A model generated the notes under the pieces. The model was given only the letters and a program-made list of their open reading frames with translations, ran no database searches and was not told the DNA's origin. Both the position numbers and the translations under genes were made by a program. From a virus, in the IMG/VR virus record IMGVR_UViG_3300021432_000009, positions 1 through 62,045 of that record: a stretch of DNA of 62,045 bases. One strand, written 5' to 3'. Position 1 is the stretch's first letter; every line of letters starts with the position of its first letter. Positions 1 to 62,045 of this stretch are shown here, piece by piece.

Positions 1-125
1 TCTCCGCTGCGCACAGCAGCATTCTCGAAGCTGTCTTCACCAACGCCGAGGCGTTCGAAGCCAACCTCGACTACTACCTGGCTTCGCCCAGCGAAGTGGC
101 GCTGGACTGCATCGAGCGCATTATG
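1..125. repeat. End-overlap direct repeat, left copy
   Basis: Bases 1-125 are the same as 61911-62035. The reading frame of the gene at 61241 runs through the repeat into the frame that ends at 566. This is what an assembler leaves on a circular or circularly permuted molecule, so I read it as an assembly overlap rather than a biological terminal repeat. Confidence 0.9.
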
Positions 126-566
126 AAGGAGCGCCCATTGGCGCTCCTTGACGCGCCTCGGAAGATGTACTACGACAAGCGGAAGAAGGTCATAACACGC
201 GAAGAGTTCGAGCCGACAGCGGCGCAGCGCGAGAAGCTCGACAGTGCGATTGCCTTCTGCACGCAAATTGGCTTCCCAATCGCGAGCTACGCCCTTCACT
301 TCGCCGAACTTGGCCAGCGCATCGTGGCACTCGCCGAGGCCGGCGCGATTTGGCTATCCCCTCGCGCGCTCGCCGGCGACGAGGACGAGCTCGCCACCAC
401 GCTCATCGAAGAGTTCATCCATCTGCGCAACCGAGTAGACGACGCGACTCGCCGGATGCAAAATGTCCTCTTCGACGAGATCGTACGCCTTGGGCGACAA
501 GTTGTCGCCCAACACGATGCTCCAGCCGAGTGGTCAGGTACTCGCTTCGATCCGCCCAACCTTTAA
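3..566 (+). CDS. GHKL-like ATPase domain protein, C-terminal part (start lies at 61241)
   Basis: This is the 3' part of the gene that begins at 61241; the two parts share a frame if the ends are joined, giving about 411 residues. The first 30 or so codons here duplicate the end of the window. The C-terminal region is helical and charged and has no motif I recognise. The ATP-binding-like motif is in the N-terminal part (see 61241). A start at 96 would be an artefact of cutting the circle. The next gene follows after 32 bases with its own ribosome site. Confidence 0.8.
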   Translation, partial: SAAHSSILEAVFTNAEAFEANLDYYLASPSEVALDCIERIMKERPLALLDAPRKMYYDKRKKVITREEFEPTAAQREKLDSAIAFCTQIGFPIASYALHFAELGQRIVALAEAGAIWLSPRALAGDEDELATTLIEEFIHLRNRVDDATRRMQNVLFDEIVRLGRQVVAQHDAPAEWSGTRFDPPNL

Positions 567-598
567 CGACAAGATTCCATTCTGAGGGAGTATCTTCG

Positions 599-793
599 AT
601 GGTCAAAACAGCGTGTTGGGCTGCTGCAGTAGCGATCAGTATAACTGCTATTGCGTGGTCATCCGCTCAGTTCAGTATAGAGGACGTGAAGCAACGCGCT
701 TTCATGATGAAAGTTTGTACTGACGCCGGTGGAAGCTGGGTAAGTAACTGGCGCAATGAATGGAGTTGCGAGCAGCCAAACCGTAAGGACTGA
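599..793 (+). CDS. Small exported or membrane-anchored protein (64 aa)
   Basis: The ATG at 599 follows GAGGGAG at good spacing. Residues 3-27 form a basic-then-hydrophobic stretch ending near SSAQF, which looks like a signal peptide or single membrane anchor. The mature part has two cysteines and three tryptophans. I know no family for it. It ends three bases before the next gene, so the two are probably co-translated. Confidence 0.65.
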   Translation: MVKTACWAAAVAISITAIAWSSAQFSIEDVKQRAFMMKVCTDAGGSWVSNWRNEWSCEQPNRKD

Positions 794-796
794 TCC

Positions 797-1144
797 ATGC
801 ACTACCACAGTCCTTTGCGCCCCCGCTGGGCCGGCCAGGGCGCCTACGGCAAAGTAGTACGCGAAGATGGCGTCGCCTTGGGTGCTCTACCGTCGCTCTA
901 CCTCGACCCGCTCGAAGACGGCACCTGGGAGGTCATGGTTCAGCTGCAAGTTAGCATCGCGGCCTTCCGGCAGTTCACCACGCGAGTTAGCACGGCGGAA
1001 CTGCACGACTTGCTCTTTGCTTGGCGCAGCGACCCGGAAGAGGTGCTGCGCAACACGTTCGGGTATGACTTCGCAGTGTGGAGCACGCCGCAGGCGGCAC
1101 CTCGCGAGAAGAGCACAACGACACTGGAGGACCTAGGGCTATGA
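797..1144 (+). CDS. Unknown phage protein with C-terminal LEDLGL tail (115 aa)
   Basis: A soluble-looking 115-residue protein with no recognised domain. Its last residues, TTTLEDLGL, resemble the ends of two other unrelated proteins here, 3818..4141 (TTSLAELGLDD) and 56543..56959 (ATSLADLGLDD before a short extension). The stop overlaps the next start as ATGA at 1141-1144. Confidence 0.75.
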   Translation: MHYHSPLRPRWAGQGAYGKVVREDGVALGALPSLYLDPLEDGTWEVMVQLQVSIAAFRQFTTRVSTAELHDLLFAWRSDPEEVLRNTFGYDFAVWSTPQAAPREKSTTTLEDLGL

Positions 1145-1344
1145 TTCGCGCCATCGTAGTCTACTTGCCAGAAGATTGCCGTCACGGCCTGTGCGACTGC
1201 GCAAGCGCAGCAGCATGCCACTTCCCGCGTTGCACTAACTGCGACGAGCTAGTCGACGCGAATGGTAAGTGGATAGATGATAACGGATGGCATGGTGAGC
1301 ACTGTTGCCAGTGCCCAGATTGCGGTGCACCGTTGCCGCCGTAG
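1141..1344 (+). CDS. Cysteine-rich zinc-ribbon-like small protein (67 aa)
   Basis: The ATG at 1141 overlaps the previous stop. Ten of 67 residues are cysteine, including CDC, CTNC and a C-terminal CCQCPDC, so metal binding is likely. It could be a small DNA-, RNA- or protein-binding adaptor of the kind common in phage early regions. The function is unknown. Confidence 0.7.
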   Translation: MIRAIVVYLPEDCRHGLCDCASAAACHFPRCTNCDELVDANGKWIDDNGWHGEHCCQCPDCGAPLPP

Positions 1345-1375
1345 GCCCACATATGTAATTACATACGTGTGGCGC
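1344..1375. repeat. Dispersed palindromic element, copy 1
   Basis: Arms GGCCCAC and CGTGTGG flank the perfect 14-bp palindrome TATGTAATTACATA. Related copies are at 18389-18417, 42655-42684 and 52408-52436, with a partial one near 26787. This copy lies directly upstream of a promoter-like sequence (1379-1407). Confidence 0.75.
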
Positions 1376-1378
1376 CCC

Positions 1379-1407
1379 TTTACAACCCACGCAACCCGTG
1401 ATACTAT
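1379..1407 (+). promoter_or_regulatory. Probable sigma70-type promoter
   Basis: TTTACA, 17 bp, TACTAT, with a start point expected near 1414 and the gene start at 1434. It sits next to palindromic copy 1, which could be its operator. The -10 is weaker than those at 53 kb. Confidence 0.5.
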
Positions 1408-1433
1408 CACGCCAATCGAAAGGACGCACCGCC

Positions 1434-1928
1434 ATGCACCAACCCACTCCCACCCGCACCATCGAGCTTACCATCCACGGCATCACATTCGCTGCTCCGC
1501 AGCCCTTCGCGCAGGGCCACGTCTGCACCGAGGGCGAAGCGAGCGTTCTGAACGCGCAGTTCGCAGAGAACCTTCGCAACAACTTCGCGAAGCGTGTCAA
1601 GGCGTGGCAAGAAAGCAACCCTGGCGAAGATGCGGAGCATGATGGCGGATTGCACGCAGACTTTAAGCGCTACGCTGCATCCTACACCCTTGCGCCGCGC
1701 ACCTCTGCCGACCCAATCGACCGCGCTGCGCATCGTATCGCCACTGACCTCGTTCGCGAGTCCCTCAACGCGAAGGGCATGAAGCAGAGCGACTTGGCCG
1801 ACGGTCAGTTCGACGAGTTCGTCCGCAAGGTCGCGGCGCGCCCAGCAGTGCGCGATGAAGCCACTCGCCGCGTCGCCGCGACGAAGCACATCGTTTCGCA
1901 GACGCTCGATCTAGACGAGCTTGCATAG
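1434..1928 (+). CDS. Unknown phage protein (164 aa)
   Basis: I chose the ATG at 1434 because GAAAGGA precedes it; an upstream in-frame ATG at 1398 would overlap the promoter region. The protein is hydrophilic and mostly helical after residue 40, with no recognised motif. The end SQTLDLDELA is acidic and leucine-rich, faintly like the LxDLGL tails of other proteins in this genome. It is the first gene after a palindrome and promoter, so it may head a transcription unit. The stop shares bases with the next GTG start. Confidence 0.75.
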   Translation: MHQPTPTRTIELTIHGITFAAPQPFAQGHVCTEGEASVLNAQFAENLRNNFAKRVKAWQESNPGEDAEHDGGLHADFKRYAASYTLAPRTSADPIDRAAHRIATDLVRESLNAKGMKQSDLADGQFDEFVRKVAARPAVRDEATRRVAATKHIVSQTLDLDELA

Positions 1929-2170
1929 TGCACCCACTCGCGTTCCAGACAAAGTCTGGCGGCAACTCCGGCGCGTGGAACGAAGTCCACTCTGGCGACC
2001 ATGTAATATGCCTGATATCTGGCCGCACAGGGGTGCTAGATGAGTGCTTGCACGACGGCGAGGCGTTAGTGACTTGGGATGACGGACAATTCGGCGTAGT
2101 GAAGTGGCATAACTTGGCGCCATCTTCAAAAGTTAAGGTTACCGGTAATAACTGGGAAGCAATCCGATAA
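1928..2170 (+). CDS. Small SH3/KOW-like protein (80 aa)
   Basis: A GTG start at 1928 overlaps the upstream TAG. Residues 20-60 show the beta-barrel pattern SGDHVICLISGRTGVL followed by VTWDDGQFGVVKW, as in KOW/SH3-like or hypervariable phage barrel proteins. Two other small barrels of this kind occur at 51595..51795 and 53491..53658. Function is not known. Confidence 0.65.
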   Translation: MHPLAFQTKSGGNSGAWNEVHSGDHVICLISGRTGVLDECLHDGEALVTWDDGQFGVVKWHNLAPSSKVKVTGNNWEAIR

Positions 2171-2460
2171 TGCCAGCTTCGCCGAACCCTGATTGCACCG
2201 AGCTCTTGTACCGCGCCCTTAGCGCGCCAATAGGCATTGCCGTGCAAGTAAGTGACGCAGCGCGCTGCAAAGCAGAGTTGTACAAGACTCGCACGCTGCT
2301 GTGCGACACCGCGCTCGCCGAGCTAAGCATTCGCACTAATCCACTTCTACCTAGCTCTGAACTCTGGCTAATGCGAGCTGGCGCAATTCCAAGCGACGTG
2401 AAGGGCGCGAAGCCACTCGGGAAGGCATCGCCTCAGCTAGAGCGCGAGGAAACGCGATGA
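2170..2460 (+). CDS. Unknown phage protein (96 aa)
   Basis: Starts by TAATG overlap with the previous gene and ends by ATGA overlap with the next. Contains three cysteines and a basic C-terminus. No family recognised. Confidence 0.65.
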   Translation: MPASPNPDCTELLYRALSAPIGIAVQVSDAARCKAELYKTRTLLCDTALAELSIRTNPLLPSSELWLMRAGAIPSDVKGAKPLGKASPQLEREETR

Positions 2461-2660
2461 AGCGAAGCGCAGACAACCTCGCCCGCAAGCACATTTGGGT
2501 CGACACTGACGACTGGCAGTGGTACGAGGAAACATTCGCGGGGAGGATGAAGATTAGCGAAGCCATTCGCCTCGTTATGCGCAAATATCGCCAGAGCGTG
2601 GAGGCGAAGGTTGGCGCGAGCGCGGCGCGGCCGCGAGCAGACCTAGCAGTAGGGGAGTAG
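2457..2660 (+). CDS. Ribbon-helix-helix-like DNA-binding protein (67 aa)
   Basis: The ATG overlaps the upstream TGA. The pattern HIWVDTDDWQWYEE followed by ISEAIRLVMRKY fits a beta strand and two helices of the MetJ/Arc class. Such proteins are usually dimeric repressors. Other ribbon-helix-helix candidates are at 3688..3897 and 8931..9239. Its target is unknown; the palindrome at 1344 is one candidate. Confidence 0.55.
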   Translation: MKRSADNLARKHIWVDTDDWQWYEETFAGRMKISEAIRLVMRKYRQSVEAKVGASAARPRADLAVGE

Positions 2661-2665
2661 CAAGT

Positions 2666-2857
2666 ATGTGGGGTATGTCAGTTATGCACTGGGTCGTCGT
2701 CGCTGGTGTCGTCGCAGTGCTATTCGGCCGAAACAGGGTCAGCAGTGTTATGAAGGACCTGGGTGGCGGCATTCGCGAGTTCAAGAAGGGCATGTCCGAG
2801 GCGCTCGATGCCCCACGCATCGAGGACAAGCGAGAGGAGCGCGAAAGCGATGTTTGA
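2666..2857 (+). CDS. tatA: TatA/E-like twin-arginine translocase pore protein (63 aa)
   Basis: The protein has the TatA architecture: a short N-terminus, one membrane helix (about residues 8-20, HWVVVAGVVAVLFG), the FG hinge, and the amphipathic helix VSSVMKDLGGGIREFKKGM, then a short charged tail. The closing FKKGM motif is typical of alphaproteobacterial TatA. At 63 residues it is near the usual 60-90. GGGGAG precedes the ATG; Met4 is an alternative start. TatA oligomers form the protein-conducting element of the Tat system together with host TatBC. The next gene overlaps by 8 bases and encodes a twin-arginine substrate, which supports the assignment. A holin-like use of this helix is an alternative. 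No TatB or TatC is encoded in the window. Confidence 0.8.
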   Translation: MWGMSVMHWVVVAGVVAVLFGRNRVSSVMKDLGGGIREFKKGMSEALDAPRIEDKREERESDV

Positions 2858-3458
2858 CACAACTCGCCGCAAGTTCCTAGTCGGCTCCCTCGCGTCGCTC
2901 TTCGCCGCACCGGCCATCGTGCGCGCTTCGTCGCTCAACCTCGCCGGCCTGCGCGGCGTGCGGTTTGACACGAGCGGCATAACCTACGACCAGAGCGACT
3001 CGCTCGCCTACGAGTACTGGGCCATCGGCCCCATGGGCCTCGCGAAGTACACGGCAAAACAGATAATGGACGCGCCGAAGGGCGTCTACCTGCCCTGGCT
3101 GCCTTCGGAACGCATGATCCACAGTTATGAGGATAAGCTGGTAGGGGGGCCTAATAGCTTCTTTCGCCCAGTGCGCGAGAACAAGTCCGGCCTAATGTTC
3201 GCACAGGATCAGAAGACAGCTGAACTCAAACTGCTAAATATCGCCGACTCCCTCGACCGCGACCCTGTAGTCGCAAAGCTTCGAAGCGAGCAAGACGACT
3301 TGCTTCGCAAGCTTCGCGATATGCCGCGCAACGAGGCGGAGAAGACGTTCGATCCCAACAACCACGAGGATCGAATGCGCGTCGTACGAGCGTCGCGAAG
3401 AATGCGAGAGCTAGCGTGGCGCAAGGAAGATGCGCAGAATGGCGAGCCTAGCGCATGA
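2850..3458 (+). CDS. Twin-arginine signal protein, Tat substrate coupled to TatA (202 aa)
   Basis: The ATG at 2850 lies inside the end of the tatA-like gene. The N-terminus TTRRKFLVGSLASL matches the Tat consensus (S/T-R-R-x-F-L), followed by the moderately hydrophobic FAAPAIVRA and a plausible signal peptidase site after VRA. The mature protein has an aromatic N-terminal half and a charged, probably coiled-coil half (residues 115-195, rich in R, E, K). I recognise no family. Three other proteins here (47827, 49497 and 49874) share the APAIVR(A/T)SSL cassette but not the body of this one. It is presumably exported folded to the periplasm. Confidence 0.75.
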   Translation: MFDTTRRKFLVGSLASLFAAPAIVRASSLNLAGLRGVRFDTSGITYDQSDSLAYEYWAIGPMGLAKYTAKQIMDAPKGVYLPWLPSERMIHSYEDKLVGGPNSFFRPVRENKSGLMFAQDQKTAELKLLNIADSLDRDPVVAKLRSEQDDLLRKLRDMPRNEAEKTFDPNNHEDRMRVVRASRRMRELAWRKEDAQNGEPSA

Positions 3459-3661
3459 GCGATCGGGAAGAGCGCCGCAGGCGAGCGCAGATTGCGCGCA
3501 ACTCGTTGCGAACGGAGAACGGCCTTGCCACTAATCGAATGCGAGACGTTGCTGCGCAAGTATCGCCATCTGCGAGTAGTGAACGGACTTCCTCGCACGC
3601 TCTGCCGACGGGTGTACTTGGAAGCGACCGCGCAGACTCGAAGTCGTCCACTATGCCCTGA
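3455..3661 (+). CDS. Possible small basic protein (68 aa); may be part of a frameshifted gene
   Basis: The ATG overlaps the upstream TGA, the usual junction in this genome, and residues 1-24 are very basic (EERRRRAQIARNS). Beyond codon 25 the translation becomes serine-rich and unconvincing, while another frame (3525..3758) becomes protein-like. Either only the start is real and a frameshift joins the two, or this ORF is spurious. Confidence 0.35.
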   Translation: MSDREERRRRAQIARNSLRTENGLATNRMRDVAAQVSPSASSERTSSHALPTGVLGSDRADSKSSTMP

Positions 3662-3758
3662 GTGTAAGATCGCAGCGAGAGTCTACGTTGGTAACAATCA
3701 GAACGACTACGCTCCAACTCGCGAAGGGCAAGCTTCGGAAGGGGCGGAGCCTACTTGA
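3525..3758 (+). CDS. Unknown small protein with LCPEC motif (77 aa)
   Basis: From a TTG at 3525 (GGAG about 8 bases upstream) the frame reads LIECETLLRKYRHLRVV and LCPECKIAARVYVG, which looks coding, with a possible metal-binding pair CPEC and two earlier cysteines. It overlaps 3455..3661 by 137 bases, so the two are unlikely to be independent full genes. Confidence 0.45.
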   Translation: MPLIECETLLRKYRHLRVVNGLPRTLCRRVYLEATAQTRSRPLCPECKIAARVYVGNNQNDYAPTREGQASEGAEPT

Positions 3759-3897
3759 GTTCACAACGTACATTAGCATTGGCGAAGCTGATGCGCTTCG
3801 CGAAAGGGCAAGCCTAGATGACCGAACCGTCTCCGCCCAAATCCGCCGCGATATCCGACAAGCCAACAGCGCCTTCGACACAAGACGCAACAAGTAG
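3688..3897 (+). CDS. Ribbon-helix-helix/CopG-like protein (up to 69 aa)
   Basis: TYISIGEADALRERASLDDR followed by TVSAQIRRDIRQA fits a CopG/Arc-type strand-helix-helix. The start is uncertain: a TTG at 3688 is the earliest, and the folded part needs only the last 45 residues. It overlaps both neighbours. Confidence 0.45.
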   Translation: MVTIRTTTLQLAKGKLRKGRSLLEFTTYISIGEADALRERASLDDRTVSAQIRRDIRQANSAFDTRRNK

Positions 3898-4141
3898 TGG
3901 CGCAGCGGCCTTGGCCACCGCAGACGCGCAGTCGCTCGAAGTGCTCTTCTCCCGCGACCCATTCGAGATGATCGTGGAGGACGAGAAGGGCGCACGGAAC
4001 TTCGAAACTATCGTCGCCGCGCTGCGCCGCCAGCGAGCGGCCTGGAAGGCAGCAGAAGCCGCCGGCGCGACATCGGCGCGACGCAAGGCGGCGAAGGCCA
4101 AGGTCACTACGAGCCTAGCAGAGTTGGGCCTCGATGATTAG
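3818..4141 (+). CDS. Unknown protein with SLAELGLDD tail (107 aa)
   Basis: AAAGGG precedes the ATG by 8 bases. The N-terminal 45 residues are alanine/serine-rich and probably disordered; residues 46-90 are helical and charged; the end is TTSLAELGLDD, close to the ends of 797..1144 and 56543..56959. The shared tail suggests a common partner or a turnover signal. No family recognised. Confidence 0.6.
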   Translation: MTEPSPPKSAAISDKPTAPSTQDATSSGAAALATADAQSLEVLFSRDPFEMIVEDEKGARNFETIVAALRRQRAAWKAAEAAGATSARRKAAKAKVTTSLAELGLDD

Positions 4142-4253
4142 AAGATTTCTCTGCTGAATTGGATGGCATAGTTGGCACGCAGGTATTCCTGTGTACCATT
4201 CATGGAAGTACAACTGCAAGTACTGTGGCAAGTCAAAACTGGTACTCGACTGA
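4134..4253 (+). pseudogene. DUF1660-like mini zinc-ribbon gene interrupted by an in-frame TGA
   Basis: The ATG at 4134 overlaps the upstream stop, and the frame ends in TGATG exactly at the next gene, the junctions expected of a real gene. Between them the frame reads MIRRFLC, then TGA at 4155-4157, then IGWHSWHAGIPVYHSW and CKYCGKSKLVLD. LC..GxHxW plus CxxCG is the DUF1660-type layout. A CGA-to-TGA change would explain the stop. Readthrough or a sequencing error are alternatives. Confidence 0.55.
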
Positions 4254-5200
4254 TGCAGACCTTCGAGACTAACAGCAGCTTCTCACGAGAAGTCCCAAAC
4301 CTGCAACTTGCATGGGACTCAACCTCGTTGGGCTTACTAAAGGAGTGCCCGCGCAAATATCAGCTCGCCATTATTGAGGGCTACGAGCAGCGCGTTCGCA
4401 ACGTACATCTCGCCTTCGGCATCTGGCTTCACGAAGCAAAGGAGCAGTACGACTCCGCGCGCGCTGACGATCTCAGCTACGAGGAAGCCGTCTTGCGTTC
4501 TGTCCGCCACATAATGTGCGCGACATGGAACAGCGAGCTTAAGCGGCCCTGGGCTTCCGACGACTCACACAAGAACCGCTTCACGCTCGTCCGCACAGTC
4601 GTCTGGTATCTCACAGAATACAAAGACGATCCAATTGAGACACTGCGGCTTGCAAATGGCAAGGCTGCGGTGGAGCTAAGCTTCTCCTTCGAGTCACCAT
4701 TCATCGCCAATAGCGGTGAGAAGTTCCTAATCTGCGGTCACATGGACCGCTTCGGTAAGATCGGCACTCCCGCCTGGGTCTGCGATGTGAAGAGCACAAA
4801 GTATTCGCTCGACGAGCGCTACTTTGCGCAGTTTACCCCGCACAACCAGTTCACAATCTACACACTCGCCGCGCGAGTGGTGTATAGTATACCTGTGCAG
4901 GGGCTAATCGTCGACGCAGCGCAAGTCGCCGTGACTTTCTCGCGCTTTGAGCGTCGACAGGTCTATCGCGACGAGGCGCAGCTCGACGAGTGGCTACAGG
5001 GCTTCGGCGTGTACGTGAAACAGGCCGAGTACTACGCTCGAATGAACTATTGGCCGCTTAACGAAACTAGCTGCAATAAGTTTAGTGGCTGTCAGTTTCG
5101 TCAAGTCTGCTCGCACTCACCGGCTATTCGCCAAAAATGGCTTGATGCAGACTTCGTGAAACGCACCTGGGACCCACTGCGCACGCGAGGGGATATCTAG
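4253..5200 (+). CDS. PD-(D/E)XK nuclease, Cas4/RecB-like exonuclease (315 aa)
   Basis: The start at 4253 is set by TGATG coupling; the frame is open upstream to 4172 but that part belongs to the zinc-ribbon frame. The nuclease core is visible: an early ECPRKYQ, then CGHMDRFGKIG and WVCDVKSTKY carrying the D...DxK catalytic residues, then Q..IY. C-terminal cysteines in SCNKFSGCQFRQVCSH with the early Cys could bind a 4Fe-4S cluster, as in Cas4/AddB-type proteins. It probably works with the Sak4-like recombinase encoded just downstream. Confidence 0.8.
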   Translation: MQTFETNSSFSREVPNLQLAWDSTSLGLLKECPRKYQLAIIEGYEQRVRNVHLAFGIWLHEAKEQYDSARADDLSYEEAVLRSVRHIMCATWNSELKRPWASDDSHKNRFTLVRTVVWYLTEYKDDPIETLRLANGKAAVELSFSFESPFIANSGEKFLICGHMDRFGKIGTPAWVCDVKSTKYSLDERYFAQFTPHNQFTIYTLAARVVYSIPVQGLIVDAAQVAVTFSRFERRQVYRDEAQLDEWLQGFGVYVKQAEYYARMNYWPLNETSCNKFSGCQFRQVCSHSPAIRQKWLDADFVKRTWDPLRTRGDI

Positions 5201-5202
5201 CT

Positions 5203-5340
5203 ATGCCTATGATTGCGTTTTCTATCGGTTTAATTGGCTTTGGCCTCTCGGTTGTGTCGGGAGATCGGTGGGTAATTGCGCTAACTGGTGCTATGTTAGT
5301 TGTGAACGGCGCCATAACATGGGTGAATATGAGTATATGA
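5203..5340 (+). CDS. Small membrane protein, two hydrophobic segments (45 aa)
   Basis: GAGGGG precedes the ATG at 5203. The 45 residues contain two hydrophobic stretches (about 4-18 and 24-40) joined by SGDRW, so a hairpin membrane protein is likely. The stop overlaps the next start as ATGA. No family recognised. Confidence 0.6.
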   Translation: MPMIAFSIGLIGFGLSVVSGDRWVIALTGAMLVVNGAITWVNMSI

Positions 5341-5534
5341 CTCGCCCGTTTCGTCCGACCACTACCCACGCTTCGCCGAAGCTACCTAGTACTGCCTTCG
5401 GCTTCGCCGACGCGCGCATTGGGCCAAACAAGGCGATGAGCGAAAAGGCTGCGCAGACTAGGCGCCAGCGCGGCTTGAAGGTCACACTGCCGCGCATTCG
5501 TTGCTTAGAAAAGCCAATAGAGAGCGAGGACTGA
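5337..5534 (+). CDS. Unknown basic protein (65 aa)
   Basis: I use the ATG at 5337, which overlaps the upstream TGA, rather than the upstream in-frame ATGs. The protein is proline/threonine-rich at the N-terminus and basic in the middle (KAAQTRRQRGLKV). It abuts the recombinase gene directly. Confidence 0.6.
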   Translation: MTRPFRPTTTHASPKLPSTAFGFADARIGPNKAMSEKAAQTRRQRGLKVTLPRIRCLEKPIESED

Positions 5535-6452
5535 GTGGCGAATATTACTGCGCACCAGAGCGCGACAACCACGAAGCTCCTGCTGATCGGCCACTCCGGC
5601 AGCGGTAAAACCGGCGCTCTCGCCTCGCTCGCCGCAGCAGGCTACAAGCTGCGCATCTTGGACTTCGATAACGGCCTCGATATCCTTCGGAACTACGTTA
5701 CGGACCCGAGTTCGCCATACGTGAAGGCAAACCCAAAGGTTGCAGAGAATATCGACTATGTGACTTGCACAGACAAGATGCGCAACGTCGCCGGCAACAT
5801 AATGTGCGCGAAGGCCGAGGCGTGGCAGCGCGCAACGCAGATGTTAGTGCATTGGACTTACGAAGAGAAGCAAGCCGACGGCAGCGTGAAGAAAGTTGAC
5901 CTGGGGAAGATCACCGAGTGGGGTGCAGACACCATCCTAGCGGTAGATAGCCTCAGCATGGCCGCCACGGCGGCACTTAACTTCCACTTGCAGATGAATG
6001 GGAAGCTTGGGCAAGCGAGGACGCAGAACGAAGCCCGGCGCGACATCGGCGCGACGCAAGGTCACCTCCGCAAAATGCTCGAGCTTCTCTACGACGACTC
6101 CATAAAGTGCAACACGATAGTGAACTCCCACATCACAATGGTGACAGAGAGTGGCCTGGGACCGCAGAGCGAGGAATTTAAGGAGCAAGGAAACGGTGAG
6201 GCACCTAAAGGCTTCCCCAGCGCCATTGGGCGTGCGCTCAGCCCCATTATCCCTCGTTTCTTCAACTCTGTGTTGTTCATTGACACCGCTGGGAGTGGAG
6301 CTTCGGCGAAGCATCGCATTTACACCCGTTCGCAGGGCGCGATACTCGTCAAAACGACCGCCCCGTTACGAGTAAGGCCGGACTACGACATCGCACAGGG
6401 GCTAGCAGAGTACTTCGCCGCTGTGCGCGAGTCGCCAAAGGTTCCGTCCTAA
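5535..6452 (+). CDS. Sak4-like RecA-family ATPase / recombinase (305 aa)
   Basis: A GTG start at 5535 directly follows the upstream TGA. Walker A is GHSGSGKTG (residues 19-27), followed by LRILDFDNGLDIL; Walker B is ILAVDSLS near residue 136. This layout fits the single-domain Sak4/AAA_24 recombination ATPases of phages, which act with a phage SSB in annealing and recombination-dependent replication. The next gene is the usual SSB-like partner and the nuclease at 4253 completes a recombination set. Confidence 0.82.
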   Translation: MANITAHQSATTTKLLLIGHSGSGKTGALASLAAAGYKLRILDFDNGLDILRNYVTDPSSPYVKANPKVAENIDYVTCTDKMRNVAGNIMCAKAEAWQRATQMLVHWTYEEKQADGSVKKVDLGKITEWGADTILAVDSLSMAATAALNFHLQMNGKLGQARTQNEARRDIGATQGHLRKMLELLYDDSIKCNTIVNSHITMVTESGLGPQSEEFKEQGNGEAPKGFPSAIGRALSPIIPRFFNSVLFIDTAGSGASAKHRIYTRSQGAILVKTTAPLRVRPDYDIAQGLAEYFAAVRESPKVPS

Positions 6453-6494
6453 GACGGAGCATACGCAACTACCAACCAAATGGAGTCCCAACCA

Positions 6495-6959
6495 ATGACA
6501 GTTGACTTCAAACAACTTCTCGCAAAACCCGTAGATGACGTAAAGCGCCCTCCCGCGCCACCTGCGGGGACCTACTACGGCACCATCGCGGCCTTCAAGT
6601 TCCAAGAGAGCGCTTGGACGAACAATGAAACTGGCGATAAGGACGCCCAGGTGCGCTACACGATCCGTAATATCGAGCCGGGCGAGGACATCCTCGCGAA
6701 TGCGGAGTTGCTCGAAGGCATAGACCTCTCGAAACGTCAGTTCAACGCCGACTTGCCCCTGTCCGGCGGCAACGAGTGGGTTACGAAGACGTTCCTCGAA
6801 GCCCTCGGCATCGCGACGAGTGGCCGCGGTTGGGGGGAGTTGTGCCCCGAAGCCATTAACCACTCCGTTATGTTCGACGTCACCCACCGGCTGAACAAAA
6901 CCGACCCAGCTGCGCCGCCGTTCACCGACGTGAGGAATCTTCGCAAGCGACCCGAGTAG
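6495..6959 (+). CDS. SSB-like protein, partner of the Sak4-type recombinase (154 aa)
   Basis: I chose the ATG at 6495 because TGGAG precedes it at good spacing; an ATG at 6480 would contain that site. The protein has the beta-rich pattern of the DUF669/SSB-like family: PAGTYYGTIAAFKFQ, then VRYTIRNIEPGEDI, and a C-terminal VTHRLNKTDPAAPPF. It follows the recombinase by 42 bases, the usual order in phages. Role: single-strand DNA binding during recombination and replication. Confidence 0.7.
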   Translation: MTVDFKQLLAKPVDDVKRPPAPPAGTYYGTIAAFKFQESAWTNNETGDKDAQVRYTIRNIEPGEDILANAELLEGIDLSKRQFNADLPLSGGNEWVTKTFLEALGIATSGRGWGELCPEAINHSVMFDVTHRLNKTDPAAPPFTDVRNLRKRPE

Positions 6960-7181
6960 TCGGGGCGTTCGCCCCGACGCGAGTGTGGTGCGGTTCAATT
7001 CCGCCTCGCTGGCCGAGATCTGGTGATTAATTAGGGTTCGAAGCCCTGCCTTGCAGAGGTCGCTGTACGCTGCTCGGATCATTGCCCGCATGGTGGCGGG
7101 GGCCAAGACGGCGGGAGGATTGTGGGGAAAACGCAACGCCTCCCGCCGTTCTTCGGCACTCGAAGCTTGAGGACTACGTGA
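6960..7181 (+). ncRNA. Structured non-coding region, candidate phage small RNA
   Basis: This is a 222-base gap in an otherwise overlapping gene array. It holds a 7-bp hairpin right after the stop (TCGGGGC/GCCCCGA, 6960-6977), two tRNA T-arm-like hairpins (GCGGTTCAATTCCGC near 6992 and AGGGTTCGAAGCCCT near 7034), and a hairpin at 7108-7149 with a perfect 11-bp stem (ACGGCGGGAGG/CCTCCCGCCGT) whose loop can pair further. No complete tRNA can be folded by eye. It may be an RNA, a processing site or a replication element. Confidence 0.45.
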
Positions 7182-8603
7182 ATGCCTATTAGCGATGACT
7201 TCCTCCGCATTGACCTCGCCAGCGTGGTCGTACTTCGCGACGACCGCCAGCGCAGGAAGATATATGACGCTGAGGGCTACTTTGTTAACCACGATGGACT
7301 ACTTGAGTCTGTCCGCCGGCATGGCGTCATACAGCCAATTATTATTAATCGCGAACTCGTGCTCGTCGCTGGTGAGCGACGGCTCGAAGCCTCGCGCTGC
7401 ATCGGCCTCACGACCATCCCCGCGAGATTTGTCGAAGACCTGAGTGAGACCGAAGCGAAAGTACTAGAGCTAGAAGAAAACCTCCGCCGAGCGGACTTGC
7501 CGTGGCGCGACGAGGTACTCGCCATCGCCCAGCTTCACGAATTGTACAAGTCGGCTAAGCCAGACCAGACGCTAGCTGACACCGAGCGAGCCACTGGCTA
7601 CACGCAGCTGATGTGCGCGCTTCGCGTAGCGCGGGACATCGACTCACCGCGCATTGCAAGTTGCACGCACCTGCGGCAGGCGTATAATGTGCTCGCTCGG
7701 GTGGATGAGCGGGCGACGGCGGACGCGGTTAACGACATTATTGACGCGGGCGCGGCGGTTTTCGCGGGCATCGGCGCCGGGGCACAGGACGCCGGTGGTT
7801 CGTCAAACGGCGCGGGCGGCGCCACGGGGGCGGGGTCGGCCGGAACGCACCACGGGGCCGCGCACGGCCACGCACAAACGCACATTCCCGCCGCTCAGCC
7901 CAGTGAGTCCATCGTGCTTGCGAAGTTCGCCGATTGGGCAGCGCAGTATACCGGGCCAAGCTTCAACCTCATACATTGCGACTTCCCCTACGGGATAGAC
8001 GTATTCGCGGGGGCGATGTCTGGCCGCAACTCGCATACTACGTATAGCGACACGCAGGGCGAGTACATCGGATTGATCGAAGCACTCTGCGCAAACCTGC
8101 CTAAGCTCATGTCGCATAGCGCCCACCTAGTCTTCTGGTGCACAGCAGACATTGAAGTGCAGTGGCGCACTATTGAGCTATTTCGCAAACTCGCCCCATC
8201 GCTGATATTCCACCAGAAGCCACTAATCTGGCACAAAACGGACAATATTGGGATGCTGAGCGATCCGAAGCGCATCCCACGGCATGTGTACGAAACCGCG
8301 CTAGTTGCGAGCCAAGAAGACCGACTAATACTGCGTGCTGTGAGCGACACATACGGCGCCCCGACAGACAAGTCGCACCATCCAAGTACGAAGCCAGAAC
8401 CTGTTCTGCGGCACTTCTTCCAAATGTATTGCGACGAGCACACACGGCTGCTCGACCCAACATGCGGCAGCGGTAGTGCGCTGCGGGCCGCCGAGAGCCT
8501 CGGAGCGAAATTCGTACTGGGCATTGAGAGTAACGAAGAGCACTACAAGGCCGCGCAAAGCGCGCTGCGGAACTTCCGAACACTCAGAAAGGTGACGAAA
8601 TGA
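7182..8603 (+). CDS. ParB-domain / DNA methyltransferase fusion (473 aa)
   Basis: Residues 1-130 are a ParB/Srx-type domain (HGVIQPIIINRELVLVAGERR, then LELEENLRRADLPWRDE). A glycine/alanine-rich linker (about 190-230) joins it to an adenine/cytosine-N4-type methyltransferase: motif IV is CDFPYG, an unusual form of DPPY, and the AdoMet-binding motif is DPTCGSGSALRAAE near residue 425. Order IV before I marks the beta class. Such fusions are frequent in phages and may modify phage DNA against restriction. The stop overlaps the next start. Confidence 0.85.
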   Translation: MPISDDFLRIDLASVVVLRDDRQRRKIYDAEGYFVNHDGLLESVRRHGVIQPIIINRELVLVAGERRLEASRCIGLTTIPARFVEDLSETEAKVLELEENLRRADLPWRDEVLAIAQLHELYKSAKPDQTLADTERATGYTQLMCALRVARDIDSPRIASCTHLRQAYNVLARVDERATADAVNDIIDAGAAVFAGIGAGAQDAGGSSNGAGGATGAGSAGTHHGAAHGHAQTHIPAAQPSESIVLAKFADWAAQYTGPSFNLIHCDFPYGIDVFAGAMSGRNSHTTYSDTQGEYIGLIEALCANLPKLMSHSAHLVFWCTADIEVQWRTIELFRKLAPSLIFHQKPLIWHKTDNIGMLSDPKRIPRHVYETALVASQEDRLILRAVSDTYGAPTDKSHHPSTKPEPVLRHFFQMYCDEHTRLLDPTCGSGSALRAAESLGAKFVLGIESNEEHYKAAQSALRNFRTLRKVTK

Positions 8604-8947
8604 GAATTAACGTTTATACTGAGGAACTTCTGGCCAACTTTGGTCCGAATACGCCTAGTTGCGCAGAGATCGTGAAGACCGAGTACGTCTCCAGCCGAAC
8701 TGGCGAGAAGATGGCAAACTATGGCCTGCGCATCTACTTCAAATCTCACCCAGACCTCCACTACGTTCCTCCACGGGACGACGACCGCTCCGCTGTCACC
8801 ATTTGGTGCGGCTCGAGGGAGAAGAACGTCGTTAAGTTTTGGGACGATATAGCTACTGCACTACAACTTTCAACTCTTAAAAATTGGCGCGAGAAGACAG
8901 AAGCGCAGCAGGCCAGTACGGAGGCCGCAATTGCCAAAGGCGATTAA
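8600..8947 (+). CDS. Unknown phage protein (115 aa)
   Basis: ATGA overlap with the methyltransferase gene. Mixed alpha/beta, soluble; contains a conserved-looking core TEYVSSRTGEKMANYGLRIY. No family recognised. Confidence 0.7.
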   Translation: MRINVYTEELLANFGPNTPSCAEIVKTEYVSSRTGEKMANYGLRIYFKSHPDLHYVPPRDDDRSAVTIWCGSREKNVVKFWDDIATALQLSTLKNWREKTEAQQASTEAAIAKGD

Positions 8948-9239
8948 CTTCATCTGCTTCTCCCTCCGTCTCGACCCAGACACCTATCTGGAGGTTCTTT
9001 CCTATGCAAAGCGACAGCGGCTTAACAAAACCGATGCCCTCCGCGAGCTCATCGACTTCGGAATTATTAGCGCAGCGGGGGACGACGCACGGCGACTTCA
9101 CGGTCAACGCGCGCATCTCGCAGCGCCTCAAGGCCGTCATTCAGGAGGAACCAAACTGGCCCAAACTAGCTGCATATCAGCAAGAAGCAATCCACATGAT
9201 CCTTCACAAGATCAGCCGAGCCGTTGCCGGCAACGCTGA
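8931..9239 (+). CDS. Ribbon-helix-helix-like protein with overprinted C-terminus (102 aa)
   Basis: Residues 1-45 (NFICFSLRLDPDTYLEVL, then RLNKTDALRELIDFG) fit a ribbon-helix-helix DNA-binding fold. After that the frame stays open for about 57 more codons that lie in a different frame of the DUF6378-like gene (9034..9306). The tail looks compositionally random, so the functional protein may effectively end near residue 45. Confidence 0.5.
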   Translation: MPKAINFICFSLRLDPDTYLEVLSYAKRQRLNKTDALRELIDFGIISAAGDDARRLHGQRAHLAAPQGRHSGGTKLAQTSCISARSNPHDPSQDQPSRCRQR

Positions 9240-9306
9240 CTTTAAGGATCATTGGGACGACATAGCAGGCTACGCGAAGCTGGTATCCGACCGATGCACG
9301 TCGTAG
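9034..9306 (+). CDS. DUF6378-like phage protein (90 aa)
   Basis: The core RGTTHGDFTVNARISQRLK, then AYQQEAIHMILHKISR and FKDHWDDIAGYAKLVSDR is the signature of a widespread phage family known as DUF6378, function unknown. I place the start at the ATG at 9034; 9004 is also possible. Its 5' 206 bases overlap the ribbon-helix-helix ORF in another frame, and its 3' end overlaps the next gene. Confidence 0.8.
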   Translation: MPSASSSTSELLAQRGTTHGDFTVNARISQRLKAVIQEEPNWPKLAAYQQEAIHMILHKISRAVAGNADFKDHWDDIAGYAKLVSDRCTS

Positions 9307-10391
9307 CGCCTCCATTCGCCCATTCGTCCGGCCCACGTACTGCGAAGCTCGCCTTCGTCGCAGAGTGTTGGGGCGAGCAAGAAGACATGGCTGGGCGCCC
9401 GCTTGTCGGCAACGCGGGCCAGGAGTTCACGCGGTTGCTGTGCGAAGCGGGGATAGACCGCAGAGAGTGCTTTCTAACTAACACCATCGCCGCAAGGCCG
9501 CCAGATAACAAGTTCGAAGCACACTTCTGTTGCAAGAAGGGCGAGCTTCCGCCCAACTACGCCCTCCCGCCACTGTCGCAGGGCAACTATCTGAAGCCGG
9601 AGTACTGCGGGGAGCTAGATCGCCTATGCGAAGAACTATGCACGGTTCGGCCAAACCTCGTCGTAGCCCTCGGCGCAAAGGCCCTATGGGCGCTAAGCGG
9701 CAGCAGTGCCACAGGAGCTATGCGGGGAACAGTAGCTACTTCACGATTCGTATTGCACCAGGGCAATGGCTCGCACAGTCTAGCTACACAGAAGATACTA
9801 GCGACGTATCATCCTAGCTATCTATTCAAAGTATGGTCACATAGGCCAATCGTCCTAGCCGACTTGATGAAAGCGAAACGCGAAGCCGCCTTCCCCGAGG
9901 TCCGCCGCCCCGAACGCACCGTGCTAGTCCGCCCGACGATCGGCGAGATCGAAGAGTTCTACGAGTTTAACCTACGAGATGCCGCCTGCATCGCCGTGGA
10001 TATTGAGACGAAGGCGGGGCAGATCAGCGATATTGGCTTCGCTCCCTCGCGCCGTAAGGCAATGGTAGTGACCTTTCTCGATCCGAAGAAGGCTGACGCG
10101 AGCTATTGGGAGTCGCCAGTACTTGAAGTCGCCGCGTGGAAGTGGGTGCAGAGGATACTCGCCTTGCCTTGCAAGAAGCTATTCCAGAACGGCGTCTTCG
10201 ATATCTCGTACTTGATGAAACAGGGACTGAGAGTAGTGAACTGCGCAGACGACACGATGCTACTTCACCACAGCTACTATCCTGAGCTGCAGAAAAGCCT
10301 TGCGTTCCTCGGGTCCATCTATACGAGCGAGCCGGCGTGGAAGCTTATGGTTAGGCACAAGAAAGAAGAGTTGTTGAAGAAAGATGAGTAG
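9294..10391 (+). CDS. Uracil-DNA glycosylase-like domain fused to part of a 3'-5' exonuclease (365 aa)
   Basis: The start at 9294 overlaps the upstream stop; the open frame goes back to 9252. Residues 1-195 match family 4-type uracil-DNA glycosylases: ECWGEQEDMAGRPLVGNAG near the N-terminus and ATYHPSYLFKVW near residue 165-180. Residues 210-360 are a DnaQ-like exonuclease: Exo I AVDIETK, Exo II FQNGVFDISYL, then DDTMLLHHSYYPELQKSLAF. The Exo III motif is absent here and appears at the N-terminus of the polymerase gene at 10987. The domain is therefore split between two genes. Confidence 0.8.
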   Translation: MHVVAPPFAHSSGPRTAKLAFVAECWGEQEDMAGRPLVGNAGQEFTRLLCEAGIDRRECFLTNTIAARPPDNKFEAHFCCKKGELPPNYALPPLSQGNYLKPEYCGELDRLCEELCTVRPNLVVALGAKALWALSGSSATGAMRGTVATSRFVLHQGNGSHSLATQKILATYHPSYLFKVWSHRPIVLADLMKAKREAAFPEVRRPERTVLVRPTIGEIEEFYEFNLRDAACIAVDIETKAGQISDIGFAPSRRKAMVVTFLDPKKADASYWESPVLEVAAWKWVQRILALPCKKLFQNGVFDISYLMKQGLRVVNCADDTMLLHHSYYPELQKSLAFLGSIYTSEPAWKLMVRHKKEELLKKDE

Positions 10392-10400
10392 GGATACGCA

Positions 10401-10607
10401 ATGGTCGATGCATACGAACGTGAACAGCAAGCGCTACACAATCAGCAAAAGCGCGAGAGATTAGAACTCGCTGAAGCTAAGGCCAAGATAGCACGTCTGC
10501 GCGCGGCGCTCAAGCCATTCGCAGAGGTCTTTCGCGGTGAGCGGCTGAATGCAGGCCCAGTTGATTGGCAACAAGCAAGTGAAGTTTACACGAATACAGT
10601 ACAATGA
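10401..10607 (+). CDS. Small coiled-coil protein inserted between the polymerase parts (68 aa)
   Basis: AGGGA precedes the ATG. Residues 8-40 are a charged coiled coil (EREQQALHNQQKRERLEL and on), followed by a short ordered part. It is the first of two genes separating the exonuclease motifs I-II from motif III. The end overlaps the next gene by ATGA. Confidence 0.6.
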   Translation: MVDAYEREQQALHNQQKRERLELAEAKAKIARLRAALKPFAEVFRGERLNAGPVDWQQASEVYTNTVQ

Positions 10608-10993
10608 GCACTGAAGGCTGCCCCGCCGAATACGTATACCTCGCGTCGCCGTACTCGCACCACGACGCCGCGGTGCGTGCGCTTCGTTTCCTCGAAGCTG
10701 AGCGCTGTTCGCACTGGCTTCTTCTCCGTAGGAACTGGAATTACTCTCCGATTGTCTACTGCCACTTGATGGCCCAGAAGTTCGGCCTTCCGACTGACTT
10801 CGCCTATTGGCAGGACTTAAATCGCGCCATGCTAGTCTACAGTCGCGCGATGTACATACTGACGATTGATGGCTGGCGCAACAGCACGGGGATCGCCGGA
10901 GAGCGCGAGTTCGCGGAGGGCGAGGGGATACTAGTAAGGTATATCGAACCGTATCTCGACGCATATCAGATACTGGCGAAGCCGCCATGCTAG
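10604..10993 (+). CDS. DUF1937-like protein, nucleoside deoxyribosyltransferase fold (129 aa)
   Basis: The pattern VYLASPYSHHD at the N-terminus, NYSPIVYCHLMA, DFAYWQDLNRAM and ILTIDGWRNSTGIAGER is that of DUF1937, related to nucleoside 2-deoxyribosyltransferases. It may act in nucleotide metabolism or DNA modification. It lies within the split polymerase locus and overlaps the polymerase gene by 7 bases. Confidence 0.75.
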   Translation: MSTEGCPAEYVYLASPYSHHDAAVRALRFLEAERCSHWLLLRRNWNYSPIVYCHLMAQKFGLPTDFAYWQDLNRAMLVYSRAMYILTIDGWRNSTGIAGEREFAEGEGILVRYIEPYLDAYQILAKPPC

Positions 10994-12501
10994 TTCGCAC
11001 GCAAGACCTCAAGCAAGGCGAGGTGACAGAAGATAATTTGCAAATATATAACGGACTTGATTGCTGTATCACAATGGAGGTCTTCGAGGAGCTATCGACG
11101 CTCAGTAACGCCCCACCGCCTGTCTACGCCTTCTCTCGTGCCTTGCAAGCCCCGATACTCGAAATGTCCCTGCGCGGGTTTCGAATAGACGAGTATGAGA
11201 GACAAAGTAGTCTCGCCTCGCTGCGCGAGAAGCGCACAAAACTTAACTCCGCGTTACAGTTGCTCGCATACGCGGTATGGGATAAGCCACTTAACCCCAA
11301 CGTCGGCGCGCACAAGCAGCAACAGGAGTTCTTCTACCGCCACATGCGGGTACCAGAAATTTGGTCCTCTCAAAAGGGCGAACGCAAGCTTCGCATGAAC
11401 CGAGAAACGCTAGAGAAGATTGAGGTATATCTGTATGCCAGACCAATCGTTGCGTGTATCTTGGCAATTCGTGATCTCAACAAATCAATTGAATTCTTCG
11501 AAACTGAACTGGATTCTGATGGACGGTTCCGAACGAGTTACAATATCGGGGGAACTGAATCATGGCGGCTTTCATCCAGCAAATCCGCCACGGGAACTGG
11601 AGGCAATGCTCAAAATCTTAAACGAGATGATGATATTGCCAAAGGAGAGCTTAGTGTTAGGAAACCCTTCGTCGCCGACCAAGGAATGAAGCTATGCGTC
11701 TTAGATCTCGAACAGGCTGAGTCGAGGGAGGTTGGGCTGATCTTCGGAACACTTTTCAACGACTGGAGATTCCTCGACGCTTGTGAGCAAGGCGATTTAC
11801 ACACCACTACCGCGAGGCTAATATGGCCAGAGCTTGTCCACGACCGCAAATCTGCCGAGGCTCACTTCTATCGTCACTTTACATATCGCGACATGTCCAA
11901 GCGTGGCGGCCATCTCACAAGCTACATGGGCACTGCGTGGACTGCGGCGCGCAGTTTGAAGGTTCCATTGAAGCTAATGGAGATATTTCAATCAGCTTTT
12001 GCGACAGGACCAAAAGCTGCGTTTCCGAGTTTCCCAAGGTGGTGGCGATGGGTAGCACAGGAGTTGCAGACCAAGCATCAGATCACAAATTCGTTTGGCG
12101 TTACCCGGACGTTTTTTGGTCGTCCTAACGACGACACAACGCTTCGCGAAGCAATTGCGCACTCGCCTCAGAGCAGCACGGCAATGCGTACGAACCTCGC
12201 GCTGTGGCGCATTTGGCGATATCTCCCACACGTCCAATTGCTCGCACAGACACATGACAGCGTGACGTTTCAGTTTCGCGACCGCGATGACAATTACACA
12301 AAGGAAGTGCTGCGAGACGCTAGGGCGCTCATGAGCACGCCCTTGCACCTGCCAAATGGCCGCATCTTCGACGTTCCAAGCGACTGCAAAATCGGCTGGA
12401 ACTGGGGAGCCTACGATGCGAAGTACAACCCGAATGGATTGCGCAAGTGGAAGGGCAGCGACGAGCGGAAGAGGCTAGATGGAGTGGATCGCATACTATG
12501 A
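10987..12501 (+). CDS. Family A DNA polymerase, polymerase part with Exo III motif (504 aa)
   Basis: The N-terminus carries IYNGLDCCITMEVFEEL, the Exo III motif of the exonuclease that begins in 9294..10391. Motif A is CVLDLEQAESR (near residue 238), motif B is RDMSKRGGHLTSYMG (near 300) and motif C is QTHDSVTFQF (near 420), where the usual HDE is HDS but the aspartate is kept. It should be the replicative polymerase. Start codon support is weak (GGCGAAG only), so the junction may rely on coupling to the DUF1937 gene. Confidence 0.85.
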   Translation: MLVRTQDLKQGEVTEDNLQIYNGLDCCITMEVFEELSTLSNAPPPVYAFSRALQAPILEMSLRGFRIDEYERQSSLASLREKRTKLNSALQLLAYAVWDKPLNPNVGAHKQQQEFFYRHMRVPEIWSSQKGERKLRMNRETLEKIEVYLYARPIVACILAIRDLNKSIEFFETELDSDGRFRTSYNIGGTESWRLSSSKSATGTGGNAQNLKRDDDIAKGELSVRKPFVADQGMKLCVLDLEQAESREVGLIFGTLFNDWRFLDACEQGDLHTTTARLIWPELVHDRKSAEAHFYRHFTYRDMSKRGGHLTSYMGTAWTAARSLKVPLKLMEIFQSAFATGPKAAFPSFPRWWRWVAQELQTKHQITNSFGVTRTFFGRPNDDTTLREAIAHSPQSSTAMRTNLALWRIWRYLPHVQLLAQTHDSVTFQFRDRDDNYTKEVLRDARALMSTPLHLPNGRIFDVPSDCKIGWNWGAYDAKYNPNGLRKWKGSDERKRLDGVDRIL

Positions 12502-12695
12502 AGAAGTGGACATATGAATTTGTTGAGCATGGTGGCTATGACTGCATGACCAGCGCATGGATTATTCGCGACGAGCTAGGCAATATAGTCTGCACGCTTG
12601 ATTTAGCTGACTATGGGCAAGTTAACTGTGACTATGAGTTTCGCAGCGAAGAAGCAGAAGCGAACGCAAAGGAAATTGCAGGGCTACATCCATGA
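12498..12695 (+). CDS. Unknown phage protein (65 aa)
   Basis: The ATG at 12498 overlaps the polymerase stop, and the end overlaps the next gene in the same way. Small, acidic, alpha/beta. No family recognised. Confidence 0.7.
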   Translation: MKKWTYEFVEHGGYDCMTSAWIIRDELGNIVCTLDLADYGQVNCDYEFRSEEAEANAKEIAGLHP

Positions 12696-13036
12696 GAGTC
12701 CTCGTCTATGGCGGCCGCACCTTCGGCGACAAGGCTGCGCTCTACGCAAAGCTCGACGCCCTCCATGCCGCCCGGCGTATCACCTGTGTGATATCTGGTA
12801 TGGCCGCGAGAGCAGACTCGCTCGCAGTCGGCTGGGCGTACGCGAATGGCGTGGACTTCGAATCGTACCATGCAGACTGGCGACTATACGGCAAGTCCGC
12901 CGGCGTAGTGCGTAATAAGAAGATGCTCTTCGAGGGCAAGCCAGACGTGGCAGTAGCCTTCCCTGGCGGGCGCGGCACAGCGGATATGACAATGCGAGTG
13001 CGCAAGGCAAACGTTGAGCTAATCGAGGTATCATGA
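12692..13036 (+). CDS. SLOG/DUF2493-like nucleotide-binding protein (114 aa)
   Basis: MRVLVYGGRTFGDK at the N-terminus, VISGMAARADSLAVGWA and VAFPGGRGTADM are the signature of DUF2493 (YspA-type), a SLOG-superfamily Rossmann-like fold that binds nucleotide ligands. Phages commonly carry it; roles in nucleotide signalling or counter-defence have been suggested for the superfamily. ATGA overlaps on both sides. Confidence 0.8.
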   Translation: MRVLVYGGRTFGDKAALYAKLDALHAARRITCVISGMAARADSLAVGWAYANGVDFESYHADWRLYGKSAGVVRNKKMLFEGKPDVAVAFPGGRGTADMTMRVRKANVELIEVS

Positions 13037-13254
13037 CAAAACTTTTATTAAAGTTGCCCGGCAAACTTGGCTTCATTTACCGTGAACTTGTGCATCTTGC
13101 GACTGAGGACGCAAAAGAACTTACTAAAGTTTCAATCGTCGGAACTCCAGCGTATTGGTTTGTAGACGAAAATAACAACTTTGCAATCTGGCCATTACCT
13201 AAGAATAACAAAGCTGAGATCGTAGTTGAGATCTCATATCCATCTCGGACTTGA
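13033..13254 (+). CDS. Unknown phage protein (73 aa)
   Basis: ATGA coupling to the SLOG gene. Beta-rich with tryptophans near the C-terminus (YWFVDENNNFAIWPLP). No family recognised. Confidence 0.65.
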   Translation: MTKLLLKLPGKLGFIYRELVHLATEDAKELTKVSIVGTPAYWFVDENNNFAIWPLPKNNKAEIVVEISYPSRT

Positions 13255-13264
13255 CTGAAATGTT

Positions 13265-14449
13265 ATGGCGCAGGACTTTATTGACTCATTTCTATCCTAC
13301 ACGGAGCAAATCTCGTCTCCGTACATCTTCCGCCTCTGGGCCGGCATCGCTGGCGTCGCAGGGGCACTCGAGCGCCGTTGCTGGGTTAAGGCCCTTCCGC
13401 AACCAACCTACGCAAATCTGTTCGTACTACTAGTAGCTGCGCCGGGGATAGGCAAAGGAGTAATTGATGAGATCACTAGGATTTGGCGCCAAGTTAAGCG
13501 CCTTCATCTTGCTCCAGATAGCGTTACTAGCGCCAGTCTACTTGATAGTCTTCTTGAAGCCGACCGAAAGGTTGTGCATAATGGGAGTCTTGCCTTCGAG
13601 TATCACTCCCTCATCGTTCCAAGTGAAGAGTTTGGAGTTCTCGTCCCCTCTCACGATCTTGAGTTTCTCTCGCGACTCAACCGAATATTCACTAATCCTG
13701 ACGTGCTCCGGGTCCGTCGAAAGTACCTTAAGGAGGAAGTAAGTATTGTGAACCCACAGATGACCATCCTCGCCGGCACGCAGCCAGGTTACCTCGGCTC
13801 GCTTCTTCCGGAGGAAGCATGGAGTATGGGCTTCACGCAGAGATTGCTGCTCATACACTCATCTCTCGGCGCCGACGTGGAGCTATTCGGCGACTATTCG
13901 TCGCGAGAAGGCGCTGAGCGGACCCTTGTCCGCTCAATGGAACAAATGTCCGTCGCAATGGGCCAGTTTCAGTGGGAGCCTTCCGCCGCGAAGGCGCTCT
14001 CGAAGTGGCACAGCGCCGGCGGCCCGCCGAAGCCAGAGCATCGGCGGCTCACGCACTATGTCAACAGACGCACGCAATTCATGTTAAAGCTGATGTTGAT
14101 TTCGTCTGCCAGCCGTGGGGAGCTACCAATTATAACTGATTTCGATTACGAGCGAGCCCTTACGTGGCTTCTCGCCGCCGAGGCCTCGATGCCCGACGTG
14201 TTCCGCGAGATGGTGCAGAAGAGTGACGTTCATGTTATCAACGAACTAGTTCGCTTTGCGTGGCAATTGTACCTGCGTAGCAAGCATAAGCCAATTCATG
14301 AGGCGAGGTTACATGCGTTTCTTGCTGAGCGAGTGCCGAGCGAGAAGGTGCCACATATACTTGCGCTGGCGATACGAAGTGGTCATCTTGAACAAGACAA
14401 GAACGATGTGAAGTGCTACAAACCCAGGCCGAAGGACGAACTGCAATAA
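13265..14449 (+). CDS. DUF3987-like ATPase, probable replication helicase (394 aa)
   Basis: NLFVLLVAAPGIGKGV carries a P-loop-like G-x-x-G-x-G-K sequence, and the later parts (IVPSEEFGVLV; QMTILAGTQPGYL; MGFTQRLLLI) fit the DUF3987/AAA-like helicase proteins found next to phage polymerases. It is a candidate replicative helicase; I see no separate primase. No good ribosome site precedes 13265, so the start is uncertain. Confidence 0.65.
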   Translation: MAQDFIDSFLSYTEQISSPYIFRLWAGIAGVAGALERRCWVKALPQPTYANLFVLLVAAPGIGKGVIDEITRIWRQVKRLHLAPDSVTSASLLDSLLEADRKVVHNGSLAFEYHSLIVPSEEFGVLVPSHDLEFLSRLNRIFTNPDVLRVRRKYLKEEVSIVNPQMTILAGTQPGYLGSLLPEEAWSMGFTQRLLLIHSSLGADVELFGDYSSREGAERTLVRSMEQMSVAMGQFQWEPSAAKALSKWHSAGGPPKPEHRRLTHYVNRRTQFMLKLMLISSASRGELPIITDFDYERALTWLLAAEASMPDVFREMVQKSDVHVINELVRFAWQLYLRSKHKPIHEARLHAFLAERVPSEKVPHILALAIRSGHLEQDKNDVKCYKPRPKDELQ

Positions 14450-14461
14450 CGGAGGAACGAA

Positions 14462-14596
14462 ATGTTTGCAATACAAGTAGTAGATACGAGAAAAGTATTC
14501 GGCCCATTTACCTCAGCAGACGAGGCTGCAGTATGGGCTCAAGGCAAGATAATAAATGTATGGGTTATAATCTGGATACAAAAGCCAACGAAATGA
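14462..14596 (+). CDS. Small protein with hydrophobic C-terminus (44 aa)
   Basis: GGAGG is 7 bases before the ATG at 14462. The first half is soluble (VFGPFTSADEAAVWAQG), the second hydrophobic (IINVWVIIWIQ), perhaps a membrane tail. The stop overlaps the next start by ATGA. Confidence 0.6.
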   Translation: MFAIQVVDTRKVFGPFTSADEAAVWAQGKIINVWVIIWIQKPTK

Positions 14597-14811
14597 CCTT
14601 CGTAATGCGCTACGTAGTGCGCGAGGCCGGCTTTCGCAAGAAGCTAGTCGAAGCTCGCAAGCTTGCCGACGGCAGCGTGAACGAACTATTCGAGCCCATC
14701 GGCTACTTCGTCGTACTTGACCCAGGCGGCCTTGCGTTCCGCCTGGGCGACGAGGATGTGCACTTCACGAAGGGGGAAGCGGTAGAGTTGGTCCTGCGGC
14801 GGGCGCGCTAG
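14593..14811 (+). CDS. Unknown protein, last gene of the rightward unit (72 aa)
   Basis: I choose the ATG at 14593 because of ATGA coupling; upstream in-frame codons are in another gene. The 3' end overlaps the convergent endolysin gene by 47 bases, so the two transcription units meet with no spacer and no terminator between them. No family recognised. Confidence 0.6.
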   Translation: MTFVMRYVVREAGFRKKLVEARKLADGSVNELFEPIGYFVVLDPGGLAFRLGDEDVHFTKGEAVELVLRRAR

Positions 14812-15427
14812 TGACGAAGGGCACAAAGTCGCCCCACTCGCCATTCGCATCATCGGGGTCGGTATCCAGATTCGCAATAACCTGCGGAACGTGTTGGCGC
14901 AGCGCCCACTGGTTGCTCGCAAGGTACGTCCGCGACCCGGCCCAACCAAGGGAGCAGCTCAGCCAAGTTAAGTCGACGAGCGAACTCGCCTTCACACTCG
15001 CGCACACATATCCGCTACCGTACACACCGACGCGAAGCTTACTTCCGTCGAATGCCGAGCGAATGGCAGAGAAGTAAGGAAGGACTAGCTTGCGCACTTG
15101 CGCAGGCCCCGCGTCAGTATCGACTGCGAAGTACACACACGCGCCATCGGGCGCGCCGACTACTCTCGCGTACTTCGCGCAGAACTCCCCGTCGCGCTCA
15201 CCTGCGCCAGCGGAGATGCCCCCATGGGCGAAGTCGCCCCAACCTTCGCACACAAGGCCAAGGCGAAGCCCCGCCTCGGCGAGTGCGCGTGCTTCTGGAG
15301 CTTTGATAGTCTTCTCCCCTTGCGGATTAATTGGCGAGATATAGCGAATGACACTCTCTATCCCATCTGCCTTGATATGAACGATCTGGTGCGTCGCATC
15401 ATGGTTCGTATCGATTATCTTTGTCAT
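14765..15427 (-). CDS. DUF1906 (Rv2525c-type) glycoside hydrolase-like endolysin (220 aa)
   Basis: The start at 15427 has AGGAG upstream and sits just after the previous stop. The TIM-barrel pattern IDTNHDATHQIVHIKADG, VIRYISP, GLRLGLVCEGWGD, CVYFAVDTDAGP and RVGVYGSGYVC matches DUF1906, the glycoside hydrolase-like family often used as phage endolysin. There is no signal peptide, so release through a holin (31269..31652 is a candidate) is expected. The C-terminus overlaps the convergent gene. Confidence 0.75.
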   Translation of the reverse strand: MTKIIDTNHDATHQIVHIKADGIESVIRYISPINPQGEKTIKAPEARALAEAGLRLGLVCEGWGDFAHGGISAGAGERDGEFCAKYARVVGAPDGACVYFAVDTDAGPAQVRKLVLPYFSAIRSAFDGSKLRVGVYGSGYVCASVKASSLVDLTWLSCSLGWAGSRTYLASNQWALRQHVPQVIANLDTDPDDANGEWGDFVPFVTSAPAAGPTLPLPPS

Positions 15428-15437
15428 CTCAGTCTCC

Positions 15438-16940
15438 TCATTGGTTCTCGTAGACGCCGGAGCCGCGCAGCTCCGCATTGTTGGCAAACGCCGCAGCAGC
15501 ATTGTGCAAGCAATTTGTAGTAGTCGCCGCTGCGGCAAAGTGGCACATTCCGACAACTCCTGTGTTAACATCGAGAAAACCGATAGCCCCCGGCGAGTTC
15601 GTCGTATTCGGTAGAGTAAACGTGACTGGCGACGTGCACGTTCCGATGGCAGTTATCGTCAAGTCGAACTCAATATACGTAGTCTTACCGAGCGTCTTGG
15701 AGCGAGCGGAGTTTACCGTGAACGTTGCTGTGCCGCACGACGGCGATGGCGTAAACGCGCTCCATGCCGTCGCCACGTTCACCCCTGCAATTGATAGCGA
15801 GTTCCCCGACCCGGCGGTGTCATACGTCTTATTCGTTAGCGTATCGGTTGTTGCCCTCGCAACCAGCGTATCCGTGGCCGTAGGTAGCGTTAGAACTGAA
15901 GCGCCTAGCGCGCCCGCCGCCGGCTGTATCGTAAGTGTGCCAGACGTAGCGTTTGCAAACTTCACTAGCCCGGCGAGAGACCCGATGTTGCCCAGGCTAA
16001 GCTGCCCAGAGCCAGACAGCGAGGCATTCGGGAAGCTCAGAATACTGCCCGTCACGGTAACAGTAGACATGTTAAAGATATTAGCTACTGTCATCGTCTG
16101 GTTATTGAAGAATAAGTCGCCACTCGTGTCAATTGGTGGCTGCGTGAGAGTTGGCGAGCCAAGCGTGATTAGATGCTTGTATTGCCCGCCAGATGTCAGA
16201 TTGTCCACCGCAATAGCGGTGTCGTAGGTCGACGCCTGCCCGGTGCTATCGTTCGTTATCTGCAAGCCAATGCGATTGGTCGCCGTCGCGCCGCTCGGAA
16301 TAGCCGTTTCAATCTGCACACCTGTCAAGTTCGGCTCAGTCGCCCCACTCGCCAGCTGTGCTATCGCGTCGATACTCTCGAGAAATCCACTGGAGCTCGT
16401 CTGGTTTGAGAACGCATTCGCAGTTAGCGCGATCTGGTCGTGCCCCGTCGCATTCTGGTTATTCAGTATCTGCACTAGCGCGCCCATCGCATTCGTGCCA
16501 GTCGTAGCGCCATCGGACAACGACACCGACAGGCCGCGCGTCGAGGCATTCAGAAGGCCATTCGTAGTACCCGCAGTAGTCGGCCCGACGTTATTCGCCA
16601 CGTTAATCGCGTTATACGCGAGCGGCCCAGTCGGCGTCCCACTCGCAGGGCTCGACTGCGTAACAACAACGCCCTGGTTAGTCGTATTCGCAGCAGGGTT
16701 AATGACAATGCCTGTCACGGTGACAATGCCAACCACCGAGTTATACGACGCAATAATATCTAGTAGCGTCTGCCGAGCGTTAAACGGGGTGATCGCGCCT
16801 GTGTTCTGATCTGGCCACAAAGAGTTAACCTCTGCCGCGAGAACAGATGGCGACTTCGCACTTCCCGTCTGCGCACGCACACTCGCAATAGTCGCGAGTA
16901 GTGCGGCGAGACAAATAGCAATTCTGCTTGTCTTGCTCAT
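15438..16940 (-). CDS. Tail-fibre-like protein with Sec signal peptide (500 aa)
   Basis: The N-terminus SKTSRIAICLAALLATIASV followed by RAQ is a typical Sec signal peptide. The body is threonine/asparagine/glycine-rich fibre sequence, with the tail-fibre-type LVARATTDTLTNKTYDTAG followed by a compact C-terminal domain with several cysteines. The order (last fibre gene, next to the endolysin) suggests a host-binding or fibre-associated protein. A signal peptide on a virion fibre protein is odd; see Findings. Confidence 0.7.
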   Translation of the reverse strand: MSKTSRIAICLAALLATIASVRAQTGSAKSPSVLAAEVNSLWPDQNTGAITPFNARQTLLDIIASYNSVVGIVTVTGIVINPAANTTNQGVVVTQSSPASGTPTGPLAYNAINVANNVGPTTAGTTNGLLNASTRGLSVSLSDGATTGTNAMGALVQILNNQNATGHDQIALTANAFSNQTSSSGFLESIDAIAQLASGATEPNLTGVQIETAIPSGATATNRIGLQITNDSTGQASTYDTAIAVDNLTSGGQYKHLITLGSPTLTQPPIDTSGDLFFNNQTMTVANIFNMSTVTVTGSILSFPNASLSGSGQLSLGNIGSLAGLVKFANATSGTLTIQPAAGALGASVLTLPTATDTLVARATTDTLTNKTYDTAGSGNSLSIAGVNVATAWSAFTPSPSCGTATFTVNSARSKTLGKTTYIEFDLTITAIGTCTSPVTFTLPNTTNSPGAIGFLDVNTGVVGMCHFAAAATTTNCLHNAAAAFANNAELRGSGVYENQ

Positions 16941-16942
16941 GG

Positions 16943-18421
16943 CTAGTTCGCATTCACCTTGTCTGTCCAGCCAGCGGCAAGTAGCGCCCCGCCAGCTCCA
17001 TTCGATGTCCAGTAGATGTTCGTACTCTCAAGCATCATCTCAAGGGAGAACACCGAGTTCGTAACAGTAACTCCGCTATTCCCGTTACTGTCGAAAAACG
17101 GTACGTTCCCGCTTGCATTCTGCAAGCCCGCGTAGTTGTTGTTCGGCGCGAGTTGAATTGCGCTCGACGCGCCACCTTTCCACGCCCCAGTAACGACCAA
17201 GTTAATCCTCGTCGCAGTTGGCGGGACGAAGCTGCCCACAGCAACAGCGGCATAGCTCGGCACAGTTGCCGAGTACGTCCCTGCGGTGCCACTCGCCATC
17301 GCTGGTAGCGCCGGCACGTTAGTGCCCGTCGTTACAGTGTACTGTGTGTGGTTACCGAGCTGCGTAGTGCGCAGCAGATTACTACTGCCGTCTGTCCTCA
17401 CCGCACCGAGGCGGCACTTATATGAATAGCCGTTTGGCATCGTAGGTGCAGTCGCGCTGAGCGACCCCAATACCGCCCCCGCGGAGCCGTTGTCGATAAC
17501 CCATATATGATACCAGGTACTTGCGGCGATAGTGCCTGTGTCGAGCCCGTTGGCGCCATTCACCGTGAAGTTAACAGATGGCGTCCCAGGTATCCGCGAG
17601 ATCGTCTGCCCGCCAGTGGTGATTGATGTAACTTGGTCCCCTCGAACATCCATTATGATGTTCGGACTCGTGGAGTCGTTTGTTATCTTCAAGCCAATTG
17701 CGCCGCAGAGCGTCTGCGGAGTCGTCGCAGCTTGCGAGTTCGGCAAGTTCAAGATGTGGAAGTTGCCCTGCGTCGCGCTATAGACTACGCTCACGACATT
17801 GCTGGGCGAACCCGCTACGATCTCGCCGCCGGTGAGCGCAACCGCGCCAGTGGAGGTATCCTTCACAACTGCAATTGCGCCGAAGGCACTCGGATTAAGC
17901 GTAGTCGCCCCGGTATTGCTCGACAGCGGAACGAATTGTATGACGCTGCCGTCAGTGCCGTTAAACCCCGCATCGACGACTGTGATCGCGTTTGGCGTGC
18001 CGACAGCTTGCCCGGCCCAGAAGACAGAGTTGCTAGCTGACGTATCCGTCGTCAGCTGGTCGTAGAGAAGCGTGCCAGTTGAGCTATCGCACTGCGTCGG
18101 TGGAGTCGTGCACTTGTAGACTTGCTGCCTATACGTCCCTACGCCATATATGATTGCTTCGCCATTTGCATCGAGAATGATCGGACAGGCATTGAGCGTA
18201 GCCTGCGCCGCGTCCTGCCAAGTGTTCTTGCAAACGCTCGTGTTGGGTGTGAACATGTAGACGCTGCCGCCCGCCGCCGGCACGCCATTGCCGTCGATAA
18301 ATTGTTGCTTGCCGTTCGGCAGCAGAGTCGCCGCGTACGCGGCGACAGAAGTACACAGTAGCAGCGCAATCGTGGCCGATAGGCCGCAGGCCCACCTATG
18401 TAATTCCATACGTGGCCTCAT
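16943..18421 (-). CDS. Fibre-like exported protein (492 aa)
   Basis: The start at 18421 overlaps the upstream stop (ATGA). Residues 5-30 (MELHRWACGLSATIALLL and on to AAYAA) form a signal peptide; its first codons are encoded by palindromic copy 2. The region GNGVPAAGGSVYMFTPNT and the later QTISRIPGTPSVNF resemble phage tail-fibre or appendage proteins. Ends two bases before the next fibre gene. Confidence 0.7.
   Translation of the reverse strand: MRPRMELHRWACGLSATIALLLCTSVAAYAATLLPNGKQQFIDGNGVPAAGGSVYMFTPNTSVCKNTWQDAAQATLNACPIILDANGEAIIYGVGTYRQQVYKCTTPPTQCDSSTGTLLYDQLTTDTSASNSVFWAGQAVGTPNAITVVDAGFNGTDGSVIQFVPLSSNTGATTLNPSAFGAIAVVKDTSTGAVALTGGEIVAGSPSNVVSVVYSATQGNFHILNLPNSQAATTPQTLCGAIGLKITNDSTSPNIIMDVRGDQVTSITTGGQTISRIPGTPSVNFTVNGANGLDTGTIAASTWYHIWVIDNGSAGAVLGSLSATAPTMPNGYSYKCRLGAVRTDGSSNLLRTTQLGNHTQYTVTTGTNVPALPAMASGTAGTYSATVPSYAAVAVGSFVPPTATRINLVVTGAWKGGASSAIQLAPNNNYAGLQNASGNVPFFDSNGNSGVTVTNSVFSLEMMLESTNIYWTSNGAGGALLAAGWTDKVNAN
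18389..18417. repeat. Dispersed palindromic element, copy 2
   Basis: Arms GGCCCAC and CGTGGCC flank CTATGTAATTCCATA. It overlaps codons 2-11 of the gene starting at 18421 and encodes MELHRW, nearly the same peptide (MELHKW) that copy 4 encodes at the start of the terminase ORF. Confidence 0.75.
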
Positions 18422-20280
18422 CGCGTATTCGCCTCCCCACGCTTGTTCTCCAAATTCGCCCCGAGCACGGTTAGCGGGTTAACTCCACCAAGCCACGGGC
18501 GAGCCTTGCCCTGCGCAATGTCTAGCAAGTGTTGAGTGTAGAGTGGACTGCCAGTAACCTTCCCCGCAATCTTCCCTGTGCCAAGCGCAGTCGCACCGAG
18601 ACTCGCCGCAGCGAGCGTAGATAACCCAGGATTACTCAGCGCAGTACTTCCCAACTCATGTGCCATCGGAACGTGTTCTAGCAGATGTTCGCCTACGAGC
18701 GTTCCTGCCGTGCCGACTGCGCCGCCGAGCGTCCCTGTCGTATACGGATGCGCGCCGGCAGTCGCAAGAATGCTATTCGACTTCGCCGGGCTCGCTTCTG
18801 GCTTGTAGATAAACTGCCCAGCCGTGCCGAGGTCTCCAAGCGCTCCAGCGTTCGCCGTGCTACCATATCGCTTGCGAATGGCCGCTTCAAGCTTCTGTGG
18901 ATTGTAGTTAGCTGAGTCGCTCGCCCCTGGCTCAATCATCTTCGCAATCTTATAGCCTTGCTTCGCGTTACCGAAGTCAGCATAGTCTTGCGGATTGTCT
19001 CCCTTCGCAATAGTATCATGCCAAGCGTTATCTAGTATCTCGCGCATCCCGACGAGTGGCAAGTTTGGATCATCTGCACTGCCGCTTACGTAGGGGCGCA
19101 GCCCAGGGTTCTTCGCAGCAGTCTCCAGCAAACCACCCTTCCCGGTCCACCTCTGGTAAATGCTCCCCGCTAGCGGCCCATTTGCGAGATTTTGCTGCAC
19201 GGGATCGTAAAGGGCAGAGTGGAACTTCGCATAGTCCTCATTCGACAGACCCAGCTTCGCTTGCTGATCTAGCGCAGCTAGCCCTGCGTTAAGCTTGCCT
19301 CCAATGGCGGGATCGCTAGCATCGACTGAGTACTTTGCCGCAATCCTTCCCATTGTGCTGCCGTTGAGCGACTTCGCCCTTTCCACCCAACTAGAGTTAA
19401 TCTTATCCTCTGGCAAGTTCGCCCACGAGGAGAGCGCTCGGTCGAAGCCGCGCTGCACTGTCGGGTTATTGTTCATGTTGGTTAGTTGGTCGAGCGTAAC
19501 AACTGGTTTTGCCGCGCCTGGCACCATACCTGCGCGAATAGGCACGCCCTGTCGAATAGCACTGCTAACTGCTCGCGCAACGTCTGGGTCAATGTGCGAG
19601 CCCAAGCCAAGTAGACTACTAGCTGGTCCTATGAGCCCCCCGGCGAGCGCACCTTCACCAGCTTGCGAAATAATGCTGCCCTGCCCCTGGTCGCTTTGCA
19701 GTGCTCCAGCTACGCCGCCTTCGACCGCACCGCGAGTCGCCTGCGATGCTACACGTAACCCAGCATTACTAAGTCCTCTTACTCCAACCCCACCAAAGCC
19801 ACCTGCGCTACCACCCAGGAAGTTCAACGCTGGTACGATACGCGGCGCTGCCATAGCTAATCGCTCCGCTATCGGAGCGATGGCATAGTCCTGCCCTAGC
19901 GCCATCGCACCTGTCGCGCCAACCACGCCACCACCAATTTCTGACAAAAGCGCCCCAGTCGGACTACTCGCCTCGTATTGCTTCTGCAGAGCATTAAGTC
20001 TTGCGAGCCGCGTCGAGTAGTCGCTCATCACCCCCGTCCTTGCCTCTTCCGGCGTAGGGGAGAATGCAAGTCCGCGCTTACCAAGCCCAAATGTTAGCGC
20101 ATCAGCAAAATTGCTACCAAAACCCCACTGACTTGGCGTAGTGCCTCGTGGAGCGTAGGTAACTTGTGGAGTAGAGGAAAACGCACTATTGACTAGCTCT
20201 TCGTCGCTCATAGGCGGCGGCAGTGGAGCAGCTGTTGACTGCGTGCCAAAGGCTGCATCAATTAAGTCTTTATCGTTCAC
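18418..20280 (-). CDS. Probable ejection (DNA-injection) protein, large (620 aa)
   Basis: Large protein with several long glycine/alanine-rich, weakly hydrophobic segments (for example around residues 110-135, 150-175 and 545-585), typical of internal virion proteins that enter the host membrane during DNA ejection. Third of three consecutive genes (with 20277 and 21843) in the position of the P22 gp7-gp20-gp16 set. Assignment is by position and composition, not by motif. Confidence 0.55.
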   Translation of the reverse strand: MNDKDLIDAAFGTQSTAAPLPPPMSDEELVNSAFSSTPQVTYAPRGTTPSQWGFGSNFADALTFGLGKRGLAFSPTPEEARTGVMSDYSTRLARLNALQKQYEASSPTGALLSEIGGGVVGATGAMALGQDYAIAPIAERLAMAAPRIVPALNFLGGSAGGFGGVGVRGLSNAGLRVASQATRGAVEGGVAGALQSDQGQGSIISQAGEGALAGGLIGPASSLLGLGSHIDPDVARAVSSAIRQGVPIRAGMVPGAAKPVVTLDQLTNMNNNPTVQRGFDRALSSWANLPEDKINSSWVERAKSLNGSTMGRIAAKYSVDASDPAIGGKLNAGLAALDQQAKLGLSNEDYAKFHSALYDPVQQNLANGPLAGSIYQRWTGKGGLLETAAKNPGLRPYVSGSADDPNLPLVGMREILDNAWHDTIAKGDNPQDYADFGNAKQGYKIAKMIEPGASDSANYNPQKLEAAIRKRYGSTANAGALGDLGTAGQFIYKPEASPAKSNSILATAGAHPYTTGTLGGAVGTAGTLVGEHLLEHVPMAHELGSTALSNPGLSTLAAASLGATALGTGKIAGKVTGSPLYTQHLLDIAQGKARPWLGGVNPLTVLGANLENKRGEANTR

Positions 20281-21833
20281 GGAGCGCCTCCAGCAGGCGG
20301 CTCTGCCGAGCCAGTACTTAGCACCTTCGCGGTCTCTTTACTAACGAGTGGCCTCTTCGCAATCTCCTTGTTAAACCACGGTTCGAAGTCGACAAGTCGT
20401 TTCAAGCCTGGGAGTAGTTCTTTACCTTGATACTCCGGATCGCTTGCTCGTCGCGCAGCCTCAGTAACTAGCTGGCTGCGCGCAAGATTAATTGAGTTCT
20501 GATTTCGCATGAACGTGAACATCTTGTCGATGCCGCGCGGATCAGTATCCCAATTAGCGTTATTCTTGTTAAACGTCTGATACTCGATAAGTGGAATGCG
20601 TCCAACACCGGGCTTGTTCACCGACGCCATTAGTATGCTTGCAGCAAGTTGTGGTTGCAGTTTCGCATACACCGAAGCATCGCCAAGGTTACCCTGTGCA
20701 ACCTTGTCTACAATAGGAGTGCTAAAGCCTAATCCCTGAGCGAGCTTTGCTGCCGCAATAAATGTATCCATGCCACCGCCAGTCTTGAAGCCTGACCGAG
20801 CCTTGTCTAGCTCATCCATAATGCGATTCAAGTTAGTCGAATCCGTTGCCGACTGATTCGCACTTGCGATGTACTTCGGCATCGCAGCAAGCTGTCCTGT
20901 AGTAACTGGACCGAGCGAGGTTGTAGCTTGCGGGCCAGCAGGCCCACCAGTATACGGAGCGCGGCTTGTTGCAGCCCCACTACCTAGTATTGATTCTCTT
21001 GGCGCTCCTACCATGCCACCCACAGGCGGAAGCGGTTGGCCAACTAGAGATTGTGTGGTTTTGCCAGACTGATCAATTGTAGTCGTGCCCGGCCCAGATG
21101 TCTGCGGCACAATTCCACCCGGCTGCAAGCCCGGCCCGCTCATAGGCGTACGCGTTCCAGTTAGCGCATTCTCCACGCCCACCTGCGCACCACCGCCGAA
21201 GTTCTGATTATACGTCTTAGTCGTGCGATCTAGCGTCTGCGCAGCGGTTTCCTGAGCAATTTGGAACTTGCTTAGTTGCTGGTGCGCCAGCTTCGGATCA
21301 TACGGTGCGTCCAACTGCGGCGTGCCGTCCTTCGCCGTTGGCTTGCCAATCGTCGTCGCCCAACTAATCGCCGCTCCTGGCTCGCCTCCGGCATCTAGGT
21401 GCAATGCGTGCACGAGCGCAGCTACGCCCATCACCTCGTTCTGCGGAATCGCCCCGTCAGGATGCTTCGCCACAGCTGCGCCTGCGTAGCGGCCCAGCGC
21501 ATCCGCGCGGCTCTGCGCATTCGCAAGGGACTTCCCAACTGTCTCCTGCTGTGTCAACTGCCTTTGAACCATCCCATTGATGATATCTGGCGCCATGAAC
21601 GCTGTGTCTGGATGCGCGCTCAGCAAGACTGCAAACTTATTGTAGTCCATCTGCCCATCCGGCCCGATGCTTTGCTGTGCGAGTGGCCCCATCGCCTGGC
21701 GGGCACGAAATGTTTGCTGGAAGAGCGCGTTTGTGTTGAGCGCATTCTGCGTCGTCGCGAATTGCGACGCCATGCCGAGCAGATTACTCGGCTGCGGCTG
21801 CGTCGGGTAGAACGACGTGTCGATCTGAGCCAT
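20277..21833 (-). CDS. Probable ejection/internal virion protein (518 aa)
   Basis: Glutamine/alanine-rich protein with a proline/glycine-rich middle (residues 210-300) between two helical parts; the C-terminal part (from about 320) looks ordered. Its place between the gp7-like protein and 18418..20280 suggests an internal virion role. ATGA overlap with 18418..20280. Confidence 0.55.
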   Translation of the reverse strand: MAQIDTSFYPTQPQPSNLLGMASQFATTQNALNTNALFQQTFRARQAMGPLAQQSIGPDGQMDYNKFAVLLSAHPDTAFMAPDIINGMVQRQLTQQETVGKSLANAQSRADALGRYAGAAVAKHPDGAIPQNEVMGVAALVHALHLDAGGEPGAAISWATTIGKPTAKDGTPQLDAPYDPKLAHQQLSKFQIAQETAAQTLDRTTKTYNQNFGGGAQVGVENALTGTRTPMSGPGLQPGGIVPQTSGPGTTTIDQSGKTTQSLVGQPLPPVGGMVGAPRESILGSGAATSRAPYTGGPAGPQATTSLGPVTTGQLAAMPKYIASANQSATDSTNLNRIMDELDKARSGFKTGGGMDTFIAAAKLAQGLGFSTPIVDKVAQGNLGDASVYAKLQPQLAASILMASVNKPGVGRIPLIEYQTFNKNNANWDTDPRGIDKMFTFMRNQNSINLARSQLVTEAARRASDPEYQGKELLPGLKRLVDFEPWFNKEIAKRPLVSKETAKVLSTGSAEPPAGGAP

Positions 21834-21842
21834 CTTACGCGC

Positions 21843-22556
21843 CTACGGTATCGCCTGCGCATCTAGCACATTGTAGCCGCCAGAACCAACGCCTGGGCCG
21901 CCAAAGTCTGCAGTATTCGCTCCTGCGAACGGATTCGCATTCCCGCCAATGCCGAGCTTTTGCAGCATACTCCACTGCATGTACTGGTTGAGCGCATTAC
22001 TTGTACTGCCAGCTGCTCCGAGTACTCCCGCCGCCCCGGCGTTGCCAGCGCCGATGATATTGCTACCAATCTGCCCGCCCGTCGCTACGCCACCGCCCAG
22101 CAGCGACGACGCTGCACCACTTCCCACGTTAAGCTTCGCGAGTAGCGGAGTGAGCCAATTCTGGAACTGTTGTTGGAAAGTCGTGCTGGCGAGGCCCTCA
22201 GCATAGTTGGCTAGCCCCTTGCCCTCCACGCCGCTGTTCGCGAGTCCCATCGCGCTATTCGCATTCGTAGTCGCCTTCAGCCCCTGGTCCAGCGTGAATT
22301 GGTAGCCGGGCGTATTTGCAAGGTCTGTTCCAGTGAAGCCCTTCGCAAGCTGCGCACCAGCCTCAGTGCCCATTTGCGAGAACGGCATCACCGCGTTCGC
22401 ACCCTGATTGAACATCGAGAGTTGCGCATTTGTGGCGTTTTGCGCAGCTTTGCTCTGCTGACTCGCGCCGAAGAGCGAAGCGCCAGCGCCCAACGCTCCA
22501 GCACCAAATACCGCAGATGCTACTGGAGCTGCTGCTATTGCTGATGCTACCCACAT
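21843..22556 (-). CDS. P22 gp7-like ejection protein (237 aa)
   Basis: The N-terminal alanine/glycine hydrophobic helix (AIAAAPVASAVFGAGALGAG), then SQQSKAAQNATNAQL and the repeated small-residue helical stretches with YQFTLDQGLKA are typical of the phage DNA-transfer protein family. It lies directly after the cupin-like gene and begins inside its end. Confidence 0.65.
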   Translation of the reverse strand: MWVASAIAAAPVASAVFGAGALGAGASLFGASQQSKAAQNATNAQLSMFNQGANAVMPFSQMGTEAGAQLAKGFTGTDLANTPGYQFTLDQGLKATTNANSAMGLANSGVEGKGLANYAEGLASTTFQQQFQNWLTPLLAKLNVGSGAASSLLGGGVATGGQIGSNIIGAGNAGAAGVLGAAGSTSNALNQYMQWSMLQKLGIGGNANPFAGANTADFGGPGVGSGGYNVLDAQAIP

Positions 22557-23068
22557 TTCGGTGGCTCCAGTGGAAGAACTAGTTGTCTTGCCTTTGCAAC
22601 ATGTCGGAGGAACTCGTCCTCCGTCTGAGCAATGAATAGCCGCTCGATCGCCTCAACGTCTGTCTCATTTGTCCCGTGGCAGCCGGCCCAAATGGTGTCC
22701 TCGTGAGCGAAGCCGATCTTCTTGCTCCCTGCTGGCGAAACGCAGATAAACGGCGCAACGATTCGTCGCACTTCGTTGCCAAGCAGCACGGAGATATCGC
22801 CCTTCAGCATAATATTCAAGATTGGCTGCTTATGTATCTTGCCAGTCAGAAGGCAGCCCTTCGGAATGTGCAATACCCTCGTGTAGATGCCCGGCGAAAT
22901 GAAGTGCTCAGTCAACAACTCTAGCTGCTCATGCTTCCTCATCTCGTGCTCAAATGCGAGCAACTTATCAATAGTTGTAATCTGCGACATGAGAGCTAGT
23001 GCGTCGGACATCGTGCTACTCTCGTACTGAGCAATTATGGAGTCTAGTCTTGCATTGCATGGGCACAT
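22547..23068 (-). CDS. Cupin-like phage protein (173 aa)
   Basis: The pattern HIPKGCLLTGKIHKQPILN, IMLKGDISVLLG, IVAPFICVSPAGSKKIGFAH and EDTIWAGCHGTNETDVEAIE describes a double-stranded beta-helix found in phage structural regions. Role not established. An ATG at 23011 is an alternative start. Confidence 0.65.
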   Translation of the reverse strand: MCPCNARLDSIIAQYESSTMSDALALMSQITTIDKLLAFEHEMRKHEQLELLTEHFISPGIYTRVLHIPKGCLLTGKIHKQPILNIMLKGDISVLLGNEVRRIVAPFICVSPAGSKKIGFAHEDTIWAGCHGTNETDVEAIERLFIAQTEDEFLRHVAKARQLVLPLEPPKCG

Positions 23069-23113
23069 CACAACATCGGCCCCGTGGGTTGTTTGGTGGT
23101 GTTCGTCGCCAAA

Positions 23114-23569
23114 CTACGCGAACGTCATCGTTCGCAGCTGACTCGCCGTTTGCCAGAAGAATATTTGGCACTTCCCACTCGGCAGGGGGAAGGCTACATT
23201 CGCGCCGAGTGCGTTAATCTGCGCTCCTGCGGGCGGATAGACATTCGTATTGCTTCCCCCCACGTTGAACACCACCGTGAATTGCCCCGCCTGTTGCGCA
23301 GCACAGACTACGCCGCCGCCAGAGCCGTTCACGAAGGCCACGCCCGGCAGCAACTGCGTCGCATTCGCCTGCGCGTTGCCGGTATCATTCGTCACCTGCG
23401 GTACTAGTGAGGGCGCCCCTGTCCCACCGCCCGTTCGGGCGAATAGCGTGCGGAAGAGCAAGTACCACGGCGTAGTCATCTGCGTAGCCTCGCCCGCACC
23501 ATTATCCTGCACGAGCGGGCTTTGCAGCGGTGGGAACGCAACGGTGTTGCCTACTACGGGGTTTGTCAT
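23114..23569 (-). CDS. Virion-associated protein of unknown role (151 aa)
   Basis: Starts MTNPVVGNTVAFPPLQSP, a common beginning of small phage tail or appendage proteins; contains TPWYLLFRTLF and a beta-rich C-terminus ending CQIFFWQTASQL. It follows the gp10-like gene by 4 bases. Function inferred only from location. Confidence 0.55.
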   Translation of the reverse strand: MTNPVVGNTVAFPPLQSPLVQDNGAGEATQMTTPWYLLFRTLFARTGGGTGAPSLVPQVTNDTGNAQANATQLLPGVAFVNGSGGGVVCAAQQAGQFTVVFNVGGSNTNVYPPAGAQINALGANVAFPLPSGKCQIFFWQTASQLRTMTFA

Positions 23570-23573
23570 TGCG

Positions 23574-25058
23574 CTAGGTCCCCGCCGGTTCTGGCATAAT
23601 CCACGCGCCCATCAGCGCGGTGTCAACCGGCGTGGCCCAGAAGAGCTCGAAGACTCGATCCCTCGCCATTCCGGTCTTAAGCCATTGCATTTGCCTAATG
23701 TAATTGCCAGTGTTGCCGAGCGACTGAGGCACGGGGTTGCCAAACGAGTGCCCCCGATCATCGCTCCACCGCAAGTACGCATTATCAAAGCTGAACAGCG
23801 CAGGCGGCCCAAAGCCAGGCGAGAAGCCCAGACTCCACGCTCCCGCCGGGATGTCAAACTCATTCCCACAGTCCATATCTGCGCGAAATACAGGATAGGA
23901 GACGCGATTGCCGTCGTTCAGCAAGTGAGGGAAGCTTCTTCTGCGCACTATCGGGTTACCGTAATCGCTAAACGTCTGTGTGTCCATTGCGTACAGCTGG
24001 CCATTCGCGAAGTCGCCGCAGATGACTTGCCCATACGCCTGTGCGATGCAATTCGCCCGATGGCGGTGTTCTACTCCGTTCGCGTCGAGGAAGCTTCGCG
24101 TGTGCCACAGCTGTTCATTAATGTCAAATACAATCGTAAGATCGCCAGTTGGGAACGTTAGCTTATAGAACGAGTGATCTTGCTGCTTATACGTCATGCC
24201 AATGGCATCGTCAACGCGAGGCAGCTTCGCAAGTAAGCTCGCGATAGCCGGTGTGCTAACCTTCCTCGCTGCGTAGTTCGCACCCATGAATACGCTCGCT
24301 TTGCCATCTTTGTCCCTTCCGAGCCAGAAGATCATCAAGTCGTGCTTTGCGACGCTGTAGGGCGCTACGCAGCCCTGTTCGATGAACACGCCCGGAGTAA
24401 TTGCGAACGGAAACGCCGCAGCACCAGCGTTGTACCAAATTTCGCTCGTCCGCTGCGCCCCGAGTAGCCAAATCTCGCGGTGCATCACGACGAGCGCAGC
24501 GAGATTATCCGGATAGCCGCTTTTCGCCGCAAAGTACGTCGGGTCAAAGTTCACAACACCGCTTAGTGACGAGAAGAACTGCCGAGTGTTTGGAAGGGAG
24601 TAAAGGAGGAAGGTGTCAAGCACGCCTGAGCTAAGCCCCCCTTGAAAGTTCGGGTCACCAATTTGAGAGAAGGCATTCGTCGCCAACGTGATCTGGTAGC
24701 CCTGCGGCGAGCCGTCAACTAGCGTCGCAAAGGTACCATTGTCTGCGAAGCTGACTGGCGTGAGCGCGTTGCTGACTAGCGGCCCGCCAATTTGTGTGAA
24801 GTTAAAGTTCGGATCGATGTAGTAGACATTCGAGTTCAAAACACCATACAAGCTACCATTCGTAGCCTCGTACAGTCCGCGCCACGTACCGCCCGCAGGC
24901 GTCTGCCCGAGCACGCGAAGCCCTGGCGTCTGATACATCGCGTAGGGTTGCGGCGAGTCCTCGGGGTTCTTCTCGGGGTAGAGGTTAGTGCAACGCTGTG
25001 CATTCGCAATGAGATTGCGAGCAGCGTAGAAGCCACCTTTCAATGGAAGTGGAGGCAT
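23574..25058 (-). CDS. P22 gp10-like head-completion / packaged-DNA stabilization protein (494 aa)
   Basis: The N-terminus FYAARNLIANAQRCTNLYPE with PGLRVLGQTP and the beta-propeller-like body (GNPIVRRRSFPHL; SYPVFRADMDCG; LRWSDDRGHSF) fit the P22 gp10 family. It should close the portal channel with the gp4-like protein (32164..32889) and connect the tail. The gene lies between fibre-like and ejection genes, as is common in P22-like podoviruses. Confidence 0.8.
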   Translation of the reverse strand: MPPLPLKGGFYAARNLIANAQRCTNLYPEKNPEDSPQPYAMYQTPGLRVLGQTPAGGTWRGLYEATNGSLYGVLNSNVYYIDPNFNFTQIGGPLVSNALTPVSFADNGTFATLVDGSPQGYQITLATNAFSQIGDPNFQGGLSSGVLDTFLLYSLPNTRQFFSSLSGVVNFDPTYFAAKSGYPDNLAALVVMHREIWLLGAQRTSEIWYNAGAAAFPFAITPGVFIEQGCVAPYSVAKHDLMIFWLGRDKDGKASVFMGANYAARKVSTPAIASLLAKLPRVDDAIGMTYKQQDHSFYKLTFPTGDLTIVFDINEQLWHTRSFLDANGVEHRHRANCIAQAYGQVICGDFANGQLYAMDTQTFSDYGNPIVRRRSFPHLLNDGNRVSYPVFRADMDCGNEFDIPAGAWSLGFSPGFGPPALFSFDNAYLRWSDDRGHSFGNPVPQSLGNTGNYIRQMQWLKTGMARDRVFELFWATPVDTALMGAWIMPEPAGT

Positions 25059-25109
25059 TAGCTATACCAGCCGCTTTGCTGACCACCTTGTTGATCCACA
25101 TGGGCAGAC

Positions 25110-26750
25110 TTAGGTTGGTGCTGCTGCACCCTTTTCCATATCCCAATTGCGAGCAAGTGTAGGGTTTACTACTGTAGTATCAAAGGGATACTCAAATTTG
25201 AAACCAGAACGAACGCCAGACATATTGACGTAATTGTCGGTAGCTACCGGATTATTGTTATGCGCCGTACCGCCTTGGGCATTGGTCCAATTGATCCACG
25301 TCTCCATCGCGGTCGGCCCAGATGAATGGTTCAGCGACCCCAATCCGATTCCGCAATTATAACTCCAATTGCACCCGCTGAATGATGAATTATTGCCAAA
25401 TCCGCTTGCATTATGCGCCGCTACGACACCACCAGGGAGCCCCGTGCCGACATCAGCAGCGGCCTGAAAGAAGAAATTGAATTTTGCGGAAGCGTCAGTT
25501 ACCGCAAACGCGCCGGCATAGTAAATATGATCACCGTGCGGCGTCGGTGATCCGCCATACATATTTGAGTCCAATAGGCAGAATCGAACATTGTGCCCAT
25601 TGCACTCCAACGGGTGCTGATCGCAATTCTTGAGCCACATATATTGTAGTGTCATCACGCCGGCGGTCGCGTCGTCGACGCATGTTGGGGGGCTCATGTT
25701 ACTACCAGAGCCTTGTCCACCGTCTACGGTGCCATATTTTAAAGTGCAACCAGTTCCACTGCCGCTCGCCTTGATTGGTGGGGAAGCAGGAGAAACTCCC
25801 GAATAACTCGAATAGCTCAAGAGAAAGTTGGTTAGAGTAAAGTTCGATCCAGTAACTAAAATATGATAACCCGGAGCGGTCGTAAAATCATAGCCGTCCA
25901 AGCTGACATTATTGCCACTCACTGTAACAGTCGAGCCGACCACCGAGACCCCAGATACGGAGATCGTCGCAGGGTCTTTGAGCGTCACGCCAGGATTCGG
26001 CCCAACCGCATAATCTATCCCCGCCACTTTCCATGGAGGGCGAATATAGGAGCTTACCGTACCGCCCGATGTGTAGGCAGCATTAAACGGGACGTTGATC
26101 AAGTCAATATGAGTCGCGTCGATGACTGTTATCTGACACCCGATATTTGCGTTTGTCGTTCCGCCGACACCAGAAACATAGACGACTTGATTACTGACCA
26201 TCGCCGCGGTGCTTGTGACCGACAACCGTACGATACCAGAGCCATTATTTGCTGCACCCGTAACTGACGTAATGGTTTGATTCTGACTATTTGGGGGCCC
26301 TACGATTGCGCCATTGAGCATCGCAGAATATTGCGCGGTACCGCTTGGTGCATTGACAAAGCCGTCTCCCCAAGCATTAACGGTAACTTGATGAGACCCG
26401 CTGCCGTTCGCATTGGTCGCTTGCACGATAAGCGTCTGCGCTACCAAATCACCAACAAGATTTGTCACTCCAGTCGCGGTCGTGGTAATAATACCGGAAT
26501 TGCTGATCTGATAGTTGCCGGATGGATCACCGCCAGTAATCGACCATGATGTGGGTGAGTTGGTCGCGGAGACAGTGACAACAGCGCCGCCATTTGTCAC
26601 TGGAGTTGATATGTTAACCGTGGCCCCGGTTACGACCGGCGCCCCAACACCCGTTGCCGCGAATTGGACAAAACCTATGGCGAGAGATGATGTAGAAGAA
26701 AGCAACAGAACCCCAAAAAGCCATAAAAACCCGCGTCTACTCCCCGCCAT
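25110..26750 (-). CDS. Tailspike-like exported protein, Ig-like and beta-helix domains (546 aa)
   Basis: N-terminus AGSRRGFLWLFGVLLL combines a twin-arginine motif (SRRGFL) with a strongly hydrophobic core, so it could use Tat or Sec. Next come Ig-like segments (to about 250), then a beta-helix-type body with TVDGGQGSG, VMTLQYMWLKNCDQHP and GDHIYYAG as in pectate-lyase-like spikes. A polysaccharide-degrading or binding role is possible. The region 25.1-28.5 kb has a different composition (no CTTCGC/GCGAAG seen), suggesting recent acquisition. Confidence 0.65.
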   Translation of the reverse strand: MAGSRRGFLWLFGVLLLSSTSSLAIGFVQFAATGVGAPVVTGATVNISTPVTNGGAVVTVSATNSPTSWSITGGDPSGNYQISNSGIITTTATGVTNLVGDLVAQTLIVQATNANGSGSHQVTVNAWGDGFVNAPSGTAQYSAMLNGAIVGPPNSQNQTITSVTGAANNGSGIVRLSVTSTAAMVSNQVVYVSGVGGTTNANIGCQITVIDATHIDLINVPFNAAYTSGGTVSSYIRPPWKVAGIDYAVGPNPGVTLKDPATISVSGVSVVGSTVTVSGNNVSLDGYDFTTAPGYHILVTGSNFTLTNFLLSYSSYSGVSPASPPIKASGSGTGCTLKYGTVDGGQGSGSNMSPPTCVDDATAGVMTLQYMWLKNCDQHPLECNGHNVRFCLLDSNMYGGSPTPHGDHIYYAGAFAVTDASAKFNFFFQAAADVGTGLPGGVVAAHNASGFGNNSSFSGCNWSYNCGIGLGSLNHSSGPTAMETWINWTNAQGGTAHNNNPVATDNYVNMSGVRSGFKFEYPFDTTVVNPTLARNWDMEKGAAAPT

Positions 26751-27579
26751 AGTTTATCCCCATCAATAATATGTTTTTCGGGACTGCGGCCGCAGACCCA
26801 CCTGTGCAATTAGTTCCTCCGGCCTGACAAATTGCGTCAAAGAATGCTAACCATGTAGCGGTATTCGTAGAAGCAATAAACGAAATGGCCGATTGAGTTG
26901 CTGCGACATTTAAATGCTGCATACTTGAATTTGAAAAGTTGGTTCCAGCCGGCTCATTGATACTAAAGTCCACCGCCGTAGCATTGACGGCATTAAAGGT
27001 ACCCACACCTACCTGACTGACACCCGTGGGATTAAATACAAATCCTAGTAGCATGTCGTTGGTATTTGAGGTTGTCCCCGCAGTAACGGTCGGCGGACTA
27101 TTGACAATGCCGGTATTGGTGTCCGGCATTGAAGCGTTGTTATCGAACGGATTGGTCGTGTTCGCGCCGCTAATGCCACACGATCCAGCAGTTGCATTAT
27201 CAACTGTAGTTGAAAATGTGATGACAATGGCATCTGCCGTCAAGGCGCCAGAAGAAAACGCCCACCATTCCTCTGCGTTATTGAACGCTGCACCACCGCT
27301 TCCTGAACCAGCATTTAGCTGAAGTCGTTTACGTAAATGCCAAGTTAAAGCAGCGGTATCTGATATGGTGGAAACTGTAGCGAATGATCCTTGCGCAGCG
27401 GTGCGCTCGTTGTGCGTGCCGACTATGATAATATCATTAGTCGAAGTCGTGGTCTGTGTGAGGGTGATAACCGTGCCGGCTGAATCAATGCCAGTGGCGC
27501 AAGTTCCATCAATCGCTGGAACCGCCTGCGCCGCAACCACAAACAAACATATAAAGACTGCAGCCAATAATGCGCGCAT
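26737..27579 (-). CDS. Exported beta-rich fibre-accessory protein (280 aa)
   Basis: Sec-type signal peptide (RALLAAVFICLFVVAAQAVP). The mature part is threonine/asparagine-rich beta sequence with LTWHLRKRLQLN and EEWWAFSSG, a jelly-roll-like pattern seen in phage appendage proteins. Overlaps the start of the spike gene by 14 bases. A partial palindromic element lies in its 3' part near 26787-26811. Confidence 0.55.
   Translation of the reverse strand: MRALLAAVFICLFVVAAQAVPAIDGTCATGIDSAGTVITLTQTTTSTNDIIIVGTHNERTAAQGSFATVSTISDTAALTWHLRKRLQLNAGSGSGGAAFNNAEEWWAFSSGALTADAIVITFSTTVDNATAGSCGISGANTTNPFDNNASMPDTNTGIVNSPPTVTAGTTSNTNDMLLGFVFNPTGVSQVGVGTFNAVNATAVDFSINEPAGTNFSNSSMQHLNVAATQSAISFIASTNTATWLAFFDAICQAGGTNCTGGSAAAVPKNILLMGINYGGE
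26787..26811. repeat. Partial copy of the dispersed palindromic element
   Basis: GGCCGCAG and CCCACCT are followed by TGCAATT, matching the left half of copy 2 and its flank (GGCCGCAG, CCCACCT, TGTAATT); the right arm is missing. It lies inside a coding region. Confidence 0.45.
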
Positions 27580-28530
27580 TTACTTGAACCCAATATTCAA
27601 GTTGAGCCCTGTCGTCGCATTAGTATTATCGTTATTGGCGTTCGCACCTGTGATGCAAATCACTATGCCGTTTGCAAACGCTTGGCCGAACGGGCCGAGA
27701 TTGGCAACACCACCTGGGCTCGTAGCGTTTGATTGCGCAACATCATTCATAACTACGTTCGTTGCTGAATTACATGGAGCGCCACCGGCTGGCGCCGTTG
27801 CCGTGTCATAAGCGCGAATGTCCATTAAGGTTGTTGTCGAGTTCTCCCACCGAACCCAGCAGAGTGTATGTGCAGCAGCAGAGCCTATGACCGTCGCGTT
27901 GTTGGACGCAGCACTCAGGATCGTTTGCGCGGTACACCCACCAGTTCCCGCTGCCTGCGGGTTGGTTGGAATCGCAGACTGATTACTCGCAATGGCGATC
28001 GGCGCACTGTTCGCCATCGTATTCTGACCGTTGGCGTTAGCGTTCGTTATAAACGCATTGACGCCTGGAACCAAAACAGATCCCGGAGATGTCCCATAGT
28101 TTGCCATGCCGCCAAGCGTACCGCCGGCCCACGTCGACACATTAGCTACCCAGGGTGAAGTACCCTGATTCACGGTCGGCGTATTTGTAATAAAGCTATT
28201 GACCCCCGGCACCAGCACCGCCCCCGGCGACGTGCCGTAATTCGCCATCGCCCCCAGCGTGCCGCCGGCCCATGTAGGCAGCGAAACCGGCTGCGTGACT
28301 GCGCTGCCGTCCACCTTGACGGCGCCAGCTGCGCTCACTGCTGCGCATTGGTTCGCCGTTGTTGCATCGCACAGCAGTTGCGATGCAAAGTGTACCCCAC
28401 TAATCACGACTGAGCCGAAGTTCGTTCCGCTGCCCACCGTCGCAGCGTAGTTCGCAATTGCGCCTATCGGCAACATCACGAGGGCGCCATATAGCGCGCG
28501 GAGGAGCCACTTCTGCACTGCACTTCGCAT
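27580..28530 (-). CDS. Exported fibre-like protein with internal repeat (316 aa)
   Basis: Signal-peptide-like N-terminus (WLLRALYGALVMLPIGAIA). Two repeats of about 35 residues contain WAGGTLGAMANYGTSPGAVL and WAGGTLGGMANYGTSPGSVL. The C-terminal domain (WENSTTTLMDIRAYDTA to GIVICITG) is related to that of 28703..29143. I use the ATG at 28530, which overlaps the upstream stop. Confidence 0.65.
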   Translation of the reverse strand: MRSAVQKWLLRALYGALVMLPIGAIANYAATVGSGTNFGSVVISGVHFASQLLCDATTANQCAAVSAAGAVKVDGSAVTQPVSLPTWAGGTLGAMANYGTSPGAVLVPGVNSFITNTPTVNQGTSPWVANVSTWAGGTLGGMANYGTSPGSVLVPGVNAFITNANANGQNTMANSAPIAIASNQSAIPTNPQAAGTGGCTAQTILSAASNNATVIGSAAAHTLCWVRWENSTTTLMDIRAYDTATAPAGGAPCNSATNVVMNDVAQSNATSPGGVANLGPFGQAFANGIVICITGANANNDNTNATTGLNLNIGFK

Positions 28531-28706
28531 CACATAACTCCTAGCATTGGCAAGACGCAGCCAGTGGATAGATCGATCGCTCCTGCGCAGCCACCACCGC
28601 CACCACTACCTGCGCCACCGAAGAACAACAGTAGCATGTTCGCCGCGTCAGCTGAGCCGACTGCGAGGGCGAGCCACGCGACGACGATGGTTGCGCGCAG
28701 CATCAT
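28530..28706 (-). CDS. Small exported glycine-rich protein (58 aa)
   Basis: ATGA overlap with the previous gene. A signal peptide (LRATIVVAWLALAVGSADA) is followed by FFGGAGSGGGGGCAG and a short tail with two cysteines. Function unknown. Confidence 0.6.
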   Translation of the reverse strand: MMLRATIVVAWLALAVGSADAANMLLLFFGGAGSGGGGGCAGAIDLSTGCVLPMLGVM

Positions 28707-29143
28707 GGGATGCTCTTGTAGTGTACGTTGACGATGTAAGTCGTCGCCGCCGGTGTGCCCGTATCGCTGTCAGCTATGCCAGTCGTGACGCACATCACTA
28801 CGCCATTCACATACGCATCGCCATTGATATTCGGCAGCGCGAAGCCACCCCCACTGCTGCTTGCGCCGAACGGAATCATATAGCGCGCGAAGGGCGCCGG
28901 CGCAGCCTGCCCACACGTCGCAGACGCGGCGTTGTAGAGTTTGATGTACGCGAGAGTAGTGGAGTTGTTGAAGGCCTCAACAAGATAGACGGTAGTTTTC
29001 TTCGTGGCGATAACAATTGCCGTCGTATTGTTCGCGACAATTGTGCTACTGACCGAGATATCGCTGCCGAGTGGTGGCTGCTGCGCCGCGAGTGGCGCAA
29101 TTAGGGCGAATAGCCACGTTAGCGCACATGCAAGCCTAATCAT
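28703..29143 (-). CDS. Exported beta-sandwich appendage protein (146 aa)
   Basis: Signal peptide IRLACALTWLFALIAPLAAQ, then a beta-sandwich unit: TVYLVEAFNNSTTLAYIKLY, SSGGGFALPNINGDA, NGVVMCVTTGIADSD, and a final strand. The same domain, more divergent, closes 27580..28530, so these look like paralogues. Probably part of the virion surface or an exported partner of it. Confidence 0.65.
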   Translation of the reverse strand: MIRLACALTWLFALIAPLAAQQPPLGSDISVSSTIVANNTTAIVIATKKTTVYLVEAFNNSTTLAYIKLYNAASATCGQAAPAPFARYMIPFGASSSGGGFALPNINGDAYVNGVVMCVTTGIADSDTGTPAATTYIVNVHYKSIP

Positions 29144-29441
29144 TGCTTCGTCCCTTCTTCGCTGGCTGCTGCGCTATCGCAGCCACGCCACTCTTAATCT
29201 CAGCAATACTCTGCATAATCGTGCTTTGCCCCGCCCACAGCGCATCTACTTTGTCCTTGAGCGTCTGCACTTGCGTATAGAACTGGAAGATATACCATAG
29301 CGCACCGCCAATAGCTCCCGCAGTCGTCAAGCTACGCTTACTCCACGTCCACAGCGCATCAGTGACAACGACTTGGCTACCGCGCGGTACCTGGTAGATC
29401 GGCTTCGCTTCTCGACGCATTCGCGTAGTTCGTCTTGCCAT
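29136..29441 (-). CDS. Membrane-anchored coiled-coil protein, spanin- or holin-like (101 aa)
   Basis: The start at 29441 overlaps the previous TAA as TAATG. Basic N-terminus, a weak membrane helix (TTAGAIGGALWYIFQF) and a coiled coil (VQTLKDKVDALWAG and on). Its place among small membrane proteins (29441-29766) suggests a lysis or membrane role, but no signature confirms it. Confidence 0.5.
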   Translation of the reverse strand: MARRTTRMRREAKPIYQVPRGSQVVVTDALWTWSKRSLTTAGAIGGALWYIFQFYTQVQTLKDKVDALWAGQSTIMQSIAEIKSGVAAIAQQPAKKGRSND

Positions 29442-29557
29442 TAGCCTGCTGCCGGATTGCCAAACCAATAGGCGATCAGCAGCGCAGCAATCAGCAACAC
29501 GAGCGCAAGCGCTGCGCCTTTCTGATCTGCGCGAAGGCGATGCTTCCGCACTGTCAT
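29441..29557 (-). CDS. Single-span membrane peptide (38 aa)
   Basis: ATGA overlap with the upstream gene, TAATG with the downstream one. A basic N-terminus (TVRKHRLRADQKG) is followed by a strong membrane helix (ALALVLLIAALLIAYWF). Candidate lysis or membrane accessory. Confidence 0.6.
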   Translation of the reverse strand: MTVRKHRLRADQKGAALALVLLIAALLIAYWFGNPAAG

Positions 29558-29766
29558 GGCGAATTCCACCAGTTTACGTTGTTAAACCGGCCGCTCAAGA
29601 TTGCAATCGCCATCATGAGGCCGATTATGACGAATACGACAACGAGTATCTGGTGCGGGATGACTACGCCAAGCAGTCCGAGTATCCAGATCACGACGTA
29701 GTACGCAAGGACAACGAAGGCAATGCCAAGCAAGATCGCAAGTATTCGAACAAAGACATTACCCAT
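29554..29766 (-). CDS. Two-span membrane protein (70 aa)
   Basis: Two hydrophobic segments (about residues 5-33 and 38-58) with a short turn PHQ. Ends in NNVNWWNSP. Possible holin/antiholin-type protein or membrane anchor. Confidence 0.6.
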   Translation of the reverse strand: MGNVFVRILAILLGIAFVVLAYYVVIWILGLLGVVIPHQILVVVFVIIGLMMAIAILSGRFNNVNWWNSP

Positions 29767-29969
29767 TACCTTGCTCCTATGTGCAGCCGGGATATTTCCA
29801 CGCTGTAGTACTTCCCAGGCAAAAAGACAGTCGTCTTCGCATTGAGCAGCAGTATTTCGCTCGGCCCCTCTACGAGATCATCTCGCGTTAAGTGCACTCG
29901 TACAACGCCATTGTTCGGCTCAACGGAACGGCACAGAAACTGCGCAGCGTAGCGATCATGCGAGGCCAT
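29766..29969 (-). CDS. Unknown soluble protein (67 aa)
   Basis: Small beta-rich protein (VVRVHLTRDDL; KTTVFLPGKYYSVEIS). One-base overlap with the membrane protein gene. No family recognised. Confidence 0.6.
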   Translation of the reverse strand: MASHDRYAAQFLCRSVEPNNGVVRVHLTRDDLVEGPSEILLLNAKTTVFLPGKYYSVEISRLHIGAR

Positions 29970-29970
29970 C

Positions 29971-30435
29971 CTAGTGCGCTCGCCATACCAAGTCCACTAC
30001 TACTGCGACTGCTCCTATAGCGCCCACTAAGTAGCCCCATCCATCTCCTATGCCCTTGCTGTGCCCTTCGCCTTTGTCCATTCGAGACTTCAAGTCGTCA
30101 ATCTTGTCTATCGTCGCCTGGTTCGCAGTTTGAAAGATCGTCTGTAGTTGTTTAATAGATTCAGCAGTAGATATTTCGCTCTTCGAAATCGCAAGTGCGC
30201 TCGACTTATTCTGCTCCGTCACTGCGTCCTGCGCGGCCTTAAAAGCGGCGGTGAGCGCGGTGTCTCGCATCGAGAACTGCGTAGCAACACCTGTTAATTT
30301 CTCCTCTATGAGATCTTGGAGGGCCTTGATTTGGCCCTCCAAGTACATCTTAATATTCGCGATCTCCCGAAGCGACTGTTCGATCGTTCGCTCAGTCGGA
30401 TCGGGATCAGGGCGAACTATTCGCTGCTCAACCAT
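29971..30435 (-). CDS. Coiled-coil protein with C-terminal membrane helix (154 aa)
   Basis: Long coiled coil (residues 18-115) rich in K, E, Q, then GWGYLVGAIGAVAVVVDLVW as a C-terminal membrane anchor. This layout is common in phage membrane proteins near lysis genes, including some holin-type proteins. Function unproven. Confidence 0.6.
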   Translation of the reverse strand: MVEQRIVRPDPDPTERTIEQSLREIANIKMYLEGQIKALQDLIEEKLTGVATQFSMRDTALTAAFKAAQDAVTEQNKSSALAISKSEISTAESIKQLQTIFQTANQATIDKIDDLKSRMDKGEGHSKGIGDGWGYLVGAIGAVAVVVDLVWRAH

Positions 30436-30463
30436 TCACGCGAAGCGCACACCGGCGCCCTTC

Positions 30464-31192
30464 TTACCACTTTAGAGCCAGCCCAGCGAGGTACGTAGTG
30501 CCCTCTGCCCCGCACGGCTGGCCTGCTGGCAGCCCGACACCGATGCAGACGCCCTTCTGCGGGAACTTCGTCATGGCGAACACGTCCACGACACTTCCAG
30601 AGGTCAGCTGCCCGAGCATCCCGATGCCGACACCAGGGGCAAGCCGCCAGTCCTTATTGCTTCCCATGCCGGCAATGTCGATTGTCACGTCGTCCTCGGT
30701 CAACGATCCGAACAAGTACGGCTTAATGTTGCTCGCAACCTGGCCACCCGGTAGCGGCGGGAACGGCGGAACGGACAGGTTCAGCGTGGGGAAGAGCGCA
30801 GCGACTTCGTTGAGCGGCGCGCCGATCATCACTCGCTGCGTGAAGGTAGCCGGCCCGGTGAGGGCGAAGCCCTGCGAAGCACCGTTGAAGTTCTGCCAGC
30901 CGAACCAGCCCTCAACAGCAGCAAAGTACTGCGAGTTTGGCGCGTTCCAGACGTAGCCAAGGATGCCGGCTACGCCAATCTGGTTGGAAATGAGCGAATT
31001 GCTGTTGACGCCGGGCACAGTCGCATTGACCGTTCCGCCGCCTCCCATCGTGCCCAGGCCGAAGTACATCCCGCTCGTGAGCGGATATGCGCGCGACAGC
31101 ACAGGGGCCTTCGTCGGCAGGCCCTGGTCAGCTGCGCTCGCAGCGCTGCACAGCAGCGTCGCAGCGAGTAGGCTAAGTGCGATCTTCTTCAT
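30464..31192 (-). CDS. Outer-membrane-like exported protein (242 aa)
   Basis: GGAG precedes the ATG at 31192. A textbook Sec signal peptide (KKIALSLLAATLLCSAASAA) is followed by LPTKAPVL, YFGLGTMGGGG and alternating beta sequence that ends in an aromatic-terminated strand (YLAGLALKW), as in outer-membrane beta-barrel proteins of rhizobia. A phage-encoded outer-membrane protein could mask receptors or alter the surface of infected cells; it could also be a virion protein. A 7-bp hairpin (31205-31222) lies just upstream of its ribosome site. Confidence 0.65.
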   Translation of the reverse strand: MKKIALSLLAATLLCSAASAADQGLPTKAPVLSRAYPLTSGMYFGLGTMGGGGTVNATVPGVNSNSLISNQIGVAGILGYVWNAPNSQYFAAVEGWFGWQNFNGASQGFALTGPATFTQRVMIGAPLNEVAALFPTLNLSVPPFPPLPGGQVASNIKPYLFGSLTEDDVTIDIAGMGSNKDWRLAPGVGIGMLGQLTSGSVVDVFAMTKFPQKGVCIGVGLPAGQPCGAEGTTYLAGLALKW

Positions 31193-31204
31193 AGCGGTTC
31201 TCCA

Positions 31205-31222
31205 GTTGGCATTATTGCCAAC
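31205..31222 (-). promoter_or_regulatory. Hairpin upstream of the outer-membrane-like gene
   Basis: Stem GTTGGCA/TGCCAAC with a 4-base loop, in the 76-base gap after the holin gene. There is no U-run, so it is more likely a translational or processing element than a terminator. Confidence 0.4.
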
Positions 31223-31268
31223 CGCAGTGTAGCGCGAAGCTCTGTGTCGTGCGCGCAACACATGGGAA

Positions 31269-31652
31269 TTATTGCGCCCCCGGCATGGGCGGTTGTGGGG
31301 CCGGCGTTGTTGGTCCCCCACCCACGGCACTTGCGAGTGCCTTCTTCGCCGCTTCCGCCGCCGCCCATTGCTGCGCAGCAGCGGTCTTCTTCATCTCCGC
31401 ATCTGCGATCATCTGCACTAGCCGCGCCTGTGCCTGCGGTTGCCCAGTCTTCTCCCACCAACTCCACGCCGGGCCGATAGACGCGATTATGACACCTGCG
31501 AACGTGTCGATAAATTGCGTCTGCGAGACGCAGCCCTGGCAACCTAGTATCCCATAGCTCGCAAGCGCAGTACCAGCTATGCCGAGATAGTGCCGAACCT
31601 GGCCGCTTGCGATATCTTTGAGCATCGCGACGAACTGAGGGTCGAGTGCCAT
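31269..31652 (-). CDS. Holin-like protein (127 aa)
   Basis: Two membrane segments, HYLGIAGTALASYGILG (about 21-37) and IDTFAGVIIASIGPAWSWW (about 47-66), with the closing PAWSWWEKTG typical of the Pam3-gp28-like holin group. The C-terminus is alanine/proline-rich and cytoplasmic. It should permeabilise the inner membrane for the DUF1906 endolysin. Confidence 0.65.
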   Translation of the reverse strand: MALDPQFVAMLKDIASGQVRHYLGIAGTALASYGILGCQGCVSQTQFIDTFAGVIIASIGPAWSWWEKTGQPQAQARLVQMIADAEMKKTAAAQQWAAAEAAKKALASAVGGGPTTPAPQPPMPGAQ

Positions 31653-31668
31653 TGGCGGTGTACTCCTG

Positions 31669-32112
31669 CTACGTGCTCTTCGTCGTCGCTACGCTGACCC
31701 AGGTGCGCAGCCCACCCACATCGCTAATCACCATGAAGATGCCGCGCTTCCCAGTGCCCATATTCACAGCCGCGCCGGCGGCACCGCCGTCGATCACATC
31801 GTTCGCACCAGCTGGGAATATTTGAATGGTCTGCCCAGAGTCGTTTGCAATGAGCATCACATTCGGACTCGGCACGCCATTCACATTCGCGCCGCTGCCG
31901 GGCAGTTTCACCGCATCACTTGCATTTGCAGTTGCAATTTGCGAGATCGCCTGCGTCAGCTGCTTCGCACCAGCGCGCGTCTGCACGGTGCTAGCAACTA
32001 TGCCGCTATCCGTTGCATATAGCTGCTGCGTTAGCAGGGCGTTAAGCTGCGATCCGTCAATGAGACGGAAGCCAGGCTGGAAGGGCTGCGGAGTATTCGT
32101 GACTTCGGCCAT
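31669..32112 (-). CDS. Virion-associated protein (147 aa)
   Basis: N-terminal FRLIDGSQLNALLTQQ and a C-terminal beta domain (ANDSGQTIQIFPAGANDVID; GKRGIFMVISDVG) are like small phage decoration or appendage proteins. Located between the holin and gp4-like genes. Confidence 0.55.
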   Translation of the reverse strand: MAEVTNTPQPFQPGFRLIDGSQLNALLTQQLYATDSGIVASTVQTRAGAKQLTQAISQIATANASDAVKLPGSGANVNGVPSPNVMLIANDSGQTIQIFPAGANDVIDGGAAGAAVNMGTGKRGIFMVISDVGGLRTWVSVATTKST

Positions 32113-32163
32113 CAGGGTAGCTCCTTAGTTGGCAGCACCATTGCCGCTGTTCCGACCGCTAGC

Positions 32164-32889
32164 TTAGCGTATCTGATCGCTGTACGGGTTATATATACCT
32201 GGGCGGCTCAAGCCCTCTGGCATATTAAGTTGCCCAATCTGCGTATTCGCCTTGCGCATCGAGTTGAGCGCCGCTTTCGCCTTCTTCGTAATCCACGGTA
32301 CTTCCGGTAGCGTGTACGCCGCGCGAATGCGATCTACCATATTCCAGTGCAGCGCATTGAAGTACACCTTCGGCAGGGTTATCGCAGTAGCAAGGTTTGC
32401 AACTTCGCTTAGCACAGCCTTCGTATTAATGTGCACTTCGTAGATATTCGCTTGCGGAACTGGCCACGGGTAGATCACGCCGAGCGGATACGCGGAGTCG
32501 TAGAAGATATCCTGCGGGAAGCTCACTAGCTGTTTCAGCGCAATTGCGTTATAGTCTCCTCGCGACATTAGTAGTCGCAGTGGGTAGTCGATCTGATTCG
32601 GTTGGCTCTGCACGAGTTGGCGAAAGAATGCTGCTTCGAGCCTATCGGGGCGCTCAGCGAGATTGTAGTCCCCTCCTGGCCCAACGGTGTAGCTCTGCGC
32701 ACCAGTGGACACCTTGCTCGTATCAACATTGTGGTACACCAACCACCGCTCGTTGCTCCACTCATCGAGCATGAAGTTGAGGCGAGTGAGGAAGAGCGCG
32801 CTATCTTGCGCGCTCGCAGTCTGCCCCGTGCCGACCACGCCGGCGTCGAATAGGCATAGGTTCGCCAAGTCGAGGCCAGTCGGCGTCAC
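32164..32889 (-). CDS. P22 gp4-like tail accessory / head-completion protein (241 aa)
   Basis: The N-terminus TPTGLDLANLCLFDAGVVG, LTRLNFMLDEWSNERW, YNLAERPDRLEAAFF and the C-terminal VYFNALHWNMVDRIRAAY match the P22 gp4 family. It binds the portal after packaging and provides the platform for the gp10-like protein. Starts 4 bases after 32893..33552. Confidence 0.8.
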   Translation of the reverse strand: MTPTGLDLANLCLFDAGVVGTGQTASAQDSALFLTRLNFMLDEWSNERWLVYHNVDTSKVSTGAQSYTVGPGGDYNLAERPDRLEAAFFRQLVQSQPNQIDYPLRLLMSRGDYNAIALKQLVSFPQDIFYDSAYPLGVIYPWPVPQANIYEVHINTKAVLSEVANLATAITLPKVYFNALHWNMVDRIRAAYTLPEVPWITKKAKAALNSMRKANTQIGQLNMPEGLSRPGIYNPYSDQIR

Positions 32890-32892
32890 TGA

Positions 32893-33552
32893 CTACGCTC
32901 CAACAGGCAGCGCATTCGCCGGAGTTGGCGTAGGTGCGGGCGTCGCAGCCGGCTTCGCTGGCGGCACAATCGTGTCCTTCGCACTTGCAGGCGCCTCTGG
33001 CACCTTGCCGCTGAGCGCATCCTCTTCCACCTTGCTCTTCACGACTACTCCATCGTGACCCGCGCCGATCCACTTCGGATACTCCGTCGCCGGCAGCGCT
33101 GCGAGCGCAACAGGCGTCGCCTTCACATACGCGATAACGACCTCGACTCGCCCCTTCGTCGGCTCGCCATCTCGGCGCAGCCAGAGCTCTGTGTCGCTCC
33201 CGATCGCCGGCACGATCTTCGCGACCTCGCCATCTACCTTCACGATGCTATTAGGGTTCGCATCGTCCTGCGTAGTCGCAAGCACAACTGCACCGCCTTC
33301 GAATGGCGGGTCGAATGCGACGACGCACTGCAGCACGAATGTACCCTTCGGCAAGACGAAGAGCTTCGTCGCGCGCTTCTTGCTCGCCGCGAACGTATCG
33401 ACTCGCTTCGCGAAGGCATCCGCGCTTTCATCTGCTGGCACACCCACCCCTACGCCCCGCTGCGGAGTAGGCAACTCGCTCCACAGCGGTGAGTCGAACG
33501 CCAGCGACGCTCGCATCGCGAGCACAGTACCGTATTCGTCATACTCAGCCAT
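32893..33552 (-). CDS. Structural-region protein, unknown (219 aa)
   Basis: Beta-rich core (residues 60-165) with a proline/alanine-rich tail. Located between the coat and gp4-like genes, so a virion role such as head decoration is plausible. No motif recognised. Confidence 0.6.
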   Translation of the reverse strand: MAEYDEYGTVLAMRASLAFDSPLWSELPTPQRGVGVGVPADESADAFAKRVDTFAASKKRATKLFVLPKGTFVLQCVVAFDPPFEGGAVVLATTQDDANPNSIVKVDGEVAKIVPAIGSDTELWLRRDGEPTKGRVEVVIAYVKATPVALAALPATEYPKWIGAGHDGVVVKSKVEEDALSGKVPEAPASAKDTIVPPAKPAATPAPTPTPANALPVGA

Positions 33553-33563
33553 CTTTCAGACTC

Positions 33564-33983
33564 CTATGCTAATGGCATTGGCTCTTTGCGAGCCGCTTCC
33601 GCCATTGGATGATCAGCAGTAAGTTTCGTAGGAGCCTTTGGTGACAAGACCGAAGGCTTCACAGTTTGCAATGGCACAGCTTCCGCCGTAGGCTGCGAGC
33701 CGCTGAGCGCGAGCAGCTTCGCTCGAAGCTCATCGTTCTCACGCGCGAGTCTATTCCGCTCTGCGAGCACGGGGTCATCTTCGAGCTTCACTCCTGGCAC
33801 GGACTCCGCGCGAAAGGCGAGTTCCTCCCTCTGCGAGTGCACGATCTTGTACGTTGGCTTGCCAAAGTCGTCCACACCAGTGGTGACTTGCTTCGGATAC
33901 TCCTGGTACGGGCGAGGATGCCCATCGGGGTCGAACTGGCCGATCTTGCCTTCAGCTTCGAGTCTCTTATAGATTGCTAGCAT
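33564..33983 (-). CDS. Structural-region protein with coiled coil (139 aa)
   Basis: N-terminal basic helix (YKRLEAEGKIGQ), then PDGHPRPYQEYPKQVTTG and a coiled coil (PVLAERNRLARENDELRAKL). Position after the coat gene only. Function unknown. Confidence 0.6.
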   Translation of the reverse strand: MLAIYKRLEAEGKIGQFDPDGHPRPYQEYPKQVTTGVDDFGKPTYKIVHSQREELAFRAESVPGVKLEDDPVLAERNRLARENDELRAKLLALSGSQPTAEAVPLQTVKPSVLSPKAPTKLTADHPMAEAARKEPMPLA

Positions 33984-34159
33984 TTTGGCGGCTCCTCAGT
34001 TTGCATTATGACCAGAAATTGTTCAACTTTGCCTCTTGGCTCTGTTGTAGTCAGGATAAAGCTCGGCACAACTGAGTGTAACGTCCAACCAGGGCTCAGA
34101 GGAATAGCATTAGCCAGGTATTCCTCGACGTTACTCACCCGAACTGCGCGGTACTTCAT
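33977..34159 (-). CDS. Unknown small protein (60 aa)
   Basis: ATGA overlap with the DUF6496-like gene upstream and a short overlap downstream. Mixed alpha/beta. No family recognised. Confidence 0.55.
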   Translation of the reverse strand: MKYRAVRVSNVEEYLANAIPLSPGWTLHSVVPSFILTTTEPRGKVEQFLVIMQTEEPPKC

Positions 34160-34320
34160 CGTGCTGACTTGCGCTTCTCTGCCATCGCAACGGCGACAGC
34201 CTGTTTGTTCGCTCGCTCCTTGCCAAACTTGCGCGCAGTATGCGCGTAGCTCGGACCCTTGTGGAACTCACTAATGTTCTTCGAAACGGTCTTCTTCGAG
34301 GTTCCCTTGCGAAGCGGCAC
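34156..34320 (-). CDS. DUF6496-like small basic phage protein (54 aa)
   Basis: A GTG at 34320 with GGAG 8 bases upstream gives VPLRKGTSKKTVSKNISEFH then ARKFGKERANKQAVAVAMAE. The opening PLRKGTSKKTVSKNI and closing KQAVAVA..E are the hallmark of a small conserved phage protein family usually near capsid genes. Role unknown. Confidence 0.7.
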   Translation of the reverse strand: MPLRKGTSKKTVSKNISEFHKGPSYAHTARKFGKERANKQAVAVAMAEKRKSAR

Positions 34321-34448
34321 GGCGGCGACTCCATTGGCAGTAAGTTCCGAAGGAAGGCTGGCAGCGAAGCGAGGCCAGGGGGTAACCGAACCCCGCTTCG
34401 CGCCACGCCCAGTCCCCCACCGCCTAGTAGGGACCAGGTGGAGGGCGA

Positions 34449-35681
34449 CTAGAGGAAGTCAGGCACAACGCAGGCCCATTCGGGCCGAACGTATAGGATT
34501 CCCCAAAGCACGTCAAGTCGAGTGATGAATTGGTCGCTGCGAATGTCGTATGCGCTAATCATTCGCATCGAGATGCCATCATACGACTCCCTCGCCGCTT
34601 CGTGCACGCCACGCGGCAGCTCCAGGTCCGCCGTTGCCATCGTGATGGCCTCGGGCACGAACGCGAAGTTCTTCCGATACACGGAACTCGCCAGCGTTGC
34701 AGGGATGACATTCGCCGCATTCGCCGGCGAGTTGTCCACCGTCTGGTACTGCACCGGAGTCGGCCCAGCAGCCGCAGGGATCAGCGCAGGGTAGATGTTC
34801 ATCGTCGTGCCGCCATTCGCAACGGCAGTCGTCAAGACGAACTGCATCGGAGTCTGCGTGGAGACCTTCGTGATACGGTTCACGGAGTTGACGCCGCTGA
34901 TCGTCACGATATCGCCGAGAGCGTAGGTGCCCGCCAGCGCATTAATGGTGATCTGCAACCCCGTTTGGCCAGCGCCATTCACAGTGGCAGACGTGGCCTG
35001 CGCGCTCGTATACGCACCCGTCGTATGCTTGATAACCGTTTGGTCCGAGTACCAGTCGAACCCGAGCGTATCCTCGGCGATCTGACCCTTCTTGTACTGG
35101 TCGCCGATCTTGTTCTGCGGGTTCAGTAGGCCGGCGAGGCTCGCGACGCTTCGCGCCATCGTAATGGGGTCAAGGATCAGTTTCCGGCGACCCCTTGGCG
35201 CAGAGTTAAGGTCGAGCAGCGCGCCGGCGGTGAGCCAAGTCTGCGCAATGGGCGTGAGCACGTTGCCTGCGCCATCGAAGTTGCCGGCAAGTCGGGCTAC
35301 GCCGCCCTCGACGCCGGCCATGATATTCGCGGCTACGTCGCCGCACAGGTTATTGACCATCGGGGCGAGGATACGGCGGGAGAAGTCGTCGAGCAACATG
35401 GTACGGTCGACACTGCTGTACGACACGTCCACGCCATATTGGTTGGTGAGCGTCAGCGTGGTGCTCTGCTCGCTCGTGTCCTGAATGCTCGCCGCCGGTC
35501 CGTGCCGAGTCGTGAAGTCGTTCGGCAAGCGCACCCTTACCGTCGTGCCGATCTTCGCGCCCGTCTTCGCGAACTGATCGTCGTATTGCTGGTCGATGTG
35601 CTGAATGAACTCGTTGGAGTTCTTCCAAAGCCGCACGGCCTCGCGGGTAATCATGTTGATTGTCAGGATGGTATTCGGCAT
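34449..35681 (-). CDS. Major capsid protein, P22 coat-like (410 aa)
   Basis: The N-terminus ILTINMITREAVRLWKNS with FIQHIDQQYDDQF and VRVRLPNDFTTR fits the P22 coat family (HK97 fold); an inserted beta-rich domain lies around residues 225-310; the C-terminus carries DGISMRMISAYDI and VLWGILYVRPEW. It follows the scaffold gene. The Shine-Dalgarno AGGGAG is 20 bases from the ATG, with a hairpin between them (see 35689-35707). Fragments related to residues 5-59, 94-123 and 368-402 recur in Tat-signal proteins at 49.5-50.3 kb. Confidence 0.85.
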   Translation of the reverse strand: MPNTILTINMITREAVRLWKNSNEFIQHIDQQYDDQFAKTGAKIGTTVRVRLPNDFTTRHGPAASIQDTSEQSTTLTLTNQYGVDVSYSSVDRTMLLDDFSRRILAPMVNNLCGDVAANIMAGVEGGVARLAGNFDGAGNVLTPIAQTWLTAGALLDLNSAPRGRRKLILDPITMARSVASLAGLLNPQNKIGDQYKKGQIAEDTLGFDWYSDQTVIKHTTGAYTSAQATSATVNGAGQTGLQITINALAGTYALGDIVTISGVNSVNRITKVSTQTPMQFVLTTAVANGGTTMNIYPALIPAAAGPTPVQYQTVDNSPANAANVIPATLASSVYRKNFAFVPEAITMATADLELPRGVHEAARESYDGISMRMISAYDIRSDQFITRLDVLWGILYVRPEWACVVPDFL

Positions 35682-35688
35682 TTTGGCC

Positions 35689-35707
35689 CGCGCTACGCGC
35701 GCTCCCT
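35689..35707 (-). promoter_or_regulatory. Shine-Dalgarno with spacer hairpin, capsid gene
   Basis: On the minus strand AGGGAG (35707-35702) is followed by CGCGC-GTA-GCGCG (35701-35689), then GGCCAAA and the ATG at 35681. The linear spacing of 20 is too long, but folding the 5-bp hairpin leaves 7 bases, the optimal distance. No other good ribosome site precedes the start. Confidence 0.55.
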
Positions 35708-35817
35708 ATTAGGTTGACACAATGGGCGCAAGACGCGCCGCGTTCGTGCCAGGGCCTGAGTCTGGGCGTTTTGATGCAGGCAAGGCGAGTTCAATGCAGG
35801 AACTCGAAGTCTGCGTC

Positions 35818-35832
35818 GGCGCGAAGAGCGCC
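35818..35832 (-). terminator. Hairpin at the scaffold-capsid junction
   Basis: GGCGC/GCGCC with loop GAAGA lies 2 bases after the scaffold stop codon, in the 152-base gap before the capsid gene. There is no U-run, so it may be a partial terminator or an mRNA-processing or stability element. Confidence 0.35.
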
Positions 35833-35833
35833 C

Positions 35834-36733
35834 TTAGTGCCTCGTAGCGCGCTGGGCGCGCTCCTGTTCGTTCCGCTTCGCGATAAACTCTGTCATCGGC
35901 ATAGTCTCAAGATCTGGCTCTGCTCGAGTCGCGCCACCCACTCGGGGCGCGATCGGCTTCGGCGCGCGCGTTACCCTCGGCTCAGCCTCGCCCAGCGCAT
36001 TCTGCTGCGCACCCAGCTCGCTCGCAAGCTTCGTTAGCGCAACAGCCTGCGCGACAGCGGGCATCGAGAGTATTCGATCGGCCTCACTCGGGTTCTTGCC
36101 CAGGTGATAGATGAGCGCGCCGGCGGAGCCAGTCTCCAGCGCCGCGGCGAGAAACTCGCCCGGCACAACTGGGCCGGTTACAGTCTTCAGGCCTGCGATG
36201 GCCTCGTCGAAGTCGGGGTGTTCCTTGCGACCCGCGAAGACTACTTCGTCCATTCTCGTATTGAACTGCGCATTCGCAGCGAGCCGGCGGGCCTCGGCCT
36301 CCACCTCCGCTTGCGTGAATGTTCGTACAGCCGGCTTTGGTGGCTCAGGCTTCGCTTCGCCCTCTGCTGGCTTCGCTACGCCCAGCTTCTGTAACTCCGC
36401 AATGGTGTCCTCTGCGAGCTTCGCTCGCGCTTCCGCCGCTTCGCGCGCTCGCTTCTCTTCCCACTTCTCGCGAGTGAGCACGTTGATGCGCTCAGCGGCG
36501 CCATCCTTCTTCGGCTCGGGCTTTGGCTCGCCCGCGGGCGGCTCGCCATCCTTCGGCGCGAGCAGCGCCGCAACAGGCTTGAGTGGTTCCGCTGGCTGCT
36601 CTGGCTGCGGTGTTGGTGTCGGGCCGGGCTCGGGTGTCGGCGTAGCAACGCCGCCGGGGCCAAGAGAAGCCTCGTCGCCCTCAGCAGAGCACAGGAAGGT
36701 GTGGTCGAGAAAGTGGCGATGGCGGAAGAGCAT
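35834..36733 (-). CDS. Head scaffolding protein (299 aa)
   Basis: Proline/glutamate-rich N-terminus, a charged coiled coil (residues 80-120; REKWEEKRAREAAEARAKL), a second helical domain (YHLGKNPSEADRILSMPAVA) and a basic C-terminus ending AKRNEQERAQRATRH, the part expected to touch the coat. The position between portal region and coat matches P22 gp8. No protease domain is seen. Confidence 0.7.
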   Translation of the reverse strand: MLFRHRHFLDHTFLCSAEGDEASLGPGGVATPTPEPGPTPTPQPEQPAEPLKPVAALLAPKDGEPPAGEPKPEPKKDGAAERINVLTREKWEEKRAREAAEARAKLAEDTIAELQKLGVAKPAEGEAKPEPPKPAVRTFTQAEVEAEARRLAANAQFNTRMDEVVFAGRKEHPDFDEAIAGLKTVTGPVVPGEFLAAALETGSAGALIYHLGKNPSEADRILSMPAVAQAVALTKLASELGAQQNALGEAEPRVTRAPKPIAPRVGGATRAEPDLETMPMTEFIAKRNEQERAQRATRH

Positions 36734-37104
36734 TACTGTAACCTCAGTTGGCGGCGTTCGGCTCGTCTGGCATGGCGATTGCGGCCTACCACGAGGCCGT
36801 TGTCGTCAATGAGCGCAGCATAAATGGTTTGCTTCAATTCCTCCGAATGGTTGCCGCCCAACATTTGCGCTAACGTGGCCCGCGCCTTCGGAATGAGCTT
36901 CGGCCACATTAGTTCCAGGAACATCGCTTCGCACATAGTCGGCGTCAGCTCGGGGCACACTCGCTTCCACTCAGCATATATGCGATTATCTCGCATCACG
37001 TCGGAGTAGAGCGACGCGGCCATCTCAATTGCCGTAGCACGTATCAGCTTGTGAACATGCACGGTGCGGTGTGGCGGGAGCGCCGCCTTCGGCAGATCGT
37101 TCAT
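36733..37104 (-). CDS. Unknown head-region protein (123 aa)
   Basis: Helical protein (MRDNRIYAEWKRVCPELTP; TLAQMLGGNHSEELKQTIY). Overlaps both neighbours by ATGA or one base. Conserved-looking but of unknown function. Confidence 0.6.
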   Translation of the reverse strand: MNDLPKAALPPHRTVHVHKLIRATAIEMAASLYSDVMRDNRIYAEWKRVCPELTPTMCEAMFLELMWPKLIPKARATLAQMLGGNHSEELKQTIYAALIDDNGLVVGRNRHARRAERRQLRLQ

Positions 37105-38708
37105 TGCGAGACCTCGTCAGGAAACGGGTTGTGCTCTACGTCTTGCACTGGGCGAAGCGAGCCATCGTGGCTCGCGGCATACGCCGCCGTTGCGCCAGCG
37201 AGCGGAATGCCAGCCTTGATATTCGCACTTGTGAACTTCGAAGGGTCGAAATCTGCCCACGGTAACCTCGCGCCGTAGACGTGGCCTGGCGAGGTGGGCG
37301 ACTCGCGAAACAGTATATAGGAGTCGTGGCCTTTGTCCTCAACCCTATTCTTGTAAACTATGCTGTCATAGCCCTTAGACTGCATATAGTTTCGCAAGTT
37401 ATTTGCTTGAGTCTTCAAACTGCTAATTCCATAAATATCCTTCATACTGGCTGTGGCCATACCAGCGTATCTTGCCTCGTCGATCTCGTCTCTCGGCAAT
37501 CCTGCCATCTCTAGTCCCTTTGCTACATTCTCTGGATACCATGTTCCCAAGTCAGGCATCCGAATTGGGTTTTGCGCAACAATTGCAGCGGGGTAGACCC
37601 GCGGAGCAGTAGACCAGTCGAGCGTACTACCTTGTATCTCCTGTGCTGCGCGAGGCGAGCCAAAATGAACGCCAATCTCACCGTCGCCCGGCAACGCAAA
37701 CTGGTCGAATATTGTCGGTGTCCTCGTCCCGTGGTGCACTGCGACGTTGTAGCCTTGCTCCTTTGCCGCCTGTGGCATTTGCCACGTCGCCCCACGCGGC
37801 AGCGCCTCGGTGTCAATCGGAATGTGCGCAGGAGGAGCAGACGGGTTCTTCACTCCTGCAAGATCGAATAGCGACATACCGGGGTTCGCGGCAAGGGCCT
37901 TGTCGATGTCCTCGTCAGCGAGACTTGGCTTCGCAGCGCCTTTGTTATAAAAACTTCCACCTTTCGCATAATTCTCTGCTGCTATCTGAGATTTATTAAC
38001 AAGAGTCGGGTCGAGATGACCCTTAACTTCATTAGCTACAATGTCAGGCAATACCATTGCATCGTTATTTAGATACTTTGCACTTCCACCATATCCCAAT
38101 ACATTTCCAATAGACGTAGTTGGCCAGTCGCTAATATGCTTAGCAAGCTGCGCAGTTGTGTAATTTTTCGACCACGGATTAACTGCAGCGAACTCTGGTG
38201 CAAGATGCTGCATTGTTACCTTAAGACCAATGGAAGCTGCTTGGTCTTCGAGTGAAGGCACCTTCTCCCACGCACTCCCCGCCTTCGGCATCTGTGCCGC
38301 TGCATCCCAGTCGCCGCCCAGCGCGTCCTTAATCGCATTCACAATAGTATCGCTGTGTTCCGCAGGAAGGCTCTTCGGCAGTGCTGAGCGAAACTCATTT
38401 GCAGCAAGCTCGGCTAGCTTCGGCGCTGCCTTCTTCGCCCCGCCGAGGGCAGCCATTGCAATACCTGCGCCCTTCCCTACGCCGACAGGGCCAACTAGTC
38501 CCAGTGCACTTTGCAGCGCAGGGCCAAGCGTGCTAGTTTGATCTATTGTACCAAGCGAAGCAAGACCCGTGCCAATATCCACTGCCGGCTGCACTGCCGC
38601 TCGCATAAGCGCATTCGCAGCTGGACCTTGCTGATAGCGCAGCAGCGCATCTGCTATCGCAGGGGTAATAGTTGTGGGTAGTGGTGAGGATAAGGGGTCC
38701 AGTTCCAT
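37101..38708 (-). CDS. Virion-region protein with ADP-ribosyltransferase-like domain (535 aa)
   Basis: I use the ATG at 38708; the TTG at 38717 overlaps the portal stop. Residues 1-120 are alanine-rich helical. Residues 335-500 fit ADP-ribosyltransferase-like domains of polyvalent proteins: VAVHHGTRTPTIFDQF, IGVHFGSPRAAQEI, ILYIF-type strands near IYPAAIVAQNP and the closing GYDSIVYKNRVEDKGHDSYI. The catalytic Glu could be in the RVEDKG turn. Carried next to the portal, it may be packaged and injected to modify host targets, as T4 Alt is. The middle part is AT-richer than its neighbours. Confidence 0.65.
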   Translation of the reverse strand: MELDPLSSPLPTTITPAIADALLRYQQGPAANALMRAAVQPAVDIGTGLASLGTIDQTSTLGPALQSALGLVGPVGVGKGAGIAMAALGGAKKAAPKLAELAANEFRSALPKSLPAEHSDTIVNAIKDALGGDWDAAAQMPKAGSAWEKVPSLEDQAASIGLKVTMQHLAPEFAAVNPWSKNYTTAQLAKHISDWPTTSIGNVLGYGGSAKYLNNDAMVLPDIVANEVKGHLDPTLVNKSQIAAENYAKGGSFYNKGAAKPSLADEDIDKALAANPGMSLFDLAGVKNPSAPPAHIPIDTEALPRGATWQMPQAAKEQGYNVAVHHGTRTPTIFDQFALPGDGEIGVHFGSPRAAQEIQGSTLDWSTAPRVYPAAIVAQNPIRMPDLGTWYPENVAKGLEMAGLPRDEIDEARYAGMATASMKDIYGISSLKTQANNLRNYMQSKGYDSIVYKNRVEDKGHDSYILFRESPTSPGHVYGARLPWADFDPSKFTSANIKAGIPLAGATAAYAASHDGSLRPVQDVEHNPFPDEVSQ

Positions 38709-38709
38709 G

Positions 38710-41019
38710 CTAGCCAACTAACGAGTACGCGCCTGGGGTCTTCGCATAGTTCTTCACATACCAGTGCCCATCTGCGCCCTTCCTCGCGCCCGGGACAGGC
38801 GGATTTTCAACTACTCCCTTCGGCAGCGCAATTGGGCCGCCCTGCCCATTCGCCTTCGGCGCAGCTACGCCAGTGGACTCGGCTTCGTCACTCGCTGCCT
38901 CATCGCCAAGGTGGGCCTCCAAGGACTCTTGCATCGTCTGGCTTACTAGCGCCTTAATCTCATCAGGCTGAATCGCCTCTGCTGCCCTCGCCTTGTCATC
39001 CAGGAACACCTTCAGCCGCTGCGTGAAGGCGTTGTAGGAGTCAATTACGTGCTTGCCGCTTCGATCGTGCCCCTTCAGCTTCTCCCTCGACAACTCCTCC
39101 ATTGTCTTCTGCAGCAGCTGGGTAATCTGCGTAACTTGACCCTGCAAAGCCTGTTCCTGCGGACTTGGACCTTGCCCGAGCGCTTGCGGCGGCACCATGC
39201 GGCGCAGCCTCGCCGCGGCCTCATCGCTTAGGTCGAAGTCGCTGCTCTTCAGCAGCAAGTCGCCAATTAGCGAGGTTAACTGCGGCGCTTGCGTCAGTAT
39301 GAGCGTTAGTGCATTGAATGCCTCCTCACGCTTCGTGCCCCAACTCGGCCCAATGTCTGCCTCGACCTCGTAGGTTCCAGTCATCGGGTTCAAGATATGA
39401 GCAGCAACGCTACCATCATGAGCTAGTCGCTTCGCATAGACTTGCGCGGCCTGCGGGTCGATCTCGAGCTCGAAGTCTGTGCCGTCCTCTGCCATAATGC
39501 GCATTATTCGCTTGGTGTCGTAAAGCTTCGGAATGAGATCGAGCAAAATCTTGCCTATATGTCGGATTGCAATAGCAAGATTATCAATAAAATGATAAGT
39601 AGCAGTGTCGCCTTGCCGCTGACGCTCGTTAATAGCCTTGGCAGATCGTTCATTGCTCCTCTCGCCCATAGAGTCTTGATACTGCCCAGAGGCCATCATA
39701 AAGTCGCCCTGAGCGAGTTGCATTCCAGTCAGTGCAACTGGCGCAGCCACGGGCGGCTCGACACGCTGCGGCGCTGGGATAGCCTCGCCGGCGTCATTCA
39801 GCCCATTATACGGTAGAACAGAGTGGTTTATCTTGTTCGCTGTTTCCCAATACGTCTCGTAGCCCTCAATGGCTTCGGCGGGAGCCATCCAGGGTGACTT
39901 CGTCTGTAAAGCACCATATTCTACGGCAGTACTGGCCCAATAGTTGTACATTCGCTGAGGGTCAATTAGCGCCCGAGTATGCCCCTTCCTGTCCATTATG
40001 CCATCGATGACTGTCTCTTCCCCAATAACTGGCACAATCGGAATGTACTTGCCCGGCCAAGTTTCCTCTTCCACAATAGTATTGCCGACGATGAAGTACC
40101 ACTCAATTGTAGTAGTAGTCGTTTCGCGCGACTTCGTCCGCGGGTCAGCCTCGATCATTCGCAATAGCTCAGGGGCGTCCTCCAGCACACTCTTTCGAAT
40201 ATACGCAGTTTGCTTGCTTTGCTTGTCCGTGTAGGCAAAGAGCGTATCTTTCTTCTGCACCCTTCGGAAGTACTCGCAGGTGCGAATGCTGTCCTGCGTT
40301 ACCCACCCCGCATCATCACTAACTACATTCTGCGCCGCGGCAATATCTTTGTACTCGGGGTACTTCCCCTCGAAGTCCTCCTTGGGCACATCCTCGAAGA
40401 TAAAGCAGCGATTCGCATCGCTTTTGTCTACCTCCTTTGCGCCGCTGTCCATCACAATGTTGAGAGGATCGGGGACGGGCATAATGTAGGGCTCTTGGTC
40501 GAAGGAGTCCTCACTAATATGCCGCGTGCCAATTCGCAAGTAGCCTACGCCGCCATTAACTTGGAATGTGCTCGCCACATCGTAGGCGACAGTGGCATTG
40601 CTGCGGTACTCGATATGCCGCATAATAGCGTTGTGCATCGAGGCGGCCTCGGCCGTCGCGCCATTCCCCGTCGCACGAATTTTGATTGCCGGCTTGTTCT
40701 TCTTCGCATCATTCACGATTTGCAAGTTGTGCTGGCGCGTTTTGTTAATCGTCAGACAGGGGCGCTCATCAACATCCCTGTTGCGCCTAATATCGTTCGG
40801 CCACTGGTAGCCGTTATACGCATCAGCGTTCGCAAACTTAATATCTTCTAAGAAGTTCTTCCGGGCGTGCGACTCCCACTTCGAGTCAATCTTGAAGTCG
40901 TCCTTCGCTTGCTTAAGAATGCGCTCGTGGCGAGTCCTCGCATCGCCAGCGTTGTCGTCGCTCTGCTCAACGTAGCTCTGCGCCCTTACGTCGGGAACTG
41001 TTGCGGAGTGCTCAGCCAT
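38710..41019 (-). CDS. Portal protein, P22 gp1-like (769 aa)
   Basis: The size and the sequence (ILKQAKDDFKIDSKWES; PCLTINKTRQHNLQIVND; EYRSNATVAYDVASTFQVNG; DPLNIVMDSGAKEVDKSDAN; IIDPQRMYNYWAS-type segment ALIDPQRMYNYWASTAVEYG; GERSNERSAKAINERQRQGD) fit the P22-type portal family. A dodecameric ring for DNA entry and exit. The C-terminal 120 residues are a flexible coiled-coil tail. Confidence 0.85.
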   Translation of the reverse strand: MAEHSATVPDVRAQSYVEQSDDNAGDARTRHERILKQAKDDFKIDSKWESHARKNFLEDIKFANADAYNGYQWPNDIRRNRDVDERPCLTINKTRQHNLQIVNDAKKNKPAIKIRATGNGATAEAASMHNAIMRHIEYRSNATVAYDVASTFQVNGGVGYLRIGTRHISEDSFDQEPYIMPVPDPLNIVMDSGAKEVDKSDANRCFIFEDVPKEDFEGKYPEYKDIAAAQNVVSDDAGWVTQDSIRTCEYFRRVQKKDTLFAYTDKQSKQTAYIRKSVLEDAPELLRMIEADPRTKSRETTTTTIEWYFIVGNTIVEEETWPGKYIPIVPVIGEETVIDGIMDRKGHTRALIDPQRMYNYWASTAVEYGALQTKSPWMAPAEAIEGYETYWETANKINHSVLPYNGLNDAGEAIPAPQRVEPPVAAPVALTGMQLAQGDFMMASGQYQDSMGERSNERSAKAINERQRQGDTATYHFIDNLAIAIRHIGKILLDLIPKLYDTKRIMRIMAEDGTDFELEIDPQAAQVYAKRLAHDGSVAAHILNPMTGTYEVEADIGPSWGTKREEAFNALTLILTQAPQLTSLIGDLLLKSSDFDLSDEAAARLRRMVPPQALGQGPSPQEQALQGQVTQITQLLQKTMEELSREKLKGHDRSGKHVIDSYNAFTQRLKVFLDDKARAAEAIQPDEIKALVSQTMQESLEAHLGDEAASDEAESTGVAAPKANGQGGPIALPKGVVENPPVPGARKGADGHWYVKNYAKTPGAYSLVG

Positions 41020-41296
41020 CTTTCAGAGCCTCTCGCTTCCATACACCATAGTCCGACACTACGTCTCGCACAGCTTGCTCACTTCCGACATATACTGGTG
41101 GAGAAGTTTTACCGAACAGCACAGTCAAGAAGACTCGCCGCGACTTTACAATCTCAGCTACTTCCTCGTCCGAGAGCTCCCAGCACGAAACTGTGCAGAC
41201 GCCATTATTGAATACTGGAATAGCGGCGATATTTTCGCTGTTCAGCGGTGGCATTAGATTAACATTATAGCCGCTGAATTTGACTGGCGTGCCCAC
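41012..41296 (-). CDS. Unknown small protein between terminase and portal (94 aa)
   Basis: GTG start overlapping the terminase stop (TAGTG). Beta-rich then helical (SCWELSDEEVAEIVKSRRVF). Overlaps the portal start by 8 bases. Function unknown. Confidence 0.65.
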   Translation of the reverse strand: MGTPVKFSGYNVNLMPPLNSENIAAIPVFNNGVCTVSCWELSDEEVAEIVKSRRVFLTVLFGKTSPPVYVGSEQAVRDVVSDYGVWKREALKDG

Positions 41297-42648
41297 TACC
41301 CGGCCCTCCCACCGCTCAGCCAGCCGGCGCTTGCACCGGGCGAGCCGTAGTAGCGCGACTCGGCATATTCGCCCTCACAGTCGGCGAAGCCCAGCGCCGC
41401 AGCTACGTGGCCGCGCAGCGTCAGTTGTGTCCGTCCCGTGCGCATTTTGCTTGCAATCGCAAAATATTCAAACGCCTTACTTGCATCACTATGCTCGTCG
41501 TGCTTCGGGTGTTGCGAGAACTGTTTCGTCTGCTGATCTACCTCGAAGCGATAGTGGCGCAGATGGTTGATACCCTCAGCACACCTATCTTGATCAAAGT
41601 AGCAGTTCGGGAACACTGTGCGCGCAGCATTTATCATGTCCTTCTCGCTTTGCGATCTCTTCAGCACGACGACAGACTTGAGCTTCTCCCTCGCCTGCTC
41701 CTCAATTGTCATCTTCGCCCCAAGCAGCTTCGCCTTGCCATCATGCGGCAGGAAGTGGGTGCCGTACAGGTACTCGCGAGCTTGCAGGACTTTCAAGTAA
41801 TGGTCGATATGCTTCAAGTTATTTTCGTAAAAATCAAGGAATCGGTACTCGTAGCCGACTTGCTGAACAAACCAAATACTCGTATGGTCGCTGCGGCCAA
41901 GGTCCCAATAAGTGTTAACTGGCTTTGCTCGATCGTATAGGACTTTGCAAATTCGACCTTGCGTCGTGCACTCCCGGAGCTCATCCGCGTAGACACTTCC
42001 TTCGAGGTTCTGCTTGCACTTCCCTTCCCAGACATGCAAATACGAGTCGTAGTTGCGCGCCTTCAAGGCATCGCGCTCTGCCGGCAGTTCCGTCTCTGCA
42101 AACCACGGGTTGTCTCGCCAATTAATGTTAACTAGCGCACAGTTCGGCGGTGTGTGCAGTACAAACCGTTGATAAGTTGCGTCTGTCTCGAGATCTGGGT
42201 TGAAAGTGACGATAATCTCGCTTCCAGGCTTTCGTATTGTGGGTACGAGGACTTCCCAAGACGCTTCACTAACGCTCTGAGCTTCCTCGACCCAGCAGTA
42301 GTCAACGCCTTCGTAGCTTTTGATCTTCCCGACATTGTGGCGAATTCCCTCGAAGCTAAACTCTGTTCCGTTCAGACCCTTAATACTTGCCTGCTGAATG
42401 TCGTAGAAGTGCGAGAGGCCGAGGGACTCGATCTGCTGACTTAGCAGTTTGTGAACTGAGTCTTTAATGGAGTTCTGAAGTTCGCGAGCGCACAGCACGC
42501 TCAGCGGGCGCTTTGCGCCCTCAATGAGTAGCCACCGAGCGACGCCCCATGACTTCGCGCCACCTCGGCCACCATACAGTACTTTGTAGCGTTTGGGCTG
42601 AAATAGAGCCTGGAGCTTATCGGGAAATCTTGCGTCGGCGGTTTGCAT
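41296..42648 (-). CDS. terL: Terminase large subunit (450 aa)
   Basis: Walker A is LYGGRGGAKSWGVARW, the ATPase coupling region has CARELQNSIKDSV, Walker B is YCWVEEAQ, and the nuclease part has NTYWDLGRSDHTSIW and the later DHYLKVLQARE. It powers DNA packaging and cuts the DNA. I start at the Met beginning MQTADARFPDKLQ; the frame is open to an ATG at 42699, and the extension is encoded by palindromic copy 4. Confidence 0.88.
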   Translation of the reverse strand: MQTADARFPDKLQALFQPKRYKVLYGGRGGAKSWGVARWLLIEGAKRPLSVLCARELQNSIKDSVHKLLSQQIESLGLSHFYDIQQASIKGLNGTEFSFEGIRHNVGKIKSYEGVDYCWVEEAQSVSEASWEVLVPTIRKPGSEIIVTFNPDLETDATYQRFVLHTPPNCALVNINWRDNPWFAETELPAERDALKARNYDSYLHVWEGKCKQNLEGSVYADELRECTTQGRICKVLYDRAKPVNTYWDLGRSDHTSIWFVQQVGYEYRFLDFYENNLKHIDHYLKVLQAREYLYGTHFLPHDGKAKLLGAKMTIEEQAREKLKSVVVLKRSQSEKDMINAARTVFPNCYFDQDRCAEGINHLRHYRFEVDQQTKQFSQHPKHDEHSDASKAFEYFAIASKMRTGRTQLTLRGHVAAALGFADCEGEYAESRYYGSPGASAGWLSGGRAG

Positions 42649-42799
42649 TTTGTTGGGCCACTTGTGTAATTCCATTAGTGGGCCGTAGCGGCACCACATT
42701 GCCTTCGCTCGGTGGCCTTTCCTTCCTGCGCGCCTTGCGGCGCCTCACTGCGTCCACAACTAAGCACTGAAACTTGTAGAGCGTCCAGCGCTTCTTCAT
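42617..42799 (-). CDS. Small basic protein upstream of terminase (60 aa)
   Basis: Very basic (KKRWTLYKFQCLVVDAVRRR and KARRKERP), ending NANRRRKISR. Its 3' end overlaps the terminase start and contains palindromic copy 4. No strong ribosome site, so it may not be real. Confidence 0.4.
   Translation of the reverse strand: MKKRWTLYKFQCLVVDAVRRRKARRKERPPSEGNVVPLRPTNGITQVAQQNANRRRKISR
42655..42684. repeat. Dispersed palindromic element, copy 4
   Basis: Arms GGGCCACT and AGTGGGCC surround TGTGTAATTCCAT. It lies at the 5' end of the terminase ORF, where it would encode MELHKW in the extended reading. Confidence 0.75.
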
Positions 42800-42803
42800 C
42801 TCG

Positions 42804-43145
42804 CTAGGTAATTCCTAGCGCCTGCTGCAGCGTCGCATCGCCGCCAAAGACCGGCGTAGGCCCGCCCGGCGCAGCGACTACGACTAGCGTGCCATCTCGC
42901 GCAATCGAGGCGACTGCCTGCACGCCTGCAGTTGCGTTAATGATGTCGACTAAGTTCTGCGCGCTATGGATCGCCGCCTCGAACGGAATAGTTATCCCGT
43001 TAATCGTTATCCTCGCGCCTTGCAGCGGTGTGTTAAGCGTCTCCGGTGCTTCACCAGACGTGCTAGGATCGACAAATGTCGCTGCCTGGCCCGGCCCCGT
43101 CATAGCGCCGTTTGGCAACCACGAGATGTTCGTCTCGCCCTTCAT
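42804..43145 (-). CDS. Hook-IN-like repeat protein 3 (113 aa)
   Basis: The third of three tandem paralogues. Residues 45-110 (ARITINGITIPFEAAIHS; LVDIINATAGVQAVASIARD; GTLVVVAAPGG; FGGDATLQQALGI) follow the pattern of the flagellin hook IN motif. See 43155 and 43564. Confidence 0.6.
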   Translation of the reverse strand: MKGETNISWLPNGAMTGPGQAATFVDPSTSGEAPETLNTPLQGARITINGITIPFEAAIHSAQNLVDIINATAGVQAVASIARDGTLVVVAAPGGPTPVFGGDATLQQALGIT

Positions 43146-43154
43146 TGCGCTCTC

Positions 43155-43550
43155 CTACCCCACATAGTTCCCCGCGACCAAGCCGAGTGCCGCGAGTAGC
43201 GTCGCCCCGCCGGCGATGTTAATCGCCACGCCAGTCGCAGTCTGCAAGACGATCTTCCCATCACGGTTAACACTCGCCACTACGTTCGTCGCCCCGTTTA
43301 TGAAGCTCACAATGTCCTTGTTGCCCCAAGTCGTGAGGTCGATTAGCCCCGCCCCAGCGCTCCCGCCGCTCCCGCCAATATTCACCCCGTTAATCGTCAG
43401 CGCGCCGAGGCAGCCAGCGGCGGCGAGCGGAGTAGGTGTGCCCACGGCGAGCGACGGCGGCGAGCCGGTTATCGCGTCACCCTCGATCGTCTGAGGGTTC
43501 GCAATAGTTGGGAAGTGATTCGAGCCAGTAGAGGCGATTACAGTGGTCAT
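43155..43550 (-). CDS. Hook-IN-like repeat protein 2 (131 aa)
   Basis: Paralogue of both neighbours: GALTINGVNI, KDIVSFINGATNVVASVNRD, GKIVLQTATGVAINIAGGA, TLLAALGLVAG. The repeat resembles the hook IN motif of FliD and flagellin. In a phage these may be virion decoration or fibre-attachment modules. Confidence 0.6.
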   Translation of the reverse strand: MTTVIASTGSNHFPTIANPQTIEGDAITGSPPSLAVGTPTPLAAAGCLGALTINGVNIGGSGGSAGAGLIDLTTWGNKDIVSFINGATNVVASVNRDGKIVLQTATGVAINIAGGATLLAALGLVAGNYVG

Positions 43551-43563
43551 CTTTTCAGACCTC

Positions 43564-43887
43564 TCATCCAGCGACTAGGCCTAGTGCAGCGAGAAGCGTT
43601 GCGTCGCCACCAAGCACGATGTTCGCGCCACTAAGCTGCAAGGCACCATTCCGATCCACACTCGCGACTACGCCGAGCCCAGCAGAGTTGATAAACGAGA
43701 TAATGTTATCAACTCCGTGCGTTGACAAGTCGATTGAGATTGACTTCCCGTTCACAGTTAGGCTAGCCGACTTGCTCGGCGTAGCCAGTGTCTTTGGGGG
43801 CGTGCCCAGCACGCCCGGCACGGTATGCTGCGGCGTTGCGCCAACTGGCACGTGGCCTATCGTGGAGCTTCCGAGCTTTGTTGGCAT
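43564..43887 (-). CDS. Hook-IN-like repeat protein 1 (107 aa)
   Basis: The start at 43887 has GAGGACG upstream; the frame is open further up inside the fibre gene. Residues 40-107 (SASLTVNGKSISIDLSTHG; DNIISFINSAGLGVVASVDR; NGALQLSGANIVLGGDATLL) are the same unit as in 43155 and 42804. The three genes arose by tandem duplication and have diverged. Confidence 0.6.
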   Translation of the reverse strand: MPTKLGSSTIGHVPVGATPQHTVPGVLGTPPKTLATPSKSASLTVNGKSISIDLSTHGVDNIISFINSAGLGVVASVDRNGALQLSGANIVLGGDATLLAALGLVAG

Positions 43888-43903
43888 CAACGATGCGTCC
43901 TCG

Positions 43904-45142
43904 CTAGAAGTCCGCCGAGACTTCCCACACGCCCGTGCCGCCTGCGGCACCAGTCAGCTGCTCGACCTGCCCCGCAGTGTTCGTATTCGCCGCAGTGATA
44001 GCGCAGGCGTTGAGGCCACAGAGCGCCGCCGTCGGTGTAGCGATAGTCGTGAGCGTATTCGCGATATTCACCTTGAACGTGCCAGCCGTTGTGATGGTGA
44101 TCGTCGGCGTAGCCCGCATAGTCTGTGCAAGTGCAAGCGTGCAGCCGTTCGTGTTGGCTGTCAAGGCTTCGCAATAGCCATTCAGCGGATACGCAGCAGC
44201 AAGTTCAGCGAAGCGCTGGTAGTACGTCTGTGCAATTGCAAGTTCAAGCTGATACGGCTGGAACTCGAACGCACTCGCCGAGGCAGCGACTTCGAGCTGC
44301 GCGCCGGTGAAGGCGAAGCCGTCGGTGGTGCCCGCGCCCGTCGCAGTGGGGGTGAAGCACAGCTCAACGCCGAGCTCTGTCACCGTCGTCGCCAGCGTAA
44401 CTGTGATTTGATAGCGCGCAAAGGCAGTGGTTAGCTGCACGGGCTGTTGGTTGACTGCAAATGCTATCCCCGTCCACGCAGGCGTGATCGCCGGGCTCGC
44501 TGTGAGCGTGCCCAGCCCCTGGTCCGTACCCGTACCGGTGATGATACTCGCTGTCATCAAGTTGCCATTGTCGGCATTCAGACCCGCAAGCGCCGCAGCA
44601 GTGAAGCTCAGCGTCACGGTCTTCCCCGCAAGGTACGTGGAGCGTACCGTGGGAATTTCCTGAATCGCGCAGACGGGCTGCGTGAGCGCGCCACTTGTTC
44701 GGTAGACCTTCAAGACCGCAGGGAAGCCCTGCGGCGGAGTAGGTGTCGACGTAGCGAGCTGCGTCCTGCCTGCGCCGACTGCGACGTTCACATCGCATGA
44801 CCAGCGGTCAGCGCCGTACGCAGTCATAGTCGGCGCAGTGTTCGTCCCGCATGTCGCAATGCCAGTGCCGCGCTGCTGCACGGCCATTGCGCCGTTATCT
44901 AGGTAGTTCCTCGGCGTGCCGGAGAAGTTACCGAGCACACTCAGCGGAATAGTGATCGTCTGCGGCACTTCGCCATTCGGCAGCCCGGTGTCCGCCGCGA
45001 CAATCTCGTTGCCCGTCAGCGGGTTCGTCAGCGGACTCGCCGAGTTTGAAGGGTAGCCGGGGTAGATGCCAGCCGCGTGCGCGGCAATTGCCGCGCAAAT
45101 GAGCGCAACAGAGGCGCCCAACAGAGTTCGCTTCGTATTCAT
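43904..45142 (-). CDS. Fibre-like protein with Sec signal peptide (412 aa)
   Basis: Residues 1-24 (NTKRTLLGASVALICAAIAA then HAAG) form a signal peptide. The mature part has NYLDNGAMAVQQRGTG and YGADRWSC, and the C-terminal SAFEFQPYQLELAIAQTYYQ, both standard in phage tail-fibre or receptor-binding proteins. It sits between terminase and the metal-binding genes, far from the other fibre genes. Confidence 0.7.
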   Translation of the reverse strand: MNTKRTLLGASVALICAAIAAHAAGIYPGYPSNSASPLTNPLTGNEIVAADTGLPNGEVPQTITIPLSVLGNFSGTPRNYLDNGAMAVQQRGTGIATCGTNTAPTMTAYGADRWSCDVNVAVGAGRTQLATSTPTPPQGFPAVLKVYRTSGALTQPVCAIQEIPTVRSTYLAGKTVTLSFTAAALAGLNADNGNLMTASIITGTGTDQGLGTLTASPAITPAWTGIAFAVNQQPVQLTTAFARYQITVTLATTVTELGVELCFTPTATGAGTTDGFAFTGAQLEVAASASAFEFQPYQLELAIAQTYYQRFAELAAAYPLNGYCEALTANTNGCTLALAQTMRATPTITITTAGTFKVNIANTLTTIATPTAALCGLNACAITAANTNTAGQVEQLTGAAGGTGVWEVSADF

Positions 45143-45190
45143 GCTCGTTACCTCATCTGTTGGCCTGCGGCGCGACGCGCCCTCGGCGCG

Positions 45191-45451
45191 TTACTTTCGT
45201 CTCAGTTCCTGCATAGCCCCGCGCATCGTCTCGCGGCCAGGATTCGTCTCGCGTCTCGTCGCCGCGTCGATGTCGGGCTTCGTTTTGCTGAACTTCTCGC
45301 TATGCGAGTACTCGTTACCTTTGCAGCGGGACTCGGACACGATGTAGCCGTTGTCGATCTTCCGCACGCTCACGCTGCACGAGTCGTTGTCACTCGCTGC
45401 GACGTCGCACGGCGCGCTCGCAAGCACACTCACACTATTTCGCTTTGCCAC
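45191..45451 (-). CDS. Small conserved phage protein (86 aa)
   Basis: GTG start overlapping the upstream ORF. SVSVRKIDNGYIVSESRC, YSHSEKFSKTKPDID and the basic tail are like small proteins near head genes of many phages. Function unknown. Confidence 0.6.
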   Translation of the reverse strand: MAKRNSVSVLASAPCDVAASDNDSCSVSVRKIDNGYIVSESRCKGNEYSHSEKFSKTKPDIDAATRRETNPGRETMRGAMQELRRK

Positions 45452-45572
45452 GCTTCACTCCACTACTGAGACTCGGCGACTTCGGGTTAACTCCGCGCAT
45501 CGTAGCACCGGGCGACTTCGCAAGACCGAAGCGAGGCACCTTCGCTGGCTTCGCCTTTGGCAACTTCGCCAC
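45435..45572 (-). CDS. Small lysine-rich peptide (45 aa)
   Basis: From a GTG at 45572 the frame gives VAKLPKAKPAKVPRFGLAKS and on to SSGVKRGKAK, strongly basic and disordered, perhaps nucleic-acid binding. The frame is open far upstream but reads as shadow sequence there. Confidence 0.45.
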   Translation of the reverse strand: MAKLPKAKPAKVPRFGLAKSPGATMRGVNPKSPSLSSGVKRGKAK

Positions 45573-45574
45573 GC

Positions 45575-45793
45575 TCAGACGCCCCGATGATTCGGCTTGT
45601 GGTCGAACAGGCGATGCCGCCTGTGGCCGATATCCGGCGTGGGCGAGTGGTGGTTCAGACCCGCTGGCGACGACTCGGGACTTTTCATGTGCTTCCCATG
45701 GCCTGCGTGGCCGCCGATCTTCTCGTGCTTCGGATGTGGCAGGTCGGCGGGCGGCGAGGCGAGGTGCTTGCCGTGGTGCATTCCGTGTTTCAC
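45575..45793 (-). CDS. Small histidine-rich protein (72 aa)
   Basis: GTG start preceded by GGAGA. Thirteen or more histidines (KHGMHHGKHL; GGHAGHGKHM; LNHHSPTPDIGHRRHRLF), so metal binding is plausible. No family recognised. Confidence 0.5.
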   Translation of the reverse strand: MKHGMHHGKHLASPPADLPHPKHEKIGGHAGHGKHMKSPESSPAGLNHHSPTPDIGHRRHRLFDHKPNHRGV

Positions 45794-45870
45794 GGGAGGT
45801 CTCCGTTGTGCCCTGAGATGATGTGCGACGTACTGCCGGCCATTGCACGCGCGTAAGGGCTAGTGAGCAA

Positions 45871-45891
45871 TCCGGGCGCGGGGCGCCCGGA
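45871..45891 (-). terminator. Strong hairpin downstream of 45928..46425
   Basis: Perfect 8-bp stem TCCGGGCG/CGCCCGGA with loop CGGGG, 37 bases after the stop at 45928. There is no U-run, so termination would be incomplete; it may set gene-expression steps in the leftward unit. Confidence 0.5.
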
Positions 45892-45927
45892 ACCAAACGG
45901 CGTTATTGTGGGCGCTAACGCGCGCAC

Positions 45928-46425
45928 TTACGCCCCGCCCGGCGCCACGTAGCAGTATACTTCGCGCACGCTACTACCAATGATTGCTGTGCCAAGGAAG
46001 ATAACTCCGTGGCCAGTTGGATTGCCCGCGTCGTACTTCATCTTCGAGTTTGGCACAACCACTCTCGTGCCAGTTGGCAGAACGCCCCGCCCATCAGTTA
46101 TGATCGCCACGTAATGGTCGCCCTCAACCTCGAATGTATCTGCCTCGAAGGCGTCCGCCTCGCCACAACACGACAACCTCGGGTGGTCAGGTTGCATAAG
46201 ATTCGCAAACCACTCGGCGACAGCAGGGGAGGAACTGTTCCACTGCGCACTAGGCCGTGCAATCGCATACAGGGCGCTCAGAATGAGCAAAGCGAAGCCA
46301 ATTGCGACAGCGGGCGCCAGCAGCGGATGGTTTCGCACGACGTAGTACGGCGCAAGTACGATAAGCTCGACAATTTCGCACAGCTTGCAGTCGTCGCTGT
46401 AGTGACCGCCGCGCCGATAGGCCAT
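45928..46425 (-). CDS. Membrane-anchored protein with exported cysteine-containing domain (165 aa)
   Basis: The ATG at 46425 follows AGGAG by 8 bases. One membrane helix (PLLAPAVAIGFALLILSALYA) precedes an exported domain with EWFANLMQPDHPRLSCCGEA, FEVEGDHYVAIITDGRG and a C-terminal YCYVAPGGA. This domain recurs in alphaproteobacterial phages as far as I recall; its function is unknown. Confidence 0.65.
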   Translation of the reverse strand: MAYRRGGHYSDDCKLCEIVELIVLAPYYVVRNHPLLAPAVAIGFALLILSALYAIARPSAQWNSSSPAVAEWFANLMQPDHPRLSCCGEADAFEADTFEVEGDHYVAIITDGRGVLPTGTRVVVPNSKMKYDAGNPTGHGVIFLGTAIIGSSVREVYCYVAPGGA

Positions 46426-46435
46426 TTGCGCACTC

Positions 46436-46930
46436 CTAAACTGGCCCCTTACCGAGAAAATGCCACGTCGGGCTCGCGCCATTTAGGCACTTCGCCAGCG
46501 TAGCGCGAAAGCTATCGCAAACGAGCCGCGGGTCGCTCGCAGGAGTGAGGTTTTTAACAACTACGAAGCCGACAGCGCGCTTCTGCGTCGCCATAGCGAC
46601 AATCGGCAGGTAGAACTCGCGTAACTTTCGCCACGCCTCAGCAGTGTCCGTGAGTTTCGCCTCCCCAACGACGTATTGGTCTAGCGACTGCACGTACAGG
46701 AGGTAGTCAACTTGCGCGTAGCCGCGACCATTTGCGTCGTGAAACTCGAACCAGCTGCCGTACTTCACGGGAATTTTGCCGTACTCGGCTTGCAGCGCAG
46801 CAGCTACACTGCGCTCATACGCAATCCCTCGCGCCTTCACGCCCCGAGGGCGCCCAATTGGGATGCAAGATGGCCGCTCGCAGGGCGTTGCGAAGCGCAG
46901 GCCGACGACTCGGCGTTCTTCCTTGCTCAC
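46436..46930 (-). CDS. PD-(D/E)XK-like nuclease (164 aa)
   Basis: The core RGIAYERSVAAALQAEYG, then YAQVDYLLYVQS and YVVGEAKLTDTAEAWRKL has the E...D...ExK arrangement of the nuclease superfamily. A short basic N-terminus precedes it. It might process branched or host DNA during packaging. ATGA overlap with 46927..47184. Confidence 0.65.
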   Translation of the reverse strand: MSKEERRVVGLRFATPCERPSCIPIGRPRGVKARGIAYERSVAAALQAEYGKIPVKYGSWFEFHDANGRGYAQVDYLLYVQSLDQYVVGEAKLTDTAEAWRKLREFYLPIVAMATQKRAVGFVVVKNLTPASDPRLVCDSFRATLAKCLNGASPTWHFLGKGPV

Positions 46931-47184
46931 TTCATATTATCCCGCCGATAGTGTTCGATCCAGTCCTGCTTTACAATCTCAATCTTCCCAATAAAGTCGG
47001 AGAACTCCGTTACTCCGCTGCGTGAGTCGCTCCAGTGCCCGCTCGGTCCCTTCTTAATCATAAAGAGACCGATAATTTCGCCAGCTTCGGCCTCGGCAAG
47101 CGTGCGTCGCAACGTGGCGATAATGTCCTCGCGAATCTCGTCACGAATAGTAGGCTTCGGAACTAGCTGCGCAACGTCACTCAC
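46927..47184 (-). CDS. Unknown small protein (85 aa)
   Basis: A GTG at 47184 overlaps the upstream stop; the longer upstream frame is a shadow. Helical first half (REDIIATLRRTLAEAEAGEI), then IGLFMIKKGPSGHWSDSRSG. No family recognised. Confidence 0.65.
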   Translation of the reverse strand: MSDVAQLVPKPTIRDEIREDIIATLRRTLAEAEAGEIIGLFMIKKGPSGHWSDSRSGVTEFSDFIGKIEIVKQDWIEHYRRDNMK

Positions 47185-47830
47185 CCTTGGCCTCCCACTT
47201 GTCACACACGTCATCTGGCGAAATCGCCCCAGCCACCCAGGTACACGCCCGCAGCCGCGGCAGGAACATTGCGCAGTGCTCGCACGCGCGAGTCTTCCCA
47301 CTCGCCTCTCGGTAGTCCACTTCGTCCTTCTCGAACTTGCTCTTCGCGGCGACCTTCTCCAAGTGTGCGAGCAACTTCGCATCGCCCTCGTAGGGATATA
47401 GGTCGAGATCTGGCGGCACTCGACGGATATCCTCATGCTCAATTGGCATGAAGTCTGGCTCTAGGCCCTTCTCGTACTTCTCCCAGTCGTAGCCGTCGCC
47501 AAGCACTGCGAATTGCTCCGCAGCAGTAGCTAGATGATGGGCAGGCTCATAGCTCTGCTCTGCTTCATGCACTAGCGCCGCCTCGACGCTCTCGTGCACT
47601 TCGATATACTTCGCCAGCGGGACGCCTTCGCTCTTCTCCGGCAGATGGCGGTCGAGGTACACATACGCGCCGTCGCGGGAGATTCCACCCAAGTATGGCA
47701 CGTCGAATGTGTTGCAAAGCTTGCGCCACTTGCGCAGCCGCCGGCCGACGGCCGGATAGCGAATTAGTAGGGCACGTAAGCGCGCGAGCGAGCCCGGTGC
47801 GTCGTCGAATTTACTATCACCTGCGCTCAC
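47177..47830 (-). CDS. Metal-binding phage protein, protease-like fold possible (217 aa)
   Basis: YLGGISRDGAYVYLDRHLPE, YIEVHESVEAALVHEAEQSY and AHHLATAAEQFAVLG form an HExxE...H-type arrangement as in metal-dependent enzymes. The C-terminus CEHCAMFLPRLRACTWVAG, then DDVCDKW is a four-cysteine Fe-S or zinc motif widely found in phage structural regions. Possibly a virion or head-maturation factor. Confidence 0.65.
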   Translation of the reverse strand: MSAGDSKFDDAPGSLARLRALLIRYPAVGRRLRKWRKLCNTFDVPYLGGISRDGAYVYLDRHLPEKSEGVPLAKYIEVHESVEAALVHEAEQSYEPAHHLATAAEQFAVLGDGYDWEKYEKGLEPDFMPIEHEDIRRVPPDLDLYPYEGDAKLLAHLEKVAAKSKFEKDEVDYREASGKTRACEHCAMFLPRLRACTWVAGAISPDDVCDKWEAKGE

Positions 47831-48189
47831 GCGATTATCCTGCCAGGCTCAAGTCCTGCGTATTCTGGCCACGATACTACTGCGTCTATACAAGCCTGCA
47901 CACCAGGGACTGGTCGAATACTGTCAATAGTTTCTCTCGAAATAAACTTGTGAACCTGTTTAGCTGTAAGTGTAATAATACCAGATCGAGAGTCGTATTG
48001 ATGCAATGGAAACTGAGCACGGTCTACTCGAATTAACATTTGGTCAGTATTGATTTGGTATACAGCCAGATACCGCGTGTAGTATGGGTCAAAGTTGCGA
48101 ACTGGCATTAAACTACTCGTACGCACAATGGCTGGCGCAGCCAGGCTGCTAGCAAGACCAACTAGAAGACTTCTGCGAGCAATAAGCAT
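47827..48189 (-). CDS. Tat-signal protein A (120 aa)
   Basis: The N-terminus IARRSLLVGLASSLAAPAIV then RTSSLMPV is a twin-arginine leader with the cassette shared by 2850, 49497 and 49874. Residues 40-56 (AVYQINTDQMLIRVD) weakly resemble the capsid C-terminal segment AYDIRSDQFITRLD. The rest (ITLTAKQVHKFISRET) is unrecognised. The 5' leader has a hairpin and GGTTACAC like that of 50260. Overlaps the next gene by ATGA. Confidence 0.65.
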   Translation of the reverse strand: MLIARRSLLVGLASSLAAPAIVRTSSLMPVRNFDPYYTRYLAVYQINTDQMLIRVDRAQFPLHQYDSRSGIITLTAKQVHKFISRETIDSIRPVPGVQACIDAVVSWPEYAGLEPGRIIA

Positions 48190-48224
48190 CGTGTAACCTG
48201 ACTGTCCGCTTCGCGGACGACTAT
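48190..48224 (-). promoter_or_regulatory. Hairpin leader of Tat-signal protein A
   Basis: Reading leftward: TAGTC, a perfect 6-bp hairpin (GTCCGC/GCGGAC, loop 3; 48204-48218), then GGTTACAC just before the ATG at 48189. The same order of elements occurs before the Tat gene at 50260. Confidence 0.5.
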
Positions 48225-48225
48225 G

Positions 48226-48396
48226 CTACGCAGCTTGCTCGCGTTCAATTGCCTTCTTTGCATCGAGCAGAGCCTTCTGGCGAATTGCTACGGCGAGTGC
48301 CTCGATACCCGCTCCGCGAATGCCTCGGTTACGCTGTGCGATATGGAATGCGCGAAGCTCGGCGCATTCGTCAATCATTCGATTAAGCTCTGCCAT
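48226..48396 (-). CDS. Small helical protein (56 aa)
   Basis: The ATG at 48396 starts MAELNRMIDECAELRAFHIA and runs to a TAG at 48226; charged helices throughout (AIRQKALLDAKKAIEREQ). Too short for most gene finders. Function unknown. Confidence 0.6.
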   Translation of the reverse strand: MAELNRMIDECAELRAFHIAQRNRGIRGAGIEALAVAIRQKALLDAKKAIEREQAA

Positions 48397-48410
48397 CTAG
48401 TATCTCGCGG

Positions 48411-48644
48411 CTAGGCCGTCATATTCGGCAGTGCGATCTTCGGAGCATTTGCTCGCACGCTGTCGCGTTTCGCTCGCTCGGCGCACATGCGGTCGATCCA
48501 GGCGAGGATAGTCTCAGCATTCGTAAGTAGCAAGTCGACACCACCGTTACCGAGTGGAATACCGTGTGTACTGCATAGCTGCGGAAGTCTGCTGGCGCAC
48601 TCTAGTGCTAGCGAAACCGTGGCGCGGTCGGAGACGGCGGTCAT
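48411..48644 (-). CDS. Unknown helical protein (77 aa)
   Basis: ATGA overlap with the upstream gene. Helical, with NAETILAWIDRMCAERAKR. No family recognised. Confidence 0.6.
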   Translation of the reverse strand: MTAVSDRATVSLALECASRLPQLCSTHGIPLGNGGVDLLLTNAETILAWIDRMCAERAKRDSVRANAPKIALPNMTA

Positions 48645-48880
48645 TCGGCAGCCTCGCGAGCAGTGTTCTTCTCGTGCTCATACACGATCTTCTCATTCTC
48701 AATTCGTTTTAAGTACTCAGCATCGCTTTCAGTGTTCAAGATCATCTTCTTAACTTCGCTGCGAAATACAGCAAGTCGGTTAAGCGCCTTAATTTCCTCG
48801 TCGTATCGAGCCTGAGTCAGCTCAATCATCGTGTCACTTTGCAGATCGTAGGCCATAATAACTTTGCGCTTCGTTGTCAC
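48641..48880 (-). CDS. Unknown coiled-coil protein (79 aa)
   Basis: Charged helical protein (ARYDEEIKALNRLAVFRSEV; YLKRIENEKIVYEHEKN). ATGA overlaps on both sides. Function unknown. Confidence 0.6.
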   Translation of the reverse strand: MTTKRKVIMAYDLQSDTMIELTQARYDEEIKALNRLAVFRSEVKKMILNTESDAEYLKRIENEKIVYEHEKNTAREAAE

Positions 48881-49500
48881 TTTGGCGGCTCCAGTTGTGG
48901 GGTGGCAGTTACGTCGATCAGCGGGGCTTCGTCAGCTTGCGGCGACACGAAGCTCACGTTTACCGTAACGCCGCCGCCAGAGGTGCCCTGCTGCCCTCGT
49001 GCCGCGCCCTTGCTAGGTGCCACCGACCTGTCGAAGGCCATGGCGGCGACCTCAAGCAGTTCGCGATTCTTGAAGTCCTCGGGGGAGTCTTCTAGCCGCT
49101 CCTGTAGCACCTCGACTGCCGTGGCGCCGACTACTGCGAGGCGTCCTGTGGCGTCGAGGAACTGCGCTTGCGCCTCAGCAGCATAGTGCGCGACTAGTTC
49201 GCGGAACGCTGGGTCTTGCGTTTGCAAGCGATATATCGTCGTAATCGCGTGGCCAGTTATGCTTGCGATCTCGGCTGGCTTCTTCCCACTTGCGACGAGG
49301 CGGGCGAGCAGGTGGTGGGAGTAACGGAGACGCTGGACGGACGACTTCGCCGCGCCCACGGGGACGTTGCGCAGAATGTCGATGTCCTCCGCCGTGAGGT
49401 CGCGGACGTAGGAGAAGACGAGCGGCTCGGCGCGCTCCCGGCGGCCCTCGGAGAGGGCTAGAAGGGCGATATCGTCGAGCAATTCGACTGAGGCGGTCAT
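48877..49500 (-). CDS. Putative terminase small subunit (207 aa)
   Basis: The ATG at 49500 overlaps the Tat gene stop. A helix-turn-helix candidate (HHLLARLVASGKKPAEIASI then GHAITTIYRLQTQDP) precedes a coiled-coil oligomerisation part (RLAVVGATAVEVLQERLED) and a disordered tail. This is the layout of small terminases. It lies 6 kb upstream of the large subunit, with many genes between. Confidence 0.55.
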   Translation of the reverse strand: MTASVELLDDIALLALSEGRRERAEPLVFSYVRDLTAEDIDILRNVPVGAAKSSVQRLRYSHHLLARLVASGKKPAEIASITGHAITTIYRLQTQDPAFRELVAHYAAEAQAQFLDATGRLAVVGATAVEVLQERLEDSPEDFKNRELLEVAAMAFDRSVAPSKGAARGQQGTSGGGVTVNVSFVSPQADEAPLIDVTATPQLEPPK

Positions 49501-49877
49501 GCTGCTGCACTCGGCCACTGTTGGCCTTCGTAGTAGGCCAAGTCGAATGCTGCGTCTTGTCGTGCCATGATAGACTTCGCAACAGACTCAGCAAACTTGT
49601 CCTGCATAGGCTTAATGATACGAGCAGAGTACTCATCGAGTACTAACTCAGGTGGCAGTTCTAATGCTGTCCACTCAGGACGAACTTGCATCGAGCCAAA
49701 CAGGACGTGTAAGCGAGTAATTGACTCGTCGGCTCCAACGTCGTACACAGCAATCTTGCGAAGTGAGATGCCATCGGAGATGGCCTTGACTGGCATAAGC
49801 GACGAGGCGCGAACGATAGCCGGGGCAGCGATGAAGAGCGCTCCTAGACCAGTTATAAAGCTGCGCCGGCTAGTCAT
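49497..49877 (-). CDS. Tat-signal protein B: leader fused to re-ordered capsid segments (126 aa)
   Basis: Leader TSRRSFITGLGALFIAAPAI then VRASSLMPV. Residues 35-69 align with capsid residues 368-402 (DGIS, YD, ITRL, VRPEW shared; 21 of 35 identical by eye). Residues 78-105 align with capsid residues 95-122 (LD, S.RI, PM, VA..IMA; about 12 of 28). The order is therefore inverted relative to the capsid. The tail WPSAAA is unrelated. Overlaps 48877 by ATGA and 49874 by 4 bases. Confidence 0.75.
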   Translation of the reverse strand: MTSRRSFITGLGALFIAAPAIVRASSLMPVKAISDGISLRKIAVYDVGADESITRLHVLFGSMQVRPEWTALELPPELVLDEYSARIIKPMQDKFAESVAKSIMARQDAAFDLAYYEGQQWPSAAA

Positions 49878-50260
49878 GCGAAGCTCGCTGTCTGCCGAAT
49901 TGTGAAGTCGCCAGGAAGTCGGATTCGAATAGTACTGCCAATTTTTACACCGGCTTTATTAAACTCGTCGTCGTATTGCGAAATAAACTTGTGTGAGTTC
50001 ACAAATAGCTTAACTGCCTCGCGAGTGATCTCGTTAACTGACAGCAGGCTACCGGTAATTTGGTACGTTGCTGCTTCTTCAAACCATTCAGCCTCCGCGC
50101 CAAGCAGAGGATACATGAAAACTGGTTCTTCTTGGACTGTACTGAGCGCCTTAACTGGCATTAAGCTACTCGCACGCACGATAGCCGGGGCGGCGAACGC
50201 GAATGCGCCGAGGCCAGCGAGAAAGCCGCGGCGAGAGGGGATGAGTAGTTGGTCTGCCAT
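49874..50260 (-). CDS. Tat-signal protein C: leader fused to capsid N-terminal segment (128 aa)
   Basis: Leader PSRRGFLAGLGAFAFAAPAI then VRASSLMPVK (residues 8-37). Residues 72-122 align with capsid residues 5-59 with one 4-residue gap: ITREAV, YDD, KIG, RLP and DFT are shared, 31 of 51 identical by eye. Residues 38-70 are unique. Directly followed by Tat protein B. Exported capsid-like fragments could act in superinfection exclusion or as decoys; this is speculation. Confidence 0.75.
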   Translation of the reverse strand: MADQLLIPSRRGFLAGLGAFAFAAPAIVRASSLMPVKALSTVQEEPVFMYPLLGAEAEWFEEAATYQITGSLLSVNEITREAVKLFVNSHKFISQYDDEFNKAGVKIGSTIRIRLPGDFTIRQTASFA

Positions 50261-50265
50261 GTGGC

Positions 50266-50305
50266 GTGTTCCGTGTAACCCGACCGCCCCCCTTGGGGGC
50301 GACTA
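50266..50305 (-). promoter_or_regulatory. Hairpin leader of Tat-signal protein C
   Basis: Reading leftward: TAGTC, hairpin GCCCCC/GGGGGC (50286-50300, loop 3), then GGTTACAC, 13 bases before the ATG. The same layout as the leader at 48190-48224 although the stems differ in sequence, so structure is conserved. Confidence 0.5.
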
Positions 50306-50317
50306 GCAATGCGTACC

Positions 50318-50587
50318 CTAGAACTTCTTGAGGACTTGCATCTGCAAGATCGCCTGCTTGCCGAACGGACCCTCGCCGGTCGAGACTTGCACGATGAAGC
50401 CCTGCGAGACGGCCTCGTCGAGTATAGCGAGGATTGGCACATAAGCTTCGGCGATGCGAGACTTCAAGTCGGCGGCGATAGCAACGTCAGTTCGGACGGT
50501 GCGCAGGGGGCCATTCTCGCTGCGCGGAAAGTCTGCTACACCGTCAACTATTGCTCTATCCATTCCCCACAACACGCTGCTACGCAT
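50318..50587 (-). CDS. Unknown phage protein (89 aa)
   Basis: I take the ATG at 50587; the frame is open to 50779 but that part looks out of frame. The protein reads DGVADFPRSENGPLRTV, then LKSRIAEAYVPILAILDEAV and GPFGKQAILQMQVLKKF. No family recognised. Confidence 0.6.
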   Translation of the reverse strand: MRSSVLWGMDRAIVDGVADFPRSENGPLRTVRTDVAIAADLKSRIAEAYVPILAILDEAVSQGFIVQVSTGEGPFGKQAILQMQVLKKF

Positions 50588-50779
50588 GTCCCTGCTGTAT
50601 GACGAGGTTGTTGCACTGCTCAGCGATTGGCTGCGGCGTCGATGCGTCGCAGAGCGCGGCGTCTTCGAGCGTCTGGCAGATCGTGCTTGCGAGGCGAAGC
50701 CGGCCGCAGGCGAGGCAACGGCGACGAGGACGTTCGGCGAAAGGTCGCGAAGAAGTGGGAGGGGTTCAGCGGTGCTCAT
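50588..50779 (-). pseudogene. Possibly frameshifted small gene
   Basis: From the ATG at 50779 (ATGA overlap with 50776..51153) the first 28 codons look real (AEPLPLLRDLSPNVLVAVAS), then become arginine/serine-rich. Another frame becomes protein-like (STICQTLEDAALCDASTPQP then EQCNNLVIQQGHA) and stops at the start of the next gene. A one-base indel near 50695 would join them into one protein of about 65 residues. Confidence 0.4.
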
Positions 50780-51153
50780 GCTCCGCTCATGCCTTTGCCC
50801 TGCAAGCCGGCGCGGCGGACAGCAGCGCCAAGCTCAGCTGCTGTTGGCCCCTCGCCCTCTTCGTGCGGTTGGTTCCAAGGCGGGTTTGTTCGACTACTAC
50901 CAGCAGATAAACCAGCACTGCCAGCTTCGGGTGGCTTATTGAGCCGGTCTAGCTCGCGTTGGAGTTGCCAGATAACGTCTGGCCCACACACTGCGCTGCT
51001 GTGCGAGACCTGTGCGCGCAGCATTGCGCCGAGCAGGTCCATTGTCTCGACCTTGGCGCTGAGCAATTCGTTTCGGCGACGAAGATGTTCGATTTCGAAC
51101 TTGGCGCTCAAGAGCGCGTCTTTAAGTGGGGTCATCTGAGATGGCTCGGACAT
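50776..51153 (-). CDS. Coiled-coil protein (125 aa)
   Basis: The start at 51153 has GGAGC upstream. A long coiled coil (KFEIEHLRRRNELLSAKVET) is followed by a proline/glycine-rich tail. No family recognised. The 166 bases upstream (51154-51319) contain GC-rich inverted repeats but no gene I can support. Confidence 0.55.
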   Translation of the reverse strand: MSEPSQMTPLKDALLSAKFEIEHLRRRNELLSAKVETMDLLGAMLRAQVSHSSAVCGPDVIWQLQRELDRLNKPPEAGSAGLSAGSSRTNPPWNQPHEEGEGPTAAELGAAVRRAGLQGKGMSGA

Positions 51154-51319
51154 GGGCGGTGCTCCGATTGGTGAAGTGCGCAGGGTAGCGTGCGAGGTGG
51201 CGGCCGTCAAGACAGCGCGGCGCGCGTGGCGCGCGATGTGGGGTGTAGCGAAGGTGGGCTGAGCGGCGCGGCCCCGGCGAGAAGCTCACTCGGAACTACC
51301 GTGCTGGGGCCAGCTCACA

Positions 51320-51598
51320 TTAGGCTAAGTCTGTCGCCACAGCTGACGAGTAGCGCGCGACCTCACGAATAACCGCCGCTACGCGCTCATGGAAGCCGTT
51401 CTTCCAGTCTGAGACCCGCAAGGGCGATTCGCTCCACCCGCCCTGCGTAGCAAGCCATTTCTGCCACGCTGCTAGGGCGTCCTCTGGCGTCGTCGCGGTG
51501 CCAGTCAACACGCACTGCTCTGCATAGCACTCTGCTAGCCGTCCGTCGCAGCGATCGCGCTGTAGGCGAGCGGAGATATGTGATGCGAGCGAAATCAT
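51320..51598 (-). CDS. Unknown phage protein (92 aa)
   Basis: Helical with EDALAAWQKWLATQGGWSES and VAAVIREVARY. ATGA overlap with the barrel protein upstream. Probably an early leftward gene driven by the promoter at 51818-51846. Confidence 0.6.
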   Translation of the reverse strand: MISLASHISARLQRDRCDGRLAECYAEQCVLTGTATTPEDALAAWQKWLATQGGWSESPLRVSDWKNGFHERVAAVIREVARYSSAVATDLA

Positions 51599-51795
51599 GC
51601 GGCTTCCCTATGGGCGTCCTCTGCGCCCTGCCCGGCTTCGCCGCCGAGCGCGTCGTAGCGCACGACGATGCGCTCCAGCGTGCCGCGAGGCGAGTAGGCG
51701 AATACCTCGTGGCCGCGAACGAATGCAACCGTCCGAGTCGTGCCGTGCGAGGTCACGACTCGTTGCCCAGGGGATACGTGGTAGATGTCTTCCAT
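51595..51795 (-). CDS. Small SH3/KOW-like barrel protein (66 aa)
   Basis: GGAG lies 8 bases before the ATG at 51795, and a sigma70 promoter is 23 bases further up. The pattern VSPGQRVVTSHGTTRTVAFV and GHEVFAYSPRGTLERIVV is a small beta barrel, like 53491..53658 and 1928..2170. Confidence 0.65.
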   Translation of the reverse strand: MEDIYHVSPGQRVVTSHGTTRTVAFVRGHEVFAYSPRGTLERIVVRYDALGGEAGQGAEDAHREAA

Positions 51796-51817
51796 GTGAG
51801 TGCTCCGGTTTGGCGGT

Positions 51818-51846
51818 GTTATATCACGATCGAAGGCGAATGTCAA
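51818..51846 (-). promoter_or_regulatory. Sigma70-type promoter (leftward)
   Basis: TTGACA (51846-51841), 17 bp, TATAAC (51823-51818), reading leftward into 51595..51795. Confidence 0.75.
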
Positions 51847-52029
51847 CCCCGCGACTATGACATAACTGCGACCGCCGGGCCGGGTTGCGTTAGGCGGCAG
51901 ACATTATGCCGCACTCTGGTGTGGTTTAGATGTCAGTAGTGTGAATTGTGGGCTCAATGATTTTTATCAGATATGAATGCCACTGCTGCCCCGCACAGCG
52001 ACCATCCTTCCTTCTGGCCAGTACCCCCG

Positions 52030-52083
52030 GTCGGGCCGCCGGCCCGACTTCCCAGCGAGGGAAGGGCGCAGCCTGCGCCCTTC
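52030..52083 (-). terminator. Paired GC-rich hairpins, leftward terminator candidate
   Basis: GAAGGGCGCA/TGCGCCCTTC (10 bp, loop 3; 52061-52083) and GTCGGGCC/GGCCCGAC (8 bp, loop 3; 52030-52048) lie directly after the 52093..52233 gene. No U-run follows at once. The rest of 51847-52092 holds no gene I can support. Confidence 0.5.
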
Positions 52084-52092
52084 GCGCGCTCG

Positions 52093-52233
52093 CTACTCGC
52101 CCCAATAACCTGGCAGCCATACCATGATATACGAGGTAGTAAGCGGCATGTCTCTGCTATCCCAAATACGCTGGTAGTACATCACGAAGCCAGTGTAGGT
52201 GTCGCCTATGCAGCCTTGGAACCATTGCGCCAT
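52093..52233 (-). CDS. Small early leftward protein (46 aa)
   Basis: The ATG at 52233 has GAGGGAGCAAGG upstream and its own consensus-like promoter. The protein starts MAQWFQGCIGDTYTGFVMYY; aromatic-rich. Unknown, but the dedicated promoter supports it as an early host-directed gene. Confidence 0.6.
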   Translation of the reverse strand: MAQWFQGCIGDTYTGFVMYYQRIWDSRDMPLTTSYIMVWLPGYWGE

Positions 52234-52267
52234 CGCCTTGCTCCCTCTGTTCCAACCCAACAAGACT

Positions 52268-52296
52268 ACTATAGCACGCAGCGGGACGGTTGTCAA
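52268..52296 (-). promoter_or_regulatory. Sigma70-type promoter (leftward)
   Basis: TTGACA (52296-52291), 17 bp, TATAGT (52273-52268), with the gene start 35 bases downstream at 52233. Confidence 0.8.
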
Positions 52297-52311
52297 GGGT
52301 TATTCGTCTGC

Positions 52312-52667
52312 GTTGTCGCGACTTGTTGCGTTATGTCGGACGGCGTAGTCGGTCTCCTATGTTGTTTGAACCTACCGTGTGTCGCATGGGTGGGTCGGCT
52401 GGCCGTAGGCCACCAATGTAATTACACACGTGGGCCGTAGGGCGCATCCTGCCTCGCACTGCTTATGGGCCACGAGGTGGGACCCCTTGCCTCAGATTGT
52501 GGCTTTTCTGTGTCTTTCTGATGATATTTTTTTTATAGACAGACTCAGACACACGAGCACGCCACGTGGCCTACACGAACACGGGCCACGCGACAGAGGC
52601 ACGGTAGGTCGAAACAACAACGGTGTCCGACTACGCGGGCAGACGTAACGCAACAATCAGGCACAAC
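52312..52667. repeat. Long inverted repeat enclosing a gene-free AT-rich region
   Basis: Arm 52312-52389 and the reverse complement of 52586-52667 match over about 75 bases, including GTTGCGTTA, GCGTAGTCGG, GTTGTTT, ACCTACCGTG and TGTCGC. The 196 bases between hold palindromic copy 5 (52408-52436) and an AT tract with eight T (near 52523-52535). No supported ORF exists in 52297-52714. It could be a replication origin, a MITE-like element or a regulatory structure. Confidence 0.65.
52408..52436. repeat. Dispersed palindromic element, copy 5
   Basis: Arms GGCCACC and CGTGGGCC flank ATGTAATTACACA. It is inside the long inverted repeat region. Confidence 0.75.
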
Positions 52668-52714
52668 CGTGCCCGACTATCGCATTCGCTTCCACAATCG
52701 CACGCTACGCGAAA

Positions 52715-52960
52715 CTATTTCACGCTAACGACCTTGCCGTCCTTCACAACCGCTTTCGCGTACCAGCTATGTGCTGCCGGACAGTGCGGGCCTTCGAGGT
52801 ATATTGTGCCGTCCTTCGGCTCATTGCCACCAAACGGGCCAGGCTGATGGTACGTCACCGCGCGACCTGCGCGCTCGCCATCTATTCCCTTCAATGTGTT
52901 GTAGGCTTCGACGGCAGCCTTGAGTTCCTTCTTTGTCTTAAAGTTGCGGTCTGTATACAT
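52715..52960 (-). CDS. Conserved small phage protein (81 aa)
   Basis: The start at 52960 follows AGGGGAGA. MYTDRNFKTKKELKAAV, GPFGGNEPKDGTIYLEGPHC and AHSWYAKAVVKDGKVVSVK form a pattern that I recognise as common in phages, with no known function. It has its own promoter (52988-53016). Confidence 0.75.
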   Translation of the reverse strand: MYTDRNFKTKKELKAAVEAYNTLKGIDGERAGRAVTYHQPGPFGGNEPKDGTIYLEGPHCPAAHSWYAKAVVKDGKVVSVK

Positions 52961-52987
52961 CGCTATCTCCCCTTGTTTCGATGGCAC

Positions 52988-53016
52988 AACATAGCACAAC
53001 TAACTCGTTGTGTCAA
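52988..53016 (-). promoter_or_regulatory. Sigma70-type promoter (leftward)
   Basis: TTGACA (53016-53011), 17 bp, TATGTT (52993-52988). The leader ends in GGGAGATAGCGATG, nearly the same as the leader at 53335. Confidence 0.75.
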
Positions 53017-53019
53017 CCC

Positions 53020-53244
53020 CTATTCGTCGCCTTCGACTCCATCGGGTTGAAAGCCCGCGTACCGATCGCTCAGCCTCGCCCACGGATGGCATGCCGCAAC
53101 AGCGCACACAGACCCGAAGTGCACTACCTCGCCACTATCCACGTGCTCGAGCACAACCGTATGTGACAACTCTGTGTTGCCACAACAATCGCAACAGAGC
53201 ACCTCGTCGCTCGTGCCGAGCCGAATGAATAATGGTTGCATCAT
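53020..53244 (-). CDS. Zinc-ribbon-like small protein (74 aa)
   Basis: AGGAGC lies before the tandem ATGs at 53244/53241. CCDCCGNTELSHTVVLEHV and GEVVHFGSVCAVAA fit a two-part cysteine metal site, a layout seen in several phages. Function unknown. Confidence 0.65.
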   Translation of the reverse strand: MMQPLFIRLGTSDEVLCCDCCGNTELSHTVVLEHVDSGEVVHFGSVCAVAACHPWARLSDRYAGFQPDGVEGDE

Positions 53245-53335
53245 GCGCTCCTGATCGTTGCCGTTGGCTCGTCGAGCCACTAAATTGCCACGCTGTCCCG
53301 CACGTCGTCGTGCGACATTGGTAGAGATATTCTTG
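53135..53335 (-). CDS. First leftward ORF after the divergent promoters (66 aa), overprinted
   Basis: A strong ribosome site (GGGAGA) and a near-consensus promoter precede the ATG at 53335. Residues 1-20 (MQEYLYQCRTTTCGTAWQFS) look real, with CxxxxC. The rest overlaps 53020..53244 in another frame by 110 bases and may be free to drift. Confidence 0.5.
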   Translation of the reverse strand, partial: QEYLYQCRTTTCGTAWQFSGSTSQRQRSGAHDATIIHSARHERRGALLRLLWQHRVVTYGCARARG

Positions 53336-53362
53336 CATCGTTATCTCCCATTTGTTATCGCG

Positions 53363-53391
53363 AGTATAGCGCACAAACGCGTGTTTGTCAA
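53363..53391 (-). promoter_or_regulatory. Divergent promoter, leftward arm
   Basis: TTGACA (53391-53386), 17 bp, TATACT (53368-53363). The spacer contains the inverted repeat ACAAAC-GCGT-GTTTGT. Drives the leftward unit. Confidence 0.85.
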
Positions 53392-53400
53392 CCCATAATC

Positions 53401-53417
53401 TGCACAAAATTTGTGCA
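53401..53417. promoter_or_regulatory. Operator-like palindrome between the divergent promoters
   Basis: TGCACAAA-A-TTTGTGCA, a perfect 8+1+8 palindrome centred between the two promoters, followed by further GCACA half-sites. Probably bound by a dimeric regulator. Confidence 0.65.
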
Positions 53418-53437
53418 ACCGCGCGCACAATCGCCCA

Positions 53438-53466
53438 TTGACAACGCCGCACACATGTGCTATGCT
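53438..53466 (+). promoter_or_regulatory. Divergent promoter, rightward arm
   Basis: TTGACA (53438-53443), 17 bp, TATGCT (53461-53466); the spacer holds GCACA-CA-TGTGC. The gene start is at 53491. Confidence 0.85.
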
Positions 53467-53490
53467 GGTCGTTCAACCAATGGAGTTGCC

Positions 53491-53658
53491 ATGCACGTAT
53501 ACCCTGGCGACGTTATCGAACATAACGGCCGGCGCGCACGAGTCATGTGTGTTGTTGGCACGCGCGTCACCGTCGAGTGGTGTAACGGCCGTATTCAATC
53601 CGGCCCAATGCGCGCCCTTTGGATGGTCACGCTGGTCGCGTGCGGCGTGCACCTATGA
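53491..53658 (+). CDS. Small SH3/KOW-like barrel protein (55 aa)
   Basis: GGAG precedes the ATG at 53491. YPGDVIEHNGRRARVMCVVG then TVEWCNGRIQSGPM is a small barrel pattern. First gene of the rightward unit. Similar small barrels: 51595..51795 and 1928..2170. Confidence 0.65.
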   Translation: MHVYPGDVIEHNGRRARVMCVVGTRVTVEWCNGRIQSGPMRALWMVTLVACGVHL

Positions 53659-53876
53659 CGCGCGTGGTCATTACGGACGATGCCATGCGCGCGATCCGCG
53701 CCGCCGCAACGCACGGGTTCGCACAAACGGGCGTGCGTTGCGCGGGCGGGTGGCGCGTGCCGTTCCACCCCGACACATTAGAACGCATCCACGACCACGC
53801 CATGCCCGGCGAAACCGTATCGGACGTAATCGTCCGAGTCTGTTCCATCGCGGCATCGGCCGGGCGGCGCCAGTAA
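53655..53876 (+). CDS. Unknown early protein (73 aa)
   Basis: ATGA overlap with the barrel gene. Alpha/beta, ending ETVSDVIVRVCSIAASAG. No family recognised. Confidence 0.6.
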   Translation: MTRVVITDDAMRAIRAAATHGFAQTGVRCAGGWRVPFHPDTLERIHDHAMPGETVSDVIVRVCSIAASAGRRQ

Positions 53877-53908
53877 CATTTCGTGATAATTGTTTCACCC
53901 TTTCGAGC

Positions 53909-53937
53909 TTGCCTTTCCTCCGAACTTGAGTTATAAC
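53909..53937 (+). promoter_or_regulatory. Probable promoter
   Basis: TTGCCT, 17 bp, TATAAC (53932-53937), 58 bases before the ATG at 53996. Confidence 0.6.
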
Positions 53938-53995
53938 AATGCCATTGGTTAGGGGACGCGCACCGCGAAACCGCCAAAACCAAACGGAGCGAATT

Positions 53996-54490
53996 ATGTC
54001 TGAGGATAGCAATCTCACTTACGCCACTTGGACGGTCAATGCGAACGATCTGCCCGCGGCAGCGGTCAAGTACCTCCTGCAGAACGGCTTTTCGCAATCC
54101 ATGACTGACGCGGCGGCCTTCACCAAGGCGCAGAAGGAAGGGAAGAGCGAAGCCGAAGTCGCCGCCATGGCGACCGAGGCGCGGCAGAAGCGTTTCGACG
54201 CAATACTCGCCGGCTCCGTCGGAACTCGCGTCGGCGGCCCGAGGCTCAGCCCCGTGGATCGCGCCAAGAACGACATCGTCGACGAGCGCCTCGCCGCGAT
54301 TTGCAAAGCCCGCAACGTCGCCATGCCCAAGGGCGACGTGTTGAAGTCCGCCAAGGCCAAGATCATGGCGAAATTCGCGAGCGAGATTACTCGCGAAGCC
54401 GAAGCCCGCGTTGCCAAGACCGCTGCCGAAGTCGCGGCCATGGGCGATATCTTCGGCGAGGACGAGCCTGCGGCGCAAGCGGCCGAGTAG
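53996..54490 (+). CDS. Unknown early protein (164 aa)
   Basis: GGAG is 7 bases before the ATG. Helical and alanine-rich (LPAAAVKYLLQNGFSQSMTD; VGGPRLSPVDRAKNDIVDER) with an acidic tail (FGEDEPAAQAAE). Own promoter and strong hairpins downstream suggest high, separately controlled expression. No family recognised. Confidence 0.7.
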   Translation: MSEDSNLTYATWTVNANDLPAAAVKYLLQNGFSQSMTDAAAFTKAQKEGKSEAEVAAMATEARQKRFDAILAGSVGTRVGGPRLSPVDRAKNDIVDERLAAICKARNVAMPKGDVLKSAKAKIMAKFASEITREAEARVAKTAAEVAAMGDIFGEDEPAAQAAE

Positions 54491-54638
54491 CGCAAGGTAT
54501 AGAAGGGCGCGTGTTAGATCGCCTGGCCGGCAGGAAGGTTCAGTCCTGCCGGTCACTCACTGAGCCTCCCTACTGCGTGGCGCGCAAATGCGCCACGGCT
54601 CTTTCGCGCCTTCGGCGCGAGCAACGCGAGGCAAAGCA
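54491..54638 (+). terminator. Three successive hairpins, terminator/processing region
   Basis: CCGGCAGGA/TCCTGCCGG (54527-54552), TGGCGC/GCGCCA (54578-54595) and TCGCGCC/GGCGCGA with loop TTC (54604-54620). No U-runs. They separate 53996..54490 from the downstream genes. Confidence 0.5.
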
Positions 54639-54896
54639 ATGAAATTGCACGCCAAGCCAAACCCTCTGCCGTGCCGCTTCTGCGGCTCGTTGCCGCATTT
54701 GCGCTCGCGCGACGTTCACTTCCGTCCCTCGGACGATTACCTATTCACCGAAATTGAGATTGAGTGCTCAAACCCAGATTGCTCCAAGGAACATCGTCAC
54801 TTTTCTGCTCGAGCGACTCGTCGCGAGGCTCTCCTCGCCTGGAATAAACGAAACAGAGGAGCGCAAAGCGCATGCCCATTAAGCAATCCCGCATGA
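54639..54896 (+). CDS. Lar-like restriction-alleviation zinc-finger protein (85 aa)
   Basis: LPCRFCGSLPHLRSRDV, IECSNPDCSKEHRHFS and the closing EALLAWNKRNRG match the Lar-type family (CxFC...C...C...eAl..WN.R). Lar proteins soften type I restriction; many phage relatives are untested. Start at the ATG at 54639. Confidence 0.7.
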   Translation: MKLHAKPNPLPCRFCGSLPHLRSRDVHFRPSDDYLFTEIEIECSNPDCSKEHRHFSARATRREALLAWNKRNRGAQSACPLSNPA

Positions 54897-55267
54897 TCGC
54901 CCTAGTCCGCGCAGCGGACAGCGCACTCGCAAAGCTGCAGTCCCTCCGCGAGCAATGTCTCGGCGCGCTCGCCTCGCCCGACCGCGACGAGTCGCTCGCC
55001 CGCATCGCAGAGCTCCTAATGTCCACTGCGTATGCACCCGAGCCCAGCGCAATCGAAACTATCGTCGCCGAGCGCGTTCACTTCCGCCTTCGCGAGCACT
55101 CTAACAATCGCAACGCTGCGCGTTTGCGGCGCATAAGGGGCGCCGCAAAGCCCGACGACGCAGCTGTGTTTGAACAAGACACGCGGCTACAGGCCACGCT
55201 CAGCGATATTGACGAGGCACTTGATGGCGATATAGAAGTGCCGGAGGCATGCGGTCCGCCGTTATGA
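54872..55267 (+). CDS. Unknown helical protein (131 aa)
   Basis: Overlaps the Lar-like gene by 25 bases. Helical and charged; IALVRAADSALAKLQSLREQ at the N-terminus. No family recognised. Confidence 0.6.
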   Translation: MPIKQSRMIALVRAADSALAKLQSLREQCLGALASPDRDESLARIAELLMSTAYAPEPSAIETIVAERVHFRLREHSNNRNAARLRRIRGAAKPDDAAVFEQDTRLQATLSDIDEALDGDIEVPEACGPPL

Positions 55268-55309
55268 CGCATAACGAAAATTATGGGCCACGCGACCGCA
55301 CAAAAGGCA

Positions 55310-55338
55310 TTGACATCCGACCCACGTTATGCTATAAC
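55310..55338 (+). promoter_or_regulatory. Sigma70-type promoter
   Basis: TTGACA (55310-55315), 17 bp, TATAAC (55333-55338). The first strong coding start is nearly 300 bases downstream. Confidence 0.8.
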
Positions 55339-55344
55339 CCACCA

Positions 55345-55637
55345 CATGAACGACGCACAACGCACTAACGCCAGCCTATCTACGGACCCACGCTCCATGT
55401 CCCCATCGTCTCAACACAGTCCCGCGCACGCGCGGCGCACCAGGGCGAACAGAGGCGACATTGGAACGCACGGGCCAACGGCGGGACGCAATCCGGCCGC
55501 GATAGGTTGGCGTTAGTGCGCACTTTGCGAGTGGCGCGCGTATCGAATAGCGCCCCTCGCCGACCCCGGCCGGATTAACGCCCCTTGGTCCGGCCGGGGC
55601 TTCGCCTTCGCAAGGGGTCACAAGGGGAACTACTGCC
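55345..55637 (+). ncRNA. Long structured leader or small RNA
   Basis: Transcription from 55310-55338 would make about 290 bases before the DUF2786 gene. The region ends with a perfect 10-bp hairpin CCCCGGCCGG/CCGGCCGGGG (55564-55599) followed by CTTCGCC. A 56-codon ORF from 55346 has no ribosome site and looks non-coding. The region 55268-55637 has no other gene. Confidence 0.45.
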
Positions 55638-56369
55638 ATGACGCCGCAGGAACGCGAAGCACTCGTCGCTCGTATTCGCAAGCTTTCTCGCTTCACAACC
55701 GCCTCCGGTTGCACCGAGCACGAAGCAAACGCGGCGCTCGCAAAGGTTCGCGAGTTAATCGCCGCGCACAACGTAACGCAGAGCGAACTCGAAGTTCGCT
55801 TCGAAGCCGCGCGGTGCGTCACAGACGACTTCACCGAGTTGAATAGCACAATAGGCGATTGGGCGCAATGCGCGGTGGAGATCGCTGCGCTGTACGGCAC
55901 CCGCGCATGGTGCAGTCGCGGCAACGAGGACGCTCTCGGCCTCGGCTTCACCTGCGCGGTAACCAAGGTCAAGTTCTTCGGCTTAATGGCCGACGTAGCC
56001 GCGAGTGTCGCCACTGCGGGCATCGTCTGCAGCGCCGTGAGCCACGAGGCGGCGCGCTACAGCGGCGGCGGACGAAACGGCCGTGCGTCATTCCGCGCCG
56101 GCATGATCGCGCGCCTTCGCCAGCGCCTTCGCGACATGAAGGGCGAAGAGCGCAAGGTCGCCGCCAGCGGAACAGCGCTAATTGTTTTAAAGGACCAGCT
56201 CGTGACGGAAGAGTACGCGAAGCTCAACCTGCGCCTTCGCACGCGCTACGCAGGGCGCCCAACGGCGCACAACAGCGCCGCGTACGCCGCAGGCGGCGCC
56301 GCCGGTTCGCGAGTCGACCTCGGCGGCGGCAAGATCACAGCGCAGCGCTCAATCGCATCGGGGAGGTAA
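55638..56369 (+). CDS. DUF2786 protein (243 aa)
   Basis: AAGGGGAAC precedes the ATG. Residues 10-52 (IRKLSRFTTASGCTEHEANA then LAKVRELIAAHNVTQSELE) are DUF2786; the rest has a cysteine-containing alpha/beta domain and a basic, glycine-rich tail. Common in phages and mobile elements, function unknown. Confidence 0.75.
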   Translation: MTPQEREALVARIRKLSRFTTASGCTEHEANAALAKVRELIAAHNVTQSELEVRFEAARCVTDDFTELNSTIGDWAQCAVEIAALYGTRAWCSRGNEDALGLGFTCAVTKVKFFGLMADVAASVATAGIVCSAVSHEAARYSGGGRNGRASFRAGMIARLRQRLRDMKGEERKVAASGTALIVLKDQLVTEEYAKLNLRLRTRYAGRPTAHNSAAYAAGGAAGSRVDLGGGKITAQRSIASGR

Positions 56370-56373
56370 GCAG

Positions 56374-56550
56374 ATGACAAAGCCAAGTGACTATTGTACT
56401 CGCTGCAAGAAACAACCCGTCGAAGTTATTGACGATTGGGTCTCGCAATATTGTGATGCCTGTAATGACAGGCTCGCCGAGAAATATCGTGAGCAGCAAG
56501 AATATCTGTACTATCATACAGATATTTTCAAGGGACAGAAAGATGGCTGA
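56374..56550 (+). CDS. Small zinc-ribbon protein (58 aa)
   Basis: GGAGG precedes the ATG at 56374. YCTRCKKQPVEVIDDW and QYCDACNDRLAEKYRE give two CxxC pairs, a clear zinc ribbon, then a charged helix. The stop overlaps the next start. Confidence 0.7.
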   Translation: MTKPSDYCTRCKKQPVEVIDDWVSQYCDACNDRLAEKYREQQEYLYYHTDIFKGQKDG

Positions 56551-56959
56551 GACCTTCCCCATTCCCCGTTACGCCGCATCCATCTGGCTTGCCGGCGAGA
56601 ACCTAATGCTCGGCCTACCGCCCTCGGACGGCTTCGAACGAGGCCACACGGTAGTCATCCCGCTCGCAAAGTGCGCCACTTCTCGGCCTATCGGCGAATG
56701 GGAGCACGACCACAACACAGTCGACCTATCACGCTACGCCGCGACGGTGGGGTTCACCACGCTGCTGAGCGTACTCGCCGAGCGCGAGCGAGCAGGGCGC
56801 ATTTCGCCCCGCTTAGGCGAGCGCAGCGAACCAACGCAGTATAACATCGACGCGATACTTCGCCGCATTACGAAGTACGCGCCAAACGGGCGCGTAGCAG
56901 CGACAAGCCTAGCGGATCTCGGCCTAGACGACGAGCCGGTAAACCACGAATTTCCATAG
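56543..56959 (+). CDS. Unknown protein with SLADLGLDD near the C-terminus (138 aa)
   Basis: I take the ATG at 56543 overlapping the upstream stop. The N-terminal part (FERGHTVVIPLAKCATSRPI) is beta-rich, the middle helical; VAATSLADLGLDDEP near the end resembles the tails of 797 and 3818. No family recognised. Confidence 0.65.
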   Translation: MAETFPIPRYAASIWLAGENLMLGLPPSDGFERGHTVVIPLAKCATSRPIGEWEHDHNTVDLSRYAATVGFTTLLSVLAERERAGRISPRLGERSEPTQYNIDAILRRITKYAPNGRVAATSLADLGLDDEPVNHEFP

Positions 56960-56973
56960 GAGCGACCACTGCC

Positions 56974-57342
56974 ATGAGCAAGACCTACGACGTTTGGCTT
57001 CGCGTACCTACGCTAAAGCTCGCCACGATCATCGAAGTCATCGACGGTGAGGGCGAGCTTCTAAGCGTCGCAGCGACGCCCGACGAGGCGCCAATAAAGC
57101 CGAAACGCGCCATTGTGCGCAAACGCGCCGCGAATGGCCTGCGCGCAGTCGACCTCGTGCTCGAAGTCGCGAAGGGCGGCAAGGACGTCAGCTACGACGA
57201 GCTGAAGAGCGAATTTATCTCGCGTGGCTTCGCTGCGAACTCGGCTTCGCCGGCCCTCAGCATTTTGAAGAAGTCCGGCGCAATCGTGCAGGTTCGCCCC
57301 AGCGTCTACAAGATCGCGCCAAAGCCGCGCGCAGCGCAATGA
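56974..57342 (+). CDS. Winged-helix-like DNA-binding protein (122 aa)
   Basis: AGGAG precedes the ATG. The C-terminal part LRAVDLVLEVAKGGKDVSYD, then ELKSEFISRGF and ALSILKKSGAIVQVRPSVYK fits a winged helix. It could regulate the early unit. Confidence 0.55.
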   Translation: MSKTYDVWLRVPTLKLATIIEVIDGEGELLSVAATPDEAPIKPKRAIVRKRAANGLRAVDLVLEVAKGGKDVSYDELKSEFISRGFAANSASPALSILKKSGAIVQVRPSVYKIAPKPRAAQ

Positions 57343-57614
57343 GCAGCCCCTCGCCGAAGGCCGCCGCCGCCATGCTCGATCGTAGCAAGCGCATCTTCGC
57401 CACATTCGACGACGAGCAGCTAACATGCGAGGAAATCGGCTTCACGCTGCTATTCACTCTCGCCTTTCATAGCGTCCTATCACGCAACAAGTCGCAAACG
57501 CTACTTGAGCACTTCGACGGAATGCGAAACATCTACGAGCGCATGTTCAAGCTAGTGCAGAGCACCGGCGTCGAACGGGACTTCGACAGTTACAAAGCAA
57601 AGGAGCGCACATGA
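57339..57614 (+). CDS. Unknown protein (91 aa)
   Basis: ATGA overlaps on both sides. Helical (CEEIGFTLLFTLAFHSVLSR). No family recognised. Confidence 0.65.
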   Translation: MSSPSPKAAAAMLDRSKRIFATFDDEQLTCEEIGFTLLFTLAFHSVLSRNKSQTLLEHFDGMRNIYERMFKLVQSTGVERDFDSYKAKERT

Positions 57615-57886
57615 CTTCGCCAGACCTCACAGGGCTCGCAAATCGCGCCCTCGTCGTACTCAGCGCCCTTGCGAGCGCACTCGAAGACGACATCCAAGAC
57701 CTGGAGACGGAGCAGGAAGACTCGCAGGAAGCCGCGGATGAGTGGGATGAGGAGAGCGGCGAGCCCGAGCCAGACGTGGTAGACCACTCCGCGCAAATCG
57801 ACGTGCTAGAGACTGCGCTCGCCGAGACCAAGGCTGCGCAAGATGCAATCGAGGGGCTCAGCTTCACAGCGGAGAAGAGTGAATGA
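57611..57886 (+). CDS. Acidic coiled-coil protein (91 aa)
   Basis: Very acidic middle (DLETEQEDSQEAADEWDEES) between helices. A DNA-mimic or chaperone role is possible, unproven. ATGA overlaps. Confidence 0.65.
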   Translation: MTSPDLTGLANRALVVLSALASALEDDIQDLETEQEDSQEAADEWDEESGEPEPDVVDHSAQIDVLETALAETKAAQDAIEGLSFTAEKSE

Positions 57887-58254
57887 GCAAAGTCACACTC
57901 GCCGCTAGCCTCGCCCTTTGTGTTGCTGCCTGCTCCAACGATGCACAAGTCGCATCATATAACCTATCGCAGGCCGCAGACAACTTCAAGATAAATCGCC
58001 GAATAGTCTTCTACAACGGCATAACTGGCGACTACATGCTAGTTATCGAGGGCCTTTGCTCGCAAGAGCCCAAGGAGCGTAAACTTGAAGTCACCTGCAA
58101 GGTAGGAGAGGGCGAGTACAAGAAACACTTCCTCGGCCTGAGCGACAACGTGACGTACTTCTCCGAGCAAATGGACGCAGCAAAGGTCGGCGTGTACTTC
58201 TATCGCGTTACGTTCAAGCCAACTACTATTGTACCAAACGTGGAGCTTCGATAA
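57883..58254 (+). CDS. Phage beta-sandwich lipoprotein (123 aa)
   Basis: Lipobox signal peptide ending LCVAAC (cysteine near residue 17), then YNLSQAADNFKINRRIVFYN, GITGDYMLVIEGLCS and KKHFLGLSDNVTYFSEQMD, a strongly conserved phage lipoprotein pattern. Exported and membrane-anchored; superinfection exclusion or envelope roles are plausible. Confidence 0.78.
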   Translation: MSKVTLAASLALCVAACSNDAQVASYNLSQAADNFKINRRIVFYNGITGDYMLVIEGLCSQEPKERKLEVTCKVGEGEYKKHFLGLSDNVTYFSEQMDAAKVGVYFYRVTFKPTTIVPNVELR

Positions 58255-58661
58255 TGAGCAAAGTCACCGCACCCCTAGTGGGTATGCACTTCCGTCCGCC
58301 AGCGAAGGCTATTCTCTCTGTGTTGCCCAGCAACTGCCCACTTTATGTAGTGCCTGAGCCTGACAATCCATACGACGCAAATGCGCTGCAAGTGTTCGTC
58401 CGCAGCGCGGACATACCCGAGTCGCAGCATTCGGAGCTCAGCGAACTCGGCAACGCCAGCGCGCTATTCGGCACATCGCTCGCCGAGATACTCGCGCAAG
58501 AGCGCTGGCACCTCGGCTACGTGAAGGCGACGGAAGCGGTGCATATCGCGCCACGCATCGCGCAAGCATTCGAGCTACAAACCTATATCGAATTTATGCC
58601 AGCCACCCTCGCCTTCGACTCTGCCGGCAAGCCACTAGTCGCAATGGAGTTGCCAGCTTAG
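58254..58661 (+). CDS. HIRAN-like domain protein (135 aa)
   Basis: TAATG overlap with the lipoprotein gene. LVGMHFRPPAKAI, YVVPEPDNPYDANALQVFVR and HLGYVKATEAVHIAPRI match the HIRAN fold, which in other proteins binds DNA ends or stalled forks. Here it has an insertion between strands (about residues 45-80). Confidence 0.7.
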   Translation: MSKVTAPLVGMHFRPPAKAILSVLPSNCPLYVVPEPDNPYDANALQVFVRSADIPESQHSELSELGNASALFGTSLAEILAQERWHLGYVKATEAVHIAPRIAQAFELQTYIEFMPATLAFDSAGKPLVAMELPA

Positions 58662-58687
58662 GCCGGCAAAACGAAAGGAAGGCAACC

Positions 58688-59092
58688 ATGAATGCAAGTA
58701 ACGGCGCTGCCAGCGGCGCATCCCTCGCCACCATCACAACTCGCGCAGTTGACCAGATTGGCGACAGCGCGGCGAGTGAGCTAGAGCGCCTCGCCGACGG
58801 CATAGAGGCAGAAGCGCAGGAGAAAGCCGCTAACCTCCTTCGCTTCGCAAAGGAAAACGCCGACGTGCTGCGGCGCTTCGCCGCGAGCTGGCGCACGCAG
58901 ACCCGCGCAGCAGCGGAGGACATGACGCGCTTCTGCGCAAAGAGTACGGATATTTTCACTAGCATTGAAGCGCTCGAAGCACGCGTTGCGCAGAGCCACA
59001 CTGCGAACGTCGAAGTTGCGAAGAGCCTCGCAACGCCACTCGACACCAGCACGGCGGTAATCTGTGGGAGCCACGATAATGAGCATCGTTAA
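58688..59092 (+). CDS. Helical phage protein, phasin-like (134 aa)
   Basis: AAGGAAGG precedes the ATG. Amphipathic helices throughout (ASELERLADGIEAEAQEKAA; VLRRFAASWRTQTRAAAEDM). Resembles phasin-like coiled coils in general character only. Confidence 0.55.
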   Translation: MNASNGAASGASLATITTRAVDQIGDSAASELERLADGIEAEAQEKAANLLRFAKENADVLRRFAASWRTQTRAAAEDMTRFCAKSTDIFTSIEALEARVAQSHTANVEVAKSLATPLDTSTAVICGSHDNEHR

Positions 59093-59174
59093 CGGCATCC
59101 TACTCGCCATGGCCTTATGGGCGCTCCTATGCGCTGTCGTACTCGTGTGGTTTGGCAAGGCCAGGCTGGACTAA
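59079..59174 (+). CDS. Single-span membrane peptide (31 aa)
   Basis: GGGAG precedes the ATG at 59079, which lies inside the end of the previous gene. VNGILLAMALWALLCAVVLV is a clear membrane helix. Too short for most gene callers. Confidence 0.55.
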   Translation: MSIVNGILLAMALWALLCAVVLVWFGKARLD

Positions 59175-59191
59175 GGGCGCGAGCATCCACC

Positions 59192-59593
59192 ATGGGTATG
59201 TATACTGAGATATTCGTTTCAACTAGAGTCATGACTGGCTCGCCAGCTGTGCCTGTCCTCTCCTATATGTGCGAGAAAGGCGACTTGCCAAACGAGTTAC
59301 CAAACCATGCGTTCTTTTACTCAGCCAGATGGAAGTGGTTATTGCGAAGTAGTAGCTATTACTTTGTCCCTCGATCTATTCAACTGTTCGAATACGACAA
59401 AATAGGCAATTATTGGGTGCTCATTGCCTTGAGCAGCCTTAAGAACTACAACGGTGAGGTCGAAAAGTTCTTCGACTGGCTCGATCCGCTTCTCGATCTC
59501 GTTAACGGCGAAATGATCGGCTATTCTCGATACGAAGAAGATAATTCGCCAATAATCTGGTACAAAGGCGCGAGTAGTATCACGAAGTTGTGA
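59192..59593 (+). CDS. Unknown protein (133 aa)
   Basis: The start at 59192 or 59198 is preferred because the upstream extension is shadow sequence. Aromatic, alpha/beta (MYTEIFVSTRVM; WVLIALSSLKNYNGEVEKFF). AT-richer than its neighbours. No family recognised, though its pattern is similar to small phage proteins of unknown function. Confidence 0.6.
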   Translation: MGMYTEIFVSTRVMTGSPAVPVLSYMCEKGDLPNELPNHAFFYSARWKWLLRSSSYYFVPRSIQLFEYDKIGNYWVLIALSSLKNYNGEVEKFFDWLDPLLDLVNGEMIGYSRYEEDNSPIIWYKGASSITKL

Positions 59594-59615
59594 ATGGCGC
59601 ACATACGCGCGCATA

Positions 59616-59644
59616 TTGACAATGTGTGCCGCACGTCGTATAAT
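59616..59644 (+). promoter_or_regulatory. Consensus sigma70 promoter
   Basis: TTGACA, 17 bp, TATAAT: perfect consensus, 27 bases before the helicase ATG at 59672. Confidence 0.9.
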
Positions 59645-59671
59645 GCGCGCAACGAAAGGGGCGCAGCAGCT

Positions 59672-61204
59672 ATGCAATTCACTCCCACCGCCGAGCAGCA
59701 GGCCATTATCTCCGCCGCGAAGGACTCGCAGGCTTCACTCATGGTCAATGCGTTCGCCGGTTGCGCTAAGACGAGCACCCTTGAGCTAGTCGCCCGGGCG
59801 CTTCCTGCGGAGTTACCAATCCTCTACATCGTCTTCAACGTTAAGAACAAGAAAGAAGCCGAGTCGCGCTTCCCACCCAACGTGGTCGTTAAGACCATAA
59901 ATGGCCTCGGCCATGGCGCCTGGGGCAGGGCGATCGGGAAGCGCCTAGTGCTAGACGATCGCAAACTCGGGAAGCTCGTCACGGCCTGCGCGAAGGAGCG
60001 CGGCTTCGCCGCAAGTACGGAACAGTGGGCGAACATTCGCGAGCTAACGACTAAGGCCATGCAAGTCGGCCTAGTACCGAGTGGCTTCAGCGCGAAGGGG
60101 CTAGTCGAGGACTCAGCAGAAGTCTGGAGCGATCTTGCCAGCGAAGTCGGCGCGTATGACAACGTCGAGGTGCTCGTGAGCCTCGCCCGGGAAGTGCTAG
60201 GCGAGTCCATCAAGCAAAGCTTCGCCGGGGTCATCTCCTTCGATGACCAGATCTACATGAGCGTTCTCTTCCACGGCGTCTTTCCGCGCTTCTCGCTCGT
60301 TCTCGTTGATGAGGCGCAAGACCAATCCGAACTAAACATCAGAATGATCTCGCGCTGCGCAGCAGACAGACTCATTGTGGTGGGAGATACTAAGCAGGCG
60401 TGCTACTTGTGGCGTGGCGCCGCAGGCGACGCAATGGAGCGCCTTCGCAAGCTGCGCGCGGAGTGGATCGACTTGCCACTCGCCACGACATTCCGCTGTC
60501 CCAAGGTCGTAGTTGAGCGCAACAGGGCGCACGCGCCGGGCTTCGCAGCATTCGAAGCCAACAGACAGGGCGAACACATTCGCTTTCCAAAACCGCCGAA
60601 TGAGTATCCTCACGATGAGCAACCGTGCTGGACATGGCCCGATGTGCCGCAGAACGGCACCGTCGCTGTCGTCTGCCGCAACAACGCCCCGGCGCTCAGC
60701 CTCGCCTTCAAGCTCCTCGCACAGGGCGTCGCAGTAGTGATGCTCGGCCGCGACATCGGGAAGGGCCTCGTGGGGCTCAGCAAGAAGCTATTGCCGCTCG
60801 ACGACATCCCACGCGAGCATTGCGTCACGCTAATCGAAGATTGGCGGAACAAGGAAGCCGCACTCGCGGCTGTGAATGGCCAGGACAAGAAGCTAGAGGG
60901 CATAAACGACCGGGCAGACTGCCTACTCGCAGTACTTGGCAACGCGAAGAATAGCGGCGAGCTAAGGGCGAAGCTCGAGGCCCTATTCGCACGCGAGAAC
61001 GGCAAGGTGACGCTCTCTAGCATCCATCGAGCGAAAGGCCTCGAGTGGGACACCGTTGTGCTGCTCGACCCGTGGCGCATACCTAGTAAGTACGCAAAGC
61101 GCGACCCGCTGCAGTTGCAGCAAGAGTTTAACCTGCGGTATATCGCTGAGACCCGTAGCAAGCACACATTGATCGAAGCAAACCTTGAAGATTTCTCGTC
61201 CTAA
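59672..61204 (+). CDS. UvrD/Rep-type superfamily 1 DNA helicase (510 aa)
   Basis: I use the ATG at 59672, downstream of the promoter; the frame is open further up across it. TAEQQAIISAAKD (Q motif), VNAFAGCAKTSTLE (Walker A), LVLVDEAQDQSELN (Walker B), GDTKQACYLWRGA (motif III), TFRCPKVV (motif IV) and LSSIHRAKGLEWDTVVLLDP (motif V) are all present. Probably unwinds DNA in phage replication or recombination. Confidence 0.88.
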   Translation: MQFTPTAEQQAIISAAKDSQASLMVNAFAGCAKTSTLELVARALPAELPILYIVFNVKNKKEAESRFPPNVVVKTINGLGHGAWGRAIGKRLVLDDRKLGKLVTACAKERGFAASTEQWANIRELTTKAMQVGLVPSGFSAKGLVEDSAEVWSDLASEVGAYDNVEVLVSLAREVLGESIKQSFAGVISFDDQIYMSVLFHGVFPRFSLVLVDEAQDQSELNIRMISRCAADRLIVVGDTKQACYLWRGAAGDAMERLRKLRAEWIDLPLATTFRCPKVVVERNRAHAPGFAAFEANRQGEHIRFPKPPNEYPHDEQPCWTWPDVPQNGTVAVVCRNNAPALSLAFKLLAQGVAVVMLGRDIGKGLVGLSKKLLPLDDIPREHCVTLIEDWRNKEAALAAVNGQDKKLEGINDRADCLLAVLGNAKNSGELRAKLEALFARENGKVTLSSIHRAKGLEWDTVVLLDPWRIPSKYAKRDPLQLQQEFNLRYIAETRSKHTLIEANLEDFSS

Positions 61205-61240
61205 TCAACCCAGGTTCCACTGAGGAACAGGAGAACGCAC

Positions 61241-62036
61241 ATGCAACAAGTATACTTTACCAACCCAGGTGAGATCGACCCTCGCACCATAACGACTATG
61301 GGCGTCAACGTAAAGCCAGGTGACTCGCCTATCGGCTACTTCGGCACTGGGCTGAAGTACGCCATCGCCGTCCTGCTGCGCAACGAGCAGGAAGTCGAAG
61401 TCTACAGTGGCACCACGAAGTACTCCTTCTCCGCCGCTCCGCAGGAAATCCGTGGCAAATGGTTCAACATCGTCGCAATGTCACGCGACGGAGCGGAGCC
61501 GCGATCTCTTGGTTTCACAATGGACCTCGGTAGGAACTGGACGGTTGAGAACGCATATAGGGAGCTTCATAGCAACTCGCTAGACGAATGCGGCGAACCG
61601 GGGCGCGAGGGTGCGGCAGAGCCGCGTGCAGGGCACACTACCATCGTCGTCCGCGGTGGCGCGTTCGCCAAGGCGCACCGCGACCGCTGGCAGTTCCTGC
61701 TGGACCCCGCAAGGGCGAAGCTGGCGAGCAATGGCGCGGTGGAGGTGTACGCTGGCAGCGCAAAGCACGTCTTTTACAAAGGTATCGCGGCCTACGCACT
61801 TGATAAGCCATCTGCGTACCTCTACAACATCACCGCGACAATGAGGCTAACGGAAGATCGCACGCTGGACGACGCCTGGACCGTCCGGCACCTTATCAGC
61901 CACGCACTCGTCTCCGCTGCGCACAGCAGCATTCTCGAAGCTGTCTTCACCAACGCCGAGGCGTTCGAAGCCAACCTCGACTACTACCTGGCTTCGCCCA
62001 GCGAAGTGGCGCTGGACTGCATCGAGCGCATTATGA
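61241..62036 (+). CDS. GHKL-like ATPase domain protein, N-terminal part (continues at 3..566)
   Basis: AGGAG precedes the ATG at 61241. The N-terminus FTNPGEIDPRTITTMGVNVK then SPIGYFGTGLKYAIAVLL has the GxFGTGLKxA loop of GHKL (gyrase, Hsp90, MutL-type) ATP lids. The frame runs off the window and continues at base 3 after the end repeat. About 411 residues in total. The role in the phage is unknown; the same protein type is found in many phages. Confidence 0.7.
61911..62035. repeat. End-overlap direct repeat, right copy
   Basis: Identical to 1-125. See the entry at 1-125. Confidence 0.9.
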
Positions 62037-62045
62037 GATCGGAAG
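62036..62045. other. Illumina adapter remnant
   Basis: The last ten bases AGATCGGAAG are the start of the standard Illumina adapter and do not match the genome sequence that should follow at 126 (AAGGAGCGCC). They are sequencing residue. Confidence 0.92.

Follow-up and report, generated by a model that had tools for sequence, protein, structure and literature searches.

Why would a phage direct pieces of its own capsid protein to the cell envelope? This puzzle is raised by three small minus-strand genes, TatC, TatB and TatA, which precede the coat gene by ~14 kb in a 62,045-base IMG/VR virus record (hereafter, the window, that is, the whole stretch of DNA analysed). Each encodes a predicted Tat-type leader followed by sequence that resembles the coat protein. 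The window is not a solitary case: small genes of this kind, in which an export-type signal precedes rearranged segments of the phage's own major capsid protein (MCP), are found in many uncultured phages of soil and water. The P22-like head module of the window, on the minus strand, consists of the terminase large subunit, portal (PF16510), scaffolding protein and coat. The relevant features are the following.

34449..35681, minus strand: coat protein, P22-type, 410 amino acids (phrog_283, E 2e-61; PF11651, E 3e-31)
34467..34586, minus strand: coat C-terminal strands (residues 366-405), counterpart of the TatB and TatA segments
35316..35399, minus strand: coat spine-helix region (residues 95-122; model helix 97-133), counterpart of the TatB segment
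35505..35672, minus strand: coat N-arm region (residues 4-59), counterpart of the TatC segment (blastp)
35834..36733, minus strand: scaffolding protein, candidate binding partner (phrog_8865, E 5e-20; PF09306, E 1e-3)
47827..48189, minus strand: TatA, 120 amino acids, predicted Tat-type leader and weak coat C-terminal segment
48877..49518, minus strand: terminase-small-subunit-like gene, directly downstream of TatC/TatB (weak phrog_16503 match, E 0.014; synteny)
49497..49877, minus strand: TatB, 126 amino acids, predicted Tat-type leader followed by two coat segments, first the C-terminal and second the spine-helix one
49563..49646, minus strand: spine-helix segment of TatB (residues 78-105), aligned with coat 95-122 (blastp, shuffles, HMM 5e-6)
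49662..49775, minus strand: segment of TatB (residues 35-72) aligned with the C-terminal strands of the coat, 368-405 (blastp, shuffles)
49788..49877, minus strand: TatB leader and SSLMPV, residues 1-30 (leader HMM)
49874..50260, minus strand: TatC, 128 amino acids, predicted Tat-type leader and coat N-arm segment
49895..50050, minus strand: N-arm segment of TatC (residues 71-122), aligned with coat 4-59 (blastp, shuffles)
50153..50260, minus strand: leader of TatC with the conserved SSLMPV, residues 1-36 (leader HMM)

Leader genes and coat-like segments of the window

The TatB start codon overlaps the TatC stop codon (ATGA). In a blastp comparison, TatC residues 71-122 align with coat residues 4-59 at 57% identity (E 8e-19), and TatB contains two coat segments in inverted order relative to the coat: residues 35-72 align with coat 368-405 (21/38, 55%; E 2e-12) and residues 78-105 with coat 95-122 (12/28, 43%; E 5e-5). 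When each fragment was shuffled 2,000 times, no shuffle scored as high for any of these three main segments. The matches reported in the preliminary description stand in both position and residue counts. The match of TatA (residues 32-56 to coat 366-390) is weaker, with 32% identity, an HMM E-value of 0.005, and 6 of 2,000 shuffles scoring as high. The segments are coat-like rather than close copies: only 32-46% of the third codon positions are identical to those of the coat gene, and the coats of related phages score nearly as high as the window's own. The structural model of the coat is usable only in part (mean confidence 51); it places a helix at residues 97-133 and strands at residues 361-398, both at low to moderate confidence. 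The single-sequence model of TatB has a pLDDT of 34, so nothing in it supports folding of the pieces.

The leaders of the three proteins follow the consensus RRxFxxGL...APAIVRxSSLMPV[K/R]. A single leader ending had been ascribed to the fused pieces; TatB and TatC indeed share APAIVRASSLMPVK, but TatA has APAIVRTSSLMPVR. An S/T-R-R-x-F-L-type Tat motif is present near the N-terminus of the leaders, and among 83 distinct leaders, RR is found in 83/83, F in 60/83, L or I in 79/83 at the respective Tat positions, and G in 73/83. By this anatomy, the leader is predicted to be a Tat-type export signal, as previously proposed. It resembles the NCBI Tat model TIGR01409 (Tat_signal_seq) in the RR motif, the hydrophobic stretch and a likely signal-peptidase site, but the best leader scores just below the cut-off of 16.7 (16.4 for L048, 13.0 for L023 and 12.7 for TatB; no score for TatA), and SSLMPV[K/R] lies outside the Tat signal. 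Conservation extends through S[LI]MP[VI][KR] and then falls sharply; because the search patterns contained this motif, part of its conservation is due to ascertainment.

Used as queries against viral contigs, whole TatA and TatC retrieved no close relatives; the leader alone reaches relatives. In cultured phages, apparent TatC matches preceding the coat gene were discarded, because in these tblastn alignments the match ran through stop codons into the scaffold gene and did not reflect a shared fusion. In the 5' regions of TatA and TatC (48190-48223 and 50272-50305), a stem-loop is followed by GGTTACACG close to the start codon; the stem letters differ between the copies, both pair, and there are only these two copies in the window. 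A hairpin shared by all Tat genes was considered and rejected, as it was found upstream of TatA and TatC only. A fourth leader ORF (2850-3458, plus strand) has a 172-residue tail with neither a capsid match nor the SLMPV motif; a similar gene is present in a relative, record G082 (L405:10926-11444).

Recurrence of the fusions in IMG/VR

A search of IMG/VR with an alignment of six leaders yielded 80 loci, and whole records fetched for ~70 distinct loci contained 89 leader ORFs. We compared the sequence following each leader (the tail) with all ORFs of at least 80 amino acids. At E<0.01, 21 of the 89 tails match an ORF of the record they come from, compared to 0 of 1,780 shuffled tails. Given that 181 of 3,641 ordinary short ORFs (5%) also match another ORF of their own record, the rate for the tails is ~5 times higher than the background, but the stronger point is the concentration of the matches on one protein. 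The targets are major head proteins (phrog_283, 334, 212, 9953 and 138), identified as MCPs either from PHROG matches or because they cluster with members so identified (the MCP of G079 has no direct PHROG match).

With MCP HMMs built from these records, 37 of the 89 tails, spanning six MCP family models, are matched at E<0.05 (a 20-fold set of shuffles gave 4 matches, ~0.2 expected). In 27/27 tails from records that hold an MCP, the best family is that of the record itself, in agreement with the original claim of fragments derived from the phage's own capsid protein. Such an own-family match would follow from capture within the same genome alone, so that it proves origin and not function. For 13 of 24 tails, the own MCP is even the top-scoring member of the family (expected 4.7; P ~1e-4, with tails taken as independent). 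Several records are nearly identical (G010/G012, G017/G018, G028/G056 and the L052 group); allowing for these, the independent cases number closer to 30. Fusions of the same type are present in many unrelated phages, which contradicts the possibility that such proteins are found only by chance.

For 52 of the 89 tails, the source protein was not recognised with the models used. Two tails contain a tail-collar domain (PF07484; G029 and G065), and L308 and L336 appear by eye to belong to the same class. Leaders were also detected in seven bacterial genome contigs, mostly from Alphaproteobacteria; these loci (L239-L245) showed no capsid match with the MCP models used. A search of cultured phages and plasmids found no leader, a result to be read with the BLAST low-complexity filter in mind, which may mask it.

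A distinct tail family, PRCxxCxxxxGMCxHTGGPL, occurs behind the leader in L050, L034, L059 and the L080 type (L054, L075, L087, L093), and these genes adjoin a terminase-like gene in several records. The coat genes of G100, G109 and G110 (L386, L392, L393) each contain two in-frame TAG codons in an otherwise long frame; these are possibly TAG-recoding phages.

Choice, age and turnover of the captured segments

The captured segments are far from a random sample of the MCP. The midpoints of the 33 pieces that remain after merging duplicates fall into successive deciles of the MCP length as 15, 1, 5, 5, 1, 0, 1, 0, 1 and 4, and none of 100,000 random placements was as uneven. Almost every piece derives from one of three MCP elements, namely N-arm, spine-helix region or C-terminus. 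In the window, the source of the segments is an HK97-fold MCP of the P22 coat type (PF11651, phrog_283), of which N-arm, spine-helix and C-terminal sequence is kept. Compared to such MCPs, the Tat proteins are short (80-150 amino acids), have a leader and a permuted order, and are devoid of the A domain, among other parts. The complete HK97 fold (A domain, P domain, E-loop and N-arm) is absent from the tails, which are short, and the A-domain zone holds 2 of the 33 pieces. Two-piece tails show a permuted order, C-terminus followed by spine in TatB, and spine followed by N-arm in G004, G001 and G082. The apparent spine-to-N-arm order in G079 and G002 was left uncounted because SLYxxL is also present at the MCP N-terminus.

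Tails share 35-75% of residues with their own MCP, but only 23-50% of third codon positions. Third positions near saturation combined with retained amino acids imply that the copies are old and that capsid-like sequence has been under selection at the protein level. Columns invariant among five P22-type coats are kept in the Tat N-arms more often than variable columns (e.g. 24/35 vs 12/26). The Tat N-arm pieces are mostly as close to coats as they are to each other, or closer, suggesting that capture took place several times. The dN/dS ratio is 0.29 (0.38/1.29; G024/G044) and 0.07 (0.007/0.11 in the tail; G031/G057) in the two orthologous pairs that are most informative; the others contain too few changes. 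Having remained capsid-like over long evolutionary time, the pieces probably have a function.

The content of the tails changes rapidly on this background of conservation. In the window and its nearest relatives by coat identity (G125, 95%; G082, 85%), leader genes occupy one site, just upstream of the terminase-small-subunit-like gene. At this site, the window encodes N-arm (TatC) and C-terminus plus spine (TatB) segments, G082 spine plus N-arm, and G125 spine only, followed just downstream by a leaderless 97-residue gene containing the coat C-terminus (0/2000 shuffles). Reassortment of segments thus outpaces change in the coat. The shuffling of coat segments behind a leader that had been proposed is accordingly borne out insofar as segment sets vary at one conserved site among phages with 85-95% identical coats; the accompanying idea of a recent recombination hot spot that copies the coat gene is not, given the near-saturated third positions, the conserved amino acids and the rarity of leaderless scraps. 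A 79-residue ORF located between the terminase-like gene and TatA of the window (48641-48880, minus strand) includes a coat C-terminus-like stretch, VIMAYDLQSD, and corresponds in position to the clear leaderless C-terminal gene of G125; 30 of 2,000 shuffles reach its score, so that alone it is not significant.

In a leader-blind control of 128 loci for which the MCP gene was the sole criterion of choice (1.78 Mb in total; flanks of 10 kb, which would miss the window's own Tat genes), 4 loci contain a leader ORF, two of these being copies of G036 and the other two the tail-collar-like L308 and L336. The family therefore is accessory and uncommon. Short leaderless capsid fragments in these loci are contig-edge truncations, plus a likely split gene in L308. 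Among the leader records, the sole convincing leaderless piece is an 89-residue coat-like gene of G022, next to two Tat-coat genes; a 68-residue N-arm ORF of G015 may come from a split MCP. With the leaderless genes of G125 and G022 (97 and 89 residues), the generalisation that capsid fragments never occur without a leader was dropped. In G022, three coat-derived genes are adjacent (20070-21320: leaderless I-domain-like; leader plus spine; leader plus N-arm), and no full-length coat gene was recognised in that record.

Possible functions and known parallels

Across six phage capsid family models, the pattern returns with the same structural elements and is maintained by selection. In the broadest form, phages with unrelated capsids would repeatedly build and reshuffle Tat-exported mimics of the docking elements of their own capsids, as a modular weapon or shield, a reading to which we assign not quite even chances. 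If true, this would be a protein-level system that uses the structural genes of the virus as raw material. Within this framework, we tentatively favour an envelope-directed decoy of the docking surface used in capsid assembly, because the preferred segments are those engaged by scaffolds and by capsid-size redirectors. The SPP1 scaffold binds two sites of the MCP, its N-terminal helix and the spine helix at the N-end (PMC6813328), a scaffold domain of D3 binds the end of the spine helix and the P-domain sheet (PMC12749128), and SaPI1 CpmB competes with the scaffold for the N-arm helix of 80alpha (PMC12749128). The proposed protein would comprise the Tat-type leader, SSLMPV[K/R] opening the predicted mature chain, and one or two old capsid segments. 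The leader would bring it as far as the inner membrane or through it, and there the capsid segment would imitate the MCP surface to which scaffolding and neighbouring subunits dock. Such a decoy could bind an assembly partner, either the scaffold or an MCP of the same type, and hold it at the envelope, disturbing head formation by co-infecting relatives or by satellites that redirect the assembly of capsids. Interference of this kind would be a new route of phage-phage competition.

Several observations fit the docking-surface decoy poorly. Export to the periplasm would take the protein away from the cytoplasm, where heads assemble, an objection that lapses if the protein is membrane-bound or pulls its partner along. 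Leader genes mostly share the strand of the MCP gene (33 vs 10 on the opposite strand), so that a poison would meet the phage's own assembly as well. The tail-collar tails (G029, G065, L308 and L336) are unsuited to mimicry of a scaffold site, most tails (52 of the 89) are of unrecognised source, and the low-confidence TatB model (pLDDT 34) gives no evidence of folded pieces.

The main rival, which we consider rather unlikely, is an anti-defence decoy, in which capsid epitopes would occupy host capsid sensors without triggering them, and segment turnover would reflect an arms race. MCPs are known to trigger bacterial immunity: CapRel-SJ46 binds freshly synthesised MCP (PMC11578894), and Thoeris ThsB1/B2 bind MCP with involvement of the E-loop and P-loop (PMC12578639). 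The fast shifts of segment content among close relatives fit this idea, which would imply capsid sensors in Alphaproteobacteria. However, the described sensors of this type are cytoplasmic whereas the leader points to the envelope, E-loop pieces are scarce, and no sensor or defence locus was linked to the genes in this analysis. Next in rank, and likewise unlikely, is a helper rather than an inhibitor, with the leader anchored in the inner membrane and the segment tethering the phage's own procapsids or scaffold. The placement of 33 of 43 leader genes on the MCP strand would suit such an assembly aid, as would the location of several beside a terminase, portal or MCP gene (in G010, G012 and G054, the Tat-coat gene immediately precedes that of the MCP), but Tat leaders are usually cleaved, and a needed helper would be expected at more than 4 of 128 MCP-chosen loci within 10 kb.

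Superinfection exclusion, put forward in the preliminary description, appears improbable. Periplasmic exclusion proteins exist in other phages, the Tat-type leader is compatible with an exported factor that hits incoming virions in the periplasm, and the tail-collar or tail-fibre pieces of some members could block receptor-binding parts. Capsids of tailed phages, however, stay outside the cell, and N-arm and spine-helix pieces, buried in the shell, would have no target on the virion. Finally, a mobile leader might pick up scraps of neighbouring genes by chance, and the common leader, the great diversity of tails, including tail pieces and unrecognised ones, and the variable segment order among close relatives all have this flavour. 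We nevertheless regard such non-adaptive debris as very improbable: capsid genes make up a few percent of the genome, yet account for at least 37 of the 89 tails and contribute only three elements, amino acids are retained despite near-saturated third positions, and dN/dS is below 1 in both informative pairs.

The Tat-coat fusions seem to represent an undescribed accessory phage family of a new kind. No Pfam, PHROG or NCBIfam family was found for them, and no description of such fusions was found in the open-access literature, most subscription journals lying outside this coverage. To our knowledge, leader-bearing short fragments of viral structural proteins are known, if anywhere, from animal retroviral elements. 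Fv1 and enJSRV Gag are restriction factors derived from endogenous retroviral Gag, that is, capsid-derived fragments that act against relatives; in contrast to the Tat proteins, these target animal viruses, carry no export leader and are not permuted, so that the parallel is functional only. In T4, the Gol region of the major head protein, a short capsid segment, triggers the Lit protease, but Gol lies within the capsid protein itself, whereas the Tat segments belong to separate leader-bearing genes. The redirection of capsid size by satellites may share the site addressed: SaPI1 CpmB acts on the N-arm/spine-helix docking site of a capsid protein (PMC12749128), a likeness that we infer from the segments kept in the Tat proteins. 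By description, CpmB differs in that it binds the capsid protein and has neither capsid-like sequence nor a leader.

Elsewhere in the window, two plus-strand ORFs (9252-10391 and 10987-12501) both match phrog_17; here, a uracil-DNA-glycosylase domain and a 3'-5' exonuclease domain follow each other in a single ORF that adjoins the family A DNA polymerase ORF. Another plus-strand gene (7182-8603) encodes a fusion of a ParB N-terminal domain with a DNA methyltransferase domain. In the head module, a 538-residue protein (37101-38717, minus strand) shows a weak match to an ADP-ribosyltransferase domain (ART-PolyVal, E 0.008).
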